Positions 1-56,509 of a DNA stretch of 56,509 bases are shown here, piece after piece. Numbering within the stretch: the first letter of the stretch is position 1; every line of letters starts with the position of its first letter. The stretch is from Methanomicrobia archaeon (GTDB lineage Archaea > Methanobacteriota_B > Thermococci > Methanofastidiosales > NM3): positions 1-56,509 of the forward strand of contig JAUVXU010000012.1 in assembly GCA_030603445.1 (NCBI GenBank), written 5' to 3'. The position numbers and the translations under genes were made by a program. A model generated the notes under the pieces. That model ran no database searches and was not told the DNA's origin. It saw nothing but the letters and a program-made list of their open reading frames with translations.

Positions 1-86
1 CCTGGCCTAGCGCAAGCCAGGTTTACTGCTGCCAGGAAATGCCCAAAAAGGGCATAGATGGCAGTAAGTACTCCTTTTGGAGTACT
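1..86 (+). other. Cluster of three strong hairpins at the window edge
   Basis: Three perfect stem-loops follow one another. Positions 1-21 pair CCTGGC with GCCAGG. Positions 32-64 form a two-tier hairpin (CTGCCA/TGGCAG outside, ATGCCC/GGGCAT inside, purine-rich internal loop, A5 loop). Positions 67-86 pair AGTACTCC with GGAGTACT around TTTT. No credible gene covers them. They could be a structured RNA, a terminator array for the flanking unit, or the end of a mobile element. The hairpins are seen directly; the role is unknown. Confidence 0.55.
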
Positions 87-141
87 CAAAACATGAAAAC
101 AGCAGATAGAAAACTAAAAATAGAAGTTAATCGTAATTCTC
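49..141 (+). repeat. Dispersed repeat, copy A
   Basis: This stretch aligns by eye with 37828-37910. Both contain a short reading-frame end (HRWQ-stop here, YRWR-stop there), then GTAAGTACTCC, then AGATAGAAAACTAAAAATAG and a GTTAATC block. Copy A carries a perfect hairpin after the stop that copy B has largely lost. Each copy lies beside an AT-rich defence gene block, so it may be the end of a shared mobile element. I do not recognise the family. Confidence 0.7.
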
Positions 142-247
142 AATAAAATTTGAATTTCTTTAAAAATAGGGGGCTCCATCCAATCTAAAGAGCGAAGCAC
201 TACATAAAGAACAAATTTCTAGGAGTGAAAAAACATAAGCAAGAATT

Positions 248-3200
248 TCATTTGCTTTTTGTTTTTAAATTAGTGGGTCGTACTTCAAATGCAATAGGGC
301 CTCTAGGTGAAAACCCAAGCTCAAAATTAATTGAAACCCCTTGGCTTAGGAACAATTTAAATTTTTGTTGGTTGGGATTAAAGAATATTTCTCCTTTATA
401 TCCATCCACATTGTGGGGGAATATCCTTCCTTCCCTATTTGTAAAAGTAGTACCAATTCTTCCAGTGAGTACTTTACGATGACCTGAATCCATCCAGAAT
501 ATCTGAATTTTCTTCTCAAGTGAAGAAGGGGCAAAACGATATGAATATCTAAAACATCTTGCTGCTTTATGTGTTTCATTCATTATTGTATAAATTACAG
601 CCTTGAAATAAGCAGATTTCCAATTATCCACATAGCTTGATGAAGATAATGTATTAGCAAGCTTAAATAATTCATCATAATTAGGATTCTTATCTTTGAG
701 CATAATTTCCATTTTTAATACTATAGCTTTCAATGGAAATGACTTAGCTTTTATGGCTATATCTAAGTAAGAAATAGCACCTGTAGGATTAGATTCATTG
801 TAATATTCATTTAATGCTAAAGTATAATATCCGCTTCCATCTCCTTTTTTTTCAAATAACTCTTTAGCTGCATCTTTAGCTTTTTCAATGTCCACTTCTT
901 GCAATATGTGTATTAAAAGTGGGCTTAGAGAGGATGAAATGATATTTATCTCATCGCAATTGTCCAATCCCTCATTTAATACTTCTATGGCTTCATTTAT
1001 TAAGGGTAGTCTTTCTTCTTCCTTCTTATTCTGCCAAATTTCTCTAAGAATTCTAGCATGTACATCATATGGATAGATATTGTGGAATTCTCCTTTTCTT
1101 GCAAGAATTAAATACTCAAATATTTCTGTAATTTCTGGATCTGTCCTAGATTTTCCAATTAATTTTTCCTTTTTTTGTTCCCACAAAATCTTTCCTAGAG
1201 TATTATAAACATTTTCTTTTCTCTCACGGAACAGATATTCTTCTTTTTGACTTGTTAAAGCCTCTTTTAATAATGGAATAATCCTTGCATCTTGTTTGTC
1301 TTTTTTAAAATACATTCGAGCAAGGTGATGCATAATCCCTCTTACAGGTTGTTTTTTCTTAATTATCAGTAATGCTTTCTCTAATCCTTCATAAGAAAAA
1401 GGTGTAAAATCATCGCAGATTCTGTTAACTCCATTAATAATTAGTAAATAGAATATAAATGTAGAATCTAGGCTTTGCCTTAAATCGATTATACTAGCAA
1501 TTGAAATTAAAAAATCATCAAATTGCTTTTCGTCAGTTATTTTTACAATATGTTGAGCAATAACCGGATGGTATATTGATACTAATGGATTAGTTTTAGG
1601 GTCCTCATGATGAAGAATAAAAGTATTTCCCTTATCCACAGTAATATTAAAAATATCGGGGTATGAAAAATATTTTTTTAAGTAATCTCCCAAGGATTTT
1701 TTTAATAAAGCAACTGGAAAGTCTAGTTGAAAAGAAGAAGCTAGAGCACAAAAAGCAATACAAGCCTTAACTTCTGGCTCTTTTATTCCATTATATTCTT
1801 GTTGAATTATTTCTTGTATGGAACGCCTTGAAGGATCTAAGATTCTGTATAAAATAGGCAATAAGGTTTTTTCCTCTTCAATTACTTTATTAGATTCTTC
1901 TTCATCTATTTCAGGTAATTTACATTCTTTTATAACATTCTTTAAATATTTTGATAGTTCTATCTTTTTTTCAGACGATAATTTTTTATTAGCATTAATA
2001 TTTATTGTAACTTTAGGTAAGAATATTTCTTGCCCATAAGTCGTTTTAGGGGTATCTTCATATAATAAAATTAAAGGATAAGGATGCGTTTTCCTATATG
2101 TCCAATTTTGATTAAGTCTATCAAAATTTATTAGTGTATCTTCATCTAAAGGATTTTCTGACCAGAATATAATCCTTTCAGGTTGTTGCCAACCTCTTTC
2201 TTTAATAGTATTCTCAATCTCATTGATAAAAAATTCTAGTTCATCTATTTTTGGTATTTTCATGTTGCTGTTTATGTCTATCTTAATTCCAATGCTCCTG
2301 TGATTTAGTATTAAATCACATAAACTGGATAAAAGAATAAATGTCCGTCCACTTCCGGGGTTTCCATTAATATTAAATATGTATGGCTCTTTTAATCCAT
2401 TGTTACATTTAAGAGCATGGGATATAGTTTCACCAATTTGATTTCTATAAAAATGCCACCCTAAATTAAATGGTTTATAACTACTCTTATTTCCTTTAAG
2501 AAATTGATGAAGGGAGATGTCTTGTTCCATTTCTTCAAACAAAACTGGAGGGTGATTATATAAGAATCTTGATAACTTAGTTGTATCAATAGGGATAATA
2601 TCTTTACCTAAAGAAATCCTCTTTTTTGTTAGATCGTTTACATCTCTCAAAGAAACTTCTTCTAAAAATTTATCAGAAAAACTCTTGATATCATCAATAA
2701 TAATTGTGACTCCCATCTGTTCTAGAAGATACTTTTTTTCTTCCCATTCTTTATCTTTTCCAATTCTATCTTCTTCTCTAAATAGGGCATAATATTTATT
2801 ATCTTTTGGGCCCAAGTATGCTCTTAATTTGTTTAGGATATCTAAAAATACCTCGTCATCAAATGAGTAACCCATAAAAATAAAAGAAAGATTATGTGCA
2901 TGCCTTTCCAAATATCCAAAAATTCTTGACCTTTCTTCTTTCGCTTTAGCTAATTCTTCTCTAGTAATAATCATAGACCCGGGTTGATTATAAGGATAAG
3001 AAACACTACCCATTAATTTAATACAAAGTAATTCAGATGGGTAATTATCTAATTCAAATTCATTTCCGGTAACTAATGTTTTAACAGTTAATTTTTGTTT
3101 GGCTTCTAATGCATCTTCCAAAGCTGTATCATAATTTGTCGTGAATGCAGAAAACCAAGGTAACTCCATTAGTTTTAATAGAGAACCAGAGATTTTTACA

Positions 3201-3442
3201 TTTTTTAATTTTGATTTGATTTTTTGATAAACTTCTTCAGTTCCATTTTTTCTACATATATCACTTACAATATCAAAATTATCTTTCAAAGGACTTTTAT
3301 AATTATATTCATCAATAAGAGAATCTACTAATTGTTTCCATGTTACCCCACCACTAGCAGCAGTTACGCCTGCACCAACAAATAATGCACACTTTCTACT
3401 AACAATAGATGAGGCTAAAGCAGATAGTGTTTTATCACCCAT
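248..3442 (-). CDS. SIR2-STAND-type defence protein, catalytic His replaced
   Basis: A 1064-residue protein. The N-terminus has the fold signatures of SIR2-like NADase domains: FVGAG at 21-25, TTNYD at 101-105 and FMGYSFDD near 189-196. A P-loop, GNPGSGRT at 360-367, begins an NTPase region of STAND type. The C-terminal third is helical and TPR-like. SIR2-STAND proteins are known anti-phage effectors that deplete NAD after sensing infection. Here the position of the usual catalytic K-L-H-G reads IKLMG (141-145), so the canonical histidine is Met; the nucleotides (TTA ATG GGT on the minus strand) confirm it. NADase activity is therefore doubtful, or uses another residue. The gene lies 87 bp downstream of a HEPN gene on the same strand and is far more AT-rich than core genes, suggesting transfer. 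Confidence 0.75.
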   Translation of the reverse strand: MGDKTLSALASSIVSRKCALFVGAGVTAASGGVTWKQLVDSLIDEYNYKSPLKDNFDIVSDICRKNGTEEVYQKIKSKLKNVKISGSLLKLMELPWFSAFTTNYDTALEDALEAKQKLTVKTLVTGNEFELDNYPSELLCIKLMGSVSYPYNQPGSMIITREELAKAKEERSRIFGYLERHAHNLSFIFMGYSFDDEVFLDILNKLRAYLGPKDNKYYALFREEDRIGKDKEWEEKKYLLEQMGVTIIIDDIKSFSDKFLEEVSLRDVNDLTKKRISLGKDIIPIDTTKLSRFLYNHPPVLFEEMEQDISLHQFLKGNKSSYKPFNLGWHFYRNQIGETISHALKCNNGLKEPYIFNINGNPGSGRTFILLSSLCDLILNHRSIGIKIDINSNMKIPKIDELEFFINEIENTIKERGWQQPERIIFWSENPLDEDTLINFDRLNQNWTYRKTHPYPLILLYEDTPKTTYGQEIFLPKVTININANKKLSSEKKIELSKYLKNVIKECKLPEIDEEESNKVIEEEKTLLPILYRILDPSRRSIQEIIQQEYNGIKEPEVKACIAFCALASSFQLDFPVALLKKSLGDYLKKYFSYPDIFNITVDKGNTFILHHEDPKTNPLVSIYHPVIAQHIVKITDEKQFDDFLISIASIIDLRQSLDSTFIFYLLIINGVNRICDDFTPFSYEGLEKALLIIKKKQPVRGIMHHLARMYFKKDKQDARIIPLLKEALTSQKEEYLFRERKENVYNTLGKILWEQKKEKLIGKSRTDPEITEIFEYLILARKGEFHNIYPYDVHARILREIWQNKKEEERLPLINEAIEVLNEGLDNCDEINIISSSLSPLLIHILQEVDIEKAKDAAKELFEKKGDGSGYYTLALNEYYNESNPTGAISYLDIAIKAKSFPLKAIVLKMEIMLKDKNPNYDELFKLANTLSSSSYVDNWKSAYFKAVIYTIMNETHKAARCFRYSYRFAPSSLEKKIQIFWMDSGHRKVLTGRIGTTFTNREGRIFPHNVDGYKGEIFFNPNQQKFKLFLSQGVSINFELGFSPRGPIAFEVRPTNLKTKSK

Positions 3443-3529
3443 ATTTTACCCCTTAAACACAATAATATGAACTAACATTTATAAATTGTGCTGTTATGTG
3501 TTTTTTCACCCTATTCTAAAAATAAATTT

Positions 3530-4855
3530 CTAACTCAATTTAAGTTTTTCAAAATATTCATTTAATTTTTCCGGAGTTTTTAGTTTAAGCTTATTCTTTT
3601 TTTTGAGAAGGTTCATTATACTAGACCAAACAATATATGTTAAATAATCTAAATCGTATTTTGAAATATAAATTTCTCCATGATGAACTATTTTACTTCG
3701 TTTGTTATACTTATCTTTTATCTCCTTCTTTATATATTTCCTGTCTTCGTAGTTGTCTCCTAAAAGAAGCGCTGTTCTTTCGGCAATGTTATTAGTAATA
3801 GGTTCATTTTCATCGAAAATAAATATACATTCCAATGCATTAAATAAATAAAGAAATCTTTCACTTCTTTTTATGTAGCCTAAATTTTCAAGTTTTGTAG
3901 TTTTTTCTTCAAAGGTTTCATAACGATGATTCTGCAAATCTAAAGATTCTCCAAACCAATATATAGCAGTTAGTACTCTACTTTCAAAAGCATTTGGTTC
4001 TATCAATATTTTATTTAATTCATTTAATCCTTTCTTTTTCATATATTCTATTGTATCTTTATCTAATTCAAAGGGTTGCCCAATATGCTCTATGATAGGG
4101 GCAATTCTATTTTTATTTGCAGTATATCGTATAATGCTCCTACTAGAATTACTCATAATTTCTCCTTTTATCCCAAAATAACCTTTATGTTTATTTTTCA
4201 TGTTATAACTATAGAGTTTTAAAATGTCAAGAATTAATCTAATTTTATAGAATGCAATTTGTTGTGCCTTTTCTAATGATCCTTTAACTTTTACCTCTGC
4301 ACAAGTCAATCCACTATTGGGTTCAATCATCCTTTTCCAAAATAGTTTAGACAGATTTTCTTTTTGATGAGAATTATAGTGTATATTGTCTTTAAAAAAA
4401 TCTTTAATGAATTCTTTTAATTTGTTTTCTCTATACGTATTTAAAACATATAATTTAACGTCTCCTAAAGAAAACGTATTTTTTATAGATATATTTTCTA
4501 ATGGGACTATAAATATCCAATCTTCAATATCTTTCTTTAAATCTGATTTTAAATTGTTAAGTTGTTGTGTCAAAAAATTAGATTTATTTTCTTCTGGCAA
4601 GATAATGGTTTTTGATATAATAATCTCCAATTTTTTTGTCACGCATTCTTTTGTGAAATTGTTTTTTATAAATTCGTCTTTACATATCTCATTCAAGGCT
4701 TCGTAAAATTCATATTCATCTTTATGTTCCAAGAATATGGATATACCTTCTTTATACCAATATTTTTTATAATTCTTAAAATCTTCTTGCTTAAAATTCT
4801 GAGGATTAGAAACTATTTTTAATAAGCACTCTTTAGTTTTTTTTATATCAAACAT
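3530..4855 (-). CDS. Apea-like HEPN domain protein, candidate RNase partner
   Basis: A 441-residue protein. The C-terminal part matches the Apea-type HEPN domain: IAERTALLLGD, then KRSKIVHHGE, which gives the R-x4-H motif (about R386 to H391) of HEPN ribonucleases. The N-terminal half is Lys/Glu-rich and helical with no domain I recognise, perhaps a sensor. HEPN proteins with an intact R-x4-6-H motif commonly cleave RNA in toxin-antitoxin and abortive-infection systems. It is the first gene of a probable two-gene operon with the SIR2-STAND gene. An accessory role in the same defence system is inferred from position. Base composition is strongly AT-rich like its partner. Confidence 0.7.
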   Translation of the reverse strand: MFDIKKTKECLLKIVSNPQNFKQEDFKNYKKYWYKEGISIFLEHKDEYEFYEALNEICKDEFIKNNFTKECVTKKLEIIISKTIILPEENKSNFLTQQLNNLKSDLKKDIEDWIFIVPLENISIKNTFSLGDVKLYVLNTYRENKLKEFIKDFFKDNIHYNSHQKENLSKLFWKRMIEPNSGLTCAEVKVKGSLEKAQQIAFYKIRLILDILKLYSYNMKNKHKGYFGIKGEIMSNSSRSIIRYTANKNRIAPIIEHIGQPFELDKDTIEYMKKKGLNELNKILIEPNAFESRVLTAIYWFGESLDLQNHRYETFEEKTTKLENLGYIKRSERFLYLFNALECIFIFDENEPITNNIAERTALLLGDNYEDRKYIKKEIKDKYNKRSKIVHHGEIYISKYDLDYLTYIVWSSIMNLLKKKNKLKLKTPEKLNEYFEKLKLS

Positions 4856-5314
4856 TTTCCCACTTTATTAGCCCAATCTCTCTATGAATATTTATCTTCA
4901 ATAACTTTTCCCTATTCGAGACCTTGCACAATAGATGGTATTATGGTCCCTTTAATATAAAAATATAAGATTTAAAAGAACCATATTTAATATTTGTCGC
5001 TTTGAATCCCTTATACAATATTCGAAATTATCAAAGCCATGATCATGTGCATCAGATATATTTAAGAAATATACTATATGTTCAATCTTTATTTTATTCA
5101 GCTGACATCATATTTTCTCATTATATATACCATGTACTTCTATATTGTTTTTGTTTCCTAAATATCTACTTATTACGCCATCTCTTTAGATCCATGTGTT
5201 ATTTTTTTTGCTTAAATGTTTTGTCCCGTATTACGTAAAAGTATAATCACTGGATTTATTGTGCAAAAAATATTTAATATATTTCATAGAACAGGAAAAT
5301 ATGTGTTTTTTACT
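4856..5314. other. AT-rich stretch without a gene
   Basis: About 460 bp between the HEPN gene and the YbaK-like remnant. It should hold the promoter of the minus-strand defence operon near 4860-4990. One short open frame on the plus strand (5002-5238) has very hydrophobic, low-complexity composition and no start signal, and I do not believe it is coding. Nothing else is visible. Confidence 0.4.
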
Positions 5315-5464
5315 CTATATTGAGCAAGAAACTTCCGATTTTGCACCTGTTGCCCTGCAAGCCTCGGCAACAGAGTGGCATGACGTATCAAAGACCTGAA
5401 TGGAGCAGGATATTTCCTTTTTTGCTACCAATGCACGAAAGCGCTCAACATACGTATCATCCAT
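5315..5464 (-). pseudogene. Truncated YbaK/prolyl-tRNA editing-type deacylase, N-terminal fragment
   Basis: Reading the minus strand from ATG at 5464 gives 49 residues, including ERFRALVAKKEISCSIQVF and HSVAEACRATGAKSE, then a stop. This resembles the start of YbaK/EbsC-family aminoacyl-tRNA deacylases (small helix, then the segment leading to the substrate-binding Lys strand), normally about 150-160 residues. Everything after residue ~43 is missing and is replaced by AT-rich DNA leading to the HEPN/SIR2 block. The break therefore probably marks the right edge of the defence insertion. Family assignment rests on a short segment. Confidence 0.5.
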
Positions 5465-5512
5465 AATAGATTGAACATATAATACTTATAAAATAATTTC
5501 GCATGTGTTCGT

Positions 5513-5770
5513 ATGCGTGCAAAAGAGATGTTATCTATGCTCAGGTGGCATCCAGACCATAAAGAAAAGGAATACACAATTGTATATATACATCGTGGCG
5601 CCCCTCATGATGAAAGATCTATTCACCTTAGTGAGATTGAGGCATTTTTCACCTCGGACTTTCTTATAATTCGTGCTGACGGAATGGAAAGCTACATCCC
5701 ATTTCATAGGGTGAAGAGAATAGAGGACGCATCTGGAAACGTTATCTGGAAAAAGAGAGTGATCATATAA
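5513..5770 (+). CDS. MJ1316/DUF504 (UPF0248) family protein
   Basis: An 85-residue protein with the pattern of the MJ1316 RNA cyclic-group end-recognition domain (DUF504): LRWHPD near the start, YIHRGA in the middle, YIPFHRVKRI and a final GNVIWKKR. The length equals a stand-alone domain. Family members are proposed to bind RNA ends in tRNA/RNA repair; no substrate can be read here. The ATG at 5513 gives the usual short lead before the first conserved strand; in-frame ATGs at 5528 and 5537 are alternatives. It converges with the DUF711 gene and overlaps it by 8 bp. Confidence 0.75.
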   Translation: MRAKEMLSMLRWHPDHKEKEYTIVYIHRGAPHDERSIHLSEIEAFFTSDFLIIRADGMESYIPFHRVKRIEDASGNVIWKKRVII

Positions 5771-6944
5771 TGAACTTGAACTCATCCCCATCAAGAGTAC
5801 CAAGAGCGCCCTGTTTAGTTCCCATTACAGTAGTATTGGAAAAATAATCGAAATCATATGTGGTCTTCTCTCCAGCAACTTTACCAGGTACGGGGAAAAG
5901 CCTAGTTGTGAGCGGTTTTTTGAGTCTTATTGACAGGCTTGCGATATCTAGCATGATTGCACTAAGCGACTGCTTTGAAATGTTGCCTGGCAACGGTACA
6001 CAATCAAGCCCTGTACCGCACACAGCACTATATGCCATCAATGAATCGATTGATACATAACCCTCCGCAACCCTTGCAGCAATTCCTGTGTCTTCAAGCA
6101 CAGGGTACATAAGCCCGGAGAATCCAACTTGTTCCCCCAACGATTTTATCGTATCAGAAAGAAAAGAGGACAAGAATAACGTCCCATGGCTGCCAAACGC
6201 CCCCAAGCCCAGCTTCTCAAGCGCATATGCAATGCTCCCTTCATCCTTAGAGGATGGGGCCAATGTGAAGTCCACTCCTCCAAAAGTGAATTTGTGTTGC
6301 TCCTCAATCATTAGGGAAGTGGAAAGTATCTCACAGTAAAGGTCCCTTATTAGGGAAAGCAGATTATCCCTTGCATCTTCAAGTGTTTCGCTGTTCTTAA
6401 AAGCGGCAACGGCAAGGTCTGCTGCTTCAAGGGACAGGACAAAACATGGCTCATCGCCTGAGGCATATGATGCGGGATAAAATGGATTATCAGGTTCGCA
6501 GTTGTACATGCCAGCAAATTTTAGGTTTAGAAAACCGTCATCAATTAAGGAAATATCACGCACAATATTTGCACACTTTGATATGCCTGCAATACTCACA
6601 GTCCTATCCCAAGCTAGCTGGCAGTTGGAAAATACCCTCTGCGTCGATGACAATATGGATGGTATCCAATCAAGAAAAGAAAGATCGTTCTTAGAAGGAT
6701 AATTCCCAAGCCCAAATCCCCCGATATAATCAATGCCTGCACTTTGCACCCATTCATCGTACTCAACGGCAACGCGCAGTGCATCGCGCTTATCTGAGAA
6801 CCTCCCGTTTTGTGGCACAGTTGTTATTCTGGTCGTATCGACCTCATGACAGTACGCCGTGCGTGCGTCACATAACATCTCCTCAACACATGAGCGCTTC
6901 ACTTTCTCCATATCGGCGCATAACGTGACAGAACGTATCTTCAA
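5763..6944 (-). CDS. DUF711 (UPF0210) family protein
   Basis: A 393-residue protein typical of the DUF711/UPF0210 family, which is remotely related to glycyl-radical (PFL-like) enzymes. Recognisable segments are FGLGNYPS, a middle SSKDEGSIAYALEKLG block, the GCN-like CGTGLDCVPLPG stretch and the C-terminal LFPVPGKVAGEKTTYDFDYF signature. The biochemical role of the family is unknown. In bacteria it often pairs with a small ACT-domain protein; none is seen here. The gene overlaps its convergent DUF504 neighbour by 8 bp and is divergent from the TraB-like gene. Confidence 0.8.
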   Translation of the reverse strand: MKIRSVTLCADMEKVKRSCVEEMLCDARTAYCHEVDTTRITTVPQNGRFSDKRDALRVAVEYDEWVQSAGIDYIGGFGLGNYPSKNDLSFLDWIPSILSSTQRVFSNCQLAWDRTVSIAGISKCANIVRDISLIDDGFLNLKFAGMYNCEPDNPFYPASYASGDEPCFVLSLEAADLAVAAFKNSETLEDARDNLLSLIRDLYCEILSTSLMIEEQHKFTFGGVDFTLAPSSKDEGSIAYALEKLGLGAFGSHGTLFLSSFLSDTIKSLGEQVGFSGLMYPVLEDTGIAARVAEGYVSIDSLMAYSAVCGTGLDCVPLPGNISKQSLSAIMLDIASLSIRLKKPLTTRLFPVPGKVAGEKTTYDFDYFSNTTVMGTKQGALGTLDGDEFKFII

Positions 6945-6975
6945 GCAATCATCTCACACAATACTTTTGAAAAGC

Positions 6976-6983
6976 TATTTAAA
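6976..6983 (+). promoter_or_regulatory. TATA box for the TraB-like gene
   Basis: TATTTAAA preceded by a purine-rich GAAAAGC, about 23-30 bp before the ATG at 7006. This spacing fits an archaeal leaderless promoter and supports the chosen start. Confidence 0.5.
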
Positions 6984-7005
6984 CCCTCATCTTTCTGATA
7001 AGGCA

Positions 7006-8160
7006 ATGGTGCTAAAAAGGGTTACGGTAGGGGCCAATGAACTAATTCTTGTCGGCACTGCCCATGTATCTAAAAAAAGCAAAGAAGAGGTAAAGGCCAC
7101 ACTTGAGAAGGAGCGACCCGACATAGTAGGCGTGGAACTTGATAAAGGCAGATTTGAGACCATTGCCAACAATAAGGCATGGAAAGAGATGGACATCTAT
7201 AAAGTCGTCCGCCAAGGGAAGTCCCACATGTTTATTGCAAATATCTTGTTATCAAATTTTCAAAGAAGACTTGGGGATGAGTTAGGGACCAAACCAGGCG
7301 CCGAAATGATACAAGCCATAAATGATGCCGGGGACGCCACAATAGAACTCCTGGACAGGGATATAAACATCACATTCAAAAGGGCTTGGATGAAAATGTC
7401 TCTTCGCGAGAAGCTAAAAATACTCTACTCCATCTTGTTTTCCTTCCTTGAAGAGAATGAGGGCATTAATGCGGAGATGATAGAGAAAATCCAAGAAGAG
7501 GACATGCTATCAAGCATGCTAAAAGAGCTCTCTGAGGAAATACCAAATATAAAGGGCGTACTAATAGACGAGCGAGACGTCTACATCGCGGGCAAGATAA
7601 AAAATGCACTTGAGGAATCAGAAAAAAAGAAGATGGTTGCTGTTGTTGGTGCCGGACATATGCAAGGCATAATAGCCCATCTTGATAAACAGCCCGACTT
7701 CCAAATGCTTGAGGCCATACCACAAAAAACAAACTGGATGAAAGTGGCAGCATGGATTGTGCCTGCGATTTTTATTGCACTTATCGGATGGGGATTCTAC
7801 TCAAAAGGAGGGGAAATGACACTGCAAATGCTAAAAACATGGTTTCTCATAAACGGCACGTTGTCCACAATAGGGGTTCTTTGTGCTCTTGGACACCCAA
7901 TATCTGCAGCTACTGCATTTCTTGTTGCACCTTTCACTTCCCTTAATCCCACCATCGCAGCAGGTTGGTTTGCAGGGCTTTCAGAAGCTTATGTGCGAAA
8001 ACCAAAGGTCAAGGACTTTGAGGCGCTTCGCATGATAGACTCGGTATGGGACCTTTGGAGAAACACCATCACAAGAACTCTTCTCGTTGTGGCGTTTGCA
8101 AATATAGGCTCTACTATAGGGACTTTGGTGGCATTGCCATATCTTGCATCATTAGTATGA
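7006..8160 (+). CDS. TraB/PrgY-family membrane protein
   Basis: A 384-residue protein of the TraB/PrgY/gumN family. The N-terminal domain has LVGTAHVSKKS, GVELDKGRF and VVGAGHMQGI; the C-terminal third has several hydrophobic segments (from about residue 250) forming a membrane domain. PrgY-type proteins bind or inactivate peptide signals in enterococci; the archaeal role is unknown. I chose the ATG at 7006, not an upstream in-frame start at 6859, because TATTTAAA at 6976-6983 lies about 25 bp before it, giving a leaderless transcript, and the longer start would run into the divergent DUF711 gene. Confidence 0.75.
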   Translation: MVLKRVTVGANELILVGTAHVSKKSKEEVKATLEKERPDIVGVELDKGRFETIANNKAWKEMDIYKVVRQGKSHMFIANILLSNFQRRLGDELGTKPGAEMIQAINDAGDATIELLDRDINITFKRAWMKMSLREKLKILYSILFSFLEENEGINAEMIEKIQEEDMLSSMLKELSEEIPNIKGVLIDERDVYIAGKIKNALEESEKKKMVAVVGAGHMQGIIAHLDKQPDFQMLEAIPQKTNWMKVAAWIVPAIFIALIGWGFYSKGGEMTLQMLKTWFLINGTLSTIGVLCALGHPISAATAFLVAPFTSLNPTIAAGWFAGLSEAYVRKPKVKDFEALRMIDSVWDLWRNTITRTLLVVAFANIGSTIGTLVALPYLASLV

Positions 8161-8427
8161 TCATCCGCCAGCAACAGGCGGAAAAATAGCCACATCGTCG
8201 TCGTCTGATAGTTGTGTTTTCATTCCCTGCAAAAATTCTATATGGCGCCCATTTACCAGTATCTTTACAAAGGGGCGGGTCTTTCCATTATCCATTATTT
8301 CATCATAGACGCGCCTGTGGTTGCGCTTTATTGATTCTATCATTTCAGAAACATCTGCCGCTCTTACCTCTATCTCCTTATTTTTAGCAGCCAAACGCAG
8401 GTTTGCAAATAACAATATTTTTACCAT
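8161..8427 (-). CDS. MoaD/ThiS-type small archaeal modifier-like protein
   Basis: An 88-residue beta-grasp protein ending in the diglycine PPVAGG that is adenylated and thiocarboxylated or conjugated in MoaD, ThiS and SAMP proteins. Visible features are the MVKILLFANLR first strand, a helix at about 24-45, the VKILVNGRHIEFLQG hairpin and DDDDVAIFPPVAGG at the end. It may supply sulfur for molybdopterin/tungstopterin or tRNA thiolation, or act as a protein modifier; sequence alone does not decide. It ends one base after the convergent TraB-like gene. Confidence 0.8.
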   Translation of the reverse strand: MVKILLFANLRLAAKNKEIEVRAADVSEMIESIKRNHRRVYDEIMDNGKTRPFVKILVNGRHIEFLQGMKTQLSDDDDVAIFPPVAGG

Positions 8428-8663
8428 ACAACTACTCTTGTCTTTGAAGTGTAATATACTTATTTATTGAAATCATTTGGGATGCATCACAAGAAGTTCA
8501 ATGAATTGTTATAGAACATATATAGTTTTTCAGGCACCTTTGTGAGTTCCCATCCTGATTTTTTTGGATATATTAATATATAATAACACATATGAAATAT
8601 TTCCAAGCAGAAGATAAAAAACTATTTTTAGCTTCAACCTAAAAGTATTATTGCGTGGTAAGC

Positions 8664-10211
8664 ATGAAATGCACCTACACTTACGATCATGACAAAAAAG
8701 AATGCCCCCATAATGCACAAGACAATAAGACGGTCTGTCTATGGCATGACAAAATTGATGGGAAGGATCTAAGGGGAAAGGACCTTCGCAACCTAGATTT
8801 GGATGAGGCATATCTTAAGGGAGCGCACCTCTCCAAAACCAACATGAAAGGCTGCATGCTTGCAAACGCAAATTTAGAGGAAGCCAATCTGGATGAGGCT
8901 AATCTTAAGGGGGTCATGGCCCACGCATGCAATCTGACAAAGGCACAGATGCGAAATGCAGATCTTGAGGGAGCGCACCTTAAGTATGCGATTATGGAAG
9001 GAACAATAGTTGCAAACAGCAATTTGAAAAACGCAGACCTATCCTGGGCCGAACTTAAAGGGGCGCTTCTTCCCGGAGCACAGCTCCAGTACGCTTCGCT
9101 TCTTGATTCAAATCTTGAACAGGCAATACTATTGCATGCATCGCTTGAAAGAGCTAACATGAGGGGAGCGGATTTACGAGGGGCTGACTTGCAGCTGGCT
9201 GATATTAGGGGAGCTGATTTGCGAGGGGCTGACTTGAAGGGATGCAACTTCAGGGGGGCTGATATGAGGGGAACAGACTTCAAATATGCCATGCTTGATG
9301 GTGCGATACTCTCAAATGGAAATTTGCAAAACGCAGACTTTGCCAAGGCACAGCTAAAAGGCACTCTTATGCAAAACGCCTTTTTGCAACGCACAAACTT
9401 CAGGGAAAGTGAAATGGGAAACGCTAATCTCAAGAACTCCAACTTGAAAGGCGCGAATCTTAGGGGAGCCAACTTGAAAGGCGCGAACTTCGATAACACC
9501 ATCCTTAAAAATGCAGACTTGTTCAACGCCAAAGTTAACGGTATGATGAATCTGCGCTACGCGCTCCTAGATAATATGGTCATTACAGAAAAAAAAGGGA
9601 ATGAGGACCTGAAGAACTCCAAATACATTTCTGCGCTTAAGCGATACGACGAGGCTATTAAGTCCTACATTGACCTGAAGAACTATTTCAATTCTGAAGG
9701 GCTTTATGAGAAATCAGGAGAATACTACGTGAGGGAATGGATAGTAAAAGGCAAGGTGCAACGTACCGCAGGCTTGCTTGACAAAGAGCATCTTAAGACG
9801 AACAGATTCATGCCATACTACCTCCCAATCTCGTTTAAATATATGGAAAACAGGATGTTCCCTCTATTAGTTGCAATAGAAAGCAGGATGAAATGGATTT
9901 TTAATAAAATCGTCTATCACACGTCTAGGTATGGTGAAAGTTCGATACGCGTGTTGCTTTCATCACTTACCATAATATTCCTATACGCTACGTTTTACTG
10001 GACATCACACGGCATAACGCCTGGTGCAGATTCTTACGTGCCAACATTCTCAGAATCCATATACTTTAGCGTAGTTACGTTCACAACACTTGGATACGGG
10101 GACTACCACCCTAAACCATCTTTCCAGTTAATTGCAACAAGTGAGGCGATAATAGGCGCCTTTATACTTGCATTTTTTGTAGTCGTAGTAAGCAGGAGAC
10201 TTATTCGTTGA
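8664..10211 (+). CDS. Pentapeptide-repeat protein fused to a two-TM potassium channel
   Basis: About 515 residues. Residues ~30-300 are A(D/N)LxX pentapeptide repeats (many ADLRG, ANLKG, ADLKG units), which form a right-handed quadrilateral beta-helix. A helical linker with YY/EKSGEYYVREW follows. The C-terminal ~90 residues have a membrane helix (LLSSLTIIFLYATFYW), a pore loop with the selectivity filter TTLGYGDY, and a second helix, as in Ion_trans_2 two-TM K+ channels. It sits in the membrane with the repeats probably cytoplasmic. ATG at 8664 is preferred; a GTG at 8655 in frame is possible. An N-terminal CTYTYDHDKKECPHNAQ segment may bind metal. The ligand is unknown. Confidence 0.85.
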   Translation: MKCTYTYDHDKKECPHNAQDNKTVCLWHDKIDGKDLRGKDLRNLDLDEAYLKGAHLSKTNMKGCMLANANLEEANLDEANLKGVMAHACNLTKAQMRNADLEGAHLKYAIMEGTIVANSNLKNADLSWAELKGALLPGAQLQYASLLDSNLEQAILLHASLERANMRGADLRGADLQLADIRGADLRGADLKGCNFRGADMRGTDFKYAMLDGAILSNGNLQNADFAKAQLKGTLMQNAFLQRTNFRESEMGNANLKNSNLKGANLRGANLKGANFDNTILKNADLFNAKVNGMMNLRYALLDNMVITEKKGNEDLKNSKYISALKRYDEAIKSYIDLKNYFNSEGLYEKSGEYYVREWIVKGKVQRTAGLLDKEHLKTNRFMPYYLPISFKYMENRMFPLLVAIESRMKWIFNKIVYHTSRYGESSIRVLLSSLTIIFLYATFYWTSHGITPGADSYVPTFSESIYFSVVTFTTLGYGDYHPKPSFQLIATSEAIIGAFILAFFVVVVSRRLIR

Positions 10212-10302
10212 CAATCTAATTGCAAAAACAATATATATCCAAACGCCATATTGCCTATACACAGCGTAATCCAAGGGTGCGCCAGGATGAAAAAAGAAAC
10301 AT

Positions 10303-10320
10303 AGAAAAGTTTTTAAATAT
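10303..10320 (+). promoter_or_regulatory. BRE/TATA promoter of tRNA-Gly
   Basis: A purine-rich element followed by TTTTAAATAT, ending about 50 bp before the tRNA gene. This fits an archaeal BRE plus TATA box with a start near 10337 and a short 5' leader. Confidence 0.5.
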
Positions 10321-10372
10321 GCTGTCCTGAGTGAAAAGATAACAGATATCACTTGTGTTATCTATATAAAAT

Positions 10373-10448
10373 GCGGCTGTAGTGTAGTGGCCTAGCACAT
10401 AAGCCTGCCACGTTTGTAACCCGGGTTCAAATCCCGGCAGCCGCACCA
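10373..10448 (+). tRNA. tRNA-Gly (anticodon GCC)
   Basis: Folds into a full cloverleaf. The acceptor GCGGCTG pairs with CAGCCGC, the D stem GTGT with GCAC, the anticodon stem TAAGC with GTTTG (two wobbles), and the T stem CCGGG with CCCGG. The loop CTGCCAC gives anticodon GCC at 10407-10409. Discriminator A at 10445 is followed by an encoded CCA (10446-10448). The last 43 bases, beginning at the base before the anticodon, are duplicated at 13946-13988: this gene is the attachment site of the downstream island and was regenerated intact. Confidence 0.95.
10406..10448 (+). repeat. attL-like direct repeat (3' part of tRNA-Gly)
   Basis: 43 bp identical to 13946-13988, starting at the anticodon loop and running to the encoded CCA. 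This is the classic footprint of a tyrosine recombinase that targets a tRNA anticodon loop. Bases just outside the repeat differ at both ends. Confidence 0.9.
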
Positions 10449-10558
10449 TGCCCCTTCTCTCCTGGTTCCATATCAAAAATAATAGGATAATATGTCTTAT
10501 TTGTGTTTGGAACACCTCCTTGTGCTGGCTATAAGCCATTCAGGTAAGTGAACCGCAC

Positions 10559-10855
10559 ATGAAAGAAGAAATTGAGGAGTGGGGTAACAAATTTTACTTG
10601 TACTGTATACAGAAAGGATTGGCAAAAGGGTACTGCAAAAGCCTGAAAAATCTGTATTTGTATTGTGCCAAGCGCTCAAACAATCTCATGTCAGACCCTA
10701 AAGACTTTAGCAAGATCTATCTTGACATGGTAGAACGAGACCTCTCACCCTCGTACATTGCTAACATGATCAAGATGGCAAACCATTTCTGTGACTTCTC
10801 GGGTGTCTTGCCCCGTCATATCCGATGGAAGATAAAAAAAATAATTTTTATATAA
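10559..10855 (+). pseudogene. Tyrosine recombinase/integrase, N-terminal fragment
   Basis: 98 residues resembling the SAM-like, core-binding N-terminal domain of XerC/D-type integrases: helical, with YCIQKGLAKGYCKSLKNLY and SPSYIANMIKMANHFCDFSG. The catalytic domain (R-K-HxxR-Y) is absent: the frame stops at 10855 and the following 100 bp are AT-rich non-coding DNA with no continuation in another frame. It begins 110 bp after the attL copy and reads away from the tRNA. This was presumably the enzyme that inserted the island. The fragment might still bind att DNA, but recombination is not expected. Confidence 0.65.
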
Positions 10856-10975
10856 TTGACTAATTATATTATTATTACTCCATATTTTTATTATATTATA
10901 AATAATAATTTAAAATTATATATAATTCGGGAATATGTTTATATTTAAATATTACGATGCCATTCTAGTGATGCC

Positions 10976-12148
10976 ATGAAAAGGAAGTACATTTGCATAA
11001 CAGTGATGGTATTGATGATAAGTGCACTCTTCCCGGGAATGATGATCTCCGGGGACTGTGAAAGCTGTAGTACTGAAAACGTAACTATGTACACGTCGGA
11101 GAGTTTGGAAGAATCCGGGCTTGAAACAACAGACTGCTCGAGCGGGTGCGGCACCGACGCGTTGCTGACATATGCGGATCTCCAGGAGATGATCTCCTCG
11201 ACGAAGTCCGACATCGAGTCGATACGACTTGAGGTCGAGCTGCTTGAGGACAAGATGCGGGAAAGCGTCGCCAAGGATTTCGCCATGTCTGCCGCGAACA
11301 GCTACATTGACCTCATGAATACCTATATCGAAAAAAGCGCCAAACTGGCACAACTGGAGACGATATATGCCCATACAGAAGAAACAAAAGACGGGCTAGC
11401 TATGTTTGTCTCTGCCTCGTTGACTTCCATCCCCACTGAGAAAGAGCTGGCGCATAAGCTTAATACCAGCGAAGCCGCCTTCCAACAGTTTTTCACCATG
11501 GAGGCGAAGTTGCTGGTCGCCGAGAATGCCCCATACATACAGGCAAGGATACCGGAGTACAACGCCCTTGTGGAAGCGTATGTCGCGGCTCACGTCTCGT
11601 ACCTTGAGGAGTACTACCTTGTGCAGATGTCCTCATGGGGGGATGGGCGACTGCTGACCGATAGTATCCTTTGCGCAGATAAAACCACGCCTCTTGCCCA
11701 ATACACACAGCATTATCTTACGAACTTTGCCCAGGTTCGGGTTTGGGTAGGCAATTATTCCACAAGCACCCCAAATATAAATTCAATGATAGACGAACAA
11801 TGCTATACATATTTCACTATGGCAAACGATTATGATTACTACTGGTCAAGGCGCGTTGATGGAACACAATCAATCCAGATCAAGTTTATTCATAGCGCCT
11901 ACAAGAGCACGACACGGCATAATGCTATATGGGTGGTGAACAAAAACATATATGGTTCCAGTACTCCACATGGTTATGAGCAATATACTACCACTACTCC
12001 ATCCAATGGATATCATTACATAAGTACCTATTGTATATTGGTCTGTTGCGAACAAACGTACAATGTTTGGAGATGGTGTAATACGCATTGTGGTGGATGC
12101 TTCGCATGCGATCCCACAGGATGCCAAAACTTCATGGTGACACAATAG
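10976..12148 (+). CDS. Secreted Cys-rich protein of unknown function
   Basis: 390 residues that I do not recognise. Residues 1-26 form a signal peptide (basic MKRKY, then a hydrophobic stretch ending near ISG). Two Cys pairs follow (CESCS, CSSGCG). Residues ~65-125 are a probable coiled coil rich in Glu/Ser/Leu. The middle is helical. The last ~50 residues are unusually Cys-rich (ILVCCEQ, RWCNTHCGGCFACD, GCQNF), consistent with disulfides or a metal site outside the cell. It directly precedes the PQQ lipoprotein and is likely co-transcribed. It carries the island's GC-rich signature. A surface adhesin or inhibitor is possible; there is no direct evidence. Confidence 0.65.
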   Translation: MKRKYICITVMVLMISALFPGMMISGDCESCSTENVTMYTSESLEESGLETTDCSSGCGTDALLTYADLQEMISSTKSDIESIRLEVELLEDKMRESVAKDFAMSAANSYIDLMNTYIEKSAKLAQLETIYAHTEETKDGLAMFVSASLTSIPTEKELAHKLNTSEAAFQQFFTMEAKLLVAENAPYIQARIPEYNALVEAYVAAHVSYLEEYYLVQMSSWGDGRLLTDSILCADKTTPLAQYTQHYLTNFAQVRVWVGNYSTSTPNINSMIDEQCYTYFTMANDYDYYWSRRVDGTQSIQIKFIHSAYKSTTRHNAIWVVNKNIYGSSTPHGYEQYTTTTPSNGYHYISTYCILVCCEQTYNVWRWCNTHCGGCFACDPTGCQNFMVTQ

Positions 12149-12163
12149 GTGGGATGTAGTACT

Positions 12164-13342
12164 ATGTCAAATTGTCGATCTGCAATCCTGTATTGCATAT
12201 GTCTTCTTTTTGTTTCCAGCGTCTTGTCTGGCTGCATATCAGGTGAAAATAATGGGACAGCGGTACCGACTACTACCGCCATGCCAACCACGACGACGCC
12301 CGTTCCCACCGAGCCGCCCTACACCGTGCGGCTTGCCGATGCGTGGACACTCGATATTGGGGGCGAACCCGAGTTTCCCCCCGTTCTCTTACAGGATTCC
12401 ATCTGCGTCGTCACGGAGGAGCGCATCCTGCTCGTCTCGGACGGAGGCGACGTGCTGTGGGACAAGCCTTTATCGGGAGATACGGAAATAGCTCCCATAT
12501 CCGCAGGCGAATTTGTTTACCTCGTCTACGCCGACGGTCGCGTTGAGCGCCGGGGCGGTGCCACCGGTGAGGTGCTATGGACAAAATCTGTCGATGCCTA
12601 CCCTGCAGTGCCGGTGTGTGCATACAGGGAAAGCCTGTATGTGGCATCAGATGGGTACCTCCTGCGCCTTCTGGCAGAAACGGGGGATGATGTATGGAGT
12701 GTCGAGCTTCCGGAAGGTACTGTCTACTCATGCATAGTCCCTTGCGGTGATCAACTACTTCTCGATACGTTCGCTCACAACGTGACCGTGGTGGACGCCG
12801 GCACTGGTGCAATACTCAACGAGTGGGATGCACGCTGTGACATGGGCAATATCTTCGTGCGTGATGATTCGGTGTACGCCATGGGCGGGGTTTGTCTCAC
12901 CTGTCTTGACGCCGATTCCGGGAACACAAAATGGGAGTACATATTCCCCGGGAGAGGGTCGTGGACCCCCGCGTTCGTCGACTACCCATATGCCATTGTC
13001 TCCACGATAGACGACCAGGTCCTATGCATCAATATGGAGTCAGGAACGCTCATCTGGAGCGATGACGCCATGTATCGCGGGGGACTTGCTGTCTCAGGCA
13101 ACGTCCTCATATCTGGCATCGCCTACGTACCCGACATGTATAAGACGGGGCAGGGGTCGTGGGACCCATCCGACACCCCCTCAGAGATTGTTGGTGAGCT
13201 CGTGGCGTGGGACATCGGCACCGGGGCCCGCGTGATGTCCGTGCAAGCGGACCAGGGCCTCAAGTGGCCCGTGACCATCGGCGACCGATTCGTGTTCGTG
13301 TTAGGAACGGGTCTGACGTGCTACACGTTGGAGTACGAATAG
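12164..13342 (+). CDS. PQQ-like beta-propeller lipoprotein (island cargo)
   Basis: About 392 residues. A hydrophobic signal ending in the lipobox LSGC predicts lipid anchoring, followed by a Thr/Pro linker (TTTAMPTTTTPVPTEPP) and a propeller of PQQ/BamB-like blades: repeated LYVASDGYLLRLxAxTGxxxW, LDADSGNTKWEY, INMESGTLIW. Such archaeal proteins sit on the outer face of the membrane; ligands are unknown and PQQ binding need not occur. ATG at 12164 is preferred over an upstream GTG at 12149 because GGTGGGA lies at suitable spacing. The architecture is the same as the gene at 14242-15549 just outside the island, but base composition is more GC-rich, so it is not a recent copy. Confidence 0.8.
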   Translation: MSNCRSAILYCICLLFVSSVLSGCISGENNGTAVPTTTAMPTTTTPVPTEPPYTVRLADAWTLDIGGEPEFPPVLLQDSICVVTEERILLVSDGGDVLWDKPLSGDTEIAPISAGEFVYLVYADGRVERRGGATGEVLWTKSVDAYPAVPVCAYRESLYVASDGYLLRLLAETGDDVWSVELPEGTVYSCIVPCGDQLLLDTFAHNVTVVDAGTGAILNEWDARCDMGNIFVRDDSVYAMGGVCLTCLDADSGNTKWEYIFPGRGSWTPAFVDYPYAIVSTIDDQVLCINMESGTLIWSDDAMYRGGLAVSGNVLISGIAYVPDMYKTGQGSWDPSDTPSEIVGELVAWDIGTGARVMSVQADQGLKWPVTIGDRFVFVLGTGLTCYTLEYE

Positions 13343-13440
13343 CAGTGAACGCTTTGCACACTGGAGAATGGGAATTGCAGTAGCTTGAAGACCCCATTCC
13401 TGGATACTTCCTCATTTTCTTTTTCTTTCCTTTTTTATTA

Positions 13441-13578
13441 TCAGCAATCGCAGAACAGGCCAGGCTTCCCTTTGCCCAAGGCAATCTTCGGCCTCTTCAT
13501 GTGTGCAATATTCCTGGCGGTGTTTGGCAGGAAGTATATGCTGTGACTCTCTTCTTCTACTATAACCCCACTCTTAGC
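13441..13578 (-). pseudogene. Possible gene fragment (C-terminal piece)
   Basis: A 45-codon open frame on the minus strand reads as plausible protein (VIVEEESHSIYFLPNTARN, then MKRPKIALGKGKPGLFCDC) but lacks a convincing start and is closed by a stop at its 5' end. It lies inside the island between the PQQ lipoprotein and attR. It may be the decayed tail of a lost cargo gene. I cannot name a family. Confidence 0.25.
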
Positions 13579-13588
13579 TCACATTAAT

Positions 13589-14241
13589 AACGGTCGCCTC
13601 TGTCCCTGTAGCTTTGAATCCAATACCAGCGGAAAAGTTGGTCGAGTGCCCCTATCCGGCAATGGCCAAGGGGATAAGGGGATAAGAGCACTGCTGAAAA
13701 AGAATAGTATTTACTTATTTGTTTAACTAATAGAATAATATTTTACTATTCCTATGGGGCACTATTCTGCCATAATATGGTCATTTGTATATTAATATTG
13801 AGCAATGCAATACACTAAAACAATATTATAAGCCACGAAAGCTTATAACGCAAAAAAAAGATAATTACTAATAGGATTAAAGCACTTTAAGCAGTGAATG
13901 GCTCAAGAAGCATAAGGAGTTGTACAACAAACTAAGGGTCCCTCTTGCCACGTTTGTAACCCGGGTTCAAATCCCGGCAGCCGCACCAATCCTTATGATT
14001 TTCTCCTTATTTCACTAAAAAAAATAGCGCCTGGCGTGTAAAATGCTATATTATAGCGCACTTAGAGGCCGATTACGTCAAGATCGCTGTCTCTTTGGGG
14101 GCACCAGTGCTCCCCTCGCATGCATCTCTGTCTGCATGCAATGTAAACCATTATACTGCATCACTACAAGGAAAATTGCCAGAGAAAACCTTTAATTATG
14201 GTAGATACTGCAGTAATAGTATAATTAATTGGGGAGATCCT
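13589..14241. other. Intergenic DNA around attR
   Basis: About 650 bp with no gene I trust. It contains the attR copy at 13946-13988. Just before it, a short frame (from about 13881) reads SEWLKKHKELYNKLRV and runs through the tRNA-derived repeat; it has no start codon and may be chance or a relic of an att-overlapping integrase. An open frame extends upstream of the next gene from 14095, but no start signal supports it. Confidence 0.4.
13946..13988 (+). repeat. attR-like direct repeat (partial tRNA-Gly)
   Basis: An exact 43-bp copy of the 3' part of tRNA-Gly (T before the anticodon through encoded CCA). No 5' half of a tRNA precedes it, so it is not a functional tRNA gene. It marks the far end of the integrated island. 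Confidence 0.9.
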
Positions 14242-15549
14242 ATGAAAAAGAAACTCTTGTCACTTATGTGTATTATTATAATAACCTTGATGTCATTATC
14301 AGGGTGTGTTGGTGGGGGAGAAACTCCAGCGCCTACAACAATGCCGCTAACAACAACGCCAGCTCCTACGACAACACTTGCCCCTACCACGACGCCTGCC
14401 CCGACACCGCCACTTGACGTGATGGAAAAAGGATGGCCGATGATTCACCATGACCCCAAGAACTCAGGCGATGCCACTAACTGTGCCCCAAGTGAAAACA
14501 AACTCCTTTGGAAGTATGACATAGGATCCGTTATACCCTCATCAGTAGTTGTTGAGTACGGAGGGGTATTCTTTCTGGAAATAAACAAAGGCAGATTTGT
14601 CACATGCCTTGACACTACAACTGGCCGGCTTATATGGAGGCATAGATTAGACGCAAATGCCTTGTCCGAAACCACGCCTGTGGTTGCCTATGAAAGAGTT
14701 TATGTGCCGCTAGTGATAAAACACTACGATTCCGGAACAAAGGAATACTCCTTTGAAAACGTGCTGTCTTGCCTGGATGTAAGAACCGGTAAAGAACTAT
14801 GGGCATCACAACTGCAAAGCTCACCTTTAGTAAGCTCATCTCCAATAGCTACGAACGACCATATCTACATTGGAGTTGGAGACTCTGAAATCGATGGGTA
14901 CGTGGAGTGCATAGACGCATTTAGCGGTGAAGTCGTGTGGTCCACAAAAGTCGATGGGGAGGTATGGCACACTGTCGCAGTTGCAGGAGACATGGTCTAC
15001 GCCAGCACGTACAATGGTTCTGTCTACTGTCTGGACAGGGAAAGCGGCGATATTCAATGGAAAAGGGAACTTTGGAATCCGGGAATGATAGGACCTCTGG
15101 CGTTCTCAAACGCATGCATCTACGTGAATGGATTGGATGGTAGTACAGGGCAACTGATGTGCCTTGACGCGACAACAGGCGACACAAAATGGACATACGA
15201 TGCAGGAGAGGGCGCATCAGTAAGCCACGCAGCCCTAACAGACAAGTTTGCATTCTTTGCCACAAATATTTCTGGCGGTTCGCACCTGTTCAACTGCCTT
15301 GACACAAAAACGCATGAGATCCTCTGGAGCACCGACCTTGGGGACACTATGGGGGGATTTCCGGCAATCTCAAAAGATAACGTGTATGTGTGCTCCTACA
15401 ACGAAGGCATGCTTTTATGCCTAAACTCCATTAATGGAAACATAATATGGTCATATGAAATAGGGAAATCCTCTAATTATATTCCCATTATTGCAAGAGA
15501 TAGGATATATATAGCATCAGTAAATGAGGGTGTTTATTGTTTTGGTTAA
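14242..15549 (+). CDS. PQQ-like beta-propeller lipoprotein
   Basis: 435 residues. Signal MKKKLLSLMCIIIITLMSLSGC with lipobox LSGC, then a Thr/Pro linker (PAPTTTLAPTTTPAPTPP), then GWPMIHHDPKNSG, the typical entry into BamB/PQQ propellers, and about seven blades with CLDxxTGxxxW, YCLDRESGDIQW and CLDATTGDTKW repeats. Predicted to be lipid-anchored outside the cell. The start at 14242 is supported by GGGGAGATC a few bases upstream; the longer frame from 14095 would bury the signal peptide. It shares its architecture with the island cargo gene at 12164 and lies just beyond attR. Confidence 0.85.
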   Translation: MKKKLLSLMCIIIITLMSLSGCVGGGETPAPTTMPLTTTPAPTTTLAPTTTPAPTPPLDVMEKGWPMIHHDPKNSGDATNCAPSENKLLWKYDIGSVIPSSVVVEYGGVFFLEINKGRFVTCLDTTTGRLIWRHRLDANALSETTPVVAYERVYVPLVIKHYDSGTKEYSFENVLSCLDVRTGKELWASQLQSSPLVSSSPIATNDHIYIGVGDSEIDGYVECIDAFSGEVVWSTKVDGEVWHTVAVAGDMVYASTYNGSVYCLDRESGDIQWKRELWNPGMIGPLAFSNACIYVNGLDGSTGQLMCLDATTGDTKWTYDAGEGASVSHAALTDKFAFFATNISGGSHLFNCLDTKTHEILWSTDLGDTMGGFPAISKDNVYVCSYNEGMLLCLNSINGNIIWSYEIGKSSNYIPIIARDRIYIASVNEGVYCFG

Positions 15550-15659
15550 GTTATGCAGCTAAAACACACTGTGAAAAACAATGTTCTCCAACCTCACACT
15601 ATTGGATTTAATAGAATAAATTACTCAAAAGAGAGAAAAGTTTTTAAATAAAAGCGCAT

Positions 15660-16064
15660 ATGAGTAAAAAAGGGTGTGAAACAATACCTCCAAGACACAG
15701 ATGCCGTGGAAGATGCAAATCGCAAAGGATTATAGGTAAAATACCTATGGCTACTGATTACATGCCATGGGGCATGGGCTCTGGCCCACAAGAAACTACT
15801 GTTATAGTCTTTGAAGAAATTGAGGCACTAAGGTTAGTTGACCTTGAAGAGCTTACTCAAGAAGAAGCTGCATCAAAGATGGGTGTTTCAAGAAAAACAC
15901 TTTGGAAAGACCTACAATTAGCAAGAAAAAAGTTAGTGTCAGCGCTAATAAACGGCCACGCAATAAGAATTGAAGGGGGAAGCTACATCCTAAAAGAGGA
16001 GGAGACAACATGCCAGGAAAAGACGGAACAGGGCCCTTATGGGCAGACCGAAACAGAGGAATGA
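15660..16064 (+). CDS. DUF134 (UPF0251) HTH DNA-binding protein
   Basis: 134 residues of the DUF134 family. An N-terminal basic, Cys-containing segment (PPRHRCRGRCKSQRI) is followed by a sigma-70 region 4-like helix-turn-helix: EEIEALRLVDLEELTQEEAA, then SKMGVSRKTLWKDLQLARKKL. Probably a transcription regulator. It overlaps the downstream DUF5320 gene by 55 bp, so the two are translated from one message. Such pairs are often found with Mrp/NifX-type iron-sulfur or FeMo-cofactor-like proteins; none is adjacent here. Confidence 0.85.
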   Translation: MSKKGCETIPPRHRCRGRCKSQRIIGKIPMATDYMPWGMGSGPQETTVIVFEEIEALRLVDLEELTQEEAASKMGVSRKTLWKDLQLARKKLVSALINGHAIRIEGGSYILKEEETTCQEKTEQGPYGQTETEE

Positions 16065-16285
16065 GAAGAGGAGCACAATCTTATGGCCCACAAGACCGAG
16101 GATTTGGCCAAAGGGGATTAAATCAAAGACTAGGCCCCAGAGGCTTATATTGTAGAAGATGCTTCTTAGACAACATCCCTATATTGGATAAAAAAGAGGA
16201 GTTAGAACGAACCAAGAAGATGCTTCAAGAAGATCTCACGGCCATCAACAAACAGTTAGAAGAACTTAATGAAGAAAAAAAATAA
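16010..16285 (+). CDS. DUF5320-family small protein
   Basis: 91 residues. The start MPGKDGTGPLWADRNRG and the Gly/Arg-rich segment (GPQDRGFGQRGLNQRLGPRG) match the DUF5320 type. A RRCF segment and a C-terminal coiled coil (KEELERTKKMLQEDL, then NKQLEELNEEKK) follow. The function is unknown; it is frequently paired with DUF134 and metal-cofactor genes. It overlaps the DUF134 reading frame in another frame, which suggests coupled translation. Confidence 0.75.
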   Translation: MPGKDGTGPLWADRNRGMRRGAQSYGPQDRGFGQRGLNQRLGPRGLYCRRCFLDNIPILDKKEELERTKKMLQEDLTAINKQLEELNEEKK

Positions 16286-16478
16286 TATAATAAGAATTCT
16301 AGTTTTTCTAAACTTTTTTTCTCTTTTGTATCATGAACATTTTCAAAGAAAGATGTGTGCAAAAAACCAATAATAATTAGGATTCCATAATATATTGTAC
16401 AACCTGCATCACGTGTACATAGTTTGTATAAAAGCAAGCTTACAAACACTTATTTCAAAATCTATTGTAAAATACCCA

Positions 16479-16646
16479 CTAATTTCCCTTATAATGCTTG
16501 CCTGTCGTTTTGGTTACTATCATTGGCAATAAAAACGCCAATATCAAAAAACCAAATCCAACGTATGCAAGAGATCTATTTACAAACTCTGAGAGCACCC
16601 AAAGGATTACACCAATTATTGCTAATGTATAAGAGTATTTGTTCAT
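16479..16646 (-). CDS. Small two-TM membrane protein
   Basis: 55 residues starting at the ATG at 16646: a short polar MNKYSY, a first hydrophobic helix (TLAIIGVILWVLSEFV), a NRS turn, a second helix (YVGFGFLILAFLLPMIV), then a basic tail KTTGKHYKGN. The frame extends upstream on the minus strand, but that part overlaps the divergent kinase gene and is not credible. It looks like a real small membrane protein of unknown role. Confidence 0.5.
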   Translation of the reverse strand: MNKYSYTLAIIGVILWVLSEFVNRSLAYVGFGFLILAFLLPMIVTKTTGKHYKGN

Positions 16647-16737
16647 ATAAATATCCTCTAAACGGAAATGATGCCTGGCTATAAATAATTTGGGGAACAT
16701 ATGAACAATACTTTTTTTATATAAGTAAAGGGATATT

Positions 16738-17865
16738 ATGACCATGAAAAAAATAGGATTCATCCTAAACCCAATAGCCGGAATGGGGGGAAGAGTGGGT
16801 CTTAAAGGGACAGACGGAATGGTAGATGAGGCAATTGAACTTGGGGCCATGCAGGTGTCAAAAGGCCGGGCACATGCCTTTTTAGACCACTTACATAAAG
16901 ACAGCCTCCAAGAAGTTACATTCCTTTCATGCGCATCACCAATGGGGGAGGACGTCCTATCAAGCCACAATATCCCTCAAAAAAGAGTATATACACCAAA
17001 CACGCCAACCTCTTCAAAGGACACCATTATGGCATGCAAGCAATTCCTAAAAGAAAAGTGTGATCTCATAATATTTTGTGGTGGTGATGGGACTGCGCGC
17101 GACGTTTATGCAGCCATCAAAAACAGCGTTCCGATGTTTGGCGTGCCTAGTGGAGTAAAAATGCTCTCAGGCGTCTTTGCACTAAATCCTTCTCTTGCCG
17201 CAGAGCTGTTAACCCTCTTCTTAAAAGGCCAGTCGCACCTCAAAGAAGCTGAAATAGTGGACCTTGACGAGGAAGCCTACAGGCACGATCAGTTCGCATT
17301 TAATGTATTTGGAATAGCGACCACAATATTTGAGGGCAATCTCATCCAATCATCCAAAATGCTAATACACGGCCCGAGCGAAGAAGACATCAAATACGAT
17401 ATTGCAAAGACCGTAACAGAGGATATGGAAGATGGCGTGCTTTATATTCTAGGAGGCGGAAGCACGGTAAGCGCAATATCAGAAATGCTAAACATAGAGT
17501 ACACCCTTCTTGGCATAGATGTGGTAAAGGACAAGAAACTTATAAAGAAGGATGCAAACGAAGCCGAACTTCTATCTTTGCTTGAGTCTGAAAAACGCGC
17601 TACCATAATCCTGTCTCCAATAGGGGCCCAGGGATTTGTGATAGGCAGGGGAAATCTCCAGATATCACCAAAAGTGATTGAAAAAGTAGGCCTTGAAAAT
17701 ATACTAATTGTATCGACTCCAGCTAAATTAAAGACAATAAAATACCTCCTAATAGACTCCGGGAACGAATTATTGGACAAAAAGTTTACAGAAAAAAGAT
17801 ATTTTCCAGTCATTATTGGATATAGAACCTCAACAATAAAGAATATTGGATTGCAAAACCTTTAA
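16738..17865 (+). CDS. ATP-NAD kinase (AcoX-like) family protein
   Basis: 375 residues. The N-terminal FILNPIAGMGGRVGLKGTD and the DLIIFCGGDGTARDV motif (about 108-122) are those of the ATP-NAD kinase/diacylglycerol kinase superfamily, COG3199/AcoX branch. LGGGSTVSAI and SPIGAQGFVIGRGNLQISP near 240 and 285-305 are also typical of this branch. It could phosphorylate NAD or a related small molecule; the AcoX substrate is unsettled. It is followed 25 bp later by threonine dehydrogenase and then KBL, so a link to NAD(P)-dependent amino-acid catabolism is plausible. ATG at 16738 has AAAGGGAT upstream; ATG at 16744 is an alternative. Confidence 0.8.
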   Translation: MTMKKIGFILNPIAGMGGRVGLKGTDGMVDEAIELGAMQVSKGRAHAFLDHLHKDSLQEVTFLSCASPMGEDVLSSHNIPQKRVYTPNTPTSSKDTIMACKQFLKEKCDLIIFCGGDGTARDVYAAIKNSVPMFGVPSGVKMLSGVFALNPSLAAELLTLFLKGQSHLKEAEIVDLDEEAYRHDQFAFNVFGIATTIFEGNLIQSSKMLIHGPSEEDIKYDIAKTVTEDMEDGVLYILGGGSTVSAISEMLNIEYTLLGIDVVKDKKLIKKDANEAELLSLLESEKRATIILSPIGAQGFVIGRGNLQISPKVIEKVGLENILIVSTPAKLKTIKYLLIDSGNELLDKKFTEKRYFPVIIGYRTSTIKNIGLQNL

Positions 17866-17890
17866 ATAATGAACTTATTGATTTAAAACC

Positions 17891-18925
17891 ATGAAAGCTG
17901 CTGTTAAAGTAAGGCCTGAACCTGGTGGGACCGAGCTACTGGAAGTGGATACCCCGATCCCAGGGCCAAACGATGCACTAATCAGGATGGATGCGACCTC
18001 CATATGCGGGACGGATATGCATATTTACAACTGGGACCTGTGGGCACGACAACACATAAAGACACCACGAATATACGGCCACGAGTTCTCAGGTACCATA
18101 GTTGAGGCTGGAAAGAACGTAGATTATCTCCAGGAGGGCGACAGTGTATCAGGCGAGTGCCACGTCTACTGCGGGCACTGCCACCAATGCAAAATGGGAA
18201 ATGCCCATATATGCGAGAACATGACAGCATTCGGAGTAGACACTGATGGCATATTCTGCGAATACCAAGCGCTTCCTGCACAAAATCTATGGGTAAACGA
18301 TCCAAAAATCCCAGTCGAGTACTTATCACTTCAGGACCCATTGGGAAATGCCGTGAACACCGTCTTCTCAGCAGGGGACATAACAGGGAAGAACGTGGTG
18401 GTGTTAGGGTGCGGCCCCATAGGACTACTATCCATAACTGTTGCAAAAGCTGCAGGTGCTGCCCAGGTAATAGCCGTTGGGCACAGCAACAAGTACAGAA
18501 TGGACCTTGCAAGAAAAGTGGGTGCAGACATAGTGTTCGGAAAAGAAGATGATGTTATAAAAGAGGTAAAGAGTCTTACCGATGGCATCGGGGCAGACGC
18601 CGTGTTTGAGATAACAGGCAATCCCAACGCAGTTATCGAGGGGATTCATATGGCCCGGGCAGGAGGAACGCTTGCACTTCTCGGAATATTCAACGAACCA
18701 GTGACACTAAATCTAACTGACGATATTGTATTTAAGTGCATGGACATCAAAGGAATATACGGCAGGAAAATATGGGACACCTGGATAACGACTAACGGCC
18801 TGTTAAAATCAAAAAAGCTCAATCTAGACCCGATAATTACTCATAAATACAAATTCAACGATATATTAAAAGGAATGGAAACCATGGCAAGTGGCAATTC
18901 CGGAAAGATAGTGCTAACTTTTTGA
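17891..18925 (+). CDS. tdh: L-threonine 3-dehydrogenase
   Basis: 344 residues, the normal length for zinc-dependent medium-chain threonine dehydrogenases. Catalytic zinc site CGTDMHIY and GHEFSG; structural zinc cysteines in CGHCHQCKMGNAHIC; Rossmann motif VVVLGCGPIGLL near 170-180; HSNKYRMDLARKVGAD for NAD binding. It oxidises L-threonine to 2-amino-3-ketobutyrate. KBL follows at once, so the complete threonine-to-glycine plus acetyl-CoA route is encoded. The gene ends just before the KBL start, consistent with coupled translation. Confidence 0.9.
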   Translation: MKAAVKVRPEPGGTELLEVDTPIPGPNDALIRMDATSICGTDMHIYNWDLWARQHIKTPRIYGHEFSGTIVEAGKNVDYLQEGDSVSGECHVYCGHCHQCKMGNAHICENMTAFGVDTDGIFCEYQALPAQNLWVNDPKIPVEYLSLQDPLGNAVNTVFSAGDITGKNVVVLGCGPIGLLSITVAKAAGAAQVIAVGHSNKYRMDLARKVGADIVFGKEDDVIKEVKSLTDGIGADAVFEITGNPNAVIEGIHMARAGGTLALLGIFNEPVTLNLTDDIVFKCMDIKGIYGRKIWDTWITTNGLLKSKKLNLDPIITHKYKFNDILKGMETMASGNSGKIVLTF

Positions 18926-18936
18926 TGGTGATATAT

Positions 18937-20124
18937 ATGAAACGTGACCCCAACGCATTTTTAAGAGAGGAGTATGAAGCGCTCAAGGCAAACAAACTCA
19001 ACTGGGAACTACATATCCTGGAAGGCCCATCCGGACCACGGGTCTTAGTGGACGGGAAGCAAAGCATAATGCTATGCTCAAATAACTATCTCAATTTATC
19101 AAACCACCCAAAAATAATTGAAGCAGCAATAAACGCCACCAGGGAACTGGGGGCAGGCTCTGGTTCTGTTCGCCCTATCGCAGGGAACATGAAAATTCAT
19201 ATGGAAGTAGAGGAACAACTTGCAAAATTCAAGGGTAGTGAGGCAGCTTTGGTATACCAGACAGGATTTGCAACAAACGCAGGGATAATCCCACAACTAG
19301 CAGACAAGGGCGATGTTATCATATCTGATTCCCTAAACCACGGAAGCATAATTGACGGTGTGCGCCTGTCGCGTTCTGATAAAGCCATATACGAACATCA
19401 AGATATGGGCCAGCTCGAAGACCAGCTAACAGAAGCAGACAAGAAAAACTACAAGAAAATACTTGTTATAACAGACGGTGTGTTCTCCATGGATGGTGAT
19501 GTGGCAAAAGCAGATGAGATAGTCAAGCTTTGCCAGGAGTATGGGGCAATGTCCTACTTTGATGACGCGCATGGAGAAGGGGTGCTAGGCCCGCATGGAG
19601 AAGGCATATCGGCGCATTTCGGCCTTGAAGGAAAAATAGACGTAGAGGTAGGGACATTCTCCAAAGCATACGGTGTTGTCGGGGGCCTTATAGCAGGTAG
19701 CAGGGACCTTGTCAACTATGCATATAACAAATCGCGCACGTGGCTGCTCTCTGGATCAGCCCCTCCCGGTGTTGCGGCTGCACAGCTGGCCGCTATCAAG
19801 GTGCTTGAAAGCGAACCTGAACACCATAGGCGCCTTTGGGATAACACGAACTACTTCAAAAATGAGCTCCAATCACTTGGATTTAACACGGGCGATTCCG
19901 TGACCCCGATAACGCCTGTAATGTGCGGTGATTCAAAAACTGCAAAAGAGCTATCTGAAGAACTGTTCAAAAACGGTGTTTTCGCCTTGCCAATAGTATT
20001 TCCTATGGTGGCGCAGGGCAAGGCACGTATCAGGACAATAATGAATGCAGGCCTCACAAAAGAGGATCTTGACGATGCACTTAATGCCTTTGAAAAAGCA
20101 GGAAAGGCCGTAAATCTCATATAA
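18937..20124 (+). CDS. kbl: 2-amino-3-ketobutyrate CoA ligase (glycine C-acetyltransferase)
   Basis: 395 residues, close to the E. coli enzyme. PLP-dependent alpha-oxoamine synthase features: CSNNYLNLSNHP, GSGSVRPIAGN, DSLNHGSIIDG, FDDAHGEGVLG and GTFSKAYGVVGG with the Schiff-base lysine. It cleaves 2-amino-3-ketobutyrate with CoA to glycine and acetyl-CoA, using the product of the preceding dehydrogenase. ATG at 18937 is preferred because GGTGAT precedes it; in-frame TTG/ATG/GTG codons at 18922-18930 overlap the tdh stop. Confidence 0.9.
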   Translation: MKRDPNAFLREEYEALKANKLNWELHILEGPSGPRVLVDGKQSIMLCSNNYLNLSNHPKIIEAAINATRELGAGSGSVRPIAGNMKIHMEVEEQLAKFKGSEAALVYQTGFATNAGIIPQLADKGDVIISDSLNHGSIIDGVRLSRSDKAIYEHQDMGQLEDQLTEADKKNYKKILVITDGVFSMDGDVAKADEIVKLCQEYGAMSYFDDAHGEGVLGPHGEGISAHFGLEGKIDVEVGTFSKAYGVVGGLIAGSRDLVNYAYNKSRTWLLSGSAPPGVAAAQLAAIKVLESEPEHHRRLWDNTNYFKNELQSLGFNTGDSVTPITPVMCGDSKTAKELSEELFKNGVFALPIVFPMVAQGKARIRTIMNAGLTKEDLDDALNAFEKAGKAVNLI

Positions 20125-20146
20125 GTAAAATACTGCGGGGAACGTG

Positions 20147-20785
20147 ATGTACAAAGTAATCATCTTCGATCTTGACGGAACACTTATTGAACGCGAATCG
20201 TCATGGGAAACCTTGCACCGATACTTTGATGTAACAGACCGTGATGTGAATGCAAATTTGGACGCATTTGTAAATGGCCACATAAACTACGAGAAATGGA
20301 TGGAACTTGACATCGCTTTGTGGAAAACAAAAGATCCAAACCTATCGCATGTTCACGACGCTTTTAGTGAGATAGAAATCCCGACCGAAACAAAGGCAGC
20401 AATAACACGCCTCAAGAATGAGGGGGTAAAGATATACATTGTATCCTCCGGCATAGATGTGCTTGCAGAATTAATTGGTTTGCAGCTTGGTGTAGACGGC
20501 GTGTACTCAAACACGCTTGACTCGGATGATAATGGCGTTCTTACCGGTTCTGGGACATGCGCTGTTGACCCTCTCCAAAAGCATGAGGCTGTAGAGGATA
20601 TAGCTGCAAGGGAAGGCGTGCCGCTAAGTGATATTGCGTGTGTTGGTGACACAAAATATGATATATCCATGTTCAAGGGCGTTGGGGGAAAATTTGCCCT
20701 TAATCCAAAGCATCAAGAGCTAATCGATGCTGCAGATGCATCTTTTTACAATATAGGTAATCTAGTGGACCACATATTGGAGTAG
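20147..20785 (+). CDS. HAD-family phosphatase, phosphoserine phosphatase-like
   Basis: 212 residues with all HAD motifs: DLDGT near residue 9 (nucleophile Asp), VSSG near 102, the Lys of motif III and GDTKYD near 168. The small helical cap after motif I and the overall size fit SerB-like enzymes. It follows kbl by 22 bp, so it may share its message; hydrolysis of phosphoserine would connect to glycine/serine metabolism, but specificity cannot be read. A strong hairpin terminator lies downstream. Confidence 0.75.
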   Translation: MYKVIIFDLDGTLIERESSWETLHRYFDVTDRDVNANLDAFVNGHINYEKWMELDIALWKTKDPNLSHVHDAFSEIEIPTETKAAITRLKNEGVKIYIVSSGIDVLAELIGLQLGVDGVYSNTLDSDDNGVLTGSGTCAVDPLQKHEAVEDIAAREGVPLSDIACVGDTKYDISMFKGVGGKFALNPKHQELIDAADASFYNIGNLVDHILE

Positions 20786-20805
20786 ACGAGTGATAAGAAC
20801 AACAT

Positions 20806-20847
20806 TAAAAGCCCTTCCTAGCATTAGAATGGTATTAGGGCTTTTTC
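20806..20847 (+). terminator. Hairpin plus T-run terminator
   Basis: AAAAGCCCT and AGGGCTTTTT form an inverted repeat around a ~21-base loop, ending in a T-run, 20 bp after the HAD phosphatase stop. It likely ends the AcoX-tdh-kbl-HAD unit. Confidence 0.6.
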
Positions 20848-20888
20848 TTAGCAGAAACCTTTTTTATTATGTTATGCCATCTTAAATC

Positions 20889-21113
20889 ATGCCCACCACT
20901 AAAACAACTAATTTTGTAAAGATAGGAGACGTAGAAATCTCTAGTTTTGAATCACTTAATGTCGTTATCGAAAAAGCTATGGATATCTATGCCTGGAAAA
21001 TGGAAGTAAAAAAGGCCAAGAAATCAGGAGGAGAAATAGACCTAGAACAGATCTTTGAGGAAGCTCCAAAAAAGAAAAAACCCTCTGTAAAAAAAGAGTT
21101 TCTCAACATTTAG
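20889..21113 (+). CDS. Small Lys-rich protein of unknown function
   Basis: 74 residues: a short beta-like start (NFVKIGDVEISSFESL), an amphipathic helix (VVIEKAMDIYAWKMEVKKAKK), then an acidic EIDLEQIFEEAP and a Lys-rich tail. A T-rich TATA-like element about 28 bp before the ATG suggests a leaderless transcript of its own. It converges with cdc6 and overlaps it by 11 bp. No family recognised. Confidence 0.5.
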   Translation: MPTTKTTNFVKIGDVEISSFESLNVVIEKAMDIYAWKMEVKKAKKSGGEIDLEQIFEEAPKKKKPSVKKEFLNI

Positions 21114-22227
21114 AAAGCTCTTCTAAAACAGACAAAATATCCTTGGGAGAATCCCTTGGAAGAAACGTTCTGCTTCGCCCGCGCCCGACTGTTACAACGC
21201 TGCTGTCTATAATCCCATAAGACTCAAGCTTTGATATCGCTTGGGAAAATGATCTTGTGTTTACTGTTTCCTTTACTTTCTCTCGCAACTCCCCGGAACG
21301 TATGTTCTTGTTAAGGGCTATCTCCTTAAGAAGTGAACGCTCAAGCAGAGATAATACAACTATCTTCTCCTTTAATATCACGAACCTTGACTTCTTCTCA
21401 TATGCTGTGTCTATGTCCTCTTTCTCTATTTTTCGCTTAGCCTTCGACTCTGCTATTATGCCACTAGCAGATAGTAGATTTATTCCGACCCTAAGGTCGC
21501 CCTGATCTACAGTAAGCTTAGCTACATATTCAACTAGCTCAGGAGTTATCACACCAGGGAAAAACCCCATCTTTGCACGGGTCAGAAGTATCTCGTACAT
21601 TTCTCCCATAGAGTAAGGCGCAAATACTACTTCCTGTGGCTGGAAGACGCTATAGAGTTTCGTTGCGAGGACCTCTTTGAAATCCTCTTTTGACAGGAGC
21701 GCAATAATGCCCGTCCTAGCACGAGGGAAGTGCTCATATGCCCTGAGGATATCATACATTATATCATTGGCGTACTTTTGCTCAAATAGAAAATCTATAT
21801 CATCAAGCGCCACTACCATGCTTATGTCCTTACGCTCGATATGCGTCATTACCTTTTCGTATATGCGTGTATAGGGCACTCCTGTCTCCGGCGGGCGAAA
21901 TCCAAACAGTTTCTTGTGTATCTCAGAGAGCACAGAGAACTTGGTATTTGATAATTTACAATTGATGTGCACAGTTATCATCTTGTCCGAGATTTCTTCT
22001 ACCTCGTCAAATATATGATGGACAATTGATGTCTTTCCAGTTCCAGGTGGGCCTATTATAAGGGTATTATGCGGCTTCCCGCCCCTTAGGCCCGGCCTTA
22101 GTAGCGCCACTAAGGACTGCGTCTCCTTGTCCCTGAAAAGAAGTGTGTCAGGCACATAATTGGGGTTAAATACCTGCTCATCCCGAAATATGGTCTCATC
22201 GGACATGAGCATATCTTTTATATCCAT
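21103..22227 (-). CDS. ORC1/Cdc6-type replication initiator
   Basis: 374 residues. AAA+ ATPase with Walker A IIGPPGTGKTS near 57-67, Walker B MVVALDDIDFLF near 138-149, and sensor and arginine regions in between; the C-terminal ~90 residues form a winged helix (NIRSGELREKVKETVNTRSFSQAISKLESYGII read across). Archaeal Cdc6 proteins bind origin recognition boxes and load MCM. Replication origins often lie next to the gene; the upstream region (22228-22505) has a short ACTCCA/TGGAGT inverted repeat but no clear origin box array. Confidence 0.9.
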   Translation of the reverse strand: MDIKDMLMSDETIFRDEQVFNPNYVPDTLLFRDKETQSLVALLRPGLRGGKPHNTLIIGPPGTGKTSIVHHIFDEVEEISDKMITVHINCKLSNTKFSVLSEIHKKLFGFRPPETGVPYTRIYEKVMTHIERKDISMVVALDDIDFLFEQKYANDIMYDILRAYEHFPRARTGIIALLSKEDFKEVLATKLYSVFQPQEVVFAPYSMGEMYEILLTRAKMGFFPGVITPELVEYVAKLTVDQGDLRVGINLLSASGIIAESKAKRKIEKEDIDTAYEKKSRFVILKEKIVVLSLLERSLLKEIALNKNIRSGELREKVKETVNTRSFSQAISKLESYGIIDSSVVTVGRGRSRTFLPRDSPKDILSVLEELSKC

Positions 22228-22505
22228 GTTATCAACAATGCCCTTATATCATTTAAAATCTTACCCGCCGAATATGGACTCCACTATTTGAGCCCTCTCT
22301 TGGAGTGGGGTATCTGCATGCATTAGGCCATTTCTTAACAGTCTTGGGAATGGGATGTACTTATCATTCATATGTTTCACCAGTATTGATTATCAACACT
22401 GTATATAAAACCAAAATGCAAGAGAGCGCAGGTAAAGTGAAAAACATATTTATAAGAAATATATTCGGGGAAACATTTAAATATGTGACAAAACTCCCAC
22501 ACACT
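22228..22505. promoter_or_regulatory. Upstream region of cdc6 and of the ABC exporter; possible origin
   Basis: A 278-bp divergent intergenic region. It contains ACTCCA (22278) and TGGAGTGGGG (22301) as an inverted pair, and ATTTAAAT at 22475-22482, a TATA box about 25 bp before the ATG at 22506. G-runs of this kind occur in archaeal origin recognition boxes, but there are too few repeats here to call an origin. Confidence 0.3.
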
Positions 22506-23486
22506 ATGAAAAATATGGAATCACATACTATAAAAGATGTAGAATCCGTTATAAGGATAGAGAATCTTCAAAAAAGATACAATAAGATAGTGGGTCTAAA
22601 TGGAATCTCCCTTAATGTAGAAGGGGGGAGCTGTGTTGGATTCCTTGGTCCAAATGGTGCAGGTAAAAGCACAACAATAAAGATTCTCACAGGCTTGATA
22701 CGCCCGACAGGGGGAAAGGCCTACTTAAACGGACACGACATAACAAAGAACAAGAAGCTGGCACTTGAAAGTGTTGGATGCCTAGTTGAGACACCGGATT
22801 TCTATCCATACCTTACGCCCATAGACACTCTAAATTACCTTGGGGATTTACGCGGGGTCGACGGCCTGGAACAAAGGATAGAGGACATCCTCAAGCTAGT
22901 TAAGCTTAGTGAATGGGCAGACATCCGAATAGGATCTTTTTCCAAAGGGATGAAACAGCGCCTGGGAATAGGCCAAGCGCTTCTGCACGACCCTAATCTC
23001 ATCATACTTGATGAACCCACCTCTGGCCTTGATCCAAAAGGCATGGCGGAGGTTCGTGACCTCATACTGAAGCTTAAGAAGGACAAGACACTATTCATAT
23101 CCTCCCATATGCTTTCTGAGATGCAGCAGACCGCCGACAAGGTGGCGCTCATTAACAAGGGAGAGATACTTGCCTATGACTCCATTGATGCCCTCTCACA
23201 AAAATACTTCACGGTCAAGGAAGTGACGATAGAAACCATAAAACCTCTAACAGGCGAATTGATTGAAAAGATCAAAGGATATCGTAAAGAGTGCAACGGG
23301 GGCGCAACAGAGGTGAAGAATGTAACAAAGATGGGCGAACGTTCCTATACCATATACTTCACAGGAGAAACGGAGGAGTGCAGAAAAGGACTCCTAAAGT
23401 GGATGGTAGAAGAAGACATAGGACTAATTGCATTCAATCCCAAAGGGCTTGCTCTTGAAAATATTTACATGGAGATGATAAAATGA
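22506..23486 (+). CDS. ABC-2-type exporter, ATP-binding subunit
   Basis: 326 residues. Walker A GPNGAGKST, signature FSKGMKQRLGIGQAL, Walker B LIILDEPTSGLDP, and the switch His in SSHMLSE: the pattern of DrrA/CcmA-type ATPases that power ABC-2 membrane exporters. The C-terminal ~100 residues are the extra domain common in these proteins. I place the start at 22506, where a TATA box lies ~25 bp upstream; the frame upstream of it has no start signal. The stop overlaps the permease start (ATGA), so the two are co-translated. Confidence 0.9.
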   Translation: MKNMESHTIKDVESVIRIENLQKRYNKIVGLNGISLNVEGGSCVGFLGPNGAGKSTTIKILTGLIRPTGGKAYLNGHDITKNKKLALESVGCLVETPDFYPYLTPIDTLNYLGDLRGVDGLEQRIEDILKLVKLSEWADIRIGSFSKGMKQRLGIGQALLHDPNLIILDEPTSGLDPKGMAEVRDLILKLKKDKTLFISSHMLSEMQQTADKVALINKGEILAYDSIDALSQKYFTVKEVTIETIKPLTGELIEKIKGYRKECNGGATEVKNVTKMGERSYTIYFTGETEECRKGLLKWMVEEDIGLIAFNPKGLALENIYMEMIK

Positions 23487-24283
23487 GCGCTGCATCAGGA
23501 CAAAAACAACTAGCTACCATAATAAAGTACGAGATGCTAAAGTTTCTTAGGGGAAAGAAGTTCTTCATAATCCTAGCTATTATAGGGATAATATCCATAG
23601 CCATGGCGATTATACCCCCTATAGCGGGCAATCCGTACCCGAACGCGAAAGAGTTCATAGAGTTCTTTGCAAACTTTGTAAATATAATCATCATAATTGT
23701 AGTTACCCTTTTTGGTGCTGATGCTATAGTATATGACTTCGAGAAAGGCACGGCCTTTGTCCTGTATCCAAATCCTGTGCGCAGGAGAACGATATTTGCA
23801 GGCAAATTCATATCATCGCTTATAATGTCAGTAGCAATTATTGTAATATATTATATGATTGGTATAGCGCTTGATGTTGCAATCAATGGGACGGTGCCTT
23901 TTGAGGTGTTTTACTCCCTGCTTTTAGCAATAGCATATATGGCTACGCTAATGTCTATAACATTTCTCATATCAACAACAATGCGCTCGACCTTATCCGC
24001 AAGCGTCCTCGTGTTTGCCCTCTTCTTCCTGGTGTTCCCAATGATGGGGAGCATGATTACCATTGTCGGGATAGAACCATGGTTTATCATAACATCCATG
24101 CCAATGGTTATAGGGGACATATTTACTACACCATTTCCACAGACCATAGAACAGGACATGGGCGCGTTCAAGATGTTAGTGTACCATCCGTCCGTACGTA
24201 TGGCGCTTGCAACGATGGTTGCATATACAGTTCCTGCGTTTGCGCTTGCATACAGGCAATTCATAAAAAAGGAGCTCCAGTAG
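23483..24283 (+). CDS. ABC-2-type exporter, permease subunit
   Basis: 266 residues with about six hydrophobic helices: residues 26-48 (FFIILAIIGIISIAMAIIPP), 65-85, 110-130, 140-165, 175-205 and 235-255. The FEKGTAFVLYPNPVRRRTIFAGKF motif after the second helix is typical of ABC-2 permeases. It forms the exporter with the preceding ATPase. Substrate unknown; drugs, lipids or peptides are all possible. A T-rich tract 10-30 bp after the stop may end transcription. Confidence 0.85.
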   Translation: MSAASGQKQLATIIKYEMLKFLRGKKFFIILAIIGIISIAMAIIPPIAGNPYPNAKEFIEFFANFVNIIIIIVVTLFGADAIVYDFEKGTAFVLYPNPVRRRTIFAGKFISSLIMSVAIIVIYYMIGIALDVAINGTVPFEVFYSLLLAIAYMATLMSITFLISTTMRSTLSASVLVFALFFLVFPMMGSMITIVGIEPWFIITSMPMVIGDIFTTPFPQTIEQDMGAFKMLVYHPSVRMALATMVAYTVPAFALAYRQFIKKELQ

Positions 24284-24432
24284 TCTCCTTTTTCCATTCT
24301 TTTTTTTTGATTATATTTTAAAAACTTGTTTAGTTCTATTATATTAGACCCTACGAAAGGCAGCAATAATTCTTACGGCATTTTAACAAAATTATTATAT
24401 GAACTAGTGTCAATTAGTATTTCGGTGCAACT

Positions 24433-25326
24433 ATGGAAGAAGAGAACGACTACAGCAGCAAGGCCATATACATCACATATGTTGGCAGCCTTGTAAATAT
24501 TATCTTAACTATTGCTAAGCTAATTGCTGGGATCTTCGGAAACAGCGCTGCGCTTGTAGCAGATGCAATGCACTCATTATCCGACCTTGTCACGGACGCT
24601 ATCGCGTTAATAGGCCTGAAAATAGGGGGCAGACCACAAGACGACACGCACAACTACGGCCATGGAAAAGTGGAGACCCTAGTGTCTGTTATTATTGGGA
24701 TAATCCTTCTTTTTGTTGGGATAGGGATATTTGTTGGTGGATTAAAAGCTGTATTGCACGTATTTCACGGTGGCACCATTGCAAGACCAAGTATTGCTGC
24801 ATTTATTGTCGCCGCCTTATCAATAGTCCTTAAGGAATGGCTTTACAGATACACTATTTCTGCCGGCAAAAAGATGAAAAGCAACATCTTAATCGCCAAC
24901 GCATGGCATCACCGCTCAGACAGCCTCTCATCCATGGGTGTTGTAGCAGGCATCGGCGGTTCCATAATATTGGGAGAACAATGGCGGATTCTCGACCCAA
25001 TTGCTGCAATGCTAGTGAGCCTCTTTATTATTAATGTGGCTGTCAAGATAACTAAAAACAGCATAAATGATCTTATAGACTGCTCAATTGGTGAAGAAAA
25101 GAAACAAGAAGTAATAAATGCGCTTGAAAATACAAAAGGGATCAAAAGCATTCATGACCTACGGACAAGGAGAATTGGGGACGCTGTAGCCATCGAAGTG
25201 CATGTCTGCATCGACAAAGAACTAAGCCTAATAAAGGCGCACGACATATCATCAAACGCAGAGGAAACTCTCAAAGAAATTTGCGGCATAGATTCCATTA
25301 TCACCATACATATAGATCCTGTATAG
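24433..25326 (+). CDS. Cation diffusion facilitator (CDF) transporter
   Basis: 297 residues, normal for the family. Six membrane helices, then a C-terminal cytoplasmic metallochaperone-like domain (GIKSIHDLRTRRIGDAVAIEVHV). The metal site residues are in helix 2 (DAMHSLSDLVTD) and helix 5 (NAWHHRSDSLSS), the Asp/His pattern of zinc- or iron-exporting members such as YiiP/FieF. It exchanges divalent metal for protons at the cytoplasmic membrane. Convergent with the next gene, 6 bp apart. Confidence 0.9.
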   Translation: MEEENDYSSKAIYITYVGSLVNIILTIAKLIAGIFGNSAALVADAMHSLSDLVTDAIALIGLKIGGRPQDDTHNYGHGKVETLVSVIIGIILLFVGIGIFVGGLKAVLHVFHGGTIARPSIAAFIVAALSIVLKEWLYRYTISAGKKMKSNILIANAWHHRSDSLSSMGVVAGIGGSIILGEQWRILDPIAAMLVSLFIINVAVKITKNSINDLIDCSIGEEKKQEVINALENTKGIKSIHDLRTRRIGDAVAIEVHVCIDKELSLIKAHDISSNAEETLKEICGIDSIITIHIDPV

Positions 25327-25332
25327 ACCTTT

Positions 25333-25971
25333 TTAGAAAAAAGTGATATATGCCAGATACATCGCCAGCCCGGAAAGTATGGGCACAAAGAAGTTGTCAT
25401 CCACTACGACGCGTTGAAAGATGTTGTTTCCCCTATAGTTCTCAAATGCTGGCATCTCCACAATAGCACCAGTGATGGCCCCTATGGAGGTTAATCTCAT
25501 TACATCAAATATCGAGTCAAGGGGGGCGGTGAAGTACATTGCAATTGTCGTTGCTATAAAAGCGAATACTACAAATGAAATGCTGCCTTCTATAGTTTTA
25601 TTCTTGTTAAGAGGACTATATGTTTTTCCGTATCTCTTGCCTATAAGCGTTGCAAATCCGTCGCCAAATGCCATTATCCCTATGGCAGCCGCAGATATGA
25701 ACAGTGGGTAGAATGCGACACAAATACCAATAGCACATATGTATACAAGAGGGCCGATAAGGTAAGTGTAGCTGTAATCTTCCATTCGCGCCATAAATTC
25801 AAATGAACTTGTCCATGCATGCGGCCTAAAAACAAATAATGCCAAAAATAACATCAAAAGAACTACCATCATTGCAGGTGTTCGGGAAAGAATAAGAGGA
25901 TAAAACATCCATAGCCCCATGCCGATGTGTATGACCTTGCGCTTGGCCTCTTTTGATAGCTCAACACCCAT
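25333..25971 (-). CDS. Polyprenol/phytol (dolichol) kinase-like membrane protein
   Basis: 212 residues with about six membrane helices. The conserved region FGDGFATLIGKRYGKTYSPLNKNKTIEGSI, read in pieces, holds the GDG...GK and K-T-x-EG motifs of the CTP-dependent SEC59/VTE5 kinase family. The N-terminal KRKVIHIGMGLW is also typical. In archaea it may phosphorylate geranylgeraniol or another isoprenoid alcohol for lipid salvage. It is downstream of, and on the same strand as, a thioredoxin-like gene, 31 bp apart. Confidence 0.8.
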   Translation of the reverse strand: MGVELSKEAKRKVIHIGMGLWMFYPLILSRTPAMMVVLLMLFLALFVFRPHAWTSSFEFMARMEDYSYTYLIGPLVYICAIGICVAFYPLFISAAAIGIMAFGDGFATLIGKRYGKTYSPLNKNKTIEGSISFVVFAFIATTIAMYFTAPLDSIFDVMRLTSIGAITGAIVEMPAFENYRGNNIFQRVVVDDNFFVPILSGLAMYLAYITFF

Positions 25972-26002
25972 TGCATATCCTCCTATTGGTTAGAGAATTG
26001 GA

Positions 26003-26302
26003 TTATATAAACTCATCGTATTCCTCCTCTTCATAGAGGTCTTCATGAAGCGAGTCGATTATGTCTTCAAGATCCTCAATTTCTATCACGCCTTCTATTT
26101 TTGTGATTATCTCTTCATCCTCTTCTAGTATTAGCATCGGGATGTTTATAACCTCATATTTGCGAGCCTTGTTGGTCTGGTAGTCAACATTGACAAGCTC
26201 GAAGATAACATCATCATATTCGAGAGCGAGTTCCTCAAGCACGCTGCTTTGTATCTCGCAATCCTGACACCAATCAGCATAGAAATAAAGGATTTTAATC
26301 AT
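26003..26302 (-). CDS. Thioredoxin-like protein
   Basis: 99 residues. Active-site motif WCQDC near residues 12-16 after the YFYAD strand, and the cis-proline segment INIPMLIL near 53-60 identify a thioredoxin fold. The C-terminus is very acidic (YEEEEYDEFI). The CQDC motif differs from the usual CGPC, so the redox partner may not be standard thioredoxin reductase. Probably cytoplasmic. Directly upstream of the polyprenol kinase-like gene. Confidence 0.8.
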   Translation of the reverse strand: MIKILYFYADWCQDCEIQSSVLEELALEYDDVIFELVNVDYQTNKARKYEVINIPMLILEEDEEIITKIEGVIEIEDLEDIIDSLHEDLYEEEEYDEFI

Positions 26303-26535
26303 GTGTGTCCTTTTTTAAAGAACCATCTTTTAAGTTTTGTGGTAATAGGGGGCGTTGGAGGAGAAAATTACTCTCTTCTCTTTTTAGCCCTTGAAAATAA
26401 TTGCAACTAACATTTATGTATATATACGAAGTTGATGATTTATCATTCATCAAACACGAAGTACCATCGAATAAAAATATCTAGAGCAGGAATGAGTATT
26501 AAAAGAATTGGCAAATAATTTTAATTATAATCTTA

Positions 26536-26558
26536 TTATTAATAATAATGTTAATTAG
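26536..26558 (+). repeat. 23-bp direct repeat, copy 1, upstream of fic
   Basis: Identical to 26608-26630 (core AATAATGTTAATTAG), 72 bp apart centre to centre. Lying 100-200 bp before the Fic gene, the pair could bind a repressor, possibly the Fic protein's own winged helix. Confidence 0.6.
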
Positions 26559-26607
26559 CAAATAACTTATTAAAAAAAAAGAGTGTTTTCTTTAATAAGG
26601 GAAAGAC

Positions 26608-26630
26608 TTATTAATAATAATGTTAATTAG
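26608..26630 (+). repeat. 23-bp direct repeat, copy 2, upstream of fic
   Basis: Second exact copy of the repeat at 26536-26558. It is extremely AT-rich, so some chance similarity is expected, but 23 identical bases in a row is unusual. Confidence 0.6.
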
Positions 26631-26733
26631 TCATTCTATTGTTTAAATAATGTCCTATTTAGTTTAATTAAACGCTTCTTATTAAATAAAAAATAGAAAT
26701 ATTTAAATAGTAGTCCTTATTTTTATATTTATT

Positions 26734-27885
26734 ATGGATAAAGAAGAGTTTGAAGGTGCTTTTGGCGTAGTGAATGAAAGAGAAGATAAAAGGTGGGGGA
26801 AACATTTGGCATTTGTGCCTAACAAATTGCCTCCAAAAATTAAATATGATCAAAAATTAGCTCTTTCTCTTTCTAAAGCAGATTCAACATTAGGTAAACT
26901 ATCTGGGGTCGGTTTATTACTCCCAAATCCTAACTTATTGATTATGCCTTACCTTAGGAAAGAAGCTCTTATGAGTTCTAGAATTGAGGGAACAAGAATA
27001 TCGTTATCTGAACTACTATTATCTGAAGCAAAAGGAATTGAGGAAAGCATACCAGATGCTTTAGAAGTTATTAACTATGTACATGCAGTAGAATATGGCC
27101 TAAAAAAAATTGAGAATAAACCCATTGATTTAGAAATAATTAAGGGCATGCATAAAATTTTGATGAAAGATGTAAGAGGCAAAGATAAGTTACCTGGGAA
27201 CTATAGGGACATTCAAAATTGGATAGGCCCTAGAAACTCTAGCGTTCAAGAAGCTACTTTTGTGCCCCCGGGATCTGAAGAAGTATCTTCTTTAATGAAC
27301 AGGCTCATTGAATATTTAAACACCAATGATGGCACCCCTTTATTGATAAAATGTGCTTTAATGCATTACCAGTTTGAAACTATTCACCCGTTCTGCGATG
27401 GCAACGGCAGGATTGGTAGAGCACTAATTACACTATATTTATGCAAAAAGAAGTTAATAATTAAGCCATTACTCTATCTTAGCGGTTTTTTTGAAGCAAA
27501 TAAGAGAGAATACAGTTCTCTTCTCTTGAAAACAAATAAAGATGGAAACTTTGAGGAATGGATAGACTTCTTTTTAGAGGCCGTAGCTGTACAAGCAGAT
27601 GATGCATCACAAAGAGCTTCTAAAATACAAAAACTTAGAGAAGAGTATAGACAAAAGATTCAAAATGAATTCCAGACATCATCGCTTACAAAATTAATAG
27701 ACAAATTATTTTTGAATCCTTACATATCCATCACGAATGCTGAAAAAATATTGAAAGTAACTTATCCTACTGCAAAAAGGCTTATTGAGAATTTAATGGA
27801 TATAGGAATTTTAGAACCTGCGGATAAGAGGGAAAGAAACAAGATTTTTATAGCGCATGAGATATTTCGTATAATTGATATTTGA
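26734..27885 (+). CDS. Fic-family protein with C-terminal winged helix
   Basis: 383 residues. The Fic AMP-transferase motif HPFCDGNGRIGR lies near 218-229, complete with catalytic His and anion-binding Gly/Asn/Arg. An N-terminal SSRIEGT (about 82-88) matches the inhibitory (S/T)xxxE(G/N) helix, so this is a self-inhibited class II Fic. The C-terminal ~65 residues (ITNAEKILKVTYPTAKRLI, then ENLMDIGIL) form a winged helix, common in Fic proteins thought to regulate their own genes. It transfers AMP to protein hydroxyls; the target is unknown. AT-rich like the surrounding accessory DNA. Confidence 0.88.
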   Translation: MDKEEFEGAFGVVNEREDKRWGKHLAFVPNKLPPKIKYDQKLALSLSKADSTLGKLSGVGLLLPNPNLLIMPYLRKEALMSSRIEGTRISLSELLLSEAKGIEESIPDALEVINYVHAVEYGLKKIENKPIDLEIIKGMHKILMKDVRGKDKLPGNYRDIQNWIGPRNSSVQEATFVPPGSEEVSSLMNRLIEYLNTNDGTPLLIKCALMHYQFETIHPFCDGNGRIGRALITLYLCKKKLIIKPLLYLSGFFEANKREYSSLLLKTNKDGNFEEWIDFFLEAVAVQADDASQRASKIQKLREEYRQKIQNEFQTSSLTKLIDKLFLNPYISITNAEKILKVTYPTAKRLIENLMDIGILEPADKRERNKIFIAHEIFRIIDI

Positions 27886-27923
27886 GAATTAGATAAAATC
27901 CTTATGCGTTCTATCTCATTTGT

Positions 27924-28673
27924 TCAAAGGCCTGAAACAGAATCAATGGCTCTCTCAAACGTATCCCTCAACAGATCTAGGCTGCCCTGTATCTGGCCTA
28001 TTGGAAGCCCGAAAGAGTCTGCCATGGCATGTGCCCTTTTGTAATCTTCCTCATCCTGGATTCCCTCCTCAACTATTAGTGCCCTTTTGTAGTCATTTGC
28101 ACTAAGCATTATCTTTGTGTATGAGTCGTTGTACTCCCTTCCATACCTCTCGCTGATTCGCTTGACCATATCCTCCCTGTGGTCAACAAAACCAGGTGTC
28201 AGGAAAAAGCTTCCATTGCGCTTTAGTTCCTCAAAGTATTTTTCCCTTCCTAGAACAGAACATATGCAGTCGTCAACCATTCCTTCTTCGTCTGATGGAT
28301 AGAACAGTTTTACATTCTCACGCCGGATGACTGAAGACAGAGCGTTGCCACAAAGACCATAGAGAAGAAGTATTGAGGATGTGCAGTCCTTAAATCTATT
28401 AACCTCCTCGTTGCATGCATACGTCAATTCATCTATATCAATGTGCAATCCTATGGGCAGGATGTTAATCAAAACATCCAAAGTCGGGGATAGCTTCGGG
28501 AGGAAGTCAGGGTCCCCAATAAACTTCACTTCATGTCCAGAGATGAACTTTGAAAAATGCATATTCTCAGGGCTCCTTACCATATATAGATTATCCACAT
28601 CTGTATTGTTATTCAAAATGTGGGCAAGTTCCCTCTCAAATACCTGGCAAGCAATGATGCCCAATCTTCTCAT
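27924..28673 (-). CDS. DUF1638 family protein
   Basis: 249 residues. Start MRRLGIIACQVFERELAHIL, then a central SSILLLYGLCGNAL and DDCICSVLGREKYFEEL, and a C-terminal region with HAMADSFGLPIGQIQGSLDLL: the pattern of DUF1638 proteins, which in methanogens often occur near corrinoid methyltransferase genes. Conserved Cys/Asp suggest metal or cofactor binding. No methyltransferase is adjacent here. Function unknown. Confidence 0.7.
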   Translation of the reverse strand: MRRLGIIACQVFERELAHILNNNTDVDNLYMVRSPENMHFSKFISGHEVKFIGDPDFLPKLSPTLDVLINILPIGLHIDIDELTYACNEEVNRFKDCTSSILLLYGLCGNALSSVIRRENVKLFYPSDEEGMVDDCICSVLGREKYFEELKRNGSFFLTPGFVDHREDMVKRISERYGREYNDSYTKIMLSANDYKRALIVEEGIQDEEDYKRAHAMADSFGLPIGQIQGSLDLLRDTFERAIDSVSGL

Positions 28674-28860
28674 GAGATTTATGTAAAATTAGAATATTAA
28701 AGATTTTTCTCTTAAACGGGTTTTGTATGATGCAAAAGGTAAAATGATTTCTCAGAAGAGTTATTGAAATGCATAAGCCGATTTTGGAAAATGAAGTGAG
28801 CCGTATGGCCCATGGTGAATAGATGCATTGGCCCCGTATGAAGGATTGTCCGAAGCTTCC

Positions 28861-29943
28861 TTATTCTTCTAATCCACTGTTTTCGACCTGTCCTATATCC
28901 CGTCTAGCTGATATTAAATATTTAATAGATAAATAAAAAACCAATATACCTATTACACAATCAATAAGCCAGAACAATAACATGATTATATCTCTAAAAT
29001 CCCCCAGCAAAAATTTATTGATCACAGAGGAAATAGTGAAGAGTAAAGATAGGATTATAACTATTTTCCATGAAAAGTTAATTGGCGAGCTGATGGTTTT
29101 AGGCAATGCTGTTTTTTTGGATTTTCTTAAATGAAAAAATAACAGGATAAATAATCCTGCATATATCAGCCAGATAATCAATTGGGGAAATAGCCCTGGT
29201 AACGCTTCAGGTCGTATAAGAATTCCCAGCAAAATATACATAATCACTAACAGAGCTAATAGAAATGAGAACTCTCTTTTGTTTGGAAGAAGAGCCTGAA
29301 TAGTATATTTCTTGCCGTTTGTTTTATTCCTCCATAGGTATATCAACAACATGAGGGCCGCAGTTGTTGAAAGTCCCGACAGTAAAGAATGCATTGGAGA
29401 AGGAGAGTTAAGGCCTTGGAATATCCCAAATAATACAGCGCATGATAAAAGCAGAATATAGCTTTTCTTTCTGGAGTCAAACAAACTTTTTATTCTGTTC
29501 GGCAATCCGTTTACAATTCCTCTTGAGTTGGTTAATACACTCTCGCTAATGAATAAGGGGATGATAAATGACATAAAAGAGTGCCAGAAGAATACTAGAA
29601 GAATAACTTCTACTACTGCAATACCTGCTACTGAAATGAAAGGATCTCCCCAAGAAGGAGTCCATAAAACCTTTGTTAGATATGCTTCATACATCCCAAA
29701 AATTGCTCCGGATATGAAAAGCGTATAAAAACAAGGTTTGCCATAATTAAACACGATATAAGACAATACAAGGATGTGGAGAGTATATAGTGGAAATTCC
29801 AGCGCCAACCCCCATAAACGAAAGAAGGGAAACATATCCGAGCCAGAAACAACTTCGGCGAAGAAAACAGATAATGATCCTAAAATAATCCAGAAAAAGA
29901 ATTTAAGTTTTTTGGATGGTTGAACGTTTATGTTATTTCCCAT
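28861..29943 (-). CDS. Multi-pass membrane protein of unknown function
   Basis: 360 residues with about ten hydrophobic segments spread over the whole length, for example FFFWIILGSLSVFFAEVV at 15-32 and ILVFYLSIKYLI near the end. A FFAEVVSGS...GLALEFPLYTLH region near the start is the most distinctive. No transporter or enzyme motif recognised. Its ATG lies 9 bp from the inverted repeat of the GNAT cassette, so the cassette insertion may have replaced its promoter region. Confidence 0.6.
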   Translation of the reverse strand: MGNNINVQPSKKLKFFFWIILGSLSVFFAEVVSGSDMFPFFRLWGLALEFPLYTLHILVLSYIVFNYGKPCFYTLFISGAIFGMYEAYLTKVLWTPSWGDPFISVAGIAVVEVILLVFFWHSFMSFIIPLFISESVLTNSRGIVNGLPNRIKSLFDSRKKSYILLLSCAVLFGIFQGLNSPSPMHSLLSGLSTTAALMLLIYLWRNKTNGKKYTIQALLPNKREFSFLLALLVIMYILLGILIRPEALPGLFPQLIIWLIYAGLFILLFFHLRKSKKTALPKTISSPINFSWKIVIILSLLFTISSVINKFLLGDFRDIIMLLFWLIDCVIGILVFYLSIKYLISARRDIGQVENSGLEE

Positions 29944-29951
29944 AATAATTC

Positions 29952-29966
29952 ATAATAGTTGTTAGA
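29952..29966. repeat. Inverted repeat, left end of the GNAT cassette
   Basis: ATAATAGTTGTTAGA is the exact reverse complement of 30661-30675. Its inner end reads GTTAGAC, which matches the integron attC core GTTRRRY. Confidence 0.7.
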
Positions 29967-30094
29967 CCATATAATCTTAACGAGTTTCGGGCAAATTCAC
30001 TTAACGTTTGACTTAAGGGAAGTTGCACAACGAATTTGAGCGAAGCGACACCTTGTATTCTTTATTAAGTGCAAAAACACTAAAAATCATTTAT

Positions 30095-30631
30095 TCATTT
30101 AGAATAATCTCGTTTTAGAATTGAATACATCTCTAAGTCAACATAATGACCATATTCAAATTCATAATCTCTTAGTATTCCTTCTTTTTGGAATTGATTT
30201 CGAATTAATACAATTTTTGAACTTTCATTTCTAACATCTACCATCGCTTCAATTCTATTATATTTAAGCTCATTAAAACCCCATTTTAATAATTGTTTTA
30301 TAAAGTTGGTAATTATTCCTTTACCCCAATATTTCTTACAAAGTATGTAGCCTAATTCGGTTCTGTTATGTTCTTTTATGAAATCGAAAAAACCAATATC
30401 ACCAATATAACAATCATTGTTTTTTTCAGTGATTATCCATCTTCCAGCGTTTTCTGCAAACTGTTTGATACACCAATCTACTTGTTTTTTTGCATCATTA
30501 ATATTTGCATAAAAAGTGCCATTAGTGCCATAATATTTCATGACTTCTTTATCATGGCTAATTTTATAAAATCCTTCAGCATCATGAATTTTAGGTTTTC
30601 TTAATTTATAATTTTTGTATTCAAAATTCAT
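30095..30631 (-). CDS. GNAT acetyltransferase, RimJ/RimL type
   Basis: 178 residues. Start MNFEYKNYKLRKPKIHDAEG is the typical first strand of RimJ/RimL-like GNAT proteins; GYILCKKYWGKGIITNFIK near 108-126 holds the acetyl-CoA binding loop (Q/R-x-x-G-x-G/A variant), followed by NRIEAMVDVRNESSKIVL and FQKEGILRDYEF. It transfers acetyl to an amino group on a protein or small molecule; the target is unknown. I chose the ATG at 30631, as GGAATTGTCAAA precedes it; an upstream in-frame start would run into the inverted repeat. Strongly AT-rich and bracketed by 15-bp inverted repeats, hence probably acquired. Confidence 0.85.
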   Translation of the reverse strand: MNFEYKNYKLRKPKIHDAEGFYKISHDKEVMKYYGTNGTFYANINDAKKQVDWCIKQFAENAGRWIITEKNNDCYIGDIGFFDFIKEHNRTELGYILCKKYWGKGIITNFIKQLLKWGFNELKYNRIEAMVDVRNESSKIVLIRNQFQKEGILRDYEFEYGHYVDLEMYSILKRDYSK

Positions 30632-30660
30632 TTTGACAATTCCTTTTTGGTGTTCTTGCA

Positions 30661-30675
30661 TCTAACAACTATTAT
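30661..30675. repeat. Inverted repeat, right end of the GNAT cassette
   Basis: TCTAACAACTATTAT is the exact reverse complement of 29952-29966. With the preceding A it reads ATCTAAC, matching the integron RYYYAAC core. Confidence 0.7.
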
Positions 30676-30865
30676 ACGAACCTTTTGTTTTTATAACATA
30701 TCATTTTAAGAGTTAAAGCGAAATTTAATTAATTCCAAATGAAAAATCAATTTGAAAATAATTTTGTGCAAATTTCTCAATTAAATATGTAAAACTCAAT
30801 AAAAAATATGGGTTAATCAAAAAACTCTTTAATATAACCCAAGACAAGAAGAGAGGGGAATTGCA

Positions 30866-32107
30866 ATGAACATGAAAGCCTTGCATGCGCTGGACTATTA
30901 CAGGGGGCTTCCTAATAGCATTTACGTCCTATTCGTGTCAAGGATCATTAACAGCATGGGTGCGTTTGTGCGTCCATTCCTCGCAATATTTTTAACTTTA
31001 AATATGGGAATAGGGCCGGCGCAAGCAGGCCTTATCGGGACTATTGCGATATTAGTATACGCACCAGGATCCGCAATAGGTGGGATACTTGCAGATCGTG
31101 TTGGAAGAAAAAAAACGCTTATCACGTTTAGATTTCTTGCCGCTGCCTGCTACGTCCCCTGTGCGTTTCTTGGCAACTCAATGCTCATTCCTATCTTTCT
31201 TATCATGTCGGCCTTTATAAGTGGAATAGCCGATCCCTCAAGCAACTGCATGGTTGCAGACCTAACAAACGAGAAAAACAGAAAGCAGGCTTTCTCTTTG
31301 CTATACCTTGGAATAAATATGGGGTTCTCCATCGGGCCCATGATAGCCGGATTCCTTTACACCAATTATATAGAATGGATATTTCTTGGTGACGCCATTA
31401 CCTCTTTTGGGTCTATTATCCTTATCCACCGCTACGTGAAAGAGACTATGCCCGACCTTTCATGCATTGACGAGTATGGCATAAGAAAAGACTCCGATGA
31501 ACGTCCAGAAGAAGGCGCATTCTCGCAAGTATTGCGCAGACGGCCGCTACTTATATATTTTGCTTTTATTAACATGCTTCTTTGGTTTGTTCTATCCCAA
31601 TGTAACTTTACGCTGCCGCTGCAGGTAAATGAGCTGTTTGGTACAAGTGATGGGCCGCGATTATTTGGGATACTTATGTCTATTAACGGCCTCGTTGTTG
31701 TGATGATGACGCTTTTTTTAACTAAACTCACCCAAACGCTAAAACCAATAATAAATATTAGTATATCAGGCATTCTTTGCGCCATTGGCTTTGGCATGCT
31801 TTATTTTTCGTCTGACTTCAGGATCTTTATGTTATCAACAGCAATTTGGACTATGGGAGAAATACTAAACGCCACAAACTCCGGAGTATATATAGCAAAC
31901 CACACACCAATGTCCCATAGGGGCAGATTCAACGCTGTCATTAACCTCATAGGCGGGACAGGTATAAGCCTAAATCCATTGCTTATGGGAATTTATATTA
32001 GCGCTTTTTCCCTAAGGATGGTTTGGCCACTAGTCGTGGCCCTTAGCATTGTAGGCACAGTGCTCATGTATGCACTATATCTTCTTGAGAAAAGGAAAGT
32101 TTACTAA
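30866..32107 (+). CDS. Major facilitator superfamily transporter
   Basis: 413 residues with twelve probable membrane helices. The MFS motif between helices 2 and 3 reads GGILADRVGRKKTL (about 72-85). A cytoplasmic loop lies near 190-225. The pattern YLGINMGFSIGPMIAGFL in helix 5 resembles the drug-proton antiporter motif C of exporters, so efflux is likely. A ribosome-binding AGAGGGGAATT lies just before the ATG. Substrate unknown. Confidence 0.88.
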   Translation: MNMKALHALDYYRGLPNSIYVLFVSRIINSMGAFVRPFLAIFLTLNMGIGPAQAGLIGTIAILVYAPGSAIGGILADRVGRKKTLITFRFLAAACYVPCAFLGNSMLIPIFLIMSAFISGIADPSSNCMVADLTNEKNRKQAFSLLYLGINMGFSIGPMIAGFLYTNYIEWIFLGDAITSFGSIILIHRYVKETMPDLSCIDEYGIRKDSDERPEEGAFSQVLRRRPLLIYFAFINMLLWFVLSQCNFTLPLQVNELFGTSDGPRLFGILMSINGLVVVMMTLFLTKLTQTLKPIINISISGILCAIGFGMLYFSSDFRIFMLSTAIWTMGEILNATNSGVYIANHTPMSHRGRFNAVINLIGGTGISLNPLLMGIYISAFSLRMVWPLVVALSIVGTVLMYALYLLEKRKVY

Positions 32108-32124
32108 AAAGTAAAGTAGAATAT

Positions 32125-32217
32125 ATGAATTTTTGTCTTAATCCTGTTGAGGGATGGTCTCACGGTTCTAAATTTCCGTGTTATGCGATGAATATAGCAA
32201 AAGGTATGGAAGAATAA
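32125..32217 (+). pseudogene. Remnant of a radical-SAM (DUF5131/phage Gp37-Gp68-like) protein
   Basis: A 30-residue frame reads MNFCLNPVEGWSHGSKFPCY and ends KGMEE-stop. The start resembles the NPVxGCSHGCxxCYA cluster-binding region of DUF5131/Gp37-Gp68 proteins, but the first two cysteines are Trp and Ser and the rest of the protein (normally about 230-300 residues) is missing. It lies between the MFS gene and the AT-rich defence cluster and probably marks another insertion boundary. Confidence 0.4.
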
Positions 32218-32443
32218 AAGATTATGAAAAATAGTTAAAACCAAAATTAGTTAAAAATTCATTTGAATTAATAGATAAAGAAATTCCAAAATATAAAAAA
32301 AGTTAATATACTATTTATATTGTACTATATAAAGATATTATATATTATTTACTAAACAATAATGATTTATCATCCTTTATAAATAATAGTATAGAAAGAT
32401 TTATAAGTATATAACTCCAATATATACTATATAATAATATATT
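32218..32443. promoter_or_regulatory. AT-rich promoter region of the MORC cluster
   Basis: About 225 bp with several TATA-like strings, the nearest being TATATACTATATAA around 32420-32433. The GTG start of the zinc-ribbon gene follows within 15 bp, so one of the more distal elements is the likelier TATA box. No gene seen. Confidence 0.4.
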
Positions 32444-33406
32444 GTGATTAACTTGAGTATATTACATCCGGATGGAAATTGGGTAAAATGTGGTAATTGT
32501 AGCTCCGAATTTGATCTAAATAAAAATAATGGCTGTCCTTTATGTGGTTTTGGTAGTAATAATAAATTAATTATTAAAAAAAATAAAAATAGCTTAATTA
32601 AGGATAATAATGTCAATTATTTAGATATTCCTAACGATTTAAAAGTAATATCAAAAAAACCTATAGTTAACTACCAAACAAAAACAGTTGGTAGTTGGGG
32701 AATGTTCAATTCTTTTTTTCCTGGAAAAGCAATTCTAAGGATATTAGCTAATTTATTAAATGAAAATAAATCAGAATCTATGAAATTAAGCGATCTTATA
32801 AAAACAAGTTCAGAAGTATTTAATAAAAGGGGATTTTCAAAATTAAGGGGATTTCCAAATAATCCTAAAAAAGACAATTCCATAAAAAGATTAGTATATC
32901 ACTTTATAGAAACCTTTGAAGAAATGAGTTTTTTCATAGTTAATTCTCCAGAAATAAAAAGAGAAAAAATTTGGAATGAACAATGGAATAATATAAACAT
33001 AACTTTATCGAAAGAAGGTTTAGAATTTGCAAAAATTAGAAATATAGTACTTGATAATTATGAATTCGTTCAAGTGCTAACTATAGAGGAAAAAAAGTGG
33101 TTATTAGAGTATCTAAAAAAAATAGATAGCCAAGGCTATAAAGAATATTCTATGTTAAAAAACGTTTTTGAGTTTATTAAACAAGGACATAACGGTAAAG
33201 ACGAGTTGTGGGATTGGTTTAGAAAAAACCCTGCTTTTGTAGATTATGTTAAAGAATGGAGTCGGAAGGCAAACAATCCTGTAGCGTTTAATAAACAGAT
33301 AAATAATTTATCTCCCACTTTTGCGGCTAGCAAATTAGCTCTATTAAGGGAATTAAATGTTATAAAAAATAGGAGAAACGATTATACAATAATAAGTGAT
33401 TTATGA
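32444..33406 (+). CDS. Zinc-ribbon protein, first gene of the candidate MORC system
   Basis: 320 residues starting at a GTG (a TTG at 32453 is an alternative). Cys16, Cys19, Cys31 and Cys34 (KCGNC and GCPLCG) form a zinc ribbon. The rest is Lys/Asn-rich and helical, with KLSDLIKTSSEVFNKRGFSK near 105-125 and a C-terminal winged-helix-like end (ASKLALLRELNVIKNRRNDY). No known family recognised. Its stop overlaps the start of the ATPase gene by 4 bp, so the two are translationally coupled. A nucleic-acid-binding or substrate-recognition role is inferred. Very AT-rich. Confidence 0.6.
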   Translation: MINLSILHPDGNWVKCGNCSSEFDLNKNNGCPLCGFGSNNKLIIKKNKNSLIKDNNVNYLDIPNDLKVISKKPIVNYQTKTVGSWGMFNSFFPGKAILRILANLLNENKSESMKLSDLIKTSSEVFNKRGFSKLRGFPNNPKKDNSIKRLVYHFIETFEEMSFFIVNSPEIKREKIWNEQWNNINITLSKEGLEFAKIRNIVLDNYEFVQVLTIEEKKWLLEYLKKIDSQGYKEYSMLKNVFEFIKQGHNGKDELWDWFRKNPAFVDYVKEWSRKANNPVAFNKQINNLSPTFAASKLALLRELNVIKNRRNDYTIISDL

Positions 33407-35727
33407 TGAAAAAACAAAATGAAGAATTAAAGATTGAAAAAGATGAAATAGAGTTTCATCAACTTGGAGTACTTACATCAGTCACTAAATGGATAAACAC
33501 GCATGAACGTGGTTTTCCAGAATGGATAAAAAATGTTAGATCTGCGTATAATAGATTAAATCTTCCAGAAAAACATAAGGTGGCTGTTTTACTCTTCAAA
33601 GATAAAGATGAACGGGGCCCAGCAAAATTAGGTTTACTTGATGTAGGCGGTGCAACAAGTGAGGATATTAAACGATGGTCTGTATGGCAGGATCCAGAAG
33701 CGTCTTCTAGAGGGCAAGAAAAACAAGAAGAAACCCAAGGTAATGGGGGAAAAGCGTATATGTATCGCCTTTTTAAGGGTCCTGCGTATATAATTGGTAT
33801 AAAAAACGATATCAGAAATTGTAAAGGTTTCAGTGGTGAATGTGGTTCGCTCGATAGAGGAAATCCAGGATTTATTCCAAATAAAAAAGAAGGAAAAAAC
33901 TGTAAAATATCAGAATGGGATTATAAATTACTATCAGAATTACAAAATTTCAATGCAAACATTGCTAATCTTCCAACTGAAGTTAGAAATACAATCTACG
34001 ATAGGAAATCATTTACCATCGTGTGTGGAAGTAATCCAGTAGAATGGGAAAACAAAGATATTAATTCATTCTTAAAGCGAATCATAAAGCAATCACAATC
34101 CACTTTAGCTATAGAACAAGTAAAATTTTATGTTATTCATAATGGCAAATTGCTCTGGAGAGGTAAACCATTGAAACTTGAAGATATTACGCCTCATCCT
34201 AAATTTAAGGAACCAATTATATATGACATCCCCAAAACACTTTTAACAAGAGATGGGAACCAAGTAAATACCACCAAATCCCCTTCTGGGATACATGCCC
34301 CCGGTAGGATAATACTTTACACATCAAAAGAGAATATGGAAGCATCTCATGTTGTTCTTAAACCAAGATGGGCAGTAACTTACAAGACAAGATATGAAAT
34401 TGTGGGGCAGAAAACAATGCCAGAAATTATTTCCGCCCCAGGAACACATTTTATTTACGCTTCTGTAGAATTAGATGCTTTAAGTCCAAATTATGTCAAT
34501 CTCGGAAGAAAAATACCTAATGAAGGTCCCCTTATTGACGCAGTGGATAAATTTTTATCTGAAAAGATAAGAGAATTGGCAAAGCAAATTAATGAGTTTA
34601 ATAAAGAAGAACTTGATAAATCTTTTTTAGATGATATTCAAAAAGAAAATATTTATTTAAATGATTTAAAGAACGAATTCCTTCCTAAAGGAGGCGCTCT
34701 TGAAGTAGTTGATACTAATGGAGAAGGCACAGGTTCAAAAAAACAAAAGACTCATAAATCTGTTCAATGGGGCGAAAAAACTTATAAAATAGAAACCCAA
34801 GTTTATGCTTTTAAAATAGGTGTCCGTGTTTCTGTAAATTTGAAAACATTATTAAAACCATCCGCAAAAGATAGTAGTGGAAATCCTATTCTTTCTCCAA
34901 ATTGGGAATGGAAATCGGATAATAATAACATAATTGAAATTGATAATGCAGGCAATTGTAAAGCCAAATTGAAAGGGACATGTAATATTTGGGTTTCTTT
35001 AGCAAAATCAAGTGTAATCTCGGCGCCCATAGAAGTAGAAGTATGGGATATAAAAGAAATTATTTTATCGCCAAGAAATCTTGAGATTTCAACTGGCCAT
35101 ATAAAAATGATTACGGCGCAAGTAACAAATGATGAAGGAGAGAGATCAGATGATGTTATATTAAAATGGAGACATGATTCAGAAGATCAAAAACTTATTA
35201 AGATTAGTCCTAAAGGGTATATTTTTGGAAATACGATAGGGAAAACTAATGTTTATGCTGAAACGATAATTTCTTGTACTAATCCTTGTGAAGTTGAAAT
35301 TATTAAAAGCAAAAATGTTGAAGGTAAAGGAAGCGGTTTCCCTCAATTATTGCTAACTGACAAAGATATTGATCCATTTACAGGCCAAAGTAAAGAAGGG
35401 GATCCTGAGGCATCTGTTTTGTGGCAGGAACCAATTGATGTAAAAAACAATATATGGTGGTTAAATTTACAAAGTAAAGATGCCGCATTTACTTATAACT
35501 ATAGAGAAAAAGATAAAAGACTTTGGAGATTATTCCATTCCAAAATCCTTGTTGAAATGATGATACAGGTGCATATGCAGGAAGAATATTATAAAAAAGA
35601 ACAAAAGGAAGGTTTATGGTCTGATTATAAAAACGTTTACGATAGAAAATATGTTGAATTGTCACAAGCTATGTGGGTGCGGGAAAAACTAGGCAAATAT
35701 GTTGAATATGGTATAGGGGATGAGTAA
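33403..35727 (+). CDS. MORC/GHKL-type ATPase with two Ig-like (BIG_2) domains
   Basis: 774 residues. The N-terminus looks like a GHKL (Hsp90/MutL/MORC) ATPase: possible N-box E40-WIK-N44, LLDVGGAT with D80-x-G-G, and GNGGKAYMYRLF (113-124) as the glycine-rich lid motif. A transducer-like segment continues to about 400, followed by a helical stretch (~400-440). Residues ~467-547 and ~550-628 are two Ig-like group 2 (BIG_2) repeats (ILSPRNLEISTGHIKMITAQ, then GYIFGNTIGKTNVYAET). The C-terminal ~120 residues are novel. MORC-like ATPases are known in some restriction-modification neighbourhoods. BIG_2 domains are usually extracellular; no signal peptide is present, so this combination is unusual. 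Overlaps both neighbours. Confidence 0.65.
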   Translation: MMKKQNEELKIEKDEIEFHQLGVLTSVTKWINTHERGFPEWIKNVRSAYNRLNLPEKHKVAVLLFKDKDERGPAKLGLLDVGGATSEDIKRWSVWQDPEASSRGQEKQEETQGNGGKAYMYRLFKGPAYIIGIKNDIRNCKGFSGECGSLDRGNPGFIPNKKEGKNCKISEWDYKLLSELQNFNANIANLPTEVRNTIYDRKSFTIVCGSNPVEWENKDINSFLKRIIKQSQSTLAIEQVKFYVIHNGKLLWRGKPLKLEDITPHPKFKEPIIYDIPKTLLTRDGNQVNTTKSPSGIHAPGRIILYTSKENMEASHVVLKPRWAVTYKTRYEIVGQKTMPEIISAPGTHFIYASVELDALSPNYVNLGRKIPNEGPLIDAVDKFLSEKIRELAKQINEFNKEELDKSFLDDIQKENIYLNDLKNEFLPKGGALEVVDTNGEGTGSKKQKTHKSVQWGEKTYKIETQVYAFKIGVRVSVNLKTLLKPSAKDSSGNPILSPNWEWKSDNNNIIEIDNAGNCKAKLKGTCNIWVSLAKSSVISAPIEVEVWDIKEIILSPRNLEISTGHIKMITAQVTNDEGERSDDVILKWRHDSEDQKLIKISPKGYIFGNTIGKTNVYAETIISCTNPCEVEIIKSKNVEGKGSGFPQLLLTDKDIDPFTGQSKEGDPEASVLWQEPIDVKNNIWWLNLQSKDAAFTYNYREKDKRLWRLFHSKILVEMMIQVHMQEEYYKKEQKEGLWSDYKNVYDRKYVELSQAMWVREKLGKYVEYGIGDE

Positions 35728-36460
35728 TATAGAGCAGTCAAACTCATTAACACTCAATGAAAAGACGTTATTAGCTGCATTCGCCTTACAAGGAAACGAT
35801 TTAAAGAAAAAATTTACAGCTGAGGATCTCCTTATTGAAGTATGGAAACAGGACAAGGGTACTTTTGGTTTGAGGAACTATGAGAACCAATACCCAGATT
35901 CGAATAAAGTATATACCAAACTTGATGGAAAAAACGGTTTAGTTAGAAAAGGACTTTTGAAGAAGATATCAAATAGAACTTACACTATGACGCCAGCTGG
36001 TATGTCTATAGCTACTTCATTGAAGCCGGTAGATGAAGAAACTAAATTTAAAGTGAATAGAGAACTTTATGAAGCAATAAAAAAAATATTAAATCACAGA
36101 GTTTTTACAGAATGGTTAAGAAATCCTAAAAATCCCAATAAATTTAGAGATGCTGGCTGGTTTTGGGGCATATCTCCAGGAAACCCACCAAAAATTGTTA
36201 AAGAAAGATTAGCAAATATTGAGCAAAATCTACTAGAAGCAAAAAAGAAAGCTATTGAAGCAAGAGGTAAACTTGTAATAAACGCAAGAGACCTAGATAA
36301 AAATGTTAAGGAATCTCTTATTTCAAAAGGCAATTCAAATATAGGGGGGCATAAATCAAAAATATTTTTAGATATCAAAGATATAAATAAATGCATTGAA
36401 TTTCACGAAACTTTAAAAAAGCGCTTTGAAAAGGAACTTAATATAATGTTAAGTAATTAA
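35720..36460 (+). CDS. Winged-helix-like protein of the MORC system
   Basis: 246 residues of unknown family. The first ~90 residues (TLNEKTLLAAFALQGND, KFTAEDLLIEVWKQD, GLVRKGLLKKISNRTYTMTPAG) look like a winged helix, the last strand pair resembling HTH 'TPAG' wings. The second half is helical with a coiled coil (NIEQNLLEAKKKAIEARGK) and FRDAGWFWGISPGNPP in between. It overlaps the ATPase gene by 8 bp (co-translated) and the convergent methyltransferase gene by 4 bp. It could be the DNA-binding or specificity subunit; this is inference. Confidence 0.55.
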   Translation: MSNIEQSNSLTLNEKTLLAAFALQGNDLKKKFTAEDLLIEVWKQDKGTFGLRNYENQYPDSNKVYTKLDGKNGLVRKGLLKKISNRTYTMTPAGMSIATSLKPVDEETKFKVNRELYEAIKKILNHRVFTEWLRNPKNPNKFRDAGWFWGISPGNPPKIVKERLANIEQNLLEAKKKAIEARGKLVINARDLDKNVKESLISKGNSNIGGHKSKIFLDIKDINKCIEFHETLKKRFEKELNIMLSN

Positions 36461-37575
36461 ACTTTATTTAAAATTAGTATTCTGTCTGTTCTCGTTGCAT
36501 TTCCTTTCTTATCTCCCCATATTTTTGAAACTTTTGTATTATCACTAATTGAGTCTGAGATTATGGGTTTCACAAGATTAAATCCCAAAGGTTTAGCGCA
36601 TTTTTCTAACACAATATTTGCCAAATTAAATACATTATCGCTGGTTCTATCTTCTACATCCCCAATAATCAACACAATTTTTCCATCAGATTTCAAGGTT
36701 CTTTTCATCTCATTCAAAGCTTTGGTCATGAAATCACAATATTTAGTGATAGATTGAGTAAAGAATAATTTTTTATCGACCTCTTTTCCAGATTCCCCTA
36801 GAAACCACAACCGTATCCAATTAAATTTACCATAACGAATCACCCTGGTGTATGGTGGCGATGTAACAATTAAATCTACTGAGGAGTTTTTTATTTTTGA
36901 CATTTTTGTTACATCTTGATTATATGCCTTTCCTCTTATGGTGGGTCTTTGATAACATCTATCTAATTTTTTATTTAGTAATGTAAAAACATCTCTTTTT
37001 GGTTTACTAAGTTGATGTTCAATAATATAATTTTTCACGTAGTTTGGGGACATAGAAAATGTATTGGGCATGCTTATTGAAAGATAAGCTTTAGAATTTC
37101 CATGCATAATACCAACTACCATGGCAGCAATAAAAGCATCTATATTGCTTTTTTCCCAATTCAATTTATTCTTAAGGAAAACTAATTGACGTAATGTATA
37201 ATCATTATATAACATTTTAATTTTTTCTTCTACTCCATCAATGCTTATTTTAGACATATTGCACTCTTTAGATAATTTATCAATTTTTGATAGAATTCTA
37301 CCTTTTTGAGGTACATTTGACTTTGCTTTAGTTAATAGATAAGCTAGAGGATTTCTGTCGTTTCCAATTCCAATTCTATTCATGAAAACCGCTTCTAAAA
37401 CCGTAGTACCTCTACCAGAAAATGGATCAAAAATAGTATCCCCCTCCTTAGAATATTTTTGTATAAAATAATGGGGCAGAGAAGGGGGAAACATAGCCAT
37501 ATAGCTACATAAAGAATGTAGTCTATTGTTCATATTTTTTGGGAATTCTTTCCATTCGCATATTTGATCTTGCAT
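36457..37575 (-). CDS. DNA methyltransferase (N4-cytosine/N6-adenine type)
   Basis: 372 residues. AdoMet-binding motif I, FDPFSGRGTT, at 49-58 precedes catalytic motif IV, TSPPY, at 238-242. This order and the SPPY form fit amino-methyltransferases, more often N4-cytosine. The segment between (~90-230) probably includes the target-recognition region. IVLIIGDVEDRT near 310 is a further conserved strand. The gene converges with the wHTH gene, overlapping by 4 bp, and is as AT-rich as that cluster, so I take it as the modification enzyme of the same system. No endonuclease domain is recognised nearby. Confidence 0.85.
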   Translation of the reverse strand: MQDQICEWKEFPKNMNNRLHSLCSYMAMFPPSLPHYFIQKYSKEGDTIFDPFSGRGTTVLEAVFMNRIGIGNDRNPLAYLLTKAKSNVPQKGRILSKIDKLSKECNMSKISIDGVEEKIKMLYNDYTLRQLVFLKNKLNWEKSNIDAFIAAMVVGIMHGNSKAYLSISMPNTFSMSPNYVKNYIIEHQLSKPKRDVFTLLNKKLDRCYQRPTIRGKAYNQDVTKMSKIKNSSVDLIVTSPPYTRVIRYGKFNWIRLWFLGESGKEVDKKLFFTQSITKYCDFMTKALNEMKRTLKSDGKIVLIIGDVEDRTSDNVFNLANIVLEKCAKPLGFNLVKPIISDSISDNTKVSKIWGDKKGNATRTDRILILNKV

Positions 37576-38038
37576 GATTAACCTTTTTTTATGTTTATTT
37601 CATTTGCTAATTTTCTTTTAATGTATCTCTTAAATAAGTTTGCCTATTGTTTTTATGTCTCTTTCGTAGTATAAATTTTTTTATTTCCAATCTGAAAGTT
37701 AGACAATAAAAAATCTCCAAAACTTAATAATGAAGAAAAATGAAAATAAGGATTAAAAAGGGATGTAAAAAAGATAATTGATAAATTGAAGCAAAAGAAA
37801 GAATTTCTTGAAAAAGTACCAAAAAAAGGATATAGGTGGCGGTAAGTACTCCAAAAGGAAAACATAAAAACAATAGATAGAAAACTAAAAATAGGGGTTA
37901 ATCATAATCTTGTAAAAAGTATTTTTAATTCTTATTTTTATCTATTTACCTAATTTATAGGGTGCTTTTCTTCTCCCAAAAACATAAATGCGTAATATAA
38001 CGATAGCGATGTCTAGCCTTTGTTATCCTTAAACGGTA
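37576..38038. other. AT-rich stretch with repeat copy B
   Basis: 460 bp between the methyltransferase and pyrC. It contains repeat copy B (37828-37910), a 31-codon frame end just before it (VKKIIDKLKQKKEF to GYRWR-stop, about 37753-37845) that looks like the C-terminus of a lost gene, and a small AAGAAA/TTTCTT hairpin. Nothing else is visible. Confidence 0.45.
37828..37910 (+). repeat. Dispersed repeat, copy B
   Basis: Homologous to 49-141: shared GTAAGTACTCC, AGATAGAAAACTAAAAATAG and GTTAATC blocks, and the same reading-frame end (YRWR versus HRWQ). It lacks most of the hairpin seen in copy A. It borders the methyltransferase side of the MORC cluster. Confidence 0.7.
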
Positions 38039-39187
38039 TCATTTGCGCCCTATCTCTTTTCCCCTTGCCCCAGAAACAACTTCTCCATCTTTAAAGAACG
38101 GCATGCCTCGCACCCATGTCTCAACAACTTTTGCATCCACGCTCATGCCATCAAAGGGCGAGTGCTTAGCCTTGGAATAGAAGTTTTTCGCATCGATCGT
38201 GTAAGAATCCCCAAAGTCAACTATCGTAAAATCCGCCCTGCTGCCTCCATCCATGCCAAAATCCCTGCCCCGGGCGTGAAGTATCCTTTTCTGATTTGCA
38301 TGCATGCAACGATAGAACGTCTCATATGATATCTGCCCCCTGTTAAGGGCCGTTAGCATGAGCGGGAGCATTGCCTCAATTCCCGAAACACCGTATGCCC
38401 CCTTCTCTTTCTCATCTGATGTGTGTGGGGCGTGATCTGAAGCAACGATGTCAATGACACCTCCAAGTGCAGCCCATAGCGCATCCCTGTCATTTTTAGT
38501 GCAAAGCGCAGGCTTTACATCATAAATTCCAGATAAGAATAAGTGGTGTGGAGTTACCTCACAAGTTATGTTATTATCCTTGTGCTTTCCAATTAGCATT
38601 ACCTCATCCTTTGTAGAAACGTGGCAGATATGAAGAGGAGTACTGTATTTTTTCGAAAACTTAATTGCTTTTCTCATGCCGCTATGATCTGCATGTAAGG
38701 CTATAGGTTTTTGCAACATGAACACTTTCTCTAACAGCGCCTCATCCAAAATGTATGAGCCTGTTGTCTCATCCAAGTATACCTTAATAAAAAAGGGGTC
38801 CACACTTGCAGCCTGGCTCATAGAGTACTCGTCAAACACACAGAAGTTTATAAGATAATCACATACGGAGTCTTTAGAAAAGAGATCTTGGCGCCTCAGA
38901 TAGGTCTTCTTGTCTGCCACAGGAGGTATTGTGTTTGGCATATCGCATACAGCGGATATGCCTCCTGCCAAAGCTGCTTTACTTCCTGAGGCCACCGTCT
39001 CCTTGTTGCGCTGGTCAAAATCCCTGAAGTGAACATGCATATCTATTACAGAGGGGATTAGTGCCAAGGAAGGTTTAACGTCTGCTGCCCCTATCGTGGA
39101 AAAGGATGCCATGCGCCCACCCTTTATTCCCAAACGCACAGGAAGCATCCCTTTTGACGTAATAATATTTATATTAAAACACTCCAT
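38039..39187 (-). CDS. pyrC: Dihydroorotase
   Basis: 382 residues. Zinc-binding MHVHFRD near 49-55 after SVID, LHADHSGM and HICHVST with further metal histidines, and VASDHAPHT near 245-253 holding the catalytic Asp: the class I (type III) dihydroorotase pattern. It interconverts carbamoyl aspartate and dihydroorotate in pyrimidine synthesis. It is divergent from pyrB with only 42 bp between the starts, so both promoters overlap. Length is slightly short for class I (about 400-430). Confidence 0.88.
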   Translation of the reverse strand: MECFNINIITSKGMLPVRLGIKGGRMASFSTIGAADVKPSLALIPSVIDMHVHFRDFDQRNKETVASGSKAALAGGISAVCDMPNTIPPVADKKTYLRRQDLFSKDSVCDYLINFCVFDEYSMSQAASVDPFFIKVYLDETTGSYILDEALLEKVFMLQKPIALHADHSGMRKAIKFSKKYSTPLHICHVSTKDEVMLIGKHKDNNITCEVTPHHLFLSGIYDVKPALCTKNDRDALWAALGGVIDIVASDHAPHTSDEKEKGAYGVSGIEAMLPLMLTALNRGQISYETFYRCMHANQKRILHARGRDFGMDGGSRADFTIVDFGDSYTIDAKNFYSKAKHSPFDGMSVDAKVVETWVRGMPFFKDGEVVSGARGKEIGRK

Positions 39188-39229
39188 AACTTGGATATAG
39201 GTATACTATTATAAAAGATAGTTGCCTAG

Positions 39230-40598
<1,369 letters not shown>

Positions 40599-40602
<4 letters not shown>

Positions 40603-41447
40603 TACGAAAAAGCGTTTCTGCAGGGAAGATGTACCCTTATGACAAGGCGCAACTCAAGGATACCATTTCCTCCCTATTTGGTGAAGAACCACACGTCAAG
40701 GCGTCAAAAGACGTGGTGTGCGGTGTTTGCCCCCACGCAGGGTACATTTACTCTGGAAAGACGGCTGCCCACTTCTACTCAAGTCTTGCCCAAGGCATGC
40801 CAAGCAGATTTATTGTTGTTGGGCCCAATCATTACAGGATGGGCTCTGCTATAGCACTCATGAACGAGGGTGCATGGGAGACCCCTCTTGGAGAAATCCC
40901 AATAGACACCGCCTTAGCAGATAAGATCCTGGACAGCTCCGAGCTTATCTCAAATGACCCTTATGCGCACAGCGAAGAAAGCTCGCTAGAAGTGCAGCTC
41001 CCATTCTTACAATCTCTACGTGATGACATCACGTTCGTTCCTATATCTCTTAACCTCCAGGACCTAGACAGCGCAATAGAGGTCGCACAAGCTATCAAGA
41101 ATAGCGTGAAGGACAACGTGGGGATAATAGCCTCAAGTGATCTCGTACACTTTGGGAATTCGTATGGATACGTACCATTTGTTGGAAAAGAGAGTGAAAC
41201 GCTTGAGTGGATAGAACGCAACGATCGCCAGGTGCTTACTATGATTGTGGAAAAGGATGTTGATGGATTATATGATTTTATAGCCAGTCTAAACTACACC
41301 ATGTGCGGCTACGGTCCTGTAGCAGTGTCTATGATAGTCGCCTCGAACTTCAGGCTCGAAGGCTCTATGCTCAATTATGCCACGTCATACGATGTTTCGG
41401 GAGACAGCGACCTCGTTGTAGGGTATGGATCTGTGATCTTTAGATAA
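40599..41447 (+). CDS. MEMO1-family protein
   Basis: 282 residues from a TTG start at 40599 that overlaps the pyrI stop (TTGA) and has GGTGAT just before it. Family motifs: GVCPHAGYIYSGKTAAHFY, VVGPNHYRMG, SSLEVQLPFLQ, ASSDLVHFGNSYGYVPF and MCGYGPVAVSM, which contain the metal-binding His and Cys of Memo. Related to class III extradiol dioxygenases. It belongs to the AmmeMemoRadiSam set in prokaryotes; the reaction is not established. Co-transcribed with pyrBI here. Confidence 0.85.
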
Positions 41448-41574
41448 TAATCATTTAAACAACATGATGGCAAGTAAAAGGCTGTAAGAAATAACCTTAA
41501 ATAACTTTTTTTATCGATTCTCGCGTGCCGCAACCTAGTTGTTCTTTTAGGATTTTTTGATATTTTCCAATATT

Positions 41575-41590
41575 AAGAAACATTTAAAAG
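41575..41590 (+). promoter_or_regulatory. Promoter of the SRP RNA
   Basis: AGAAACATTTAAAAG: a BRE-like purine block followed by a TATA box, about 26 bp before the predicted 5' end of the RNA. Confidence 0.55.
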
Positions 41591-41605
41591 CGCTCTATCC
41601 ATATG

Positions 41606-41884
41606 AAAAAAAGACTAGGTCGGGGAGCCAGGCGTTCCCTGTAACCAGAAACCGTCTAGATGCTGGGACCAAAGCCCACGGGGCGCCAGTAGAACGTATC
41701 GTAGGGAGCTGTCTACGCCTATGAAATCCTGTCCCGCTTGATTGGTGGAGCTCGAGGCCTTTTTGGAGGAAAAGGTTAACGTGCCTTATCTCCCAAACCC
41801 CGCCAGGTCCGGAAGGAAGCAACGGTAGGGAGTACATTCGATGCTTGAGGGATCGCAGGATAGAGAACGAGGCTGTCTTTTCTT
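41606..41884 (+). ncRNA. Archaeal signal recognition particle (7S) RNA
   Basis: About 280 nt. The helix 8 core CCGCCAGGTCCGGAAGGAAGCAACGG (read in two parts, 41801-41825) with its GGAA tetraloop and the asymmetric loop for SRP54 binding is diagnostic. The ends pair (AAAGAC near 41609 with GTCTTT near 41875) as helix 1 of archaeal SRP RNA. The middle contains the long helix 5 arms and helix 6 region. It binds SRP19 and SRP54 to target nascent membrane proteins. Exact ends are approximate. Confidence 0.93.
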
Positions 41885-41930
41885 GATACGCGAAGCTGGT
41901 CACCCGCGGGCGTGTCATTTTCCCAAGGCT

Positions 41931-41938
41931 ATATAAAC
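41931..41938 (+). promoter_or_regulatory. TATA box for the BASS-like transporter
   Basis: ATATAAAC about 28 bp before the ATG at 41959, spacing that predicts a leaderless transcript. Confidence 0.5.
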
Positions 41939-41958
41939 AAATTCTCATATTATTTTTC

Positions 41959-42879
41959 ATGCGCAAGGAGATAGAGAGCAACTTCTCACTATTTATTGCC
42001 CTAGCACTATTCGTAGGCTTGATAGTCCCGGATATTGCCAAAGAGTTCAATCCTTATATTGTCTATATTCTCATGGGCGTCATGTTCTTTACAATGCTTA
42101 AAATAGACACGCGCGACCTAATGCATACTGCATCAAGCCCAATATACTTACTTTACTTAACACTGATAATTCTCATCGTAACACCGATAGTGTTCTATTT
42201 TTTCGCTATGTTAGTATATCCTGAAGTGGTAGCTGCAACACTAATAATCGCAAGCCTTCCTGCAGCTATGGTATCCACATCGTTTACGGACCTGCTAAAA
42301 GGCAATGTGCATATAGCCCTTCTTCTTACTGTTGCCACATCACTAATTGCCCCGTTCTCCATTCCATTTTTTATTAAGATATTCATCGGTGTTGAGACGG
42401 ATGCGAGCGCTTTTGAGATGATGGTCCTTTTAGCAAAGGTTATATTTATTCCATTCATCCTTGCCATCCTTACAAAAAAAGCAGTGCCTGCCACTATAGA
42501 GCGCACAAAAATATACTACCCCCTGCTAAACATATTCCTATTGTTCTTTATTATCATAGGCCCCATCGGAAAGAACGCTGCGTTCATAAAAGGAAATTTA
42601 GATAAAGCTGTGGTAATAACGCTTTTTTTCTTCGTTATGTCTGCCTCTATGCATGTGTTAGGGTGGTGCGTGTCGTTTTGGAGACCTTTAGAGGACAAGA
42701 TAGCATCTGCAACAACAATCGCATACTGCAACGTTACCATAGGCATAGTGTTTGCATCTGAATTCTTCTCCCCAATTGTTGTATTAGGGGTGGTTCTCTA
42801 CGAGGTTGTATGGGATCTAATGCCTGTTCCATTCCACTATATTATTAAAAAAATTTCCTTAAAAGAGAAAAAACAATAA
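41959..42879 (+). CDS. Bile acid:sodium symporter (BASS/SBF) family transporter
   Basis: 306 residues with nine to ten membrane helices. Typical BASS traits: the conserved Pro/Gly-rich helix 4 region LIIASLPAAMVSTSFTDLLKGN near 93-114 with unwound Na+-site residues, and the matching second repeat AYCNVTIGIVFASEFF near 255-270. It probably takes up an organic anion with sodium; the substrate is unlikely to be bile acids in this host. Monocistronic by context, just after the SRP RNA. Confidence 0.75.
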   Translation: MRKEIESNFSLFIALALFVGLIVPDIAKEFNPYIVYILMGVMFFTMLKIDTRDLMHTASSPIYLLYLTLIILIVTPIVFYFFAMLVYPEVVAATLIIASLPAAMVSTSFTDLLKGNVHIALLLTVATSLIAPFSIPFFIKIFIGVETDASAFEMMVLLAKVIFIPFILAILTKKAVPATIERTKIYYPLLNIFLLFFIIIGPIGKNAAFIKGNLDKAVVITLFFFVMSASMHVLGWCVSFWRPLEDKIASATTIAYCNVTIGIVFASEFFSPIVVLGVVLYEVVWDLMPVPFHYIIKKISLKEKKQ

Positions 42880-42903
42880 TATTTATACAAATCTAAGAAA
42901 AAT

Positions 42904-42916
42904 TATATATATAAAG
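42904..42916 (+). promoter_or_regulatory. TATA box for the mtxX operon
   Basis: TTATATATATAAA, about 40-50 bp before the mtxX start, giving a short leader. Likely drives mtxX, mmp11 and the radical SAM gene. Confidence 0.5.
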
Positions 42917-42954
42917 ACATTTTATCTCTTCTTTGAAACGATGAAGGCGTTCTT

Positions 42955-43698
42955 ATGCTTAATACTATAAAGAAAATGACATCAAAGGATATCACAGTAG
43001 GCATAGGCGCTTATACAGATGTCAAGAAGATAATGGAGTTAAAGGACAAATTTGACATATGTCCTCTAAAAGTGCTAAAAGATGAGGAAACGGCGCTAAT
43101 GGCCCTTAAAAGAGGGGATATAGACTGTCTTGTGCGTGGAACGCTGCGTTCATCATTCTTTCTTAAAGCGCTCTTCAAACACTATGATGTCCAAAAGACC
43201 TATCGTATAGCCCTGATGGGAACGGCGAATAAAAAATATTTTCTGTTAGCCCCTGTGGGAATTGATGAGGGAGAAAGCCTTAATGAGAAGATATCTCTCG
43301 TAAACTACGGCAAGGATTTTCTTTCCACTTTTAATATTGAACCAAAGATATCGATCCTATCCGGAGGCAGGAGGGATGATCTTGGAAGATCACGATATGT
43401 GGACATGACCATAATCGAAGCACGCACGATTGCTGAAGAACTAGGGATAATGCACCACGAGATAATGATAGAAGATGCGATAAAGGAGTCGAATTTTATA
43501 ATAGCTCCTGATGGCATATCGGGAAATCTCATATACCGCACCCTCGTGCATATGGGGCGAGGCACTTCGCATGGTGCCTTGTATTATCCTCTTGCAAAAA
43601 ACGGCACGGTGATAGTTGACACGTCGCGTGCTGCAGGCATTAAGGAATACGAAACGGCGATAATTCTCGCTAATGCATTCAAGGTGATGAAATGTTAA
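42955..43698 (+). CDS. mtxX: MtxX-like protein (methanogenesis marker protein 4)
   Basis: 247 residues. It resembles phosphotransacetylase-related MtxX: start TVGIGAYTDVKKI, DIDCLVRGTLRSSFFL near 60-75, LAPVGIDEGESL, ILSGGRRDDLGRS near 138-150, and NFIIAPDGISGNLIYRTLVHMG near 180-201. MtxX was first named beside methyltransferase genes and occurs almost only in methanogens; its reaction is unknown. It overlaps mmp11 by 7 bp. Its presence is one of the main grounds for calling the host a methanogen relative. Confidence 0.8.
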   Translation: MLNTIKKMTSKDITVGIGAYTDVKKIMELKDKFDICPLKVLKDEETALMALKRGDIDCLVRGTLRSSFFLKALFKHYDVQKTYRIALMGTANKKYFLLAPVGIDEGESLNEKISLVNYGKDFLSTFNIEPKISILSGGRRDDLGRSRYVDMTIIEARTIAEELGIMHHEIMIEDAIKESNFIIAPDGISGNLIYRTLVHMGRGTSHGALYYPLAKNGTVIVDTSRAAGIKEYETAIILANAFKVMKC

Positions 43699-44639
43699 CA
43701 AGAGACGACGTAATGGAAAAATATGGGGATCTGCCTTATCTCAGCCCATATGAAAAGATATTTGCACTTATTGACGATGAAAAAAAAGACATAGAACTTC
43801 ATGAGTATCACGCCCGCGGCATGTGCAATGGAGGGTCTGCATGGGAAGTGTACCACTTCCCAAGGACATCAAGGATAGTAAAAGAAGCCTTTTCAGAAGG
43901 TGCACGAAACGTACTTATAATGTCCACAGGCGAGGAGCAGCTCGACCTCATTCCAGGAATATCGGGAGCAGGTCTTGAAGCTGCCAAGATAAAAGGCGAC
44001 AAGGTAGCGCTTACATATGCAGGGCTTGCAGGAGGGGGCGTCGCAGTCACCATATGCAGGGGAATGGCAAAGAACATAGAAGGAATAGATATACACTCAA
44101 TAGGCGGGGGAGCAAAGCTTGGAAGGGCCACCTTGCACCTTCCTGCGTACAAAAAATTTGTTTTTGGGGCTGATGATACCGATATACCTGGAAAGGGCGC
44201 GACATGGTCTGTTATGAATGAGATAGGTTACAAGGCCGAACAGGAAGGCATGGCATACTATCTAGACCACACAATAACCCAATTATACCCTCATGCCCCG
44301 CATAAGACGACCAACTGCGTGACAGTAGCAATAAATCTCGCCTGTCCCCTGGGAAAGGAGAAGAAGCTCAAGGAGTATTTGCTGGAAAATCTTGCAGAGC
44401 GCACTTACAGCAAGGAGGCATCCGCGGTGTTTTGGGAAAAGGTCGCAATACCTGATGAACTAAGAAGGTATACACAAAACGCGAAGAACAGGATTGTTGA
44501 GATAGAAGAAGCAGAAAAGACCGCCAAAGAAAACGACCTGGAGCTTGTAGAAGTGACAGGGCCAATGGGCAAGATAGGGGCAGTAGGCTCTATTGGGCTT
44601 CATCGCGACAGGAAAAAAGCCGTAATGCCTTACTACTGA
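43692..44639 (+). CDS. Methanogenesis marker protein 11
   Basis: 315 residues. Distinctive motifs: GGSAWEVYHFPRTSRI near 38-53, TYAGLAGGGVAVTICRGMA near 105-123, SIGGGAKLGRATLHLP, and FGADDTDIPGKGATWSVMNE near 156-175, a variant of the DDTD segment shared with TiaS-like proteins. The family is largely limited to methanogens and related archaea; its role is unknown. Overlaps mtxX and is 6 bp from the radical SAM gene, so the three form one operon. Confidence 0.82.
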   Translation: MLTRDDVMEKYGDLPYLSPYEKIFALIDDEKKDIELHEYHARGMCNGGSAWEVYHFPRTSRIVKEAFSEGARNVLIMSTGEEQLDLIPGISGAGLEAAKIKGDKVALTYAGLAGGGVAVTICRGMAKNIEGIDIHSIGGGAKLGRATLHLPAYKKFVFGADDTDIPGKGATWSVMNEIGYKAEQEGMAYYLDHTITQLYPHAPHKTTNCVTVAINLACPLGKEKKLKEYLLENLAERTYSKEASAVFWEKVAIPDELRRYTQNAKNRIVEIEEAEKTAKENDLELVEVTGPMGKIGAVGSIGLHRDRKKAVMPYY

Positions 44640-44645
44640 TACGTT

Positions 44646-45719
44646 ATGTACAAAACACCAGAGCTAAAAGTCCGGCTCCAAAGCCTTGGCGTCTCTTTGC
44701 CCCAAATGGACAAGGGGCGAAAGGGTGGCGCCGGTCCCGCTGCAGGGAAAAGTCTTATTTTTAGTGGTACAGTTGCAAACGTGCCGACGCAAAGCACGTT
44801 CGTATCCGAATCTCCTTTTAGCATATCTTTTGACGATGGCAGATACTGGATAGCAGAGAAAGGAAATAAATTAACCAAAGTGGAGTTTCCAAAAATTCCC
44901 CATTTCTATGAAAAGCAGACTAGCGACGGGGTGCCTATGAAAAAGATAGCCTTGTTGCATGGCGCAAGCTGTCTCGCCTCAACGGTATGCCAGAAATGCG
45001 TATATTACGGCACCAAGAACGCATGCTCCTTTTGCGGCATAGAACTCTCATTATTATCTGGTGACACCATAGCTGAAAAGACGCCAGAGCAGCTATCAGA
45101 GGTCGCTATAGCTGCAAAAGATGAAGGAATAGTTAATCATGTCACGCTTACCTCAGGCACGCAATCTGGTCCTGATAAGGGACTTGGAAAAATGGTAGCA
45201 GCAGCAAACGCCATAAAGGATGCCACAGGCATGCCAGTTCAAGTGCAAATAGAACCATTCAAAGACCTATCGTTATTAGACGACCTCCCGTCGGGAGGTG
45301 TTGATAGCATCGGCATCCATATAGAAAGCCTTGATGAGAAGGCACTTGCACTTAATGCCCCGATAAAAGCTAAAATTGGCCTTCCCTCCTTTATCTCCAT
45401 GTGGAATAAAGCAGCAGAGGTCTTAGGAGAAAATCAAGTAGAAAGCTTTGTCATTGCGGGAATGGGAGAAGATATCAAAAAATCCCTTCAAAATATGGAG
45501 AAGATGGTGAGGGCAGGAGCATATCCATTCATAGTCCCCTTAAGGCCGATACCTGGTACGAAACTGCAGCATGAACGCCCTCCTTCCCCTGAGAAAATGA
45601 TTCCTTATCTAGAGAAGGCCTCAGAGATAGTGCATGATGGGGGGCTTTCATGGAAAAAGAGCAAGGCAGGCTGCCTCAGGTGCAGGGCGTGTTCGCCTCT
45701 TCCTGACTTTGAGAAATAA
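44646..45719 (+). CDS. Radical SAM protein, MSMEG_0568-like family
   Basis: 357 residues. KGRKGGAGPAAGKSLIF near the start, KIALLHGASCLASTVCQKCVYY then KNACSFCGIELSL (about 98-135) with a cluster of cysteines for an Fe-S centre, GIHIESLDEKALALNAPIKA, FVIAGMGEDI and PFIVPLRPIPGTK. This matches the radical SAM family found in the bacterial Nit1 nitrilase cluster (MSMEG_0568), here placed with methanogenesis marker genes. The C-terminal CLRCRAC may bind a second cluster or zinc. Substrate unknown; a cofactor or protein-modification role is inferred. Confidence 0.8.
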   Translation: MYKTPELKVRLQSLGVSLPQMDKGRKGGAGPAAGKSLIFSGTVANVPTQSTFVSESPFSISFDDGRYWIAEKGNKLTKVEFPKIPHFYEKQTSDGVPMKKIALLHGASCLASTVCQKCVYYGTKNACSFCGIELSLLSGDTIAEKTPEQLSEVAIAAKDEGIVNHVTLTSGTQSGPDKGLGKMVAAANAIKDATGMPVQVQIEPFKDLSLLDDLPSGGVDSIGIHIESLDEKALALNAPIKAKIGLPSFISMWNKAAEVLGENQVESFVIAGMGEDIKKSLQNMEKMVRAGAYPFIVPLRPIPGTKLQHERPPSPEKMIPYLEKASEIVHDGGLSWKKSKAGCLRCRACSPLPDFEK

Positions 45720-45724
45720 AAAAT

Positions 45725-46690
45725 TCACAGAAAATGATCGTATCCACCCTTTAGCTCCAATAATTTATTATCAATTAGAAGATGCCTTCCCTTTTTTTCA
45801 TCCTCTATTGTGCCAACTATCGTGAAATCTGAAAACTCCTTATAGAGCAGTTTCAGATCGTCCTTAGGAATAGTGAACACAATCTCAAAGTCCTCTCCGC
45901 CGTATAGCGCCATATCAACTGCATCTAGCGAGAGCTCCTTTGCTGCATATAGTGCGGCAGGGGATAATGGTATACTATCTGCATCAAGCGTTGCCCCTGC
46001 CAAGCTTTCATCACAGATATGATTTACCTCACTAGCAAGACCGTCGCTGACATCTATCATGGCGTGTGCATACAATGCTATTGCCATTGCCTCCTTGGCC
46101 GTTCTCGACTGGGGTTCTAAATATTCCTTTGTATATTTATCACCCTTGGCGCTTTGCAATAGATTCAGACCAGCAGAACTTCCCCCCAAACTGCCTGTCA
46201 CGCATATAATATCCCCAATTTGCGCCATGGAACGAAGCCGAAGAAGCTTTTTTTCAACTTCCCCTAATAGGGCAAGGTTAAAGACCATTCTAGGACCGTG
46301 TGTTGTGTCTCCTCCTATAAACACAACCCCGTGGCGTCTTGCCGAATCGAATAATCCTCTATAAAACTCATCCATAAACTCCACAGAAGTGTCATCCCCT
46401 AGTGACATGGATAGCAAGGCGTAACGCGGATATCCCCCCATTGAGACTATATCAGAAACATTTGCCTCGACAAGCTTTACCCCTACCTGGTATGGCGTTT
46501 GCCATTTCAGATTGAAATGATCCCCTTCCACTATCATGTCCGTTGTTGCCAGTTGGTATTTGTCCTCTTCATAGAATAGAACTGCGCAATCATCGCCTAT
46601 GCCTTTGTATATGCCCTTGTCATCAACGCCCTGATTACGCATCAGGCGTTTTATAAGTGCGAACTCTCCTCCTAGTTCAGATATCTTCAC
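45725..46690 (-). CDS. thiL: Thiamine-monophosphate kinase
   Basis: 321 residues with the PurM/ThiL fold: ELGGEFALIKRL at the start, GIGDDCAVL near 31-39, TTDMIVEGDHF near 49-59, NVSDIVSMGGYPRYAL near 78-93, FIGGDTTHGP near 123-132, DVSDGLASE near 214-222 and YGGEDFEIVF near 266-275. It phosphorylates thiamine monophosphate to the diphosphate cofactor. Converges with the radical SAM gene, 5 bp apart. Confidence 0.9.
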   Translation of the reverse strand: MKISELGGEFALIKRLMRNQGVDDKGIYKGIGDDCAVLFYEEDKYQLATTDMIVEGDHFNLKWQTPYQVGVKLVEANVSDIVSMGGYPRYALLSMSLGDDTSVEFMDEFYRGLFDSARRHGVVFIGGDTTHGPRMVFNLALLGEVEKKLLRLRSMAQIGDIICVTGSLGGSSAGLNLLQSAKGDKYTKEYLEPQSRTAKEAMAIALYAHAMIDVSDGLASEVNHICDESLAGATLDADSIPLSPAALYAAKELSLDAVDMALYGGEDFEIVFTIPKDDLKLLYKEFSDFTIVGTIEDEKKGRHLLIDNKLLELKGGYDHFL

Positions 46691-46873
46691 CTTTTTCTTC
46701 CCTCCACTCTTTTGTTTATTTTAACGGAACAAAATATCTCATGCAAGTTTATACCTTGCATCCCGATCAAGACGGACCCTTGACATTGTGTTTGGCATCT
46801 CTTCCATTTAATTTTTTTCACTAATATTGTCATCAGGAGGCAAACAGGCGAAATAGGGCGACCTGGTGGACTA

Positions 46874-46904
46874 TAAAAAAGATAAAATCCTCACATCTGT
46901 GAGG
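46874..46904 (-). terminator. Terminator overlapping the lipoprotein stop codon
   Basis: On the minus strand CCTCACA and TGTGAGG pair around two bases (46889-46904), then ATTTTATCTTTTTT follows. The stop codon of the lipoprotein gene lies inside the stem. Confidence 0.6.
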
Positions 46905-47550
46905 TGAGATTCTTGGCCAAGTTAAGGATATAGCTGAGGTCAATGCTCTCTATATCTGGGGCCTCGTAGTATTGAAAGGTCAGTAAGATGTCTTTTTTTA
47001 CAATGAAAATGACGTACTGTGTGTCAACATCTATAATGTTGTTTGGAGGGCCTCGATCATATATTAGTGTTATCTTTAGGATCTTCATGTAATCCCCGAC
47101 CGCAGGAGCGCTCACAAGATCTATAGTGCTTTCTGTCGGTCCGCCTTCATATTCATTACTTTCATCCACAGTATACCATTCTGCCAGAAATGCCACATTC
47201 TTGTCAACTGCGGCGTTTATTTTCTCTATATCGTATCTGCCCACGCCTTGATGTAACGTCATGCTGGTCAAATGATCCTCTGTCTGAATGGAAAGCTTAA
47301 AGTCTGCACCATCTCCCTCTATAAAACCTCTTTCTATCTGTTCATCGGAAAGATCCTGTCCAGGGGGAACAATATAATCGATAGCGTCTTTCTGATACCA
47401 ACCTTCCGGCAGCAGGTCCGACGTTATCAACAGGTCATGAATCTCGCCGTTGTACGTGTTCTCGTCTTCGTCCGAGCTGATGCACCCGGCAACGAATGCT
47501 GTGATCAATAAAATGGCCATACAATATACTAATAGCATTTTACTTTTCAT
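46891..47550 (-). CDS. Lipoprotein of unknown function
   Basis: 219 residues. Signal MKSKMLLVYCMAILLITAFVAGC with lipobox VAGC, so probably lipid-anchored outside the membrane. The rest is a mixed alpha/beta domain rich in Asp/Glu (LLITSDLLPEGW, TIDLVSAPAVGDYMKILKI, DTQYVIFIVKKDILLTFQYY) that resembles generic archaeal surface lipoproteins. No catalytic motif. A terminator overlaps its stop. Confidence 0.65.
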   Translation of the reverse strand: MKSKMLLVYCMAILLITAFVAGCISSDEDENTYNGEIHDLLITSDLLPEGWYQKDAIDYIVPPGQDLSDEQIERGFIEGDGADFKLSIQTEDHLTSMTLHQGVGRYDIEKINAAVDKNVAFLAEWYTVDESNEYEGGPTESTIDLVSAPAVGDYMKILKITLIYDRGPPNNIIDVDTQYVIFIVKKDILLTFQYYEAPDIESIDLSYILNLAKNLTSQM

Positions 47551-47732
47551 ATGATCAAATTCAATAGGCCTGATAATAGAAAAATTTATTGCCGAATTAG
47601 ATAAACTCTTAGATATTCAAATGTTGTACACAAAAGAATATTTTTGAATGTGCATTGGAGTGTAACGAAAGGTATATATATACAATCAAATACACTTTAT
47701 TACACAATTAGAGTTTTTGAGGTGCGTCAACT

Positions 47733-48059
47733 ATGTTTAAAGGAGGAAATTTATCTAGAAATGAGGAAACGCTTATAGCTATGAGAACCCAGATCGACGA
47801 GACCACTTCCAGGAAATTGAAGGCCATAAAAGCATTGTATGGCCTAAAACACATTGGTGAGGCCGTGGATGCTGTTGTTAGTATGTGTGCTGATGATTTT
47901 CTGTCTAGTCCCGAACTGCGAAAGGACGTATCAAAGAGAATCCACGATGATCTTGAGGCATCTAGAGCCAGCTTCACGAAAGATGGCATGTCCAGGGAAG
48001 ACGTACTTAATCTTTGCGGGGTGTCTGAAGATGATATTAGAGAAGACTCAGAACTCTGA
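47733..48059 (+). CDS. Ribbon-helix-helix antitoxin-like protein
   Basis: 108 residues. RTQIDETTSRKLKAIKAL followed by KHIGEAVDAVVSMC (about 17-52) has the strand-helix-helix pattern of RHH DNA-binding antitoxins. An Asp/Ser-rich C-terminus (MSREDVLNLCGVSEDDI) could neutralise a toxin. Its end overlaps the next frame by 29 bp, the usual layout of type II toxin-antitoxin pairs. TATA-like ATATATATAC lies around 47673-47684. Confidence 0.55.
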   Translation: MFKGGNLSRNEETLIAMRTQIDETTSRKLKAIKALYGLKHIGEAVDAVVSMCADDFLSSPELRKDVSKRIHDDLEASRASFTKDGMSREDVLNLCGVSEDDIREDSEL

Positions 48060-48321
48060 GAAGAAAATCAGGAAGCTTTCTAAGGACAAGAAAATTGGAA
48101 GTATAATTGCGAAATTTTTGATATATATAATCAAAAATCCAGAAGATGTAGTCAAAGGCACCATGAAACCTTGTACATCTCCTTATTCCTTAATGTATCA
48201 TAAACATCTTACTAAGAGATTAATCATATTAACTTCGTTTGAAGGAGAGCGTTGCATAGTCAACGACATTGGGCATTGGGAAGAGTTCTTTGGGAACAAA
48301 AATAGATTCCTCAAAATATGA
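48031..48321 (+). CDS. Toxin-like protein, possibly RelE/ParE superfamily
   Basis: 96 residues starting at an ATG within the preceding gene. LIYIIKNPEDVVKGTMKP, YHKHLTKRLIILTSFEGERC and IVNDIGHWEEFFG recall the strand order of RelE/ParE-type toxins, which cleave ribosome-bound mRNA or poison gyrase. The match is loose. The overlap with an RHH-like gene supports a toxin-antitoxin pair. A longer open frame extends upstream but lies inside the antitoxin gene. Confidence 0.45.
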   Translation: MILEKTQNSEKKIRKLSKDKKIGSIIAKFLIYIIKNPEDVVKGTMKPCTSPYSLMYHKHLTKRLIILTSFEGERCIVNDIGHWEEFFGNKNRFLKI

Positions 48322-48483
48322 AGTAATGCGCAGATACAAGAATTGATAACATTGATCTTGTTGAACTAATACTGTATATTTCACACTATGCGATGTTATA
48401 TTTCTTTTTATATCAATAACTGTCCGAAAGATTTAAATATAATAACGTATAAATAAATACGTGATGCGTATTAATTGGTTACT

Positions 48484-49026
48484 ATGAAAAGCATAATTCG
48501 TTTTGAAAACTTGGAGTCGCTGACAAAAACTCTCAAGAAAGATTTGCAAGTGGAAGTATTACTATATACCTTCGTCAATCATCATGCTACGTATAGCAAT
48601 ATACTAAATGACGTTTCTGTAGCCACAAATACGAAGAATAAGAATACAGTGAGAAGCGCACTAAACAGCCTAATCAATAAAAATTATATTGAAAAAACCA
48701 ATAATGAGCTTGGATATCCAATTTATATCAACAAACTTCTTGTAGATGATGTGAAAAATTTGTCAACGTATAATTCTGTAAAATATTATATGGAAAAACA
48801 TGGGCGTAAAGAGATTAGCGAGACCGATTTAGAACCCAAAACGAATGAAGAGATATTGAAAACAATATGGGTAGCAAGAGGATTTCTCATTGCACTTATG
48901 CGTATATATGCAGATGATCCGAAAATCAGCGAACAATTGGGTAATACGCTGAAATTGATTAGAAATACGATCAAGCCTGATTTGGAAAAACGGGGAAAAA
49001 TAGAGAAAATTAAAAAGGGCGGATAA
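48484..49026 (+). CDS. Winged-helix-like protein of unknown function
   Basis: 180 residues from ATG 48484 (a GTG at 48475 is in frame). The first ~90 residues (EVLLYTFVNHHATYSNIL, NTVRSALNSLINKNYIEKT) look like a winged helix; the rest is helical with a basic end (KRGKIEKIKKGG). A TATA-like GATTTAAATATAAT lies about 50 bp upstream. Possibly a regulator of the surrounding toxin-antitoxin genes. AT-rich. Confidence 0.5.
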   Translation: MKSIIRFENLESLTKTLKKDLQVEVLLYTFVNHHATYSNILNDVSVATNTKNKNTVRSALNSLINKNYIEKTNNELGYPIYINKLLVDDVKNLSTYNSVKYYMEKHGRKEISETDLEPKTNEEILKTIWVARGFLIALMRIYADDPKISEQLGNTLKLIRNTIKPDLEKRGKIEKIKKGG

Positions 49027-49317
49027 GGTATCTATCAATGTTATCAAATGATATAATTCATTTATAAAAAAATCTAAATTAAGTGAGAAAATATGAATTC
49101 ATATAACACGGTTGATTTTGACCTAAAGGGGGCGATAAAAAGAAATAAAATATTAGTATTTAATACAATATTTTTACATATTGTAAGATACTAATGTAAT
49201 TCTGTTACTATTATAATTGCTTAGTTCTTATAGTATATAAAATTATCTTTACATTCTGCAAAATGTAATTTTACAGCATTATTAACAAATATAATATTAT
49301 ATCATATGGAGTGAAAA

Positions 49318-49683
49318 ATGATATTTGAAATTGATAAAGAATTGAAGGTAAACGTTGAAATTCGATTGAGTCCGAAAGTTGAAAAATATATAAAAAAAAT
49401 TCAAACGAATGAGCTCAGTGAAGAAAAGATAGAATATAAAAGAATTTGTAAAACGATAAACATATTGAAGGAGAATCCATCCAAAGGCAAAGCTATTCAA
49501 AGAGGTCGTTTGAATAAAAAACATTTGAAAAGATTTGAAACGGATAAACTCTTTGTGATCGAAGTAGACAACCTACATCGCTTGATCTATTCTTTGAAAG
49601 GTACTTCAAAAGAAGAAAAACTTGTAGTTGAAATCCATGCCATTTGGAATCACAAAGAATATGATAGATTCTTCAAGTATTGA
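49318..49683 (+). CDS. RelE-like toxin
   Basis: 121 residues. EIRLSPKVEKYIKKI, then CKTINILKENPSKGKAIQRGRL, KLFVIEVDNLHRLIYSLKG and VVEIHAIWNHKEYDRFFKY match the RelE/YafQ-type fold, with the late HKEYDRFF common in archaeal RelE-like proteins. Probably an mRNA interferase. No antitoxin precedes it; instead a small gene converges with it 21 bp downstream. Very AT-rich. Confidence 0.65.
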   Translation: MIFEIDKELKVNVEIRLSPKVEKYIKKIQTNELSEEKIEYKRICKTINILKENPSKGKAIQRGRLNKKHLKRFETDKLFVIEVDNLHRLIYSLKGTSKEEKLVVEIHAIWNHKEYDRFFKY

Positions 49684-49704
49684 ATTAAATTGAATTGGGC
49701 TGAG

Positions 49705-49965
49705 TTAAAATACAGTCCAATCTTTTGTTTTTTCAATTCCATCGGGGTCGTGTATCCAAACCACTTTAGAATCAGAATCTATAACGACCTTGTATGAACT
49801 TATTAGATATTCAATAGCCTTGTTGTAAGTTCCATACATCATCTTTTTTGGAAGTGTTTTCCACAATTCTGTTTTTGACATCTCTGTTGAATTTTCTTGT
49901 ATATGCTTTTCAATCATCAAAATAGTATCTAAATTTGGGCTTCTGATAGATACAGTGCTTGGCAT
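49705..49965 (-). CDS. Small antitoxin-like protein convergent with the RelE-like gene
   Basis: 86 residues from ATG 49965 (GGATGGGAAAAA precedes it). MPSTVSIRSPNLDTILMIEKH, TELWKTLPKKMMYGTYNKAIEYL and IDSDSKVVWIHDPDGI form a small helix-rest-strand protein like the winged-helix antitoxin-like partners often found with archaeal RelE toxins. The convergent arrangement is unusual for a toxin-antitoxin pair. The assignment is inferred from size, composition and context. Confidence 0.45.
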   Translation of the reverse strand: MPSTVSIRSPNLDTILMIEKHIQENSTEMSKTELWKTLPKKMMYGTYNKAIEYLISSYKVVIDSDSKVVWIHDPDGIEKTKDWTVF

Positions 49966-50580
49966 TTTTTCCCATCCTCCAACAACATAAAATATATAAT
50001 AAATCATATCAAATGATATGATTAAACATACATAAGATAATGTGTTTAAAAAGTTTCCTAAACACTAACTTGAAATATTAAACATTAACTTAAAATATTA
50101 AACACTAACTTGAAATATTAAGTTTATCCTATATTTATTTATCTTGGGCTCCATTTTAAAATTTTATAACTATTTACAATTATTTAGTTTGTTTAGTAAA
50201 TAACTATCTATTTAATTAGTTTAATTAGTTTCAATGCTATATACTTGACAGGGGGATCCATTCTCCCATATAACTATTACAAATGAGGAAAAGCTCACAG
50301 TAAAAATAAAATCAATCATAGAATTAGAGAAAATATACGCAACTTTTACTTATCCTCTCGCACAAATCCCCATATTTTTTCAAGACGATAGCTAAGAGAA
50401 CGTATATTTGGTAATATATGCAATTTAAGTGTCAAGAGATTATATGGATATTTATCCACCTCTTTTTGATAATATAAAAAATAGTAATAAAATAACAGTC
50501 ACAAAATGACTAAAAAATAAATCAATATATATTGTATGTTCCCAATATAATTTGATTTATTTTATTTGCAAATATTTAGA
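49966..50580. other. AT-rich intergenic region with tandem repeats
   Basis: 615 bp without a convincing gene. Contains three 20-bp tandem repeats at 50061-50120 and TTTAATTAG/TTTAATTAG repeats near 50212-50230. It separates the RelE locus from the DEAD-box helicase. Confidence 0.5.
50061..50120 (+). repeat. Three 20-bp tandem repeats
   Basis: Units of AACACTAACTTGAAATATTA at 50061-50080 and 50101-50120 are identical; the middle unit (50081-50100) differs at two positions. They lie about 100-155 bp upstream of the minus-strand antitoxin-like gene, and could be an operator or plasmid-like iterons. Confidence 0.75.
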
Positions 50581-51762
50581 CTATGCAGACCTTCTAAATC
50601 TTCTCTTTGGGCCATTTCTTTTTGAATAGTTGTAATTATGTTTTTTGAATTCCATGACCCTAAAACGTGGCGGCCTTACTTCTTGTATATTGTACGAAAA
50701 AGTCCTTTGCACCCTTCTAAATGCATCGTGGTCGTCCCTGCTTAAGAGAGATATGGCTGTCCCTTCTTCCCCGGCCCTTGCGGTCCTGCCTATCCTATTT
50801 GCGTAGTCTTCCGCATTTGCGGGTATACCATAATTAAAGATATGCGTGACATCCTTGACATCGATTCCTCTTGCTGCAACGTCAGTTGCCACAAGCACCT
50901 CAATGTTTTTGGCATGGAACTGCTTTATGGTCTTCTCCCTTTTGTTTTGTGGCATGCCACCATGCAGCGATCTTGCATTTATTCCATTTTCCTTAAGGTT
51001 TCTTGCGACATCGTCTGCCTCTCTTCTCGCATTGCAAAATACTATTGAAAGCTCTGGTGCCTCATCAGCTATCAGATGCAACAAGAGCGAGAACTTTTTA
51101 GTATATGGTATATCATAGAAATACTGTTTTAGGACATCGTCATTTACCTTATACGCTGTTTCTATGGTCTTTGCCTTTTTTGAGAACTTTTTTCTAATAT
51201 ATTTTAGCTTGTCCGGCATCGTTGCGCTAAATAGAAGTGTCTGTCTGTCTCTTGGCATTTGTTTTGCTATAAATACCATGTCATCATAAAAACCCATATC
51301 AATCATCTTGTCTGCCTCATCAAGTACAAAGATATTGATATCAGGAGGGGATATATGGCCCTTATTCATCATATCCATGACCCTTCCAGGAGTCCCAACT
51401 ACTATCTCGGCCCTTTTTAAATCTTTTATTTGGGGAACGTACGATGTTCCTCCATAAACTGTTGCGATTTTTACGCCTTTGTATTTTGAGAATTTTTTTA
51501 TTTCCCCTGCAACTTGTTTTGCAAGCTCTCTAGTAGGCTCAAGGATTAGTGCTTGAATTCCTTCGCCTATTTTCACTTTCTCTACGATAGGTATTCCGAA
51601 CGCCGCAGTCTTGCCTGAACCTGTTTCGGATTGTGCGAACACATCATGCCCTTCCCTAATCATAGGTATTGCTTTTCTTTGTATTTTGGTTGGTTTGTCA
51701 AACTTAATCCTTTGCAAAGAATCAAGTATGCTCTCCTCCAAACCCATATCTTCAAATCTCAT
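50581..51762 (-). CDS. DEAD-box RNA helicase
   Basis: 393 residues. Q motif (FDKPTKIQRKAIP), motif I AQSETGSGKT near 42-51, Ia LEPTRELAKQ, Ib TPGRVMD, motif II DEAD near 148-151, motif III SAT, then IV-VI to NRIGRTARAGEEG. Motif VI usually begins with His; here it is Asn. A basic tail (KRNGPKRRFRRSA) probably binds RNA. It unwinds RNA with ATP, likely in ribosome assembly or mRNA turnover. Confidence 0.93.
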   Translation of the reverse strand: MRFEDMGLEESILDSLQRIKFDKPTKIQRKAIPMIREGHDVFAQSETGSGKTAAFGIPIVEKVKIGEGIQALILEPTRELAKQVAGEIKKFSKYKGVKIATVYGGTSYVPQIKDLKRAEIVVGTPGRVMDMMNKGHISPPDINIFVLDEADKMIDMGFYDDMVFIAKQMPRDRQTLLFSATMPDKLKYIRKKFSKKAKTIETAYKVNDDVLKQYFYDIPYTKKFSLLLHLIADEAPELSIVFCNARREADDVARNLKENGINARSLHGGMPQNKREKTIKQFHAKNIEVLVATDVAARGIDVKDVTHIFNYGIPANAEDYANRIGRTARAGEEGTAISLLSRDDHDAFRRVQRTFSYNIQEVRPPRFRVMEFKKHNYNYSKRNGPKRRFRRSA

Positions 51763-51983
51763 GTAAACATCCCTTTTTGGAAAAACAAAAATAGTATGAT
51801 ATTAAATCAATGATATTATTGCTTAACACCTGAAATGTAACGCCCTTTATAAGTGTTACTGTTAAAAGTATCAGGCTAGGAACTAAAATTATGGATATAA
51901 TGAAAAAAGAGGAATAATTTTTCCTTTAAAATATATAACTTATAGGCCTTGTCTGTAAACTTATTTATGAAAATATGTCATGC

Positions 51984-52011
51984 GGGGGGAGCGTCTCTAC
52001 GCGTTCCCCCC
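51984..52011 (-). terminator. GC-rich hairpin after the surface propeller gene
   Basis: A run of G's followed by AGCG pairs across a short TCTCTA loop with CGCGTTCC and C's, about ten base pairs with a small bulge. It lies 40-67 bp after the stop of the minus-strand surface protein gene and before the helicase promoter; a terminator or a processing signal is likely. Confidence 0.5.
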
Positions 52012-52050
52012 TGTTCTTTAATGTTTTATCTATGTCCCTAAGCTAATAGC

Positions 52051-54411
52051 TTACTTTTCTTTCTTAAGGTCCTTAAGGTCTGACTCATATTTTTTCTTAA
52101 GGTCCTTGTACGTGTCCTCCGATATATTTCCGTCTATTAGCTGCCCTTCTAACTTTCCTATCTTGTTCTTTAGCTCTTTTTCTTTTCGAGAAAGCTTCGG
52201 CTTCTTTTCTATTGGCTCTTTTGGCTCTTCAATAGGTTTCTTATCTTCTTTAATAGTTGGAGGGCTCTTTTTCACCTCTTCTGATGGCCTCTTGCTCCCG
52301 CCACCACCGCGCTTCATCACAAACAGTAGTAGAACGACAATAACAAGCGCCCCTATACCAATATAAAGAATCATATTTGAACTTCCAGATGAGCTTGTGC
52401 CCATATCAAGGGTGGCAGCATATATATCAAAATCACTTCCTCTACCATCACTCCAAACTACTATTCCATCCCCAATGCCTTGGCGATACTGGTCACCTGA
52501 TGAATTGCATATCGCAAACGTATCTTCTGTTCCGATATTATACCCATATATGTCCCAATCTCCGCTACGATTATCTGACCAAGTAACTATGTCACCATAT
52601 ATGCGGGGAAAGAATGCAATGCTAGGCGATATGCAAATTGGGAATTCCCTCTCCTCTTCTATATCATATGCATATATATTACGACCATCGTTCCTTTTAT
52701 CCTCCCAAACTACTATGTCGCCGTATATGTCGGGATCGTTTTGATCGTTTGGATTGGTGCATATGGGAAACTCCTTTTCAGTAGTAAGGTTATATCCATA
52801 GACATCCCAATTATCATTCCTGTAATCGCGCCATACCACGACATCCCCCCATATTTGTGGGTCAGTCTGGGAGTTTGGAGCATTACATATGACAAATTCC
52901 TTTCCTGTTCCAAGATCCTTTGCGTATATGTCCCAATCTCCTCCGCTGCGTCTGTCGTGCCAGACAACTATGTCCCCGTATATGTCAGGATTTGATTGGG
53001 CACCATCATGTGCGCATATTAAGAACTCCTTTTTTTCTTTGAGATTATATCCGTATATGTCCCAATCTCCGCTGCGCTTGTCGTACCAGACAACTATGTC
53101 CCCGTATATCTCGGGAGGATACCCCAGCTCACCCACTACCACGCATATGGGAAACTCCTCTCCTATTCCAATGTCCTTTCCGTATATGTCCCACTCGCCA
53201 TTCCTGTAATCGGCCCATACAACATAATCGCCATATACAGTTGGACGATACTGATTTCCCTTTACACTGCTTACCAAAAATTCCTCAAGAACTATGCTTC
53301 CCACAGCCAGTGTAGGTGCCGGGGTCGTTGTTGGAGGAGGGGTTGTTGTTGGTGCTGCAGTCGTCGTAGGAGCAGTTGTTGTTGGAGGAGGGGTCGTTGT
53401 TGGTGCTGGAGTAGTTGGTGCCGGGGTCGTTGTTGGAGGTGGCGTTGTTGTTGCCATCTTCTCACTTATTTTGTAGAAGTGCCCATCAATAAATACCCGG
53501 GTTAAGGATACGGCAATGCAGTCGGTATCATACCAGTTTGTCCCAATCCCAATATTTTGTAGTGAATCGATAAAATAAACATACCAGGTGCCTTTAGTAT
53601 TATCATAATACAGTATTCTTCCATCTTGGATTGTGTAGTTGCCCACAGAATCACAGAGTTTAACTGGGTCCTTATCAAATACATTTACATAATAAAGCTC
53701 TGAGTTCCCCTTGTCCGTAAGTTTGTATACAACGTCCGTACCATTGAATTTCGGGTCTCCCTCATCCCCTTCTAAATTAGATATTATCTGTCCCGAGCCG
53801 CCTGTTAGGTCATCGGTGTACAGGTCCCAGTCCCTGTTGAACTGACAATAAACCACTTTCTGATTGTATATCTTTGGGTCTTCGTGATTGGCGTTGTTTG
53901 ATGTGACTATGCCCCCCTGTCCTTTCACAACGTCATAATAGTGCACCTGCTTGTATGATCCTGTCTTTTTGACGTATACGATATACTTGTTATGGTGCCC
54001 TTCTACTATATTTAAGACAAGAGTATCCTTCCTTGTTTTGGATCTGATGTCCCAATATAAACCCCAAAAGCCTTCACTTGTTGGTGGTACGAAAACTGCA
54101 CCATTATCAATTAGTTCTATAGTCTCTTCTACGAAAAATGTTTCCTCGACCCTCTCCGAGTAACTGCTCAAATTCATCCTCATAAGTCGATATTCGCCCG
54201 AGTTTGTCACCTTTCCTTTAATGATTTCATCAAGATAATAAAAAAGGCTATTGTCAAGTATCTGTGGAACTTTGTAACATGATATATCTACCTCCTCATC
54301 GAAGGATATCTCATATTGCTTGGTAGTAGGCGATACAGAGCCCATATTAAATGAACATAAAGAAAATAACAAAATACTTACAACTATAACAAACCTAACT
54401 TTTTTCAGCAT
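52051..54411 (-). CDS. Surface beta-propeller protein with C-terminal TM and SHOCT-like end
   Basis: 786 residues. N-terminal signal peptide (MLKKVRFVIVVSILLFSLCSF). Residues ~30-330 form a first TolB-like domain. A long Thr/Pro linker (TTTPPPTTTPAPT repeats, about 320-370) leads to a second propeller made of about seven repeats of the kind IYGDIVVWxDxRSGDWDIYGYN. A membrane helix (MILYIGIGALVIVVLLLFV) near 685-705 is followed by a charged cytoplasmic tail ending in KIGKLEGQLIDGNISEDTY, a SHOCT-like segment. Probably anchored in the membrane with both propellers outside. The start at 54411 is favoured by GGAGGCAGG upstream. Ligand unknown. Confidence 0.8.
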   Translation of the reverse strand: MLKKVRFVIVVSILLFSLCSFNMGSVSPTTKQYEISFDEEVDISCYKVPQILDNSLFYYLDEIIKGKVTNSGEYRLMRMNLSSYSERVEETFFVEETIELIDNGAVFVPPTSEGFWGLYWDIRSKTRKDTLVLNIVEGHHNKYIVYVKKTGSYKQVHYYDVVKGQGGIVTSNNANHEDPKIYNQKVVYCQFNRDWDLYTDDLTGGSGQIISNLEGDEGDPKFNGTDVVYKLTDKGNSELYYVNVFDKDPVKLCDSVGNYTIQDGRILYYDNTKGTWYVYFIDSLQNIGIGTNWYDTDCIAVSLTRVFIDGHFYKISEKMATTTPPPTTTPAPTTPAPTTTPPPTTTAPTTTAAPTTTPPPTTTPAPTLAVGSIVLEEFLVSSVKGNQYRPTVYGDYVVWADYRNGEWDIYGKDIGIGEEFPICVVVGELGYPPEIYGDIVVWYDKRSGDWDIYGYNLKEKKEFLICAHDGAQSNPDIYGDIVVWHDRRSGGDWDIYAKDLGTGKEFVICNAPNSQTDPQIWGDVVVWRDYRNDNWDVYGYNLTTEKEFPICTNPNDQNDPDIYGDIVVWEDKRNDGRNIYAYDIEEEREFPICISPSIAFFPRIYGDIVTWSDNRSGDWDIYGYNIGTEDTFAICNSSGDQYRQGIGDGIVVWSDGRGSDFDIYAATLDMGTSSSGSSNMILYIGIGALVIVVLLLFVMKRGGGGSKRPSEEVKKSPPTIKEDKKPIEEPKEPIEKKPKLSRKEKELKNKIGKLEGQLIDGNISEDTYKDLKKKYESDLKDLKKEK

Positions 54412-54588
54412 TTTTTTCCTGCCTCCTCTAAGATATAGATTATAATAAATTATAAACATAACTATTTTACTGCTAAAATATGGCCAAATTTCGTGCATAG
54501 AATCCTTTTCCAAAAGAAAGGAGAATAATTGTGTGAAGCTAAAACTGATTTTGATATTTTTATAAATAATTTAGAAATCTCTTTTTTA

Positions 54589-55518
54589 TTATTTCATGCA
54601 CTTTTCTATTCGAATTATAAATTTACTTAAAATTGGATTATCCTTTGGTGTTAATTGCACTATCAAAACTCCAAAAAACACATAAATAATTCCCAAAAGT
54701 TTCCATCCAGTTAAAACTTCATCTAGAAATATTATTGCCAGTATAGTAATCTGAATCAACATGGTGTTTTGCAAAATACACTGCTCATATGCGCATAATT
54801 TTTGTAATGCATAGTTCCACAAAAAAAATGCAAGGGCAGTATTTACTACTCCAAGCCATATAATTATCATCCATCCCTGAAAAGTTGTATTTACCATATT
54901 GCCGGTAGAAATCGTTGCGCCCATGAGAAACAAAGAAGCGATAAACATAGGCACCGCCGTAAATACATAAATATTTTCACGAATTTTCTTCAATTTGGAA
55001 CGAGAATATACCATATATGTGGCCCATCCAACACCAGATATAAGGGTAATTACTATGCCGCGAAAATCATCAAACACTAAATCTGAATGAGAAAAAAAGA
55101 ATAAAACACCAATAACGGTCACGACTGTACCTAATACTTGCAGCATAGATGGTCGTTCATTAATGAAAAGAACACTTAAAAAAAGAACAAATAGCGGTAT
55201 AAAATTTAGAATAAATGTCACAGTGATTGCAGGAAGATAAAATAACCCAAATACTTGCAACCCTTGTGCTAACACGTATCCCATAATAGCCAATAAAATG
55301 AACATGACAAGTTTTTCGATAGTAAAGGGTCTCAACGATGGGCGCTTGTATAATAATACATATCCAATAAGAATGCATGATGCAATAAAGTATCGATACG
55401 AAACCAATGCCAAGGGATTGATCTCGCTAAAACCGACTTTCACTAAAATAAATGAAGATGACCATAAAAAAGTGACAAGCAATGATATTAGAACTGCCTG
55501 TCCCCTTGTTGGACTCAT
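54589..55518 (-). CDS. EamA/DMT-family transporter
   Basis: 309 residues with ten membrane helices arranged as two EamA repeats: TFLWSSSFILVKVGFSEINPLALVSYR near 16-42 starts the first, and GVGWATYMVYSRSKLKK near 160-177 the second. Drug/metabolite transporters export amino acids or small metabolites. Substrate unknown. It stands alone, 177 bp upstream of the surface protein gene on the same strand. Confidence 0.88.
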   Translation of the reverse strand: MSPTRGQAVLISLLVTFLWSSSFILVKVGFSEINPLALVSYRYFIASCILIGYVLLYKRPSLRPFTIEKLVMFILLAIMGYVLAQGLQVFGLFYLPAITVTFILNFIPLFVLFLSVLFINERPSMLQVLGTVVTVIGVLFFFSHSDLVFDDFRGIVITLISGVGWATYMVYSRSKLKKIRENIYVFTAVPMFIASLFLMGATISTGNMVNTTFQGWMIIIWLGVVNTALAFFLWNYALQKLCAYEQCILQNTMLIQITILAIIFLDEVLTGWKLLGIIYVFFGVLIVQLTPKDNPILSKFIIRIEKCMK

Positions 55519-55617
55519 ACACCCGCATAATAGTTAATTTGTTTATAAAGATTACTATTAAAATTTAAAAAAATAATACATCTATTATTTTAGGGACGTG
55601 TTATCCATCAACGAAAG

Positions 55618-55935
55618 TTAGAACGTGACTATCTTATCCGATTCTTTCACAATATCATACAGATCTTTCATCGTAGACAGTGGACAAGAATCTGATGATT
55701 CCATTTTCCTAGACTTCATACAGCTTCCGCATGCAAATATCTCGCCGCCTTTTTCTATATAAACACAAATCTGTTCCTTGACGTTGAATTTAGGATGTTC
55801 AACTTCAGATTCCACACCCTGCCCCAGTAAAAATGTTTTGACAGAATCCCCCTGTTCCAACGCATATACACTAAACCTATATGCATTCCATGCAGTTTCT
55901 GGGTCTGTCTGACTGATTATGATACCTAATTTCAT
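55618..55935 (-). CDS. DsrE-like sulfur-relay family protein
   Basis: 105 residues from ATG 55935. MKLGIIISQTDPETAWNAYRF, ALEQGDSVKTFLLGQGVE, then IFACGSCMKSRKMESSDSCP near 67-86 and LYDIVKESDKIVTF at the end fit the DsrE/DsrF fold with conserved cysteines in the place used for persulfide transfer. It may carry sulfur in a relay; partners are not adjacent. Confidence 0.8.
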   Translation of the reverse strand: MKLGIIISQTDPETAWNAYRFSVYALEQGDSVKTFLLGQGVESEVEHPKFNVKEQICVYIEKGGEIFACGSCMKSRKMESSDSCPLSTMKDLYDIVKESDKIVTF

Positions 55936-56388
55936 TTTAATCAATTAATAATCCCAATGTCTCATTTATATAACTATTTTATATAATGCAAATATAGCAG
56001 ATTATTGTAAAGGACACAATAAGAAATATTATTTCCACCAGATACGTGGCGAATTACTTATCAAAGATAAAACACATCGTAGACCATCTTATGGTCCTTT
56101 TGCAGTACGAAGCTTCCTTCCTTCTTATTTACTCCCAGGTAATTGCCGTATCCAACACATAGTATTATTCTCTTTTTTGCTTGAGGCATGCAACTACTAT
56201 GTAGTTTGGAGCAAATTAGGATATATGGAGAAAAGAAGGATAATTCATGCTTATTTTTCAAAAAGAAGTTACATGAATGCCCTTTTTGGTATTCATTAAA
56301 AAAGAACACTGTTCCTTACCTTAAGTTCGTTTCCTTTTTAAAGGAAAGAGGACAACTAAGTTCATATCACTTCAAAGGTGTATGAATT
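55936..56388. other. Intergenic region
   Basis: 450 bp between the DsrE-like gene and the DUF1102 gene. A minus-strand frame within 56061-56186 (MPQAKKRIILCVGYGNYLG and so on) looks somewhat protein-like but has no start signal. CTTTTTAAAGG near 56333-56343 may be the TATA box of the next gene. Confidence 0.3.
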
Positions 56389-56509
56389 ATGATGAAAAAA
56401 CTATTGCCTCTCTTCGGAATCCTTGTGGCTGCCATTTTGGTCATGTCCACCGGGGCCTTCACATCCGTTACGGCGGACCGTAACGCAACAATTAACGTCG
56501 TCGGGGACG
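56389..56509 (+). CDS. DUF1102-like secreted protein, 5' end only
   Basis: The window ends 40 codons into this frame. Start MMKKLLPLFGILVAAILVMS is a signal peptide, followed by TGAFTSVTADRNATINVVGD, the entry segment of DUF1102 archaeal secreted proteins (often found with type I signal peptidases and surface structures). AAAGGTG lies just before the ATG; the second ATG at 56392 is equally possible. The function of the family is unknown. Confidence 0.65.
   Translation, partial: MMKKLLPLFGILVAAILVMSTGAFTSVTADRNATINVVGD

Follow-up and report, generated by a model that had tools for sequence, protein, structure and literature searches.

Four genes of the window, the whole 56,509-nucleotide stretch of archaeal DNA analyzed, form a block arranged around a putative GHKL ATPase; it most likely represents a relative of restriction-modification defense that has not been described so far. 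Genes A (32444-33406, 320 aa), B (33403-35727, 774 aa) and C (35720-36460, 246 aa) lie on the + strand and overlap by 4 bp (A/B) and 8 bp (B/C), while a DNA methyltransferase (MTase) gene on the - strand (36457-37575) converges on C with a 4-bp overlap. ORF positions and GC values agree with an earlier sequence-only reading, which had described four tightly packed AT-rich genes: their GC content is 0.27-0.33, vs 0.42-0.47 in pyrB/pyrC and their neighbors. No significant match to any Pfam, NCBIfam or PADLOC model was obtained for A, B or C, and scans of the window block with Pfam, NCBIfam, PADLOC and PHROGs bear out the earlier statement that neither a nuclease nor an SF2 helicase is recognizable in it. 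The claim that the system is undescribed stands in part: A, B and C are absent from family and defense libraries, but MORC/paraMORC proteins are known from restriction-modification operons (PMC2292703), and both A and its bacterial counterpart S also head operons with the PADLOC candidate family PDC-M33A. Overall, the block is real, mobile, conserved and outside the libraries searched, and it is likely a new variant of GHKL-associated restriction-modification on the MORC/paraMORC theme, not a categorically new system.

When a genome collection was scanned with B, one relative was found, in an Aenigmatarchaeota MAG (L002), where all four genes keep their order and orientation between unrelated flanks; identities to the window are 48% for A, 71% for B, 74% for C and 63% for the MTase. 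Since this arrangement recurs in an unrelated archaeal contig, the block is more than a chance assembly. The B family is rare, as it was found in 1 of 156 genomes of the Aenigmatarchaeota phylum and, apart from the window, in none of 396 sampled relatives. In bacterial loci, a gene of approximately 75 aa, S, lies upstream of B in the slot held by A in archaea, and a conjugative Ensifer plasmid (L003) carries S-B-C and also encodes an MTase. Moreover, two phage-like contigs of a viral collection (L004, L005) carry B-C, likewise behind S, with an MTase in the convergent position next to C that it has in the window, and a third contig of that collection (L006) has B alone, truncated by the contig end. 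The phage collection contained no B, and further scans of viral contigs with alignments of A, B and C gave no extra loci. The conserved co-occurrence that the sequence-only reading proposed to look for is thus found, with C after B in every complete locus and all four genes together in the Aenigmatarchaeota MAG.

The block is horizontally acquired and lies in a recently gained stretch. An island of approximately 11.7 kb (26303-38038), which also holds Fic, DUF1638, GNAT and MFS genes, is missing at the corresponding place in two related genomes, one of the same genus (G001) and one of the same family (G004). There, pyrC lies behind the gene pair that matches window 25333-26302, immediately in G004 and after one different gene in G001; as pyrC is close to that pair in both, 26303-38038 is a variable insertion. 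In addition, codon use in the block is atypical, with GC3 values of 0.19-0.24 in the four genes vs 0.44-0.51 in flanking core genes, and the acquisition is concluded from this together with the absence of the stretch from the two relatives. No convincing flanking repeats were found in window 31900-38300. The Fic protein of the island (26734-27885, + strand) has a SoFic-like C-terminal domain.

We then considered whether B is a GHKL ATPase. The motifs previously pointed out, D80-x-G-G and GNGGK at 113-117, are indeed present, and the full series reads, in order, E40..N44 (ExxxN), D80-V-G-G (DxGxG-type) and GNGGK (GxGK-type). Across the six B sequences compared, D80, G83 and GNGGK do not vary, and neither do E40 and N44, two residues that had not been listed earlier; the second motif is degenerate (DVGGA/DFAGA). 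As to the Bergerat fold, the AF2 model obtained for B is of low quality, with a mean pLDDT of 41, and still all top 50 matches of a Foldseek search against the PDB with this low-confidence model were GHKL proteins, SMCHD1 being the best (E 1.1e-5), followed by MORC2, MORC3, Hsp90, MutL and GyrB. At the sequence level, Pfam HATPase models did not recognize B, neither B nor C nor an 831-aa GHKL-motif protein (see below) matched any PDB sequence, and hhalign of B against MORC-like, PDC-M33A, 621-aa and 831-aa GHKL profiles, all of them thin, gave no signal. As sequence profiles gave no link to other GHKL sets, B is either very diverged or undersampled. Based on its motifs and the matches of the low-confidence model, B is very probably a GHKL ATPase of MORC/SMCHD1/MutL-like type, with Ig-like and helical parts at its C-terminus, and the previously proposed pairing of a MORC/MutL-like GHKL ATPase with a DNA methyltransferase is supported. 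B is not classed as MORC proper, a group with a GhXhhpXXRhl motif in the S5 domain (PMC2292703), and its sequence has no Pfam match. The two BIG_2 repeats formerly assigned to B could be kept only as an Ig-type region: residues 502-633 match PHROG 215 (Ig; E 2.8e-6), whereas a single, sub-threshold Big_2 match was obtained (E 0.011, residues 502-531), and two repeats are plausible by eye.

Protein A, the putative adapter upstream of the ATPase, carries two CxxC pairs, read from the sequence as a zinc ribbon, with a Pfam match below cut-off. The ribbon proposed before is thus seen in the window protein, but it belongs to an exchangeable N-terminal part, which among homologues is a zinc ribbon, a beta-alpha type or an RHH type, and it occurs in only four of the eight A homologues compared. 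The designation of A as a zinc-ribbon protein as such was rejected, as half of the homologues have something else in its place; what all of them keep is a predicted wHTH-like core. An AF2 model of A is helical with wHTH-like features, and its best structural matches are wHTH-like, none of them significant. A homologues are present in seven other loci, and with hhalign the archaeal and haloarchaeal forms of A are linked at 98%. Protein C, which has no library match, also appears to be wHTH-like, and a FGxRxYExxYPD motif is conserved in it.

The window MTase matches Pfam N6_N4_Mtase (E 1e-21) and has DPFSGRG before TSPPY (motifs at 50 and 238); by domain and DPF(S)G/TSPPY motifs it is a predicted type II-like N4/N6 DNA methyltransferase. 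Partners of the same type occur in L002 (63% identical) and L079 (53%), while the enzymes of L004 and L005 belong to another class, in which the motif order of the window enzyme is inverted (TSPP ahead of DPFxG) and the best PADLOC model is a different one. Together with C5 enzymes, the MTase slot is therefore filled by three classes across loci. In all eight loci with a convergent MTase (window, L002, L004, L005, L072, L073, L078, L079), the MTase, either alone or with a companion gene (Vsr, glycosylase or 569-aa), runs directly toward the operon, the two overlapping by up to 20 bp or lying up to 30 bp apart. The recruitment of non-orthologous MTases, independently, to one position argues that the MTase is part of the function. 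Its status as a component is accordingly retained as a recurring convergent partner, but not as one fixed enzyme, since it is exchanged between loci, as is the ATPase.

A search of archaeal genomes with an A profile yielded strong homologues in four new loci (L072, L073, L078 and L079, in genomes G526, G438, G663 and G562). In all of them, a large GHKL-motif protein, of three types and none of them B, lies directly after A, and an MTase is convergent; the approximately 830-aa and 737-aa proteins are read as GHKL by motif only. G526 and G663 have A, a GHKL-motif protein of about 830 aa and a 259-aa protein, opposite Vsr and a C5 methyltransferase; G663 has a further 569-aa gene. This last protein (L078, 3916-5625), located between Vsr and the GHKL operon, shows a PD-(D/E)XK-like stretch by eye and has no PADLOC match. 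G438 has A, a PDC-M33A-like GHKL protein and two more genes, opposite an HhH-GPD glycosylase and a C5 methyltransferase; the glycosylase is paired with the C5 enzyme (L073, 3263-5105) where other loci have Vsr. G562 is the most reduced version, with A, a 737-aa GHKL-motif protein and the facing window-type MTase only. On haloarchaeal plasmids, an A with an RHH-type N-terminus precedes a PDC-M33A protein and DUF6339 (L063); in L061 (6698-12532) and L062, RHH-type A is followed by two paralogous proteins of approximately 295 aa and a DEAD/DEAH helicase, with no recognized GHKL gene. In bacteria, S heads PDC-M33A-B-C beside Dcm, Vsr and restriction endonucleases in Priestia and Planococcus, and a related DUF6339 locus in Deinococcus. 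Moreover, in Agrobacterium S is followed by a 621-aa HATPase_c_3-like protein (sub-threshold) and GajA-GajB, and in Dinoroseobacter by the same kind of protein (sub-threshold), one more gene, and then genes of GajA and UvrD type. Where S and the 621-aa GHKL protein lie upstream of GajA and GajB (L064, 6013-11285; L066, from 5980), the GHKL protein is possibly an accessory of a Gabija locus.

Comparison with known systems places the block closest to a described theme. Prokaryotic MORC and paraMORC1-5 are GHKL ATPases whose predicted operons also encode DNA methylases and Vsr; they are sporadically spread by lateral transfer, mostly with an SF2 helicase or endonuclease partner and in a minority without a helicase; in paraMORC3 a nuclease domain lies behind the GHKL part (Iyer et al. 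2008, PMC2292703). The likeness consists of a GHKL gene in a conserved neighborhood with a DNA methylase (window, L002, L004, L005) and of other GHKL types with A and a methylase (L072, L073, L078, L079). In contrast to paraMORC, B is missed by HATPase models, has an Ig-like domain and is accompanied by N4/N6-type MTases, and the putative adapters A/S and the wHTH-like protein C are absent from the sections of that survey considered here (PMC2292703). As no SF2 helicase or endonuclease was recognized in the window block, it was filed as a variant and not as a member of paraMORC1-5. PDC-M33, a PADLOC candidate (627-aa M33A, M33B and the DUF6339 protein M33C), shares with it an operon that starts with S in bacteria or A in archaea and goes on with a GHKL-motif protein, with a C5 MTase nearby; however, B and C have no sequence similarity to M33A-C, the window has no DUF6339, and A, B and C are without PADLOC match. 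GHKL-Shedu VcSduA, whose anti-phage activity requires the ATPase, is likewise a GHKL protein, but it is a single protein with a DUF4263 nuclease fused behind the GHKL part (PMC12137116), and Pfam scans of B gave no DUF4263 match. Finally, the Gabija loci L064 and L066 share S followed by a HATPase_c_3-like protein, whereas their effectors are GajA-GajB and they have no C.

We consider it reasonably probable that the block is a methylation-guarded, restriction-like system around a GHKL ATPase, probably directed against viruses or plasmids. The recurrent arrangement, in which an adapter and a GHKL protein, in most cases followed by one or two additional genes, lie opposite an MTase (accompanied by Vsr or a glycosylase when it is a C5 enzyme), fits methylation-guarded exclusion of the MORC/paraMORC type proposed in that survey (PMC2292703), and VcSduA, which has its own nuclease, is an experimental precedent for GHKL-dependent phage defense (PMC12137116). 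Against this reading stand the lack of a recognizable nuclease in A, B or C, the negative profile comparisons and the poor model of B, the position of the Ensifer MTase (see below) and the rarity of the family. The analysis establishes the genes and their recurrence, the repeated pairing of A or S with GHKL-type proteins and of the module with non-homologous MTases, and the horizontal acquisition; we infer ATPase activity, DNA binding, methylation as a self mark, a role in defense and an end step, as follows. The MTase would methylate a specific motif in the host DNA; A, through its zinc ribbon or RHH part and its wHTH, and C, through a wHTH, would read DNA and load B onto unmarked DNA; ATP binding would close the GHKL dimer around or onto it; and this DNA would then be blocked, compacted or passed to a nuclease. 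As no nuclease is recognizable, A, B or C may contain a hidden one, or B may itself trap DNA or recruit host nucleases.

The first of these options leads to the main alternative, ordinary restriction-modification whose endonuclease, diverged beyond recognition, would be part of C, of A or of the helical C-terminal region of B, and where the ATPase would only regulate cleavage. Nuclease domains do lie behind the GHKL part in paraMORC3 (PMC2292703) and VcSduA (PMC12137116), the 569-aa gene of L078 has its PD-(D/E)XK-like stretch, and the conserved motif of C could belong to such an enzyme; against this, A, B and C of every member scanned gave no nuclease match in any library, and G562 has only A, GHKL and MTase, so that we see this alternative as possible, if somewhat unlikely. 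The boldest form of the methylation-guarded reading is nuclease-free immunity, in which a GHKL clamp would topologically trap or silence unmethylated DNA, with swappable adapter, ATPase and MTase, as a prokaryotic counterpart of MORC/SMCHD1 silencing; it is put forward tentatively and is rather unlikely. Still less probable is a stand-alone, e.g., abortive, GHKL defense module with the MTase as a defense-island neighbor outside the mechanism. The varying MTase class, the association of S with Gabija and PDC-M33, and the Ensifer locus, where a McrBC-like pair sits between the MTase and S-B-C and could own the MTase, speak for it, but the direct convergence in 8/8 loci with three MTase classes, and the retention of the window-type MTase in L079 although the ATPase is swapped, speak against it. 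Lastly, a non-defense role, in which a MORC-like ATPase would serve the epigenetics or maintenance of a mobile island (DNA organization, partition or silencing of transcription), is quite improbable. Its carriers, namely an acquired island, phage-like contigs and a conjugative plasmid, and the organization of DNA by MORC relatives in eukaryotes speak for it, but the carriers look unrelated, no partition genes were seen traveling with the block, and the Vsr and HhH-GPD glycosylase of related A loci are typical of restriction-modification and mismatch repair.

With B, a GHKL family without significant family or defense-library match is added to the methylation-linked repertoire, and the block makes it testable whether MORC-like ATPases exclude DNA without a dedicated nuclease, a question that bears on the origin of eukaryotic MORC/SMCHD1 silencing. 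Moreover, GHKL operons that are otherwise unrelated, with MTases of three classes, begin with one adapter family, A in archaea, whose slot is taken by S in bacteria; this provides a handle for finding many more of them.

Some further genes were observed beside these loci. In the Ensifer plasmid (L003, 6629-10810), the DNA methyltransferase beside S-B-C is adjacent to genes for a McrB-like ATPase (AAA_5) and for a 410-aa protein with weak likeness to nucleases. In the window, a 1064-aa SIR2_2 protein and an adjoining 441-aa protein without Pfam match (248-4855, - strand; very AT-rich, GC 0.25-0.30) are possibly a second defense pair, and a pentapeptide-repeat protein with an ion-channel domain at its C-terminus is encoded at 8655-10211 (+ strand).
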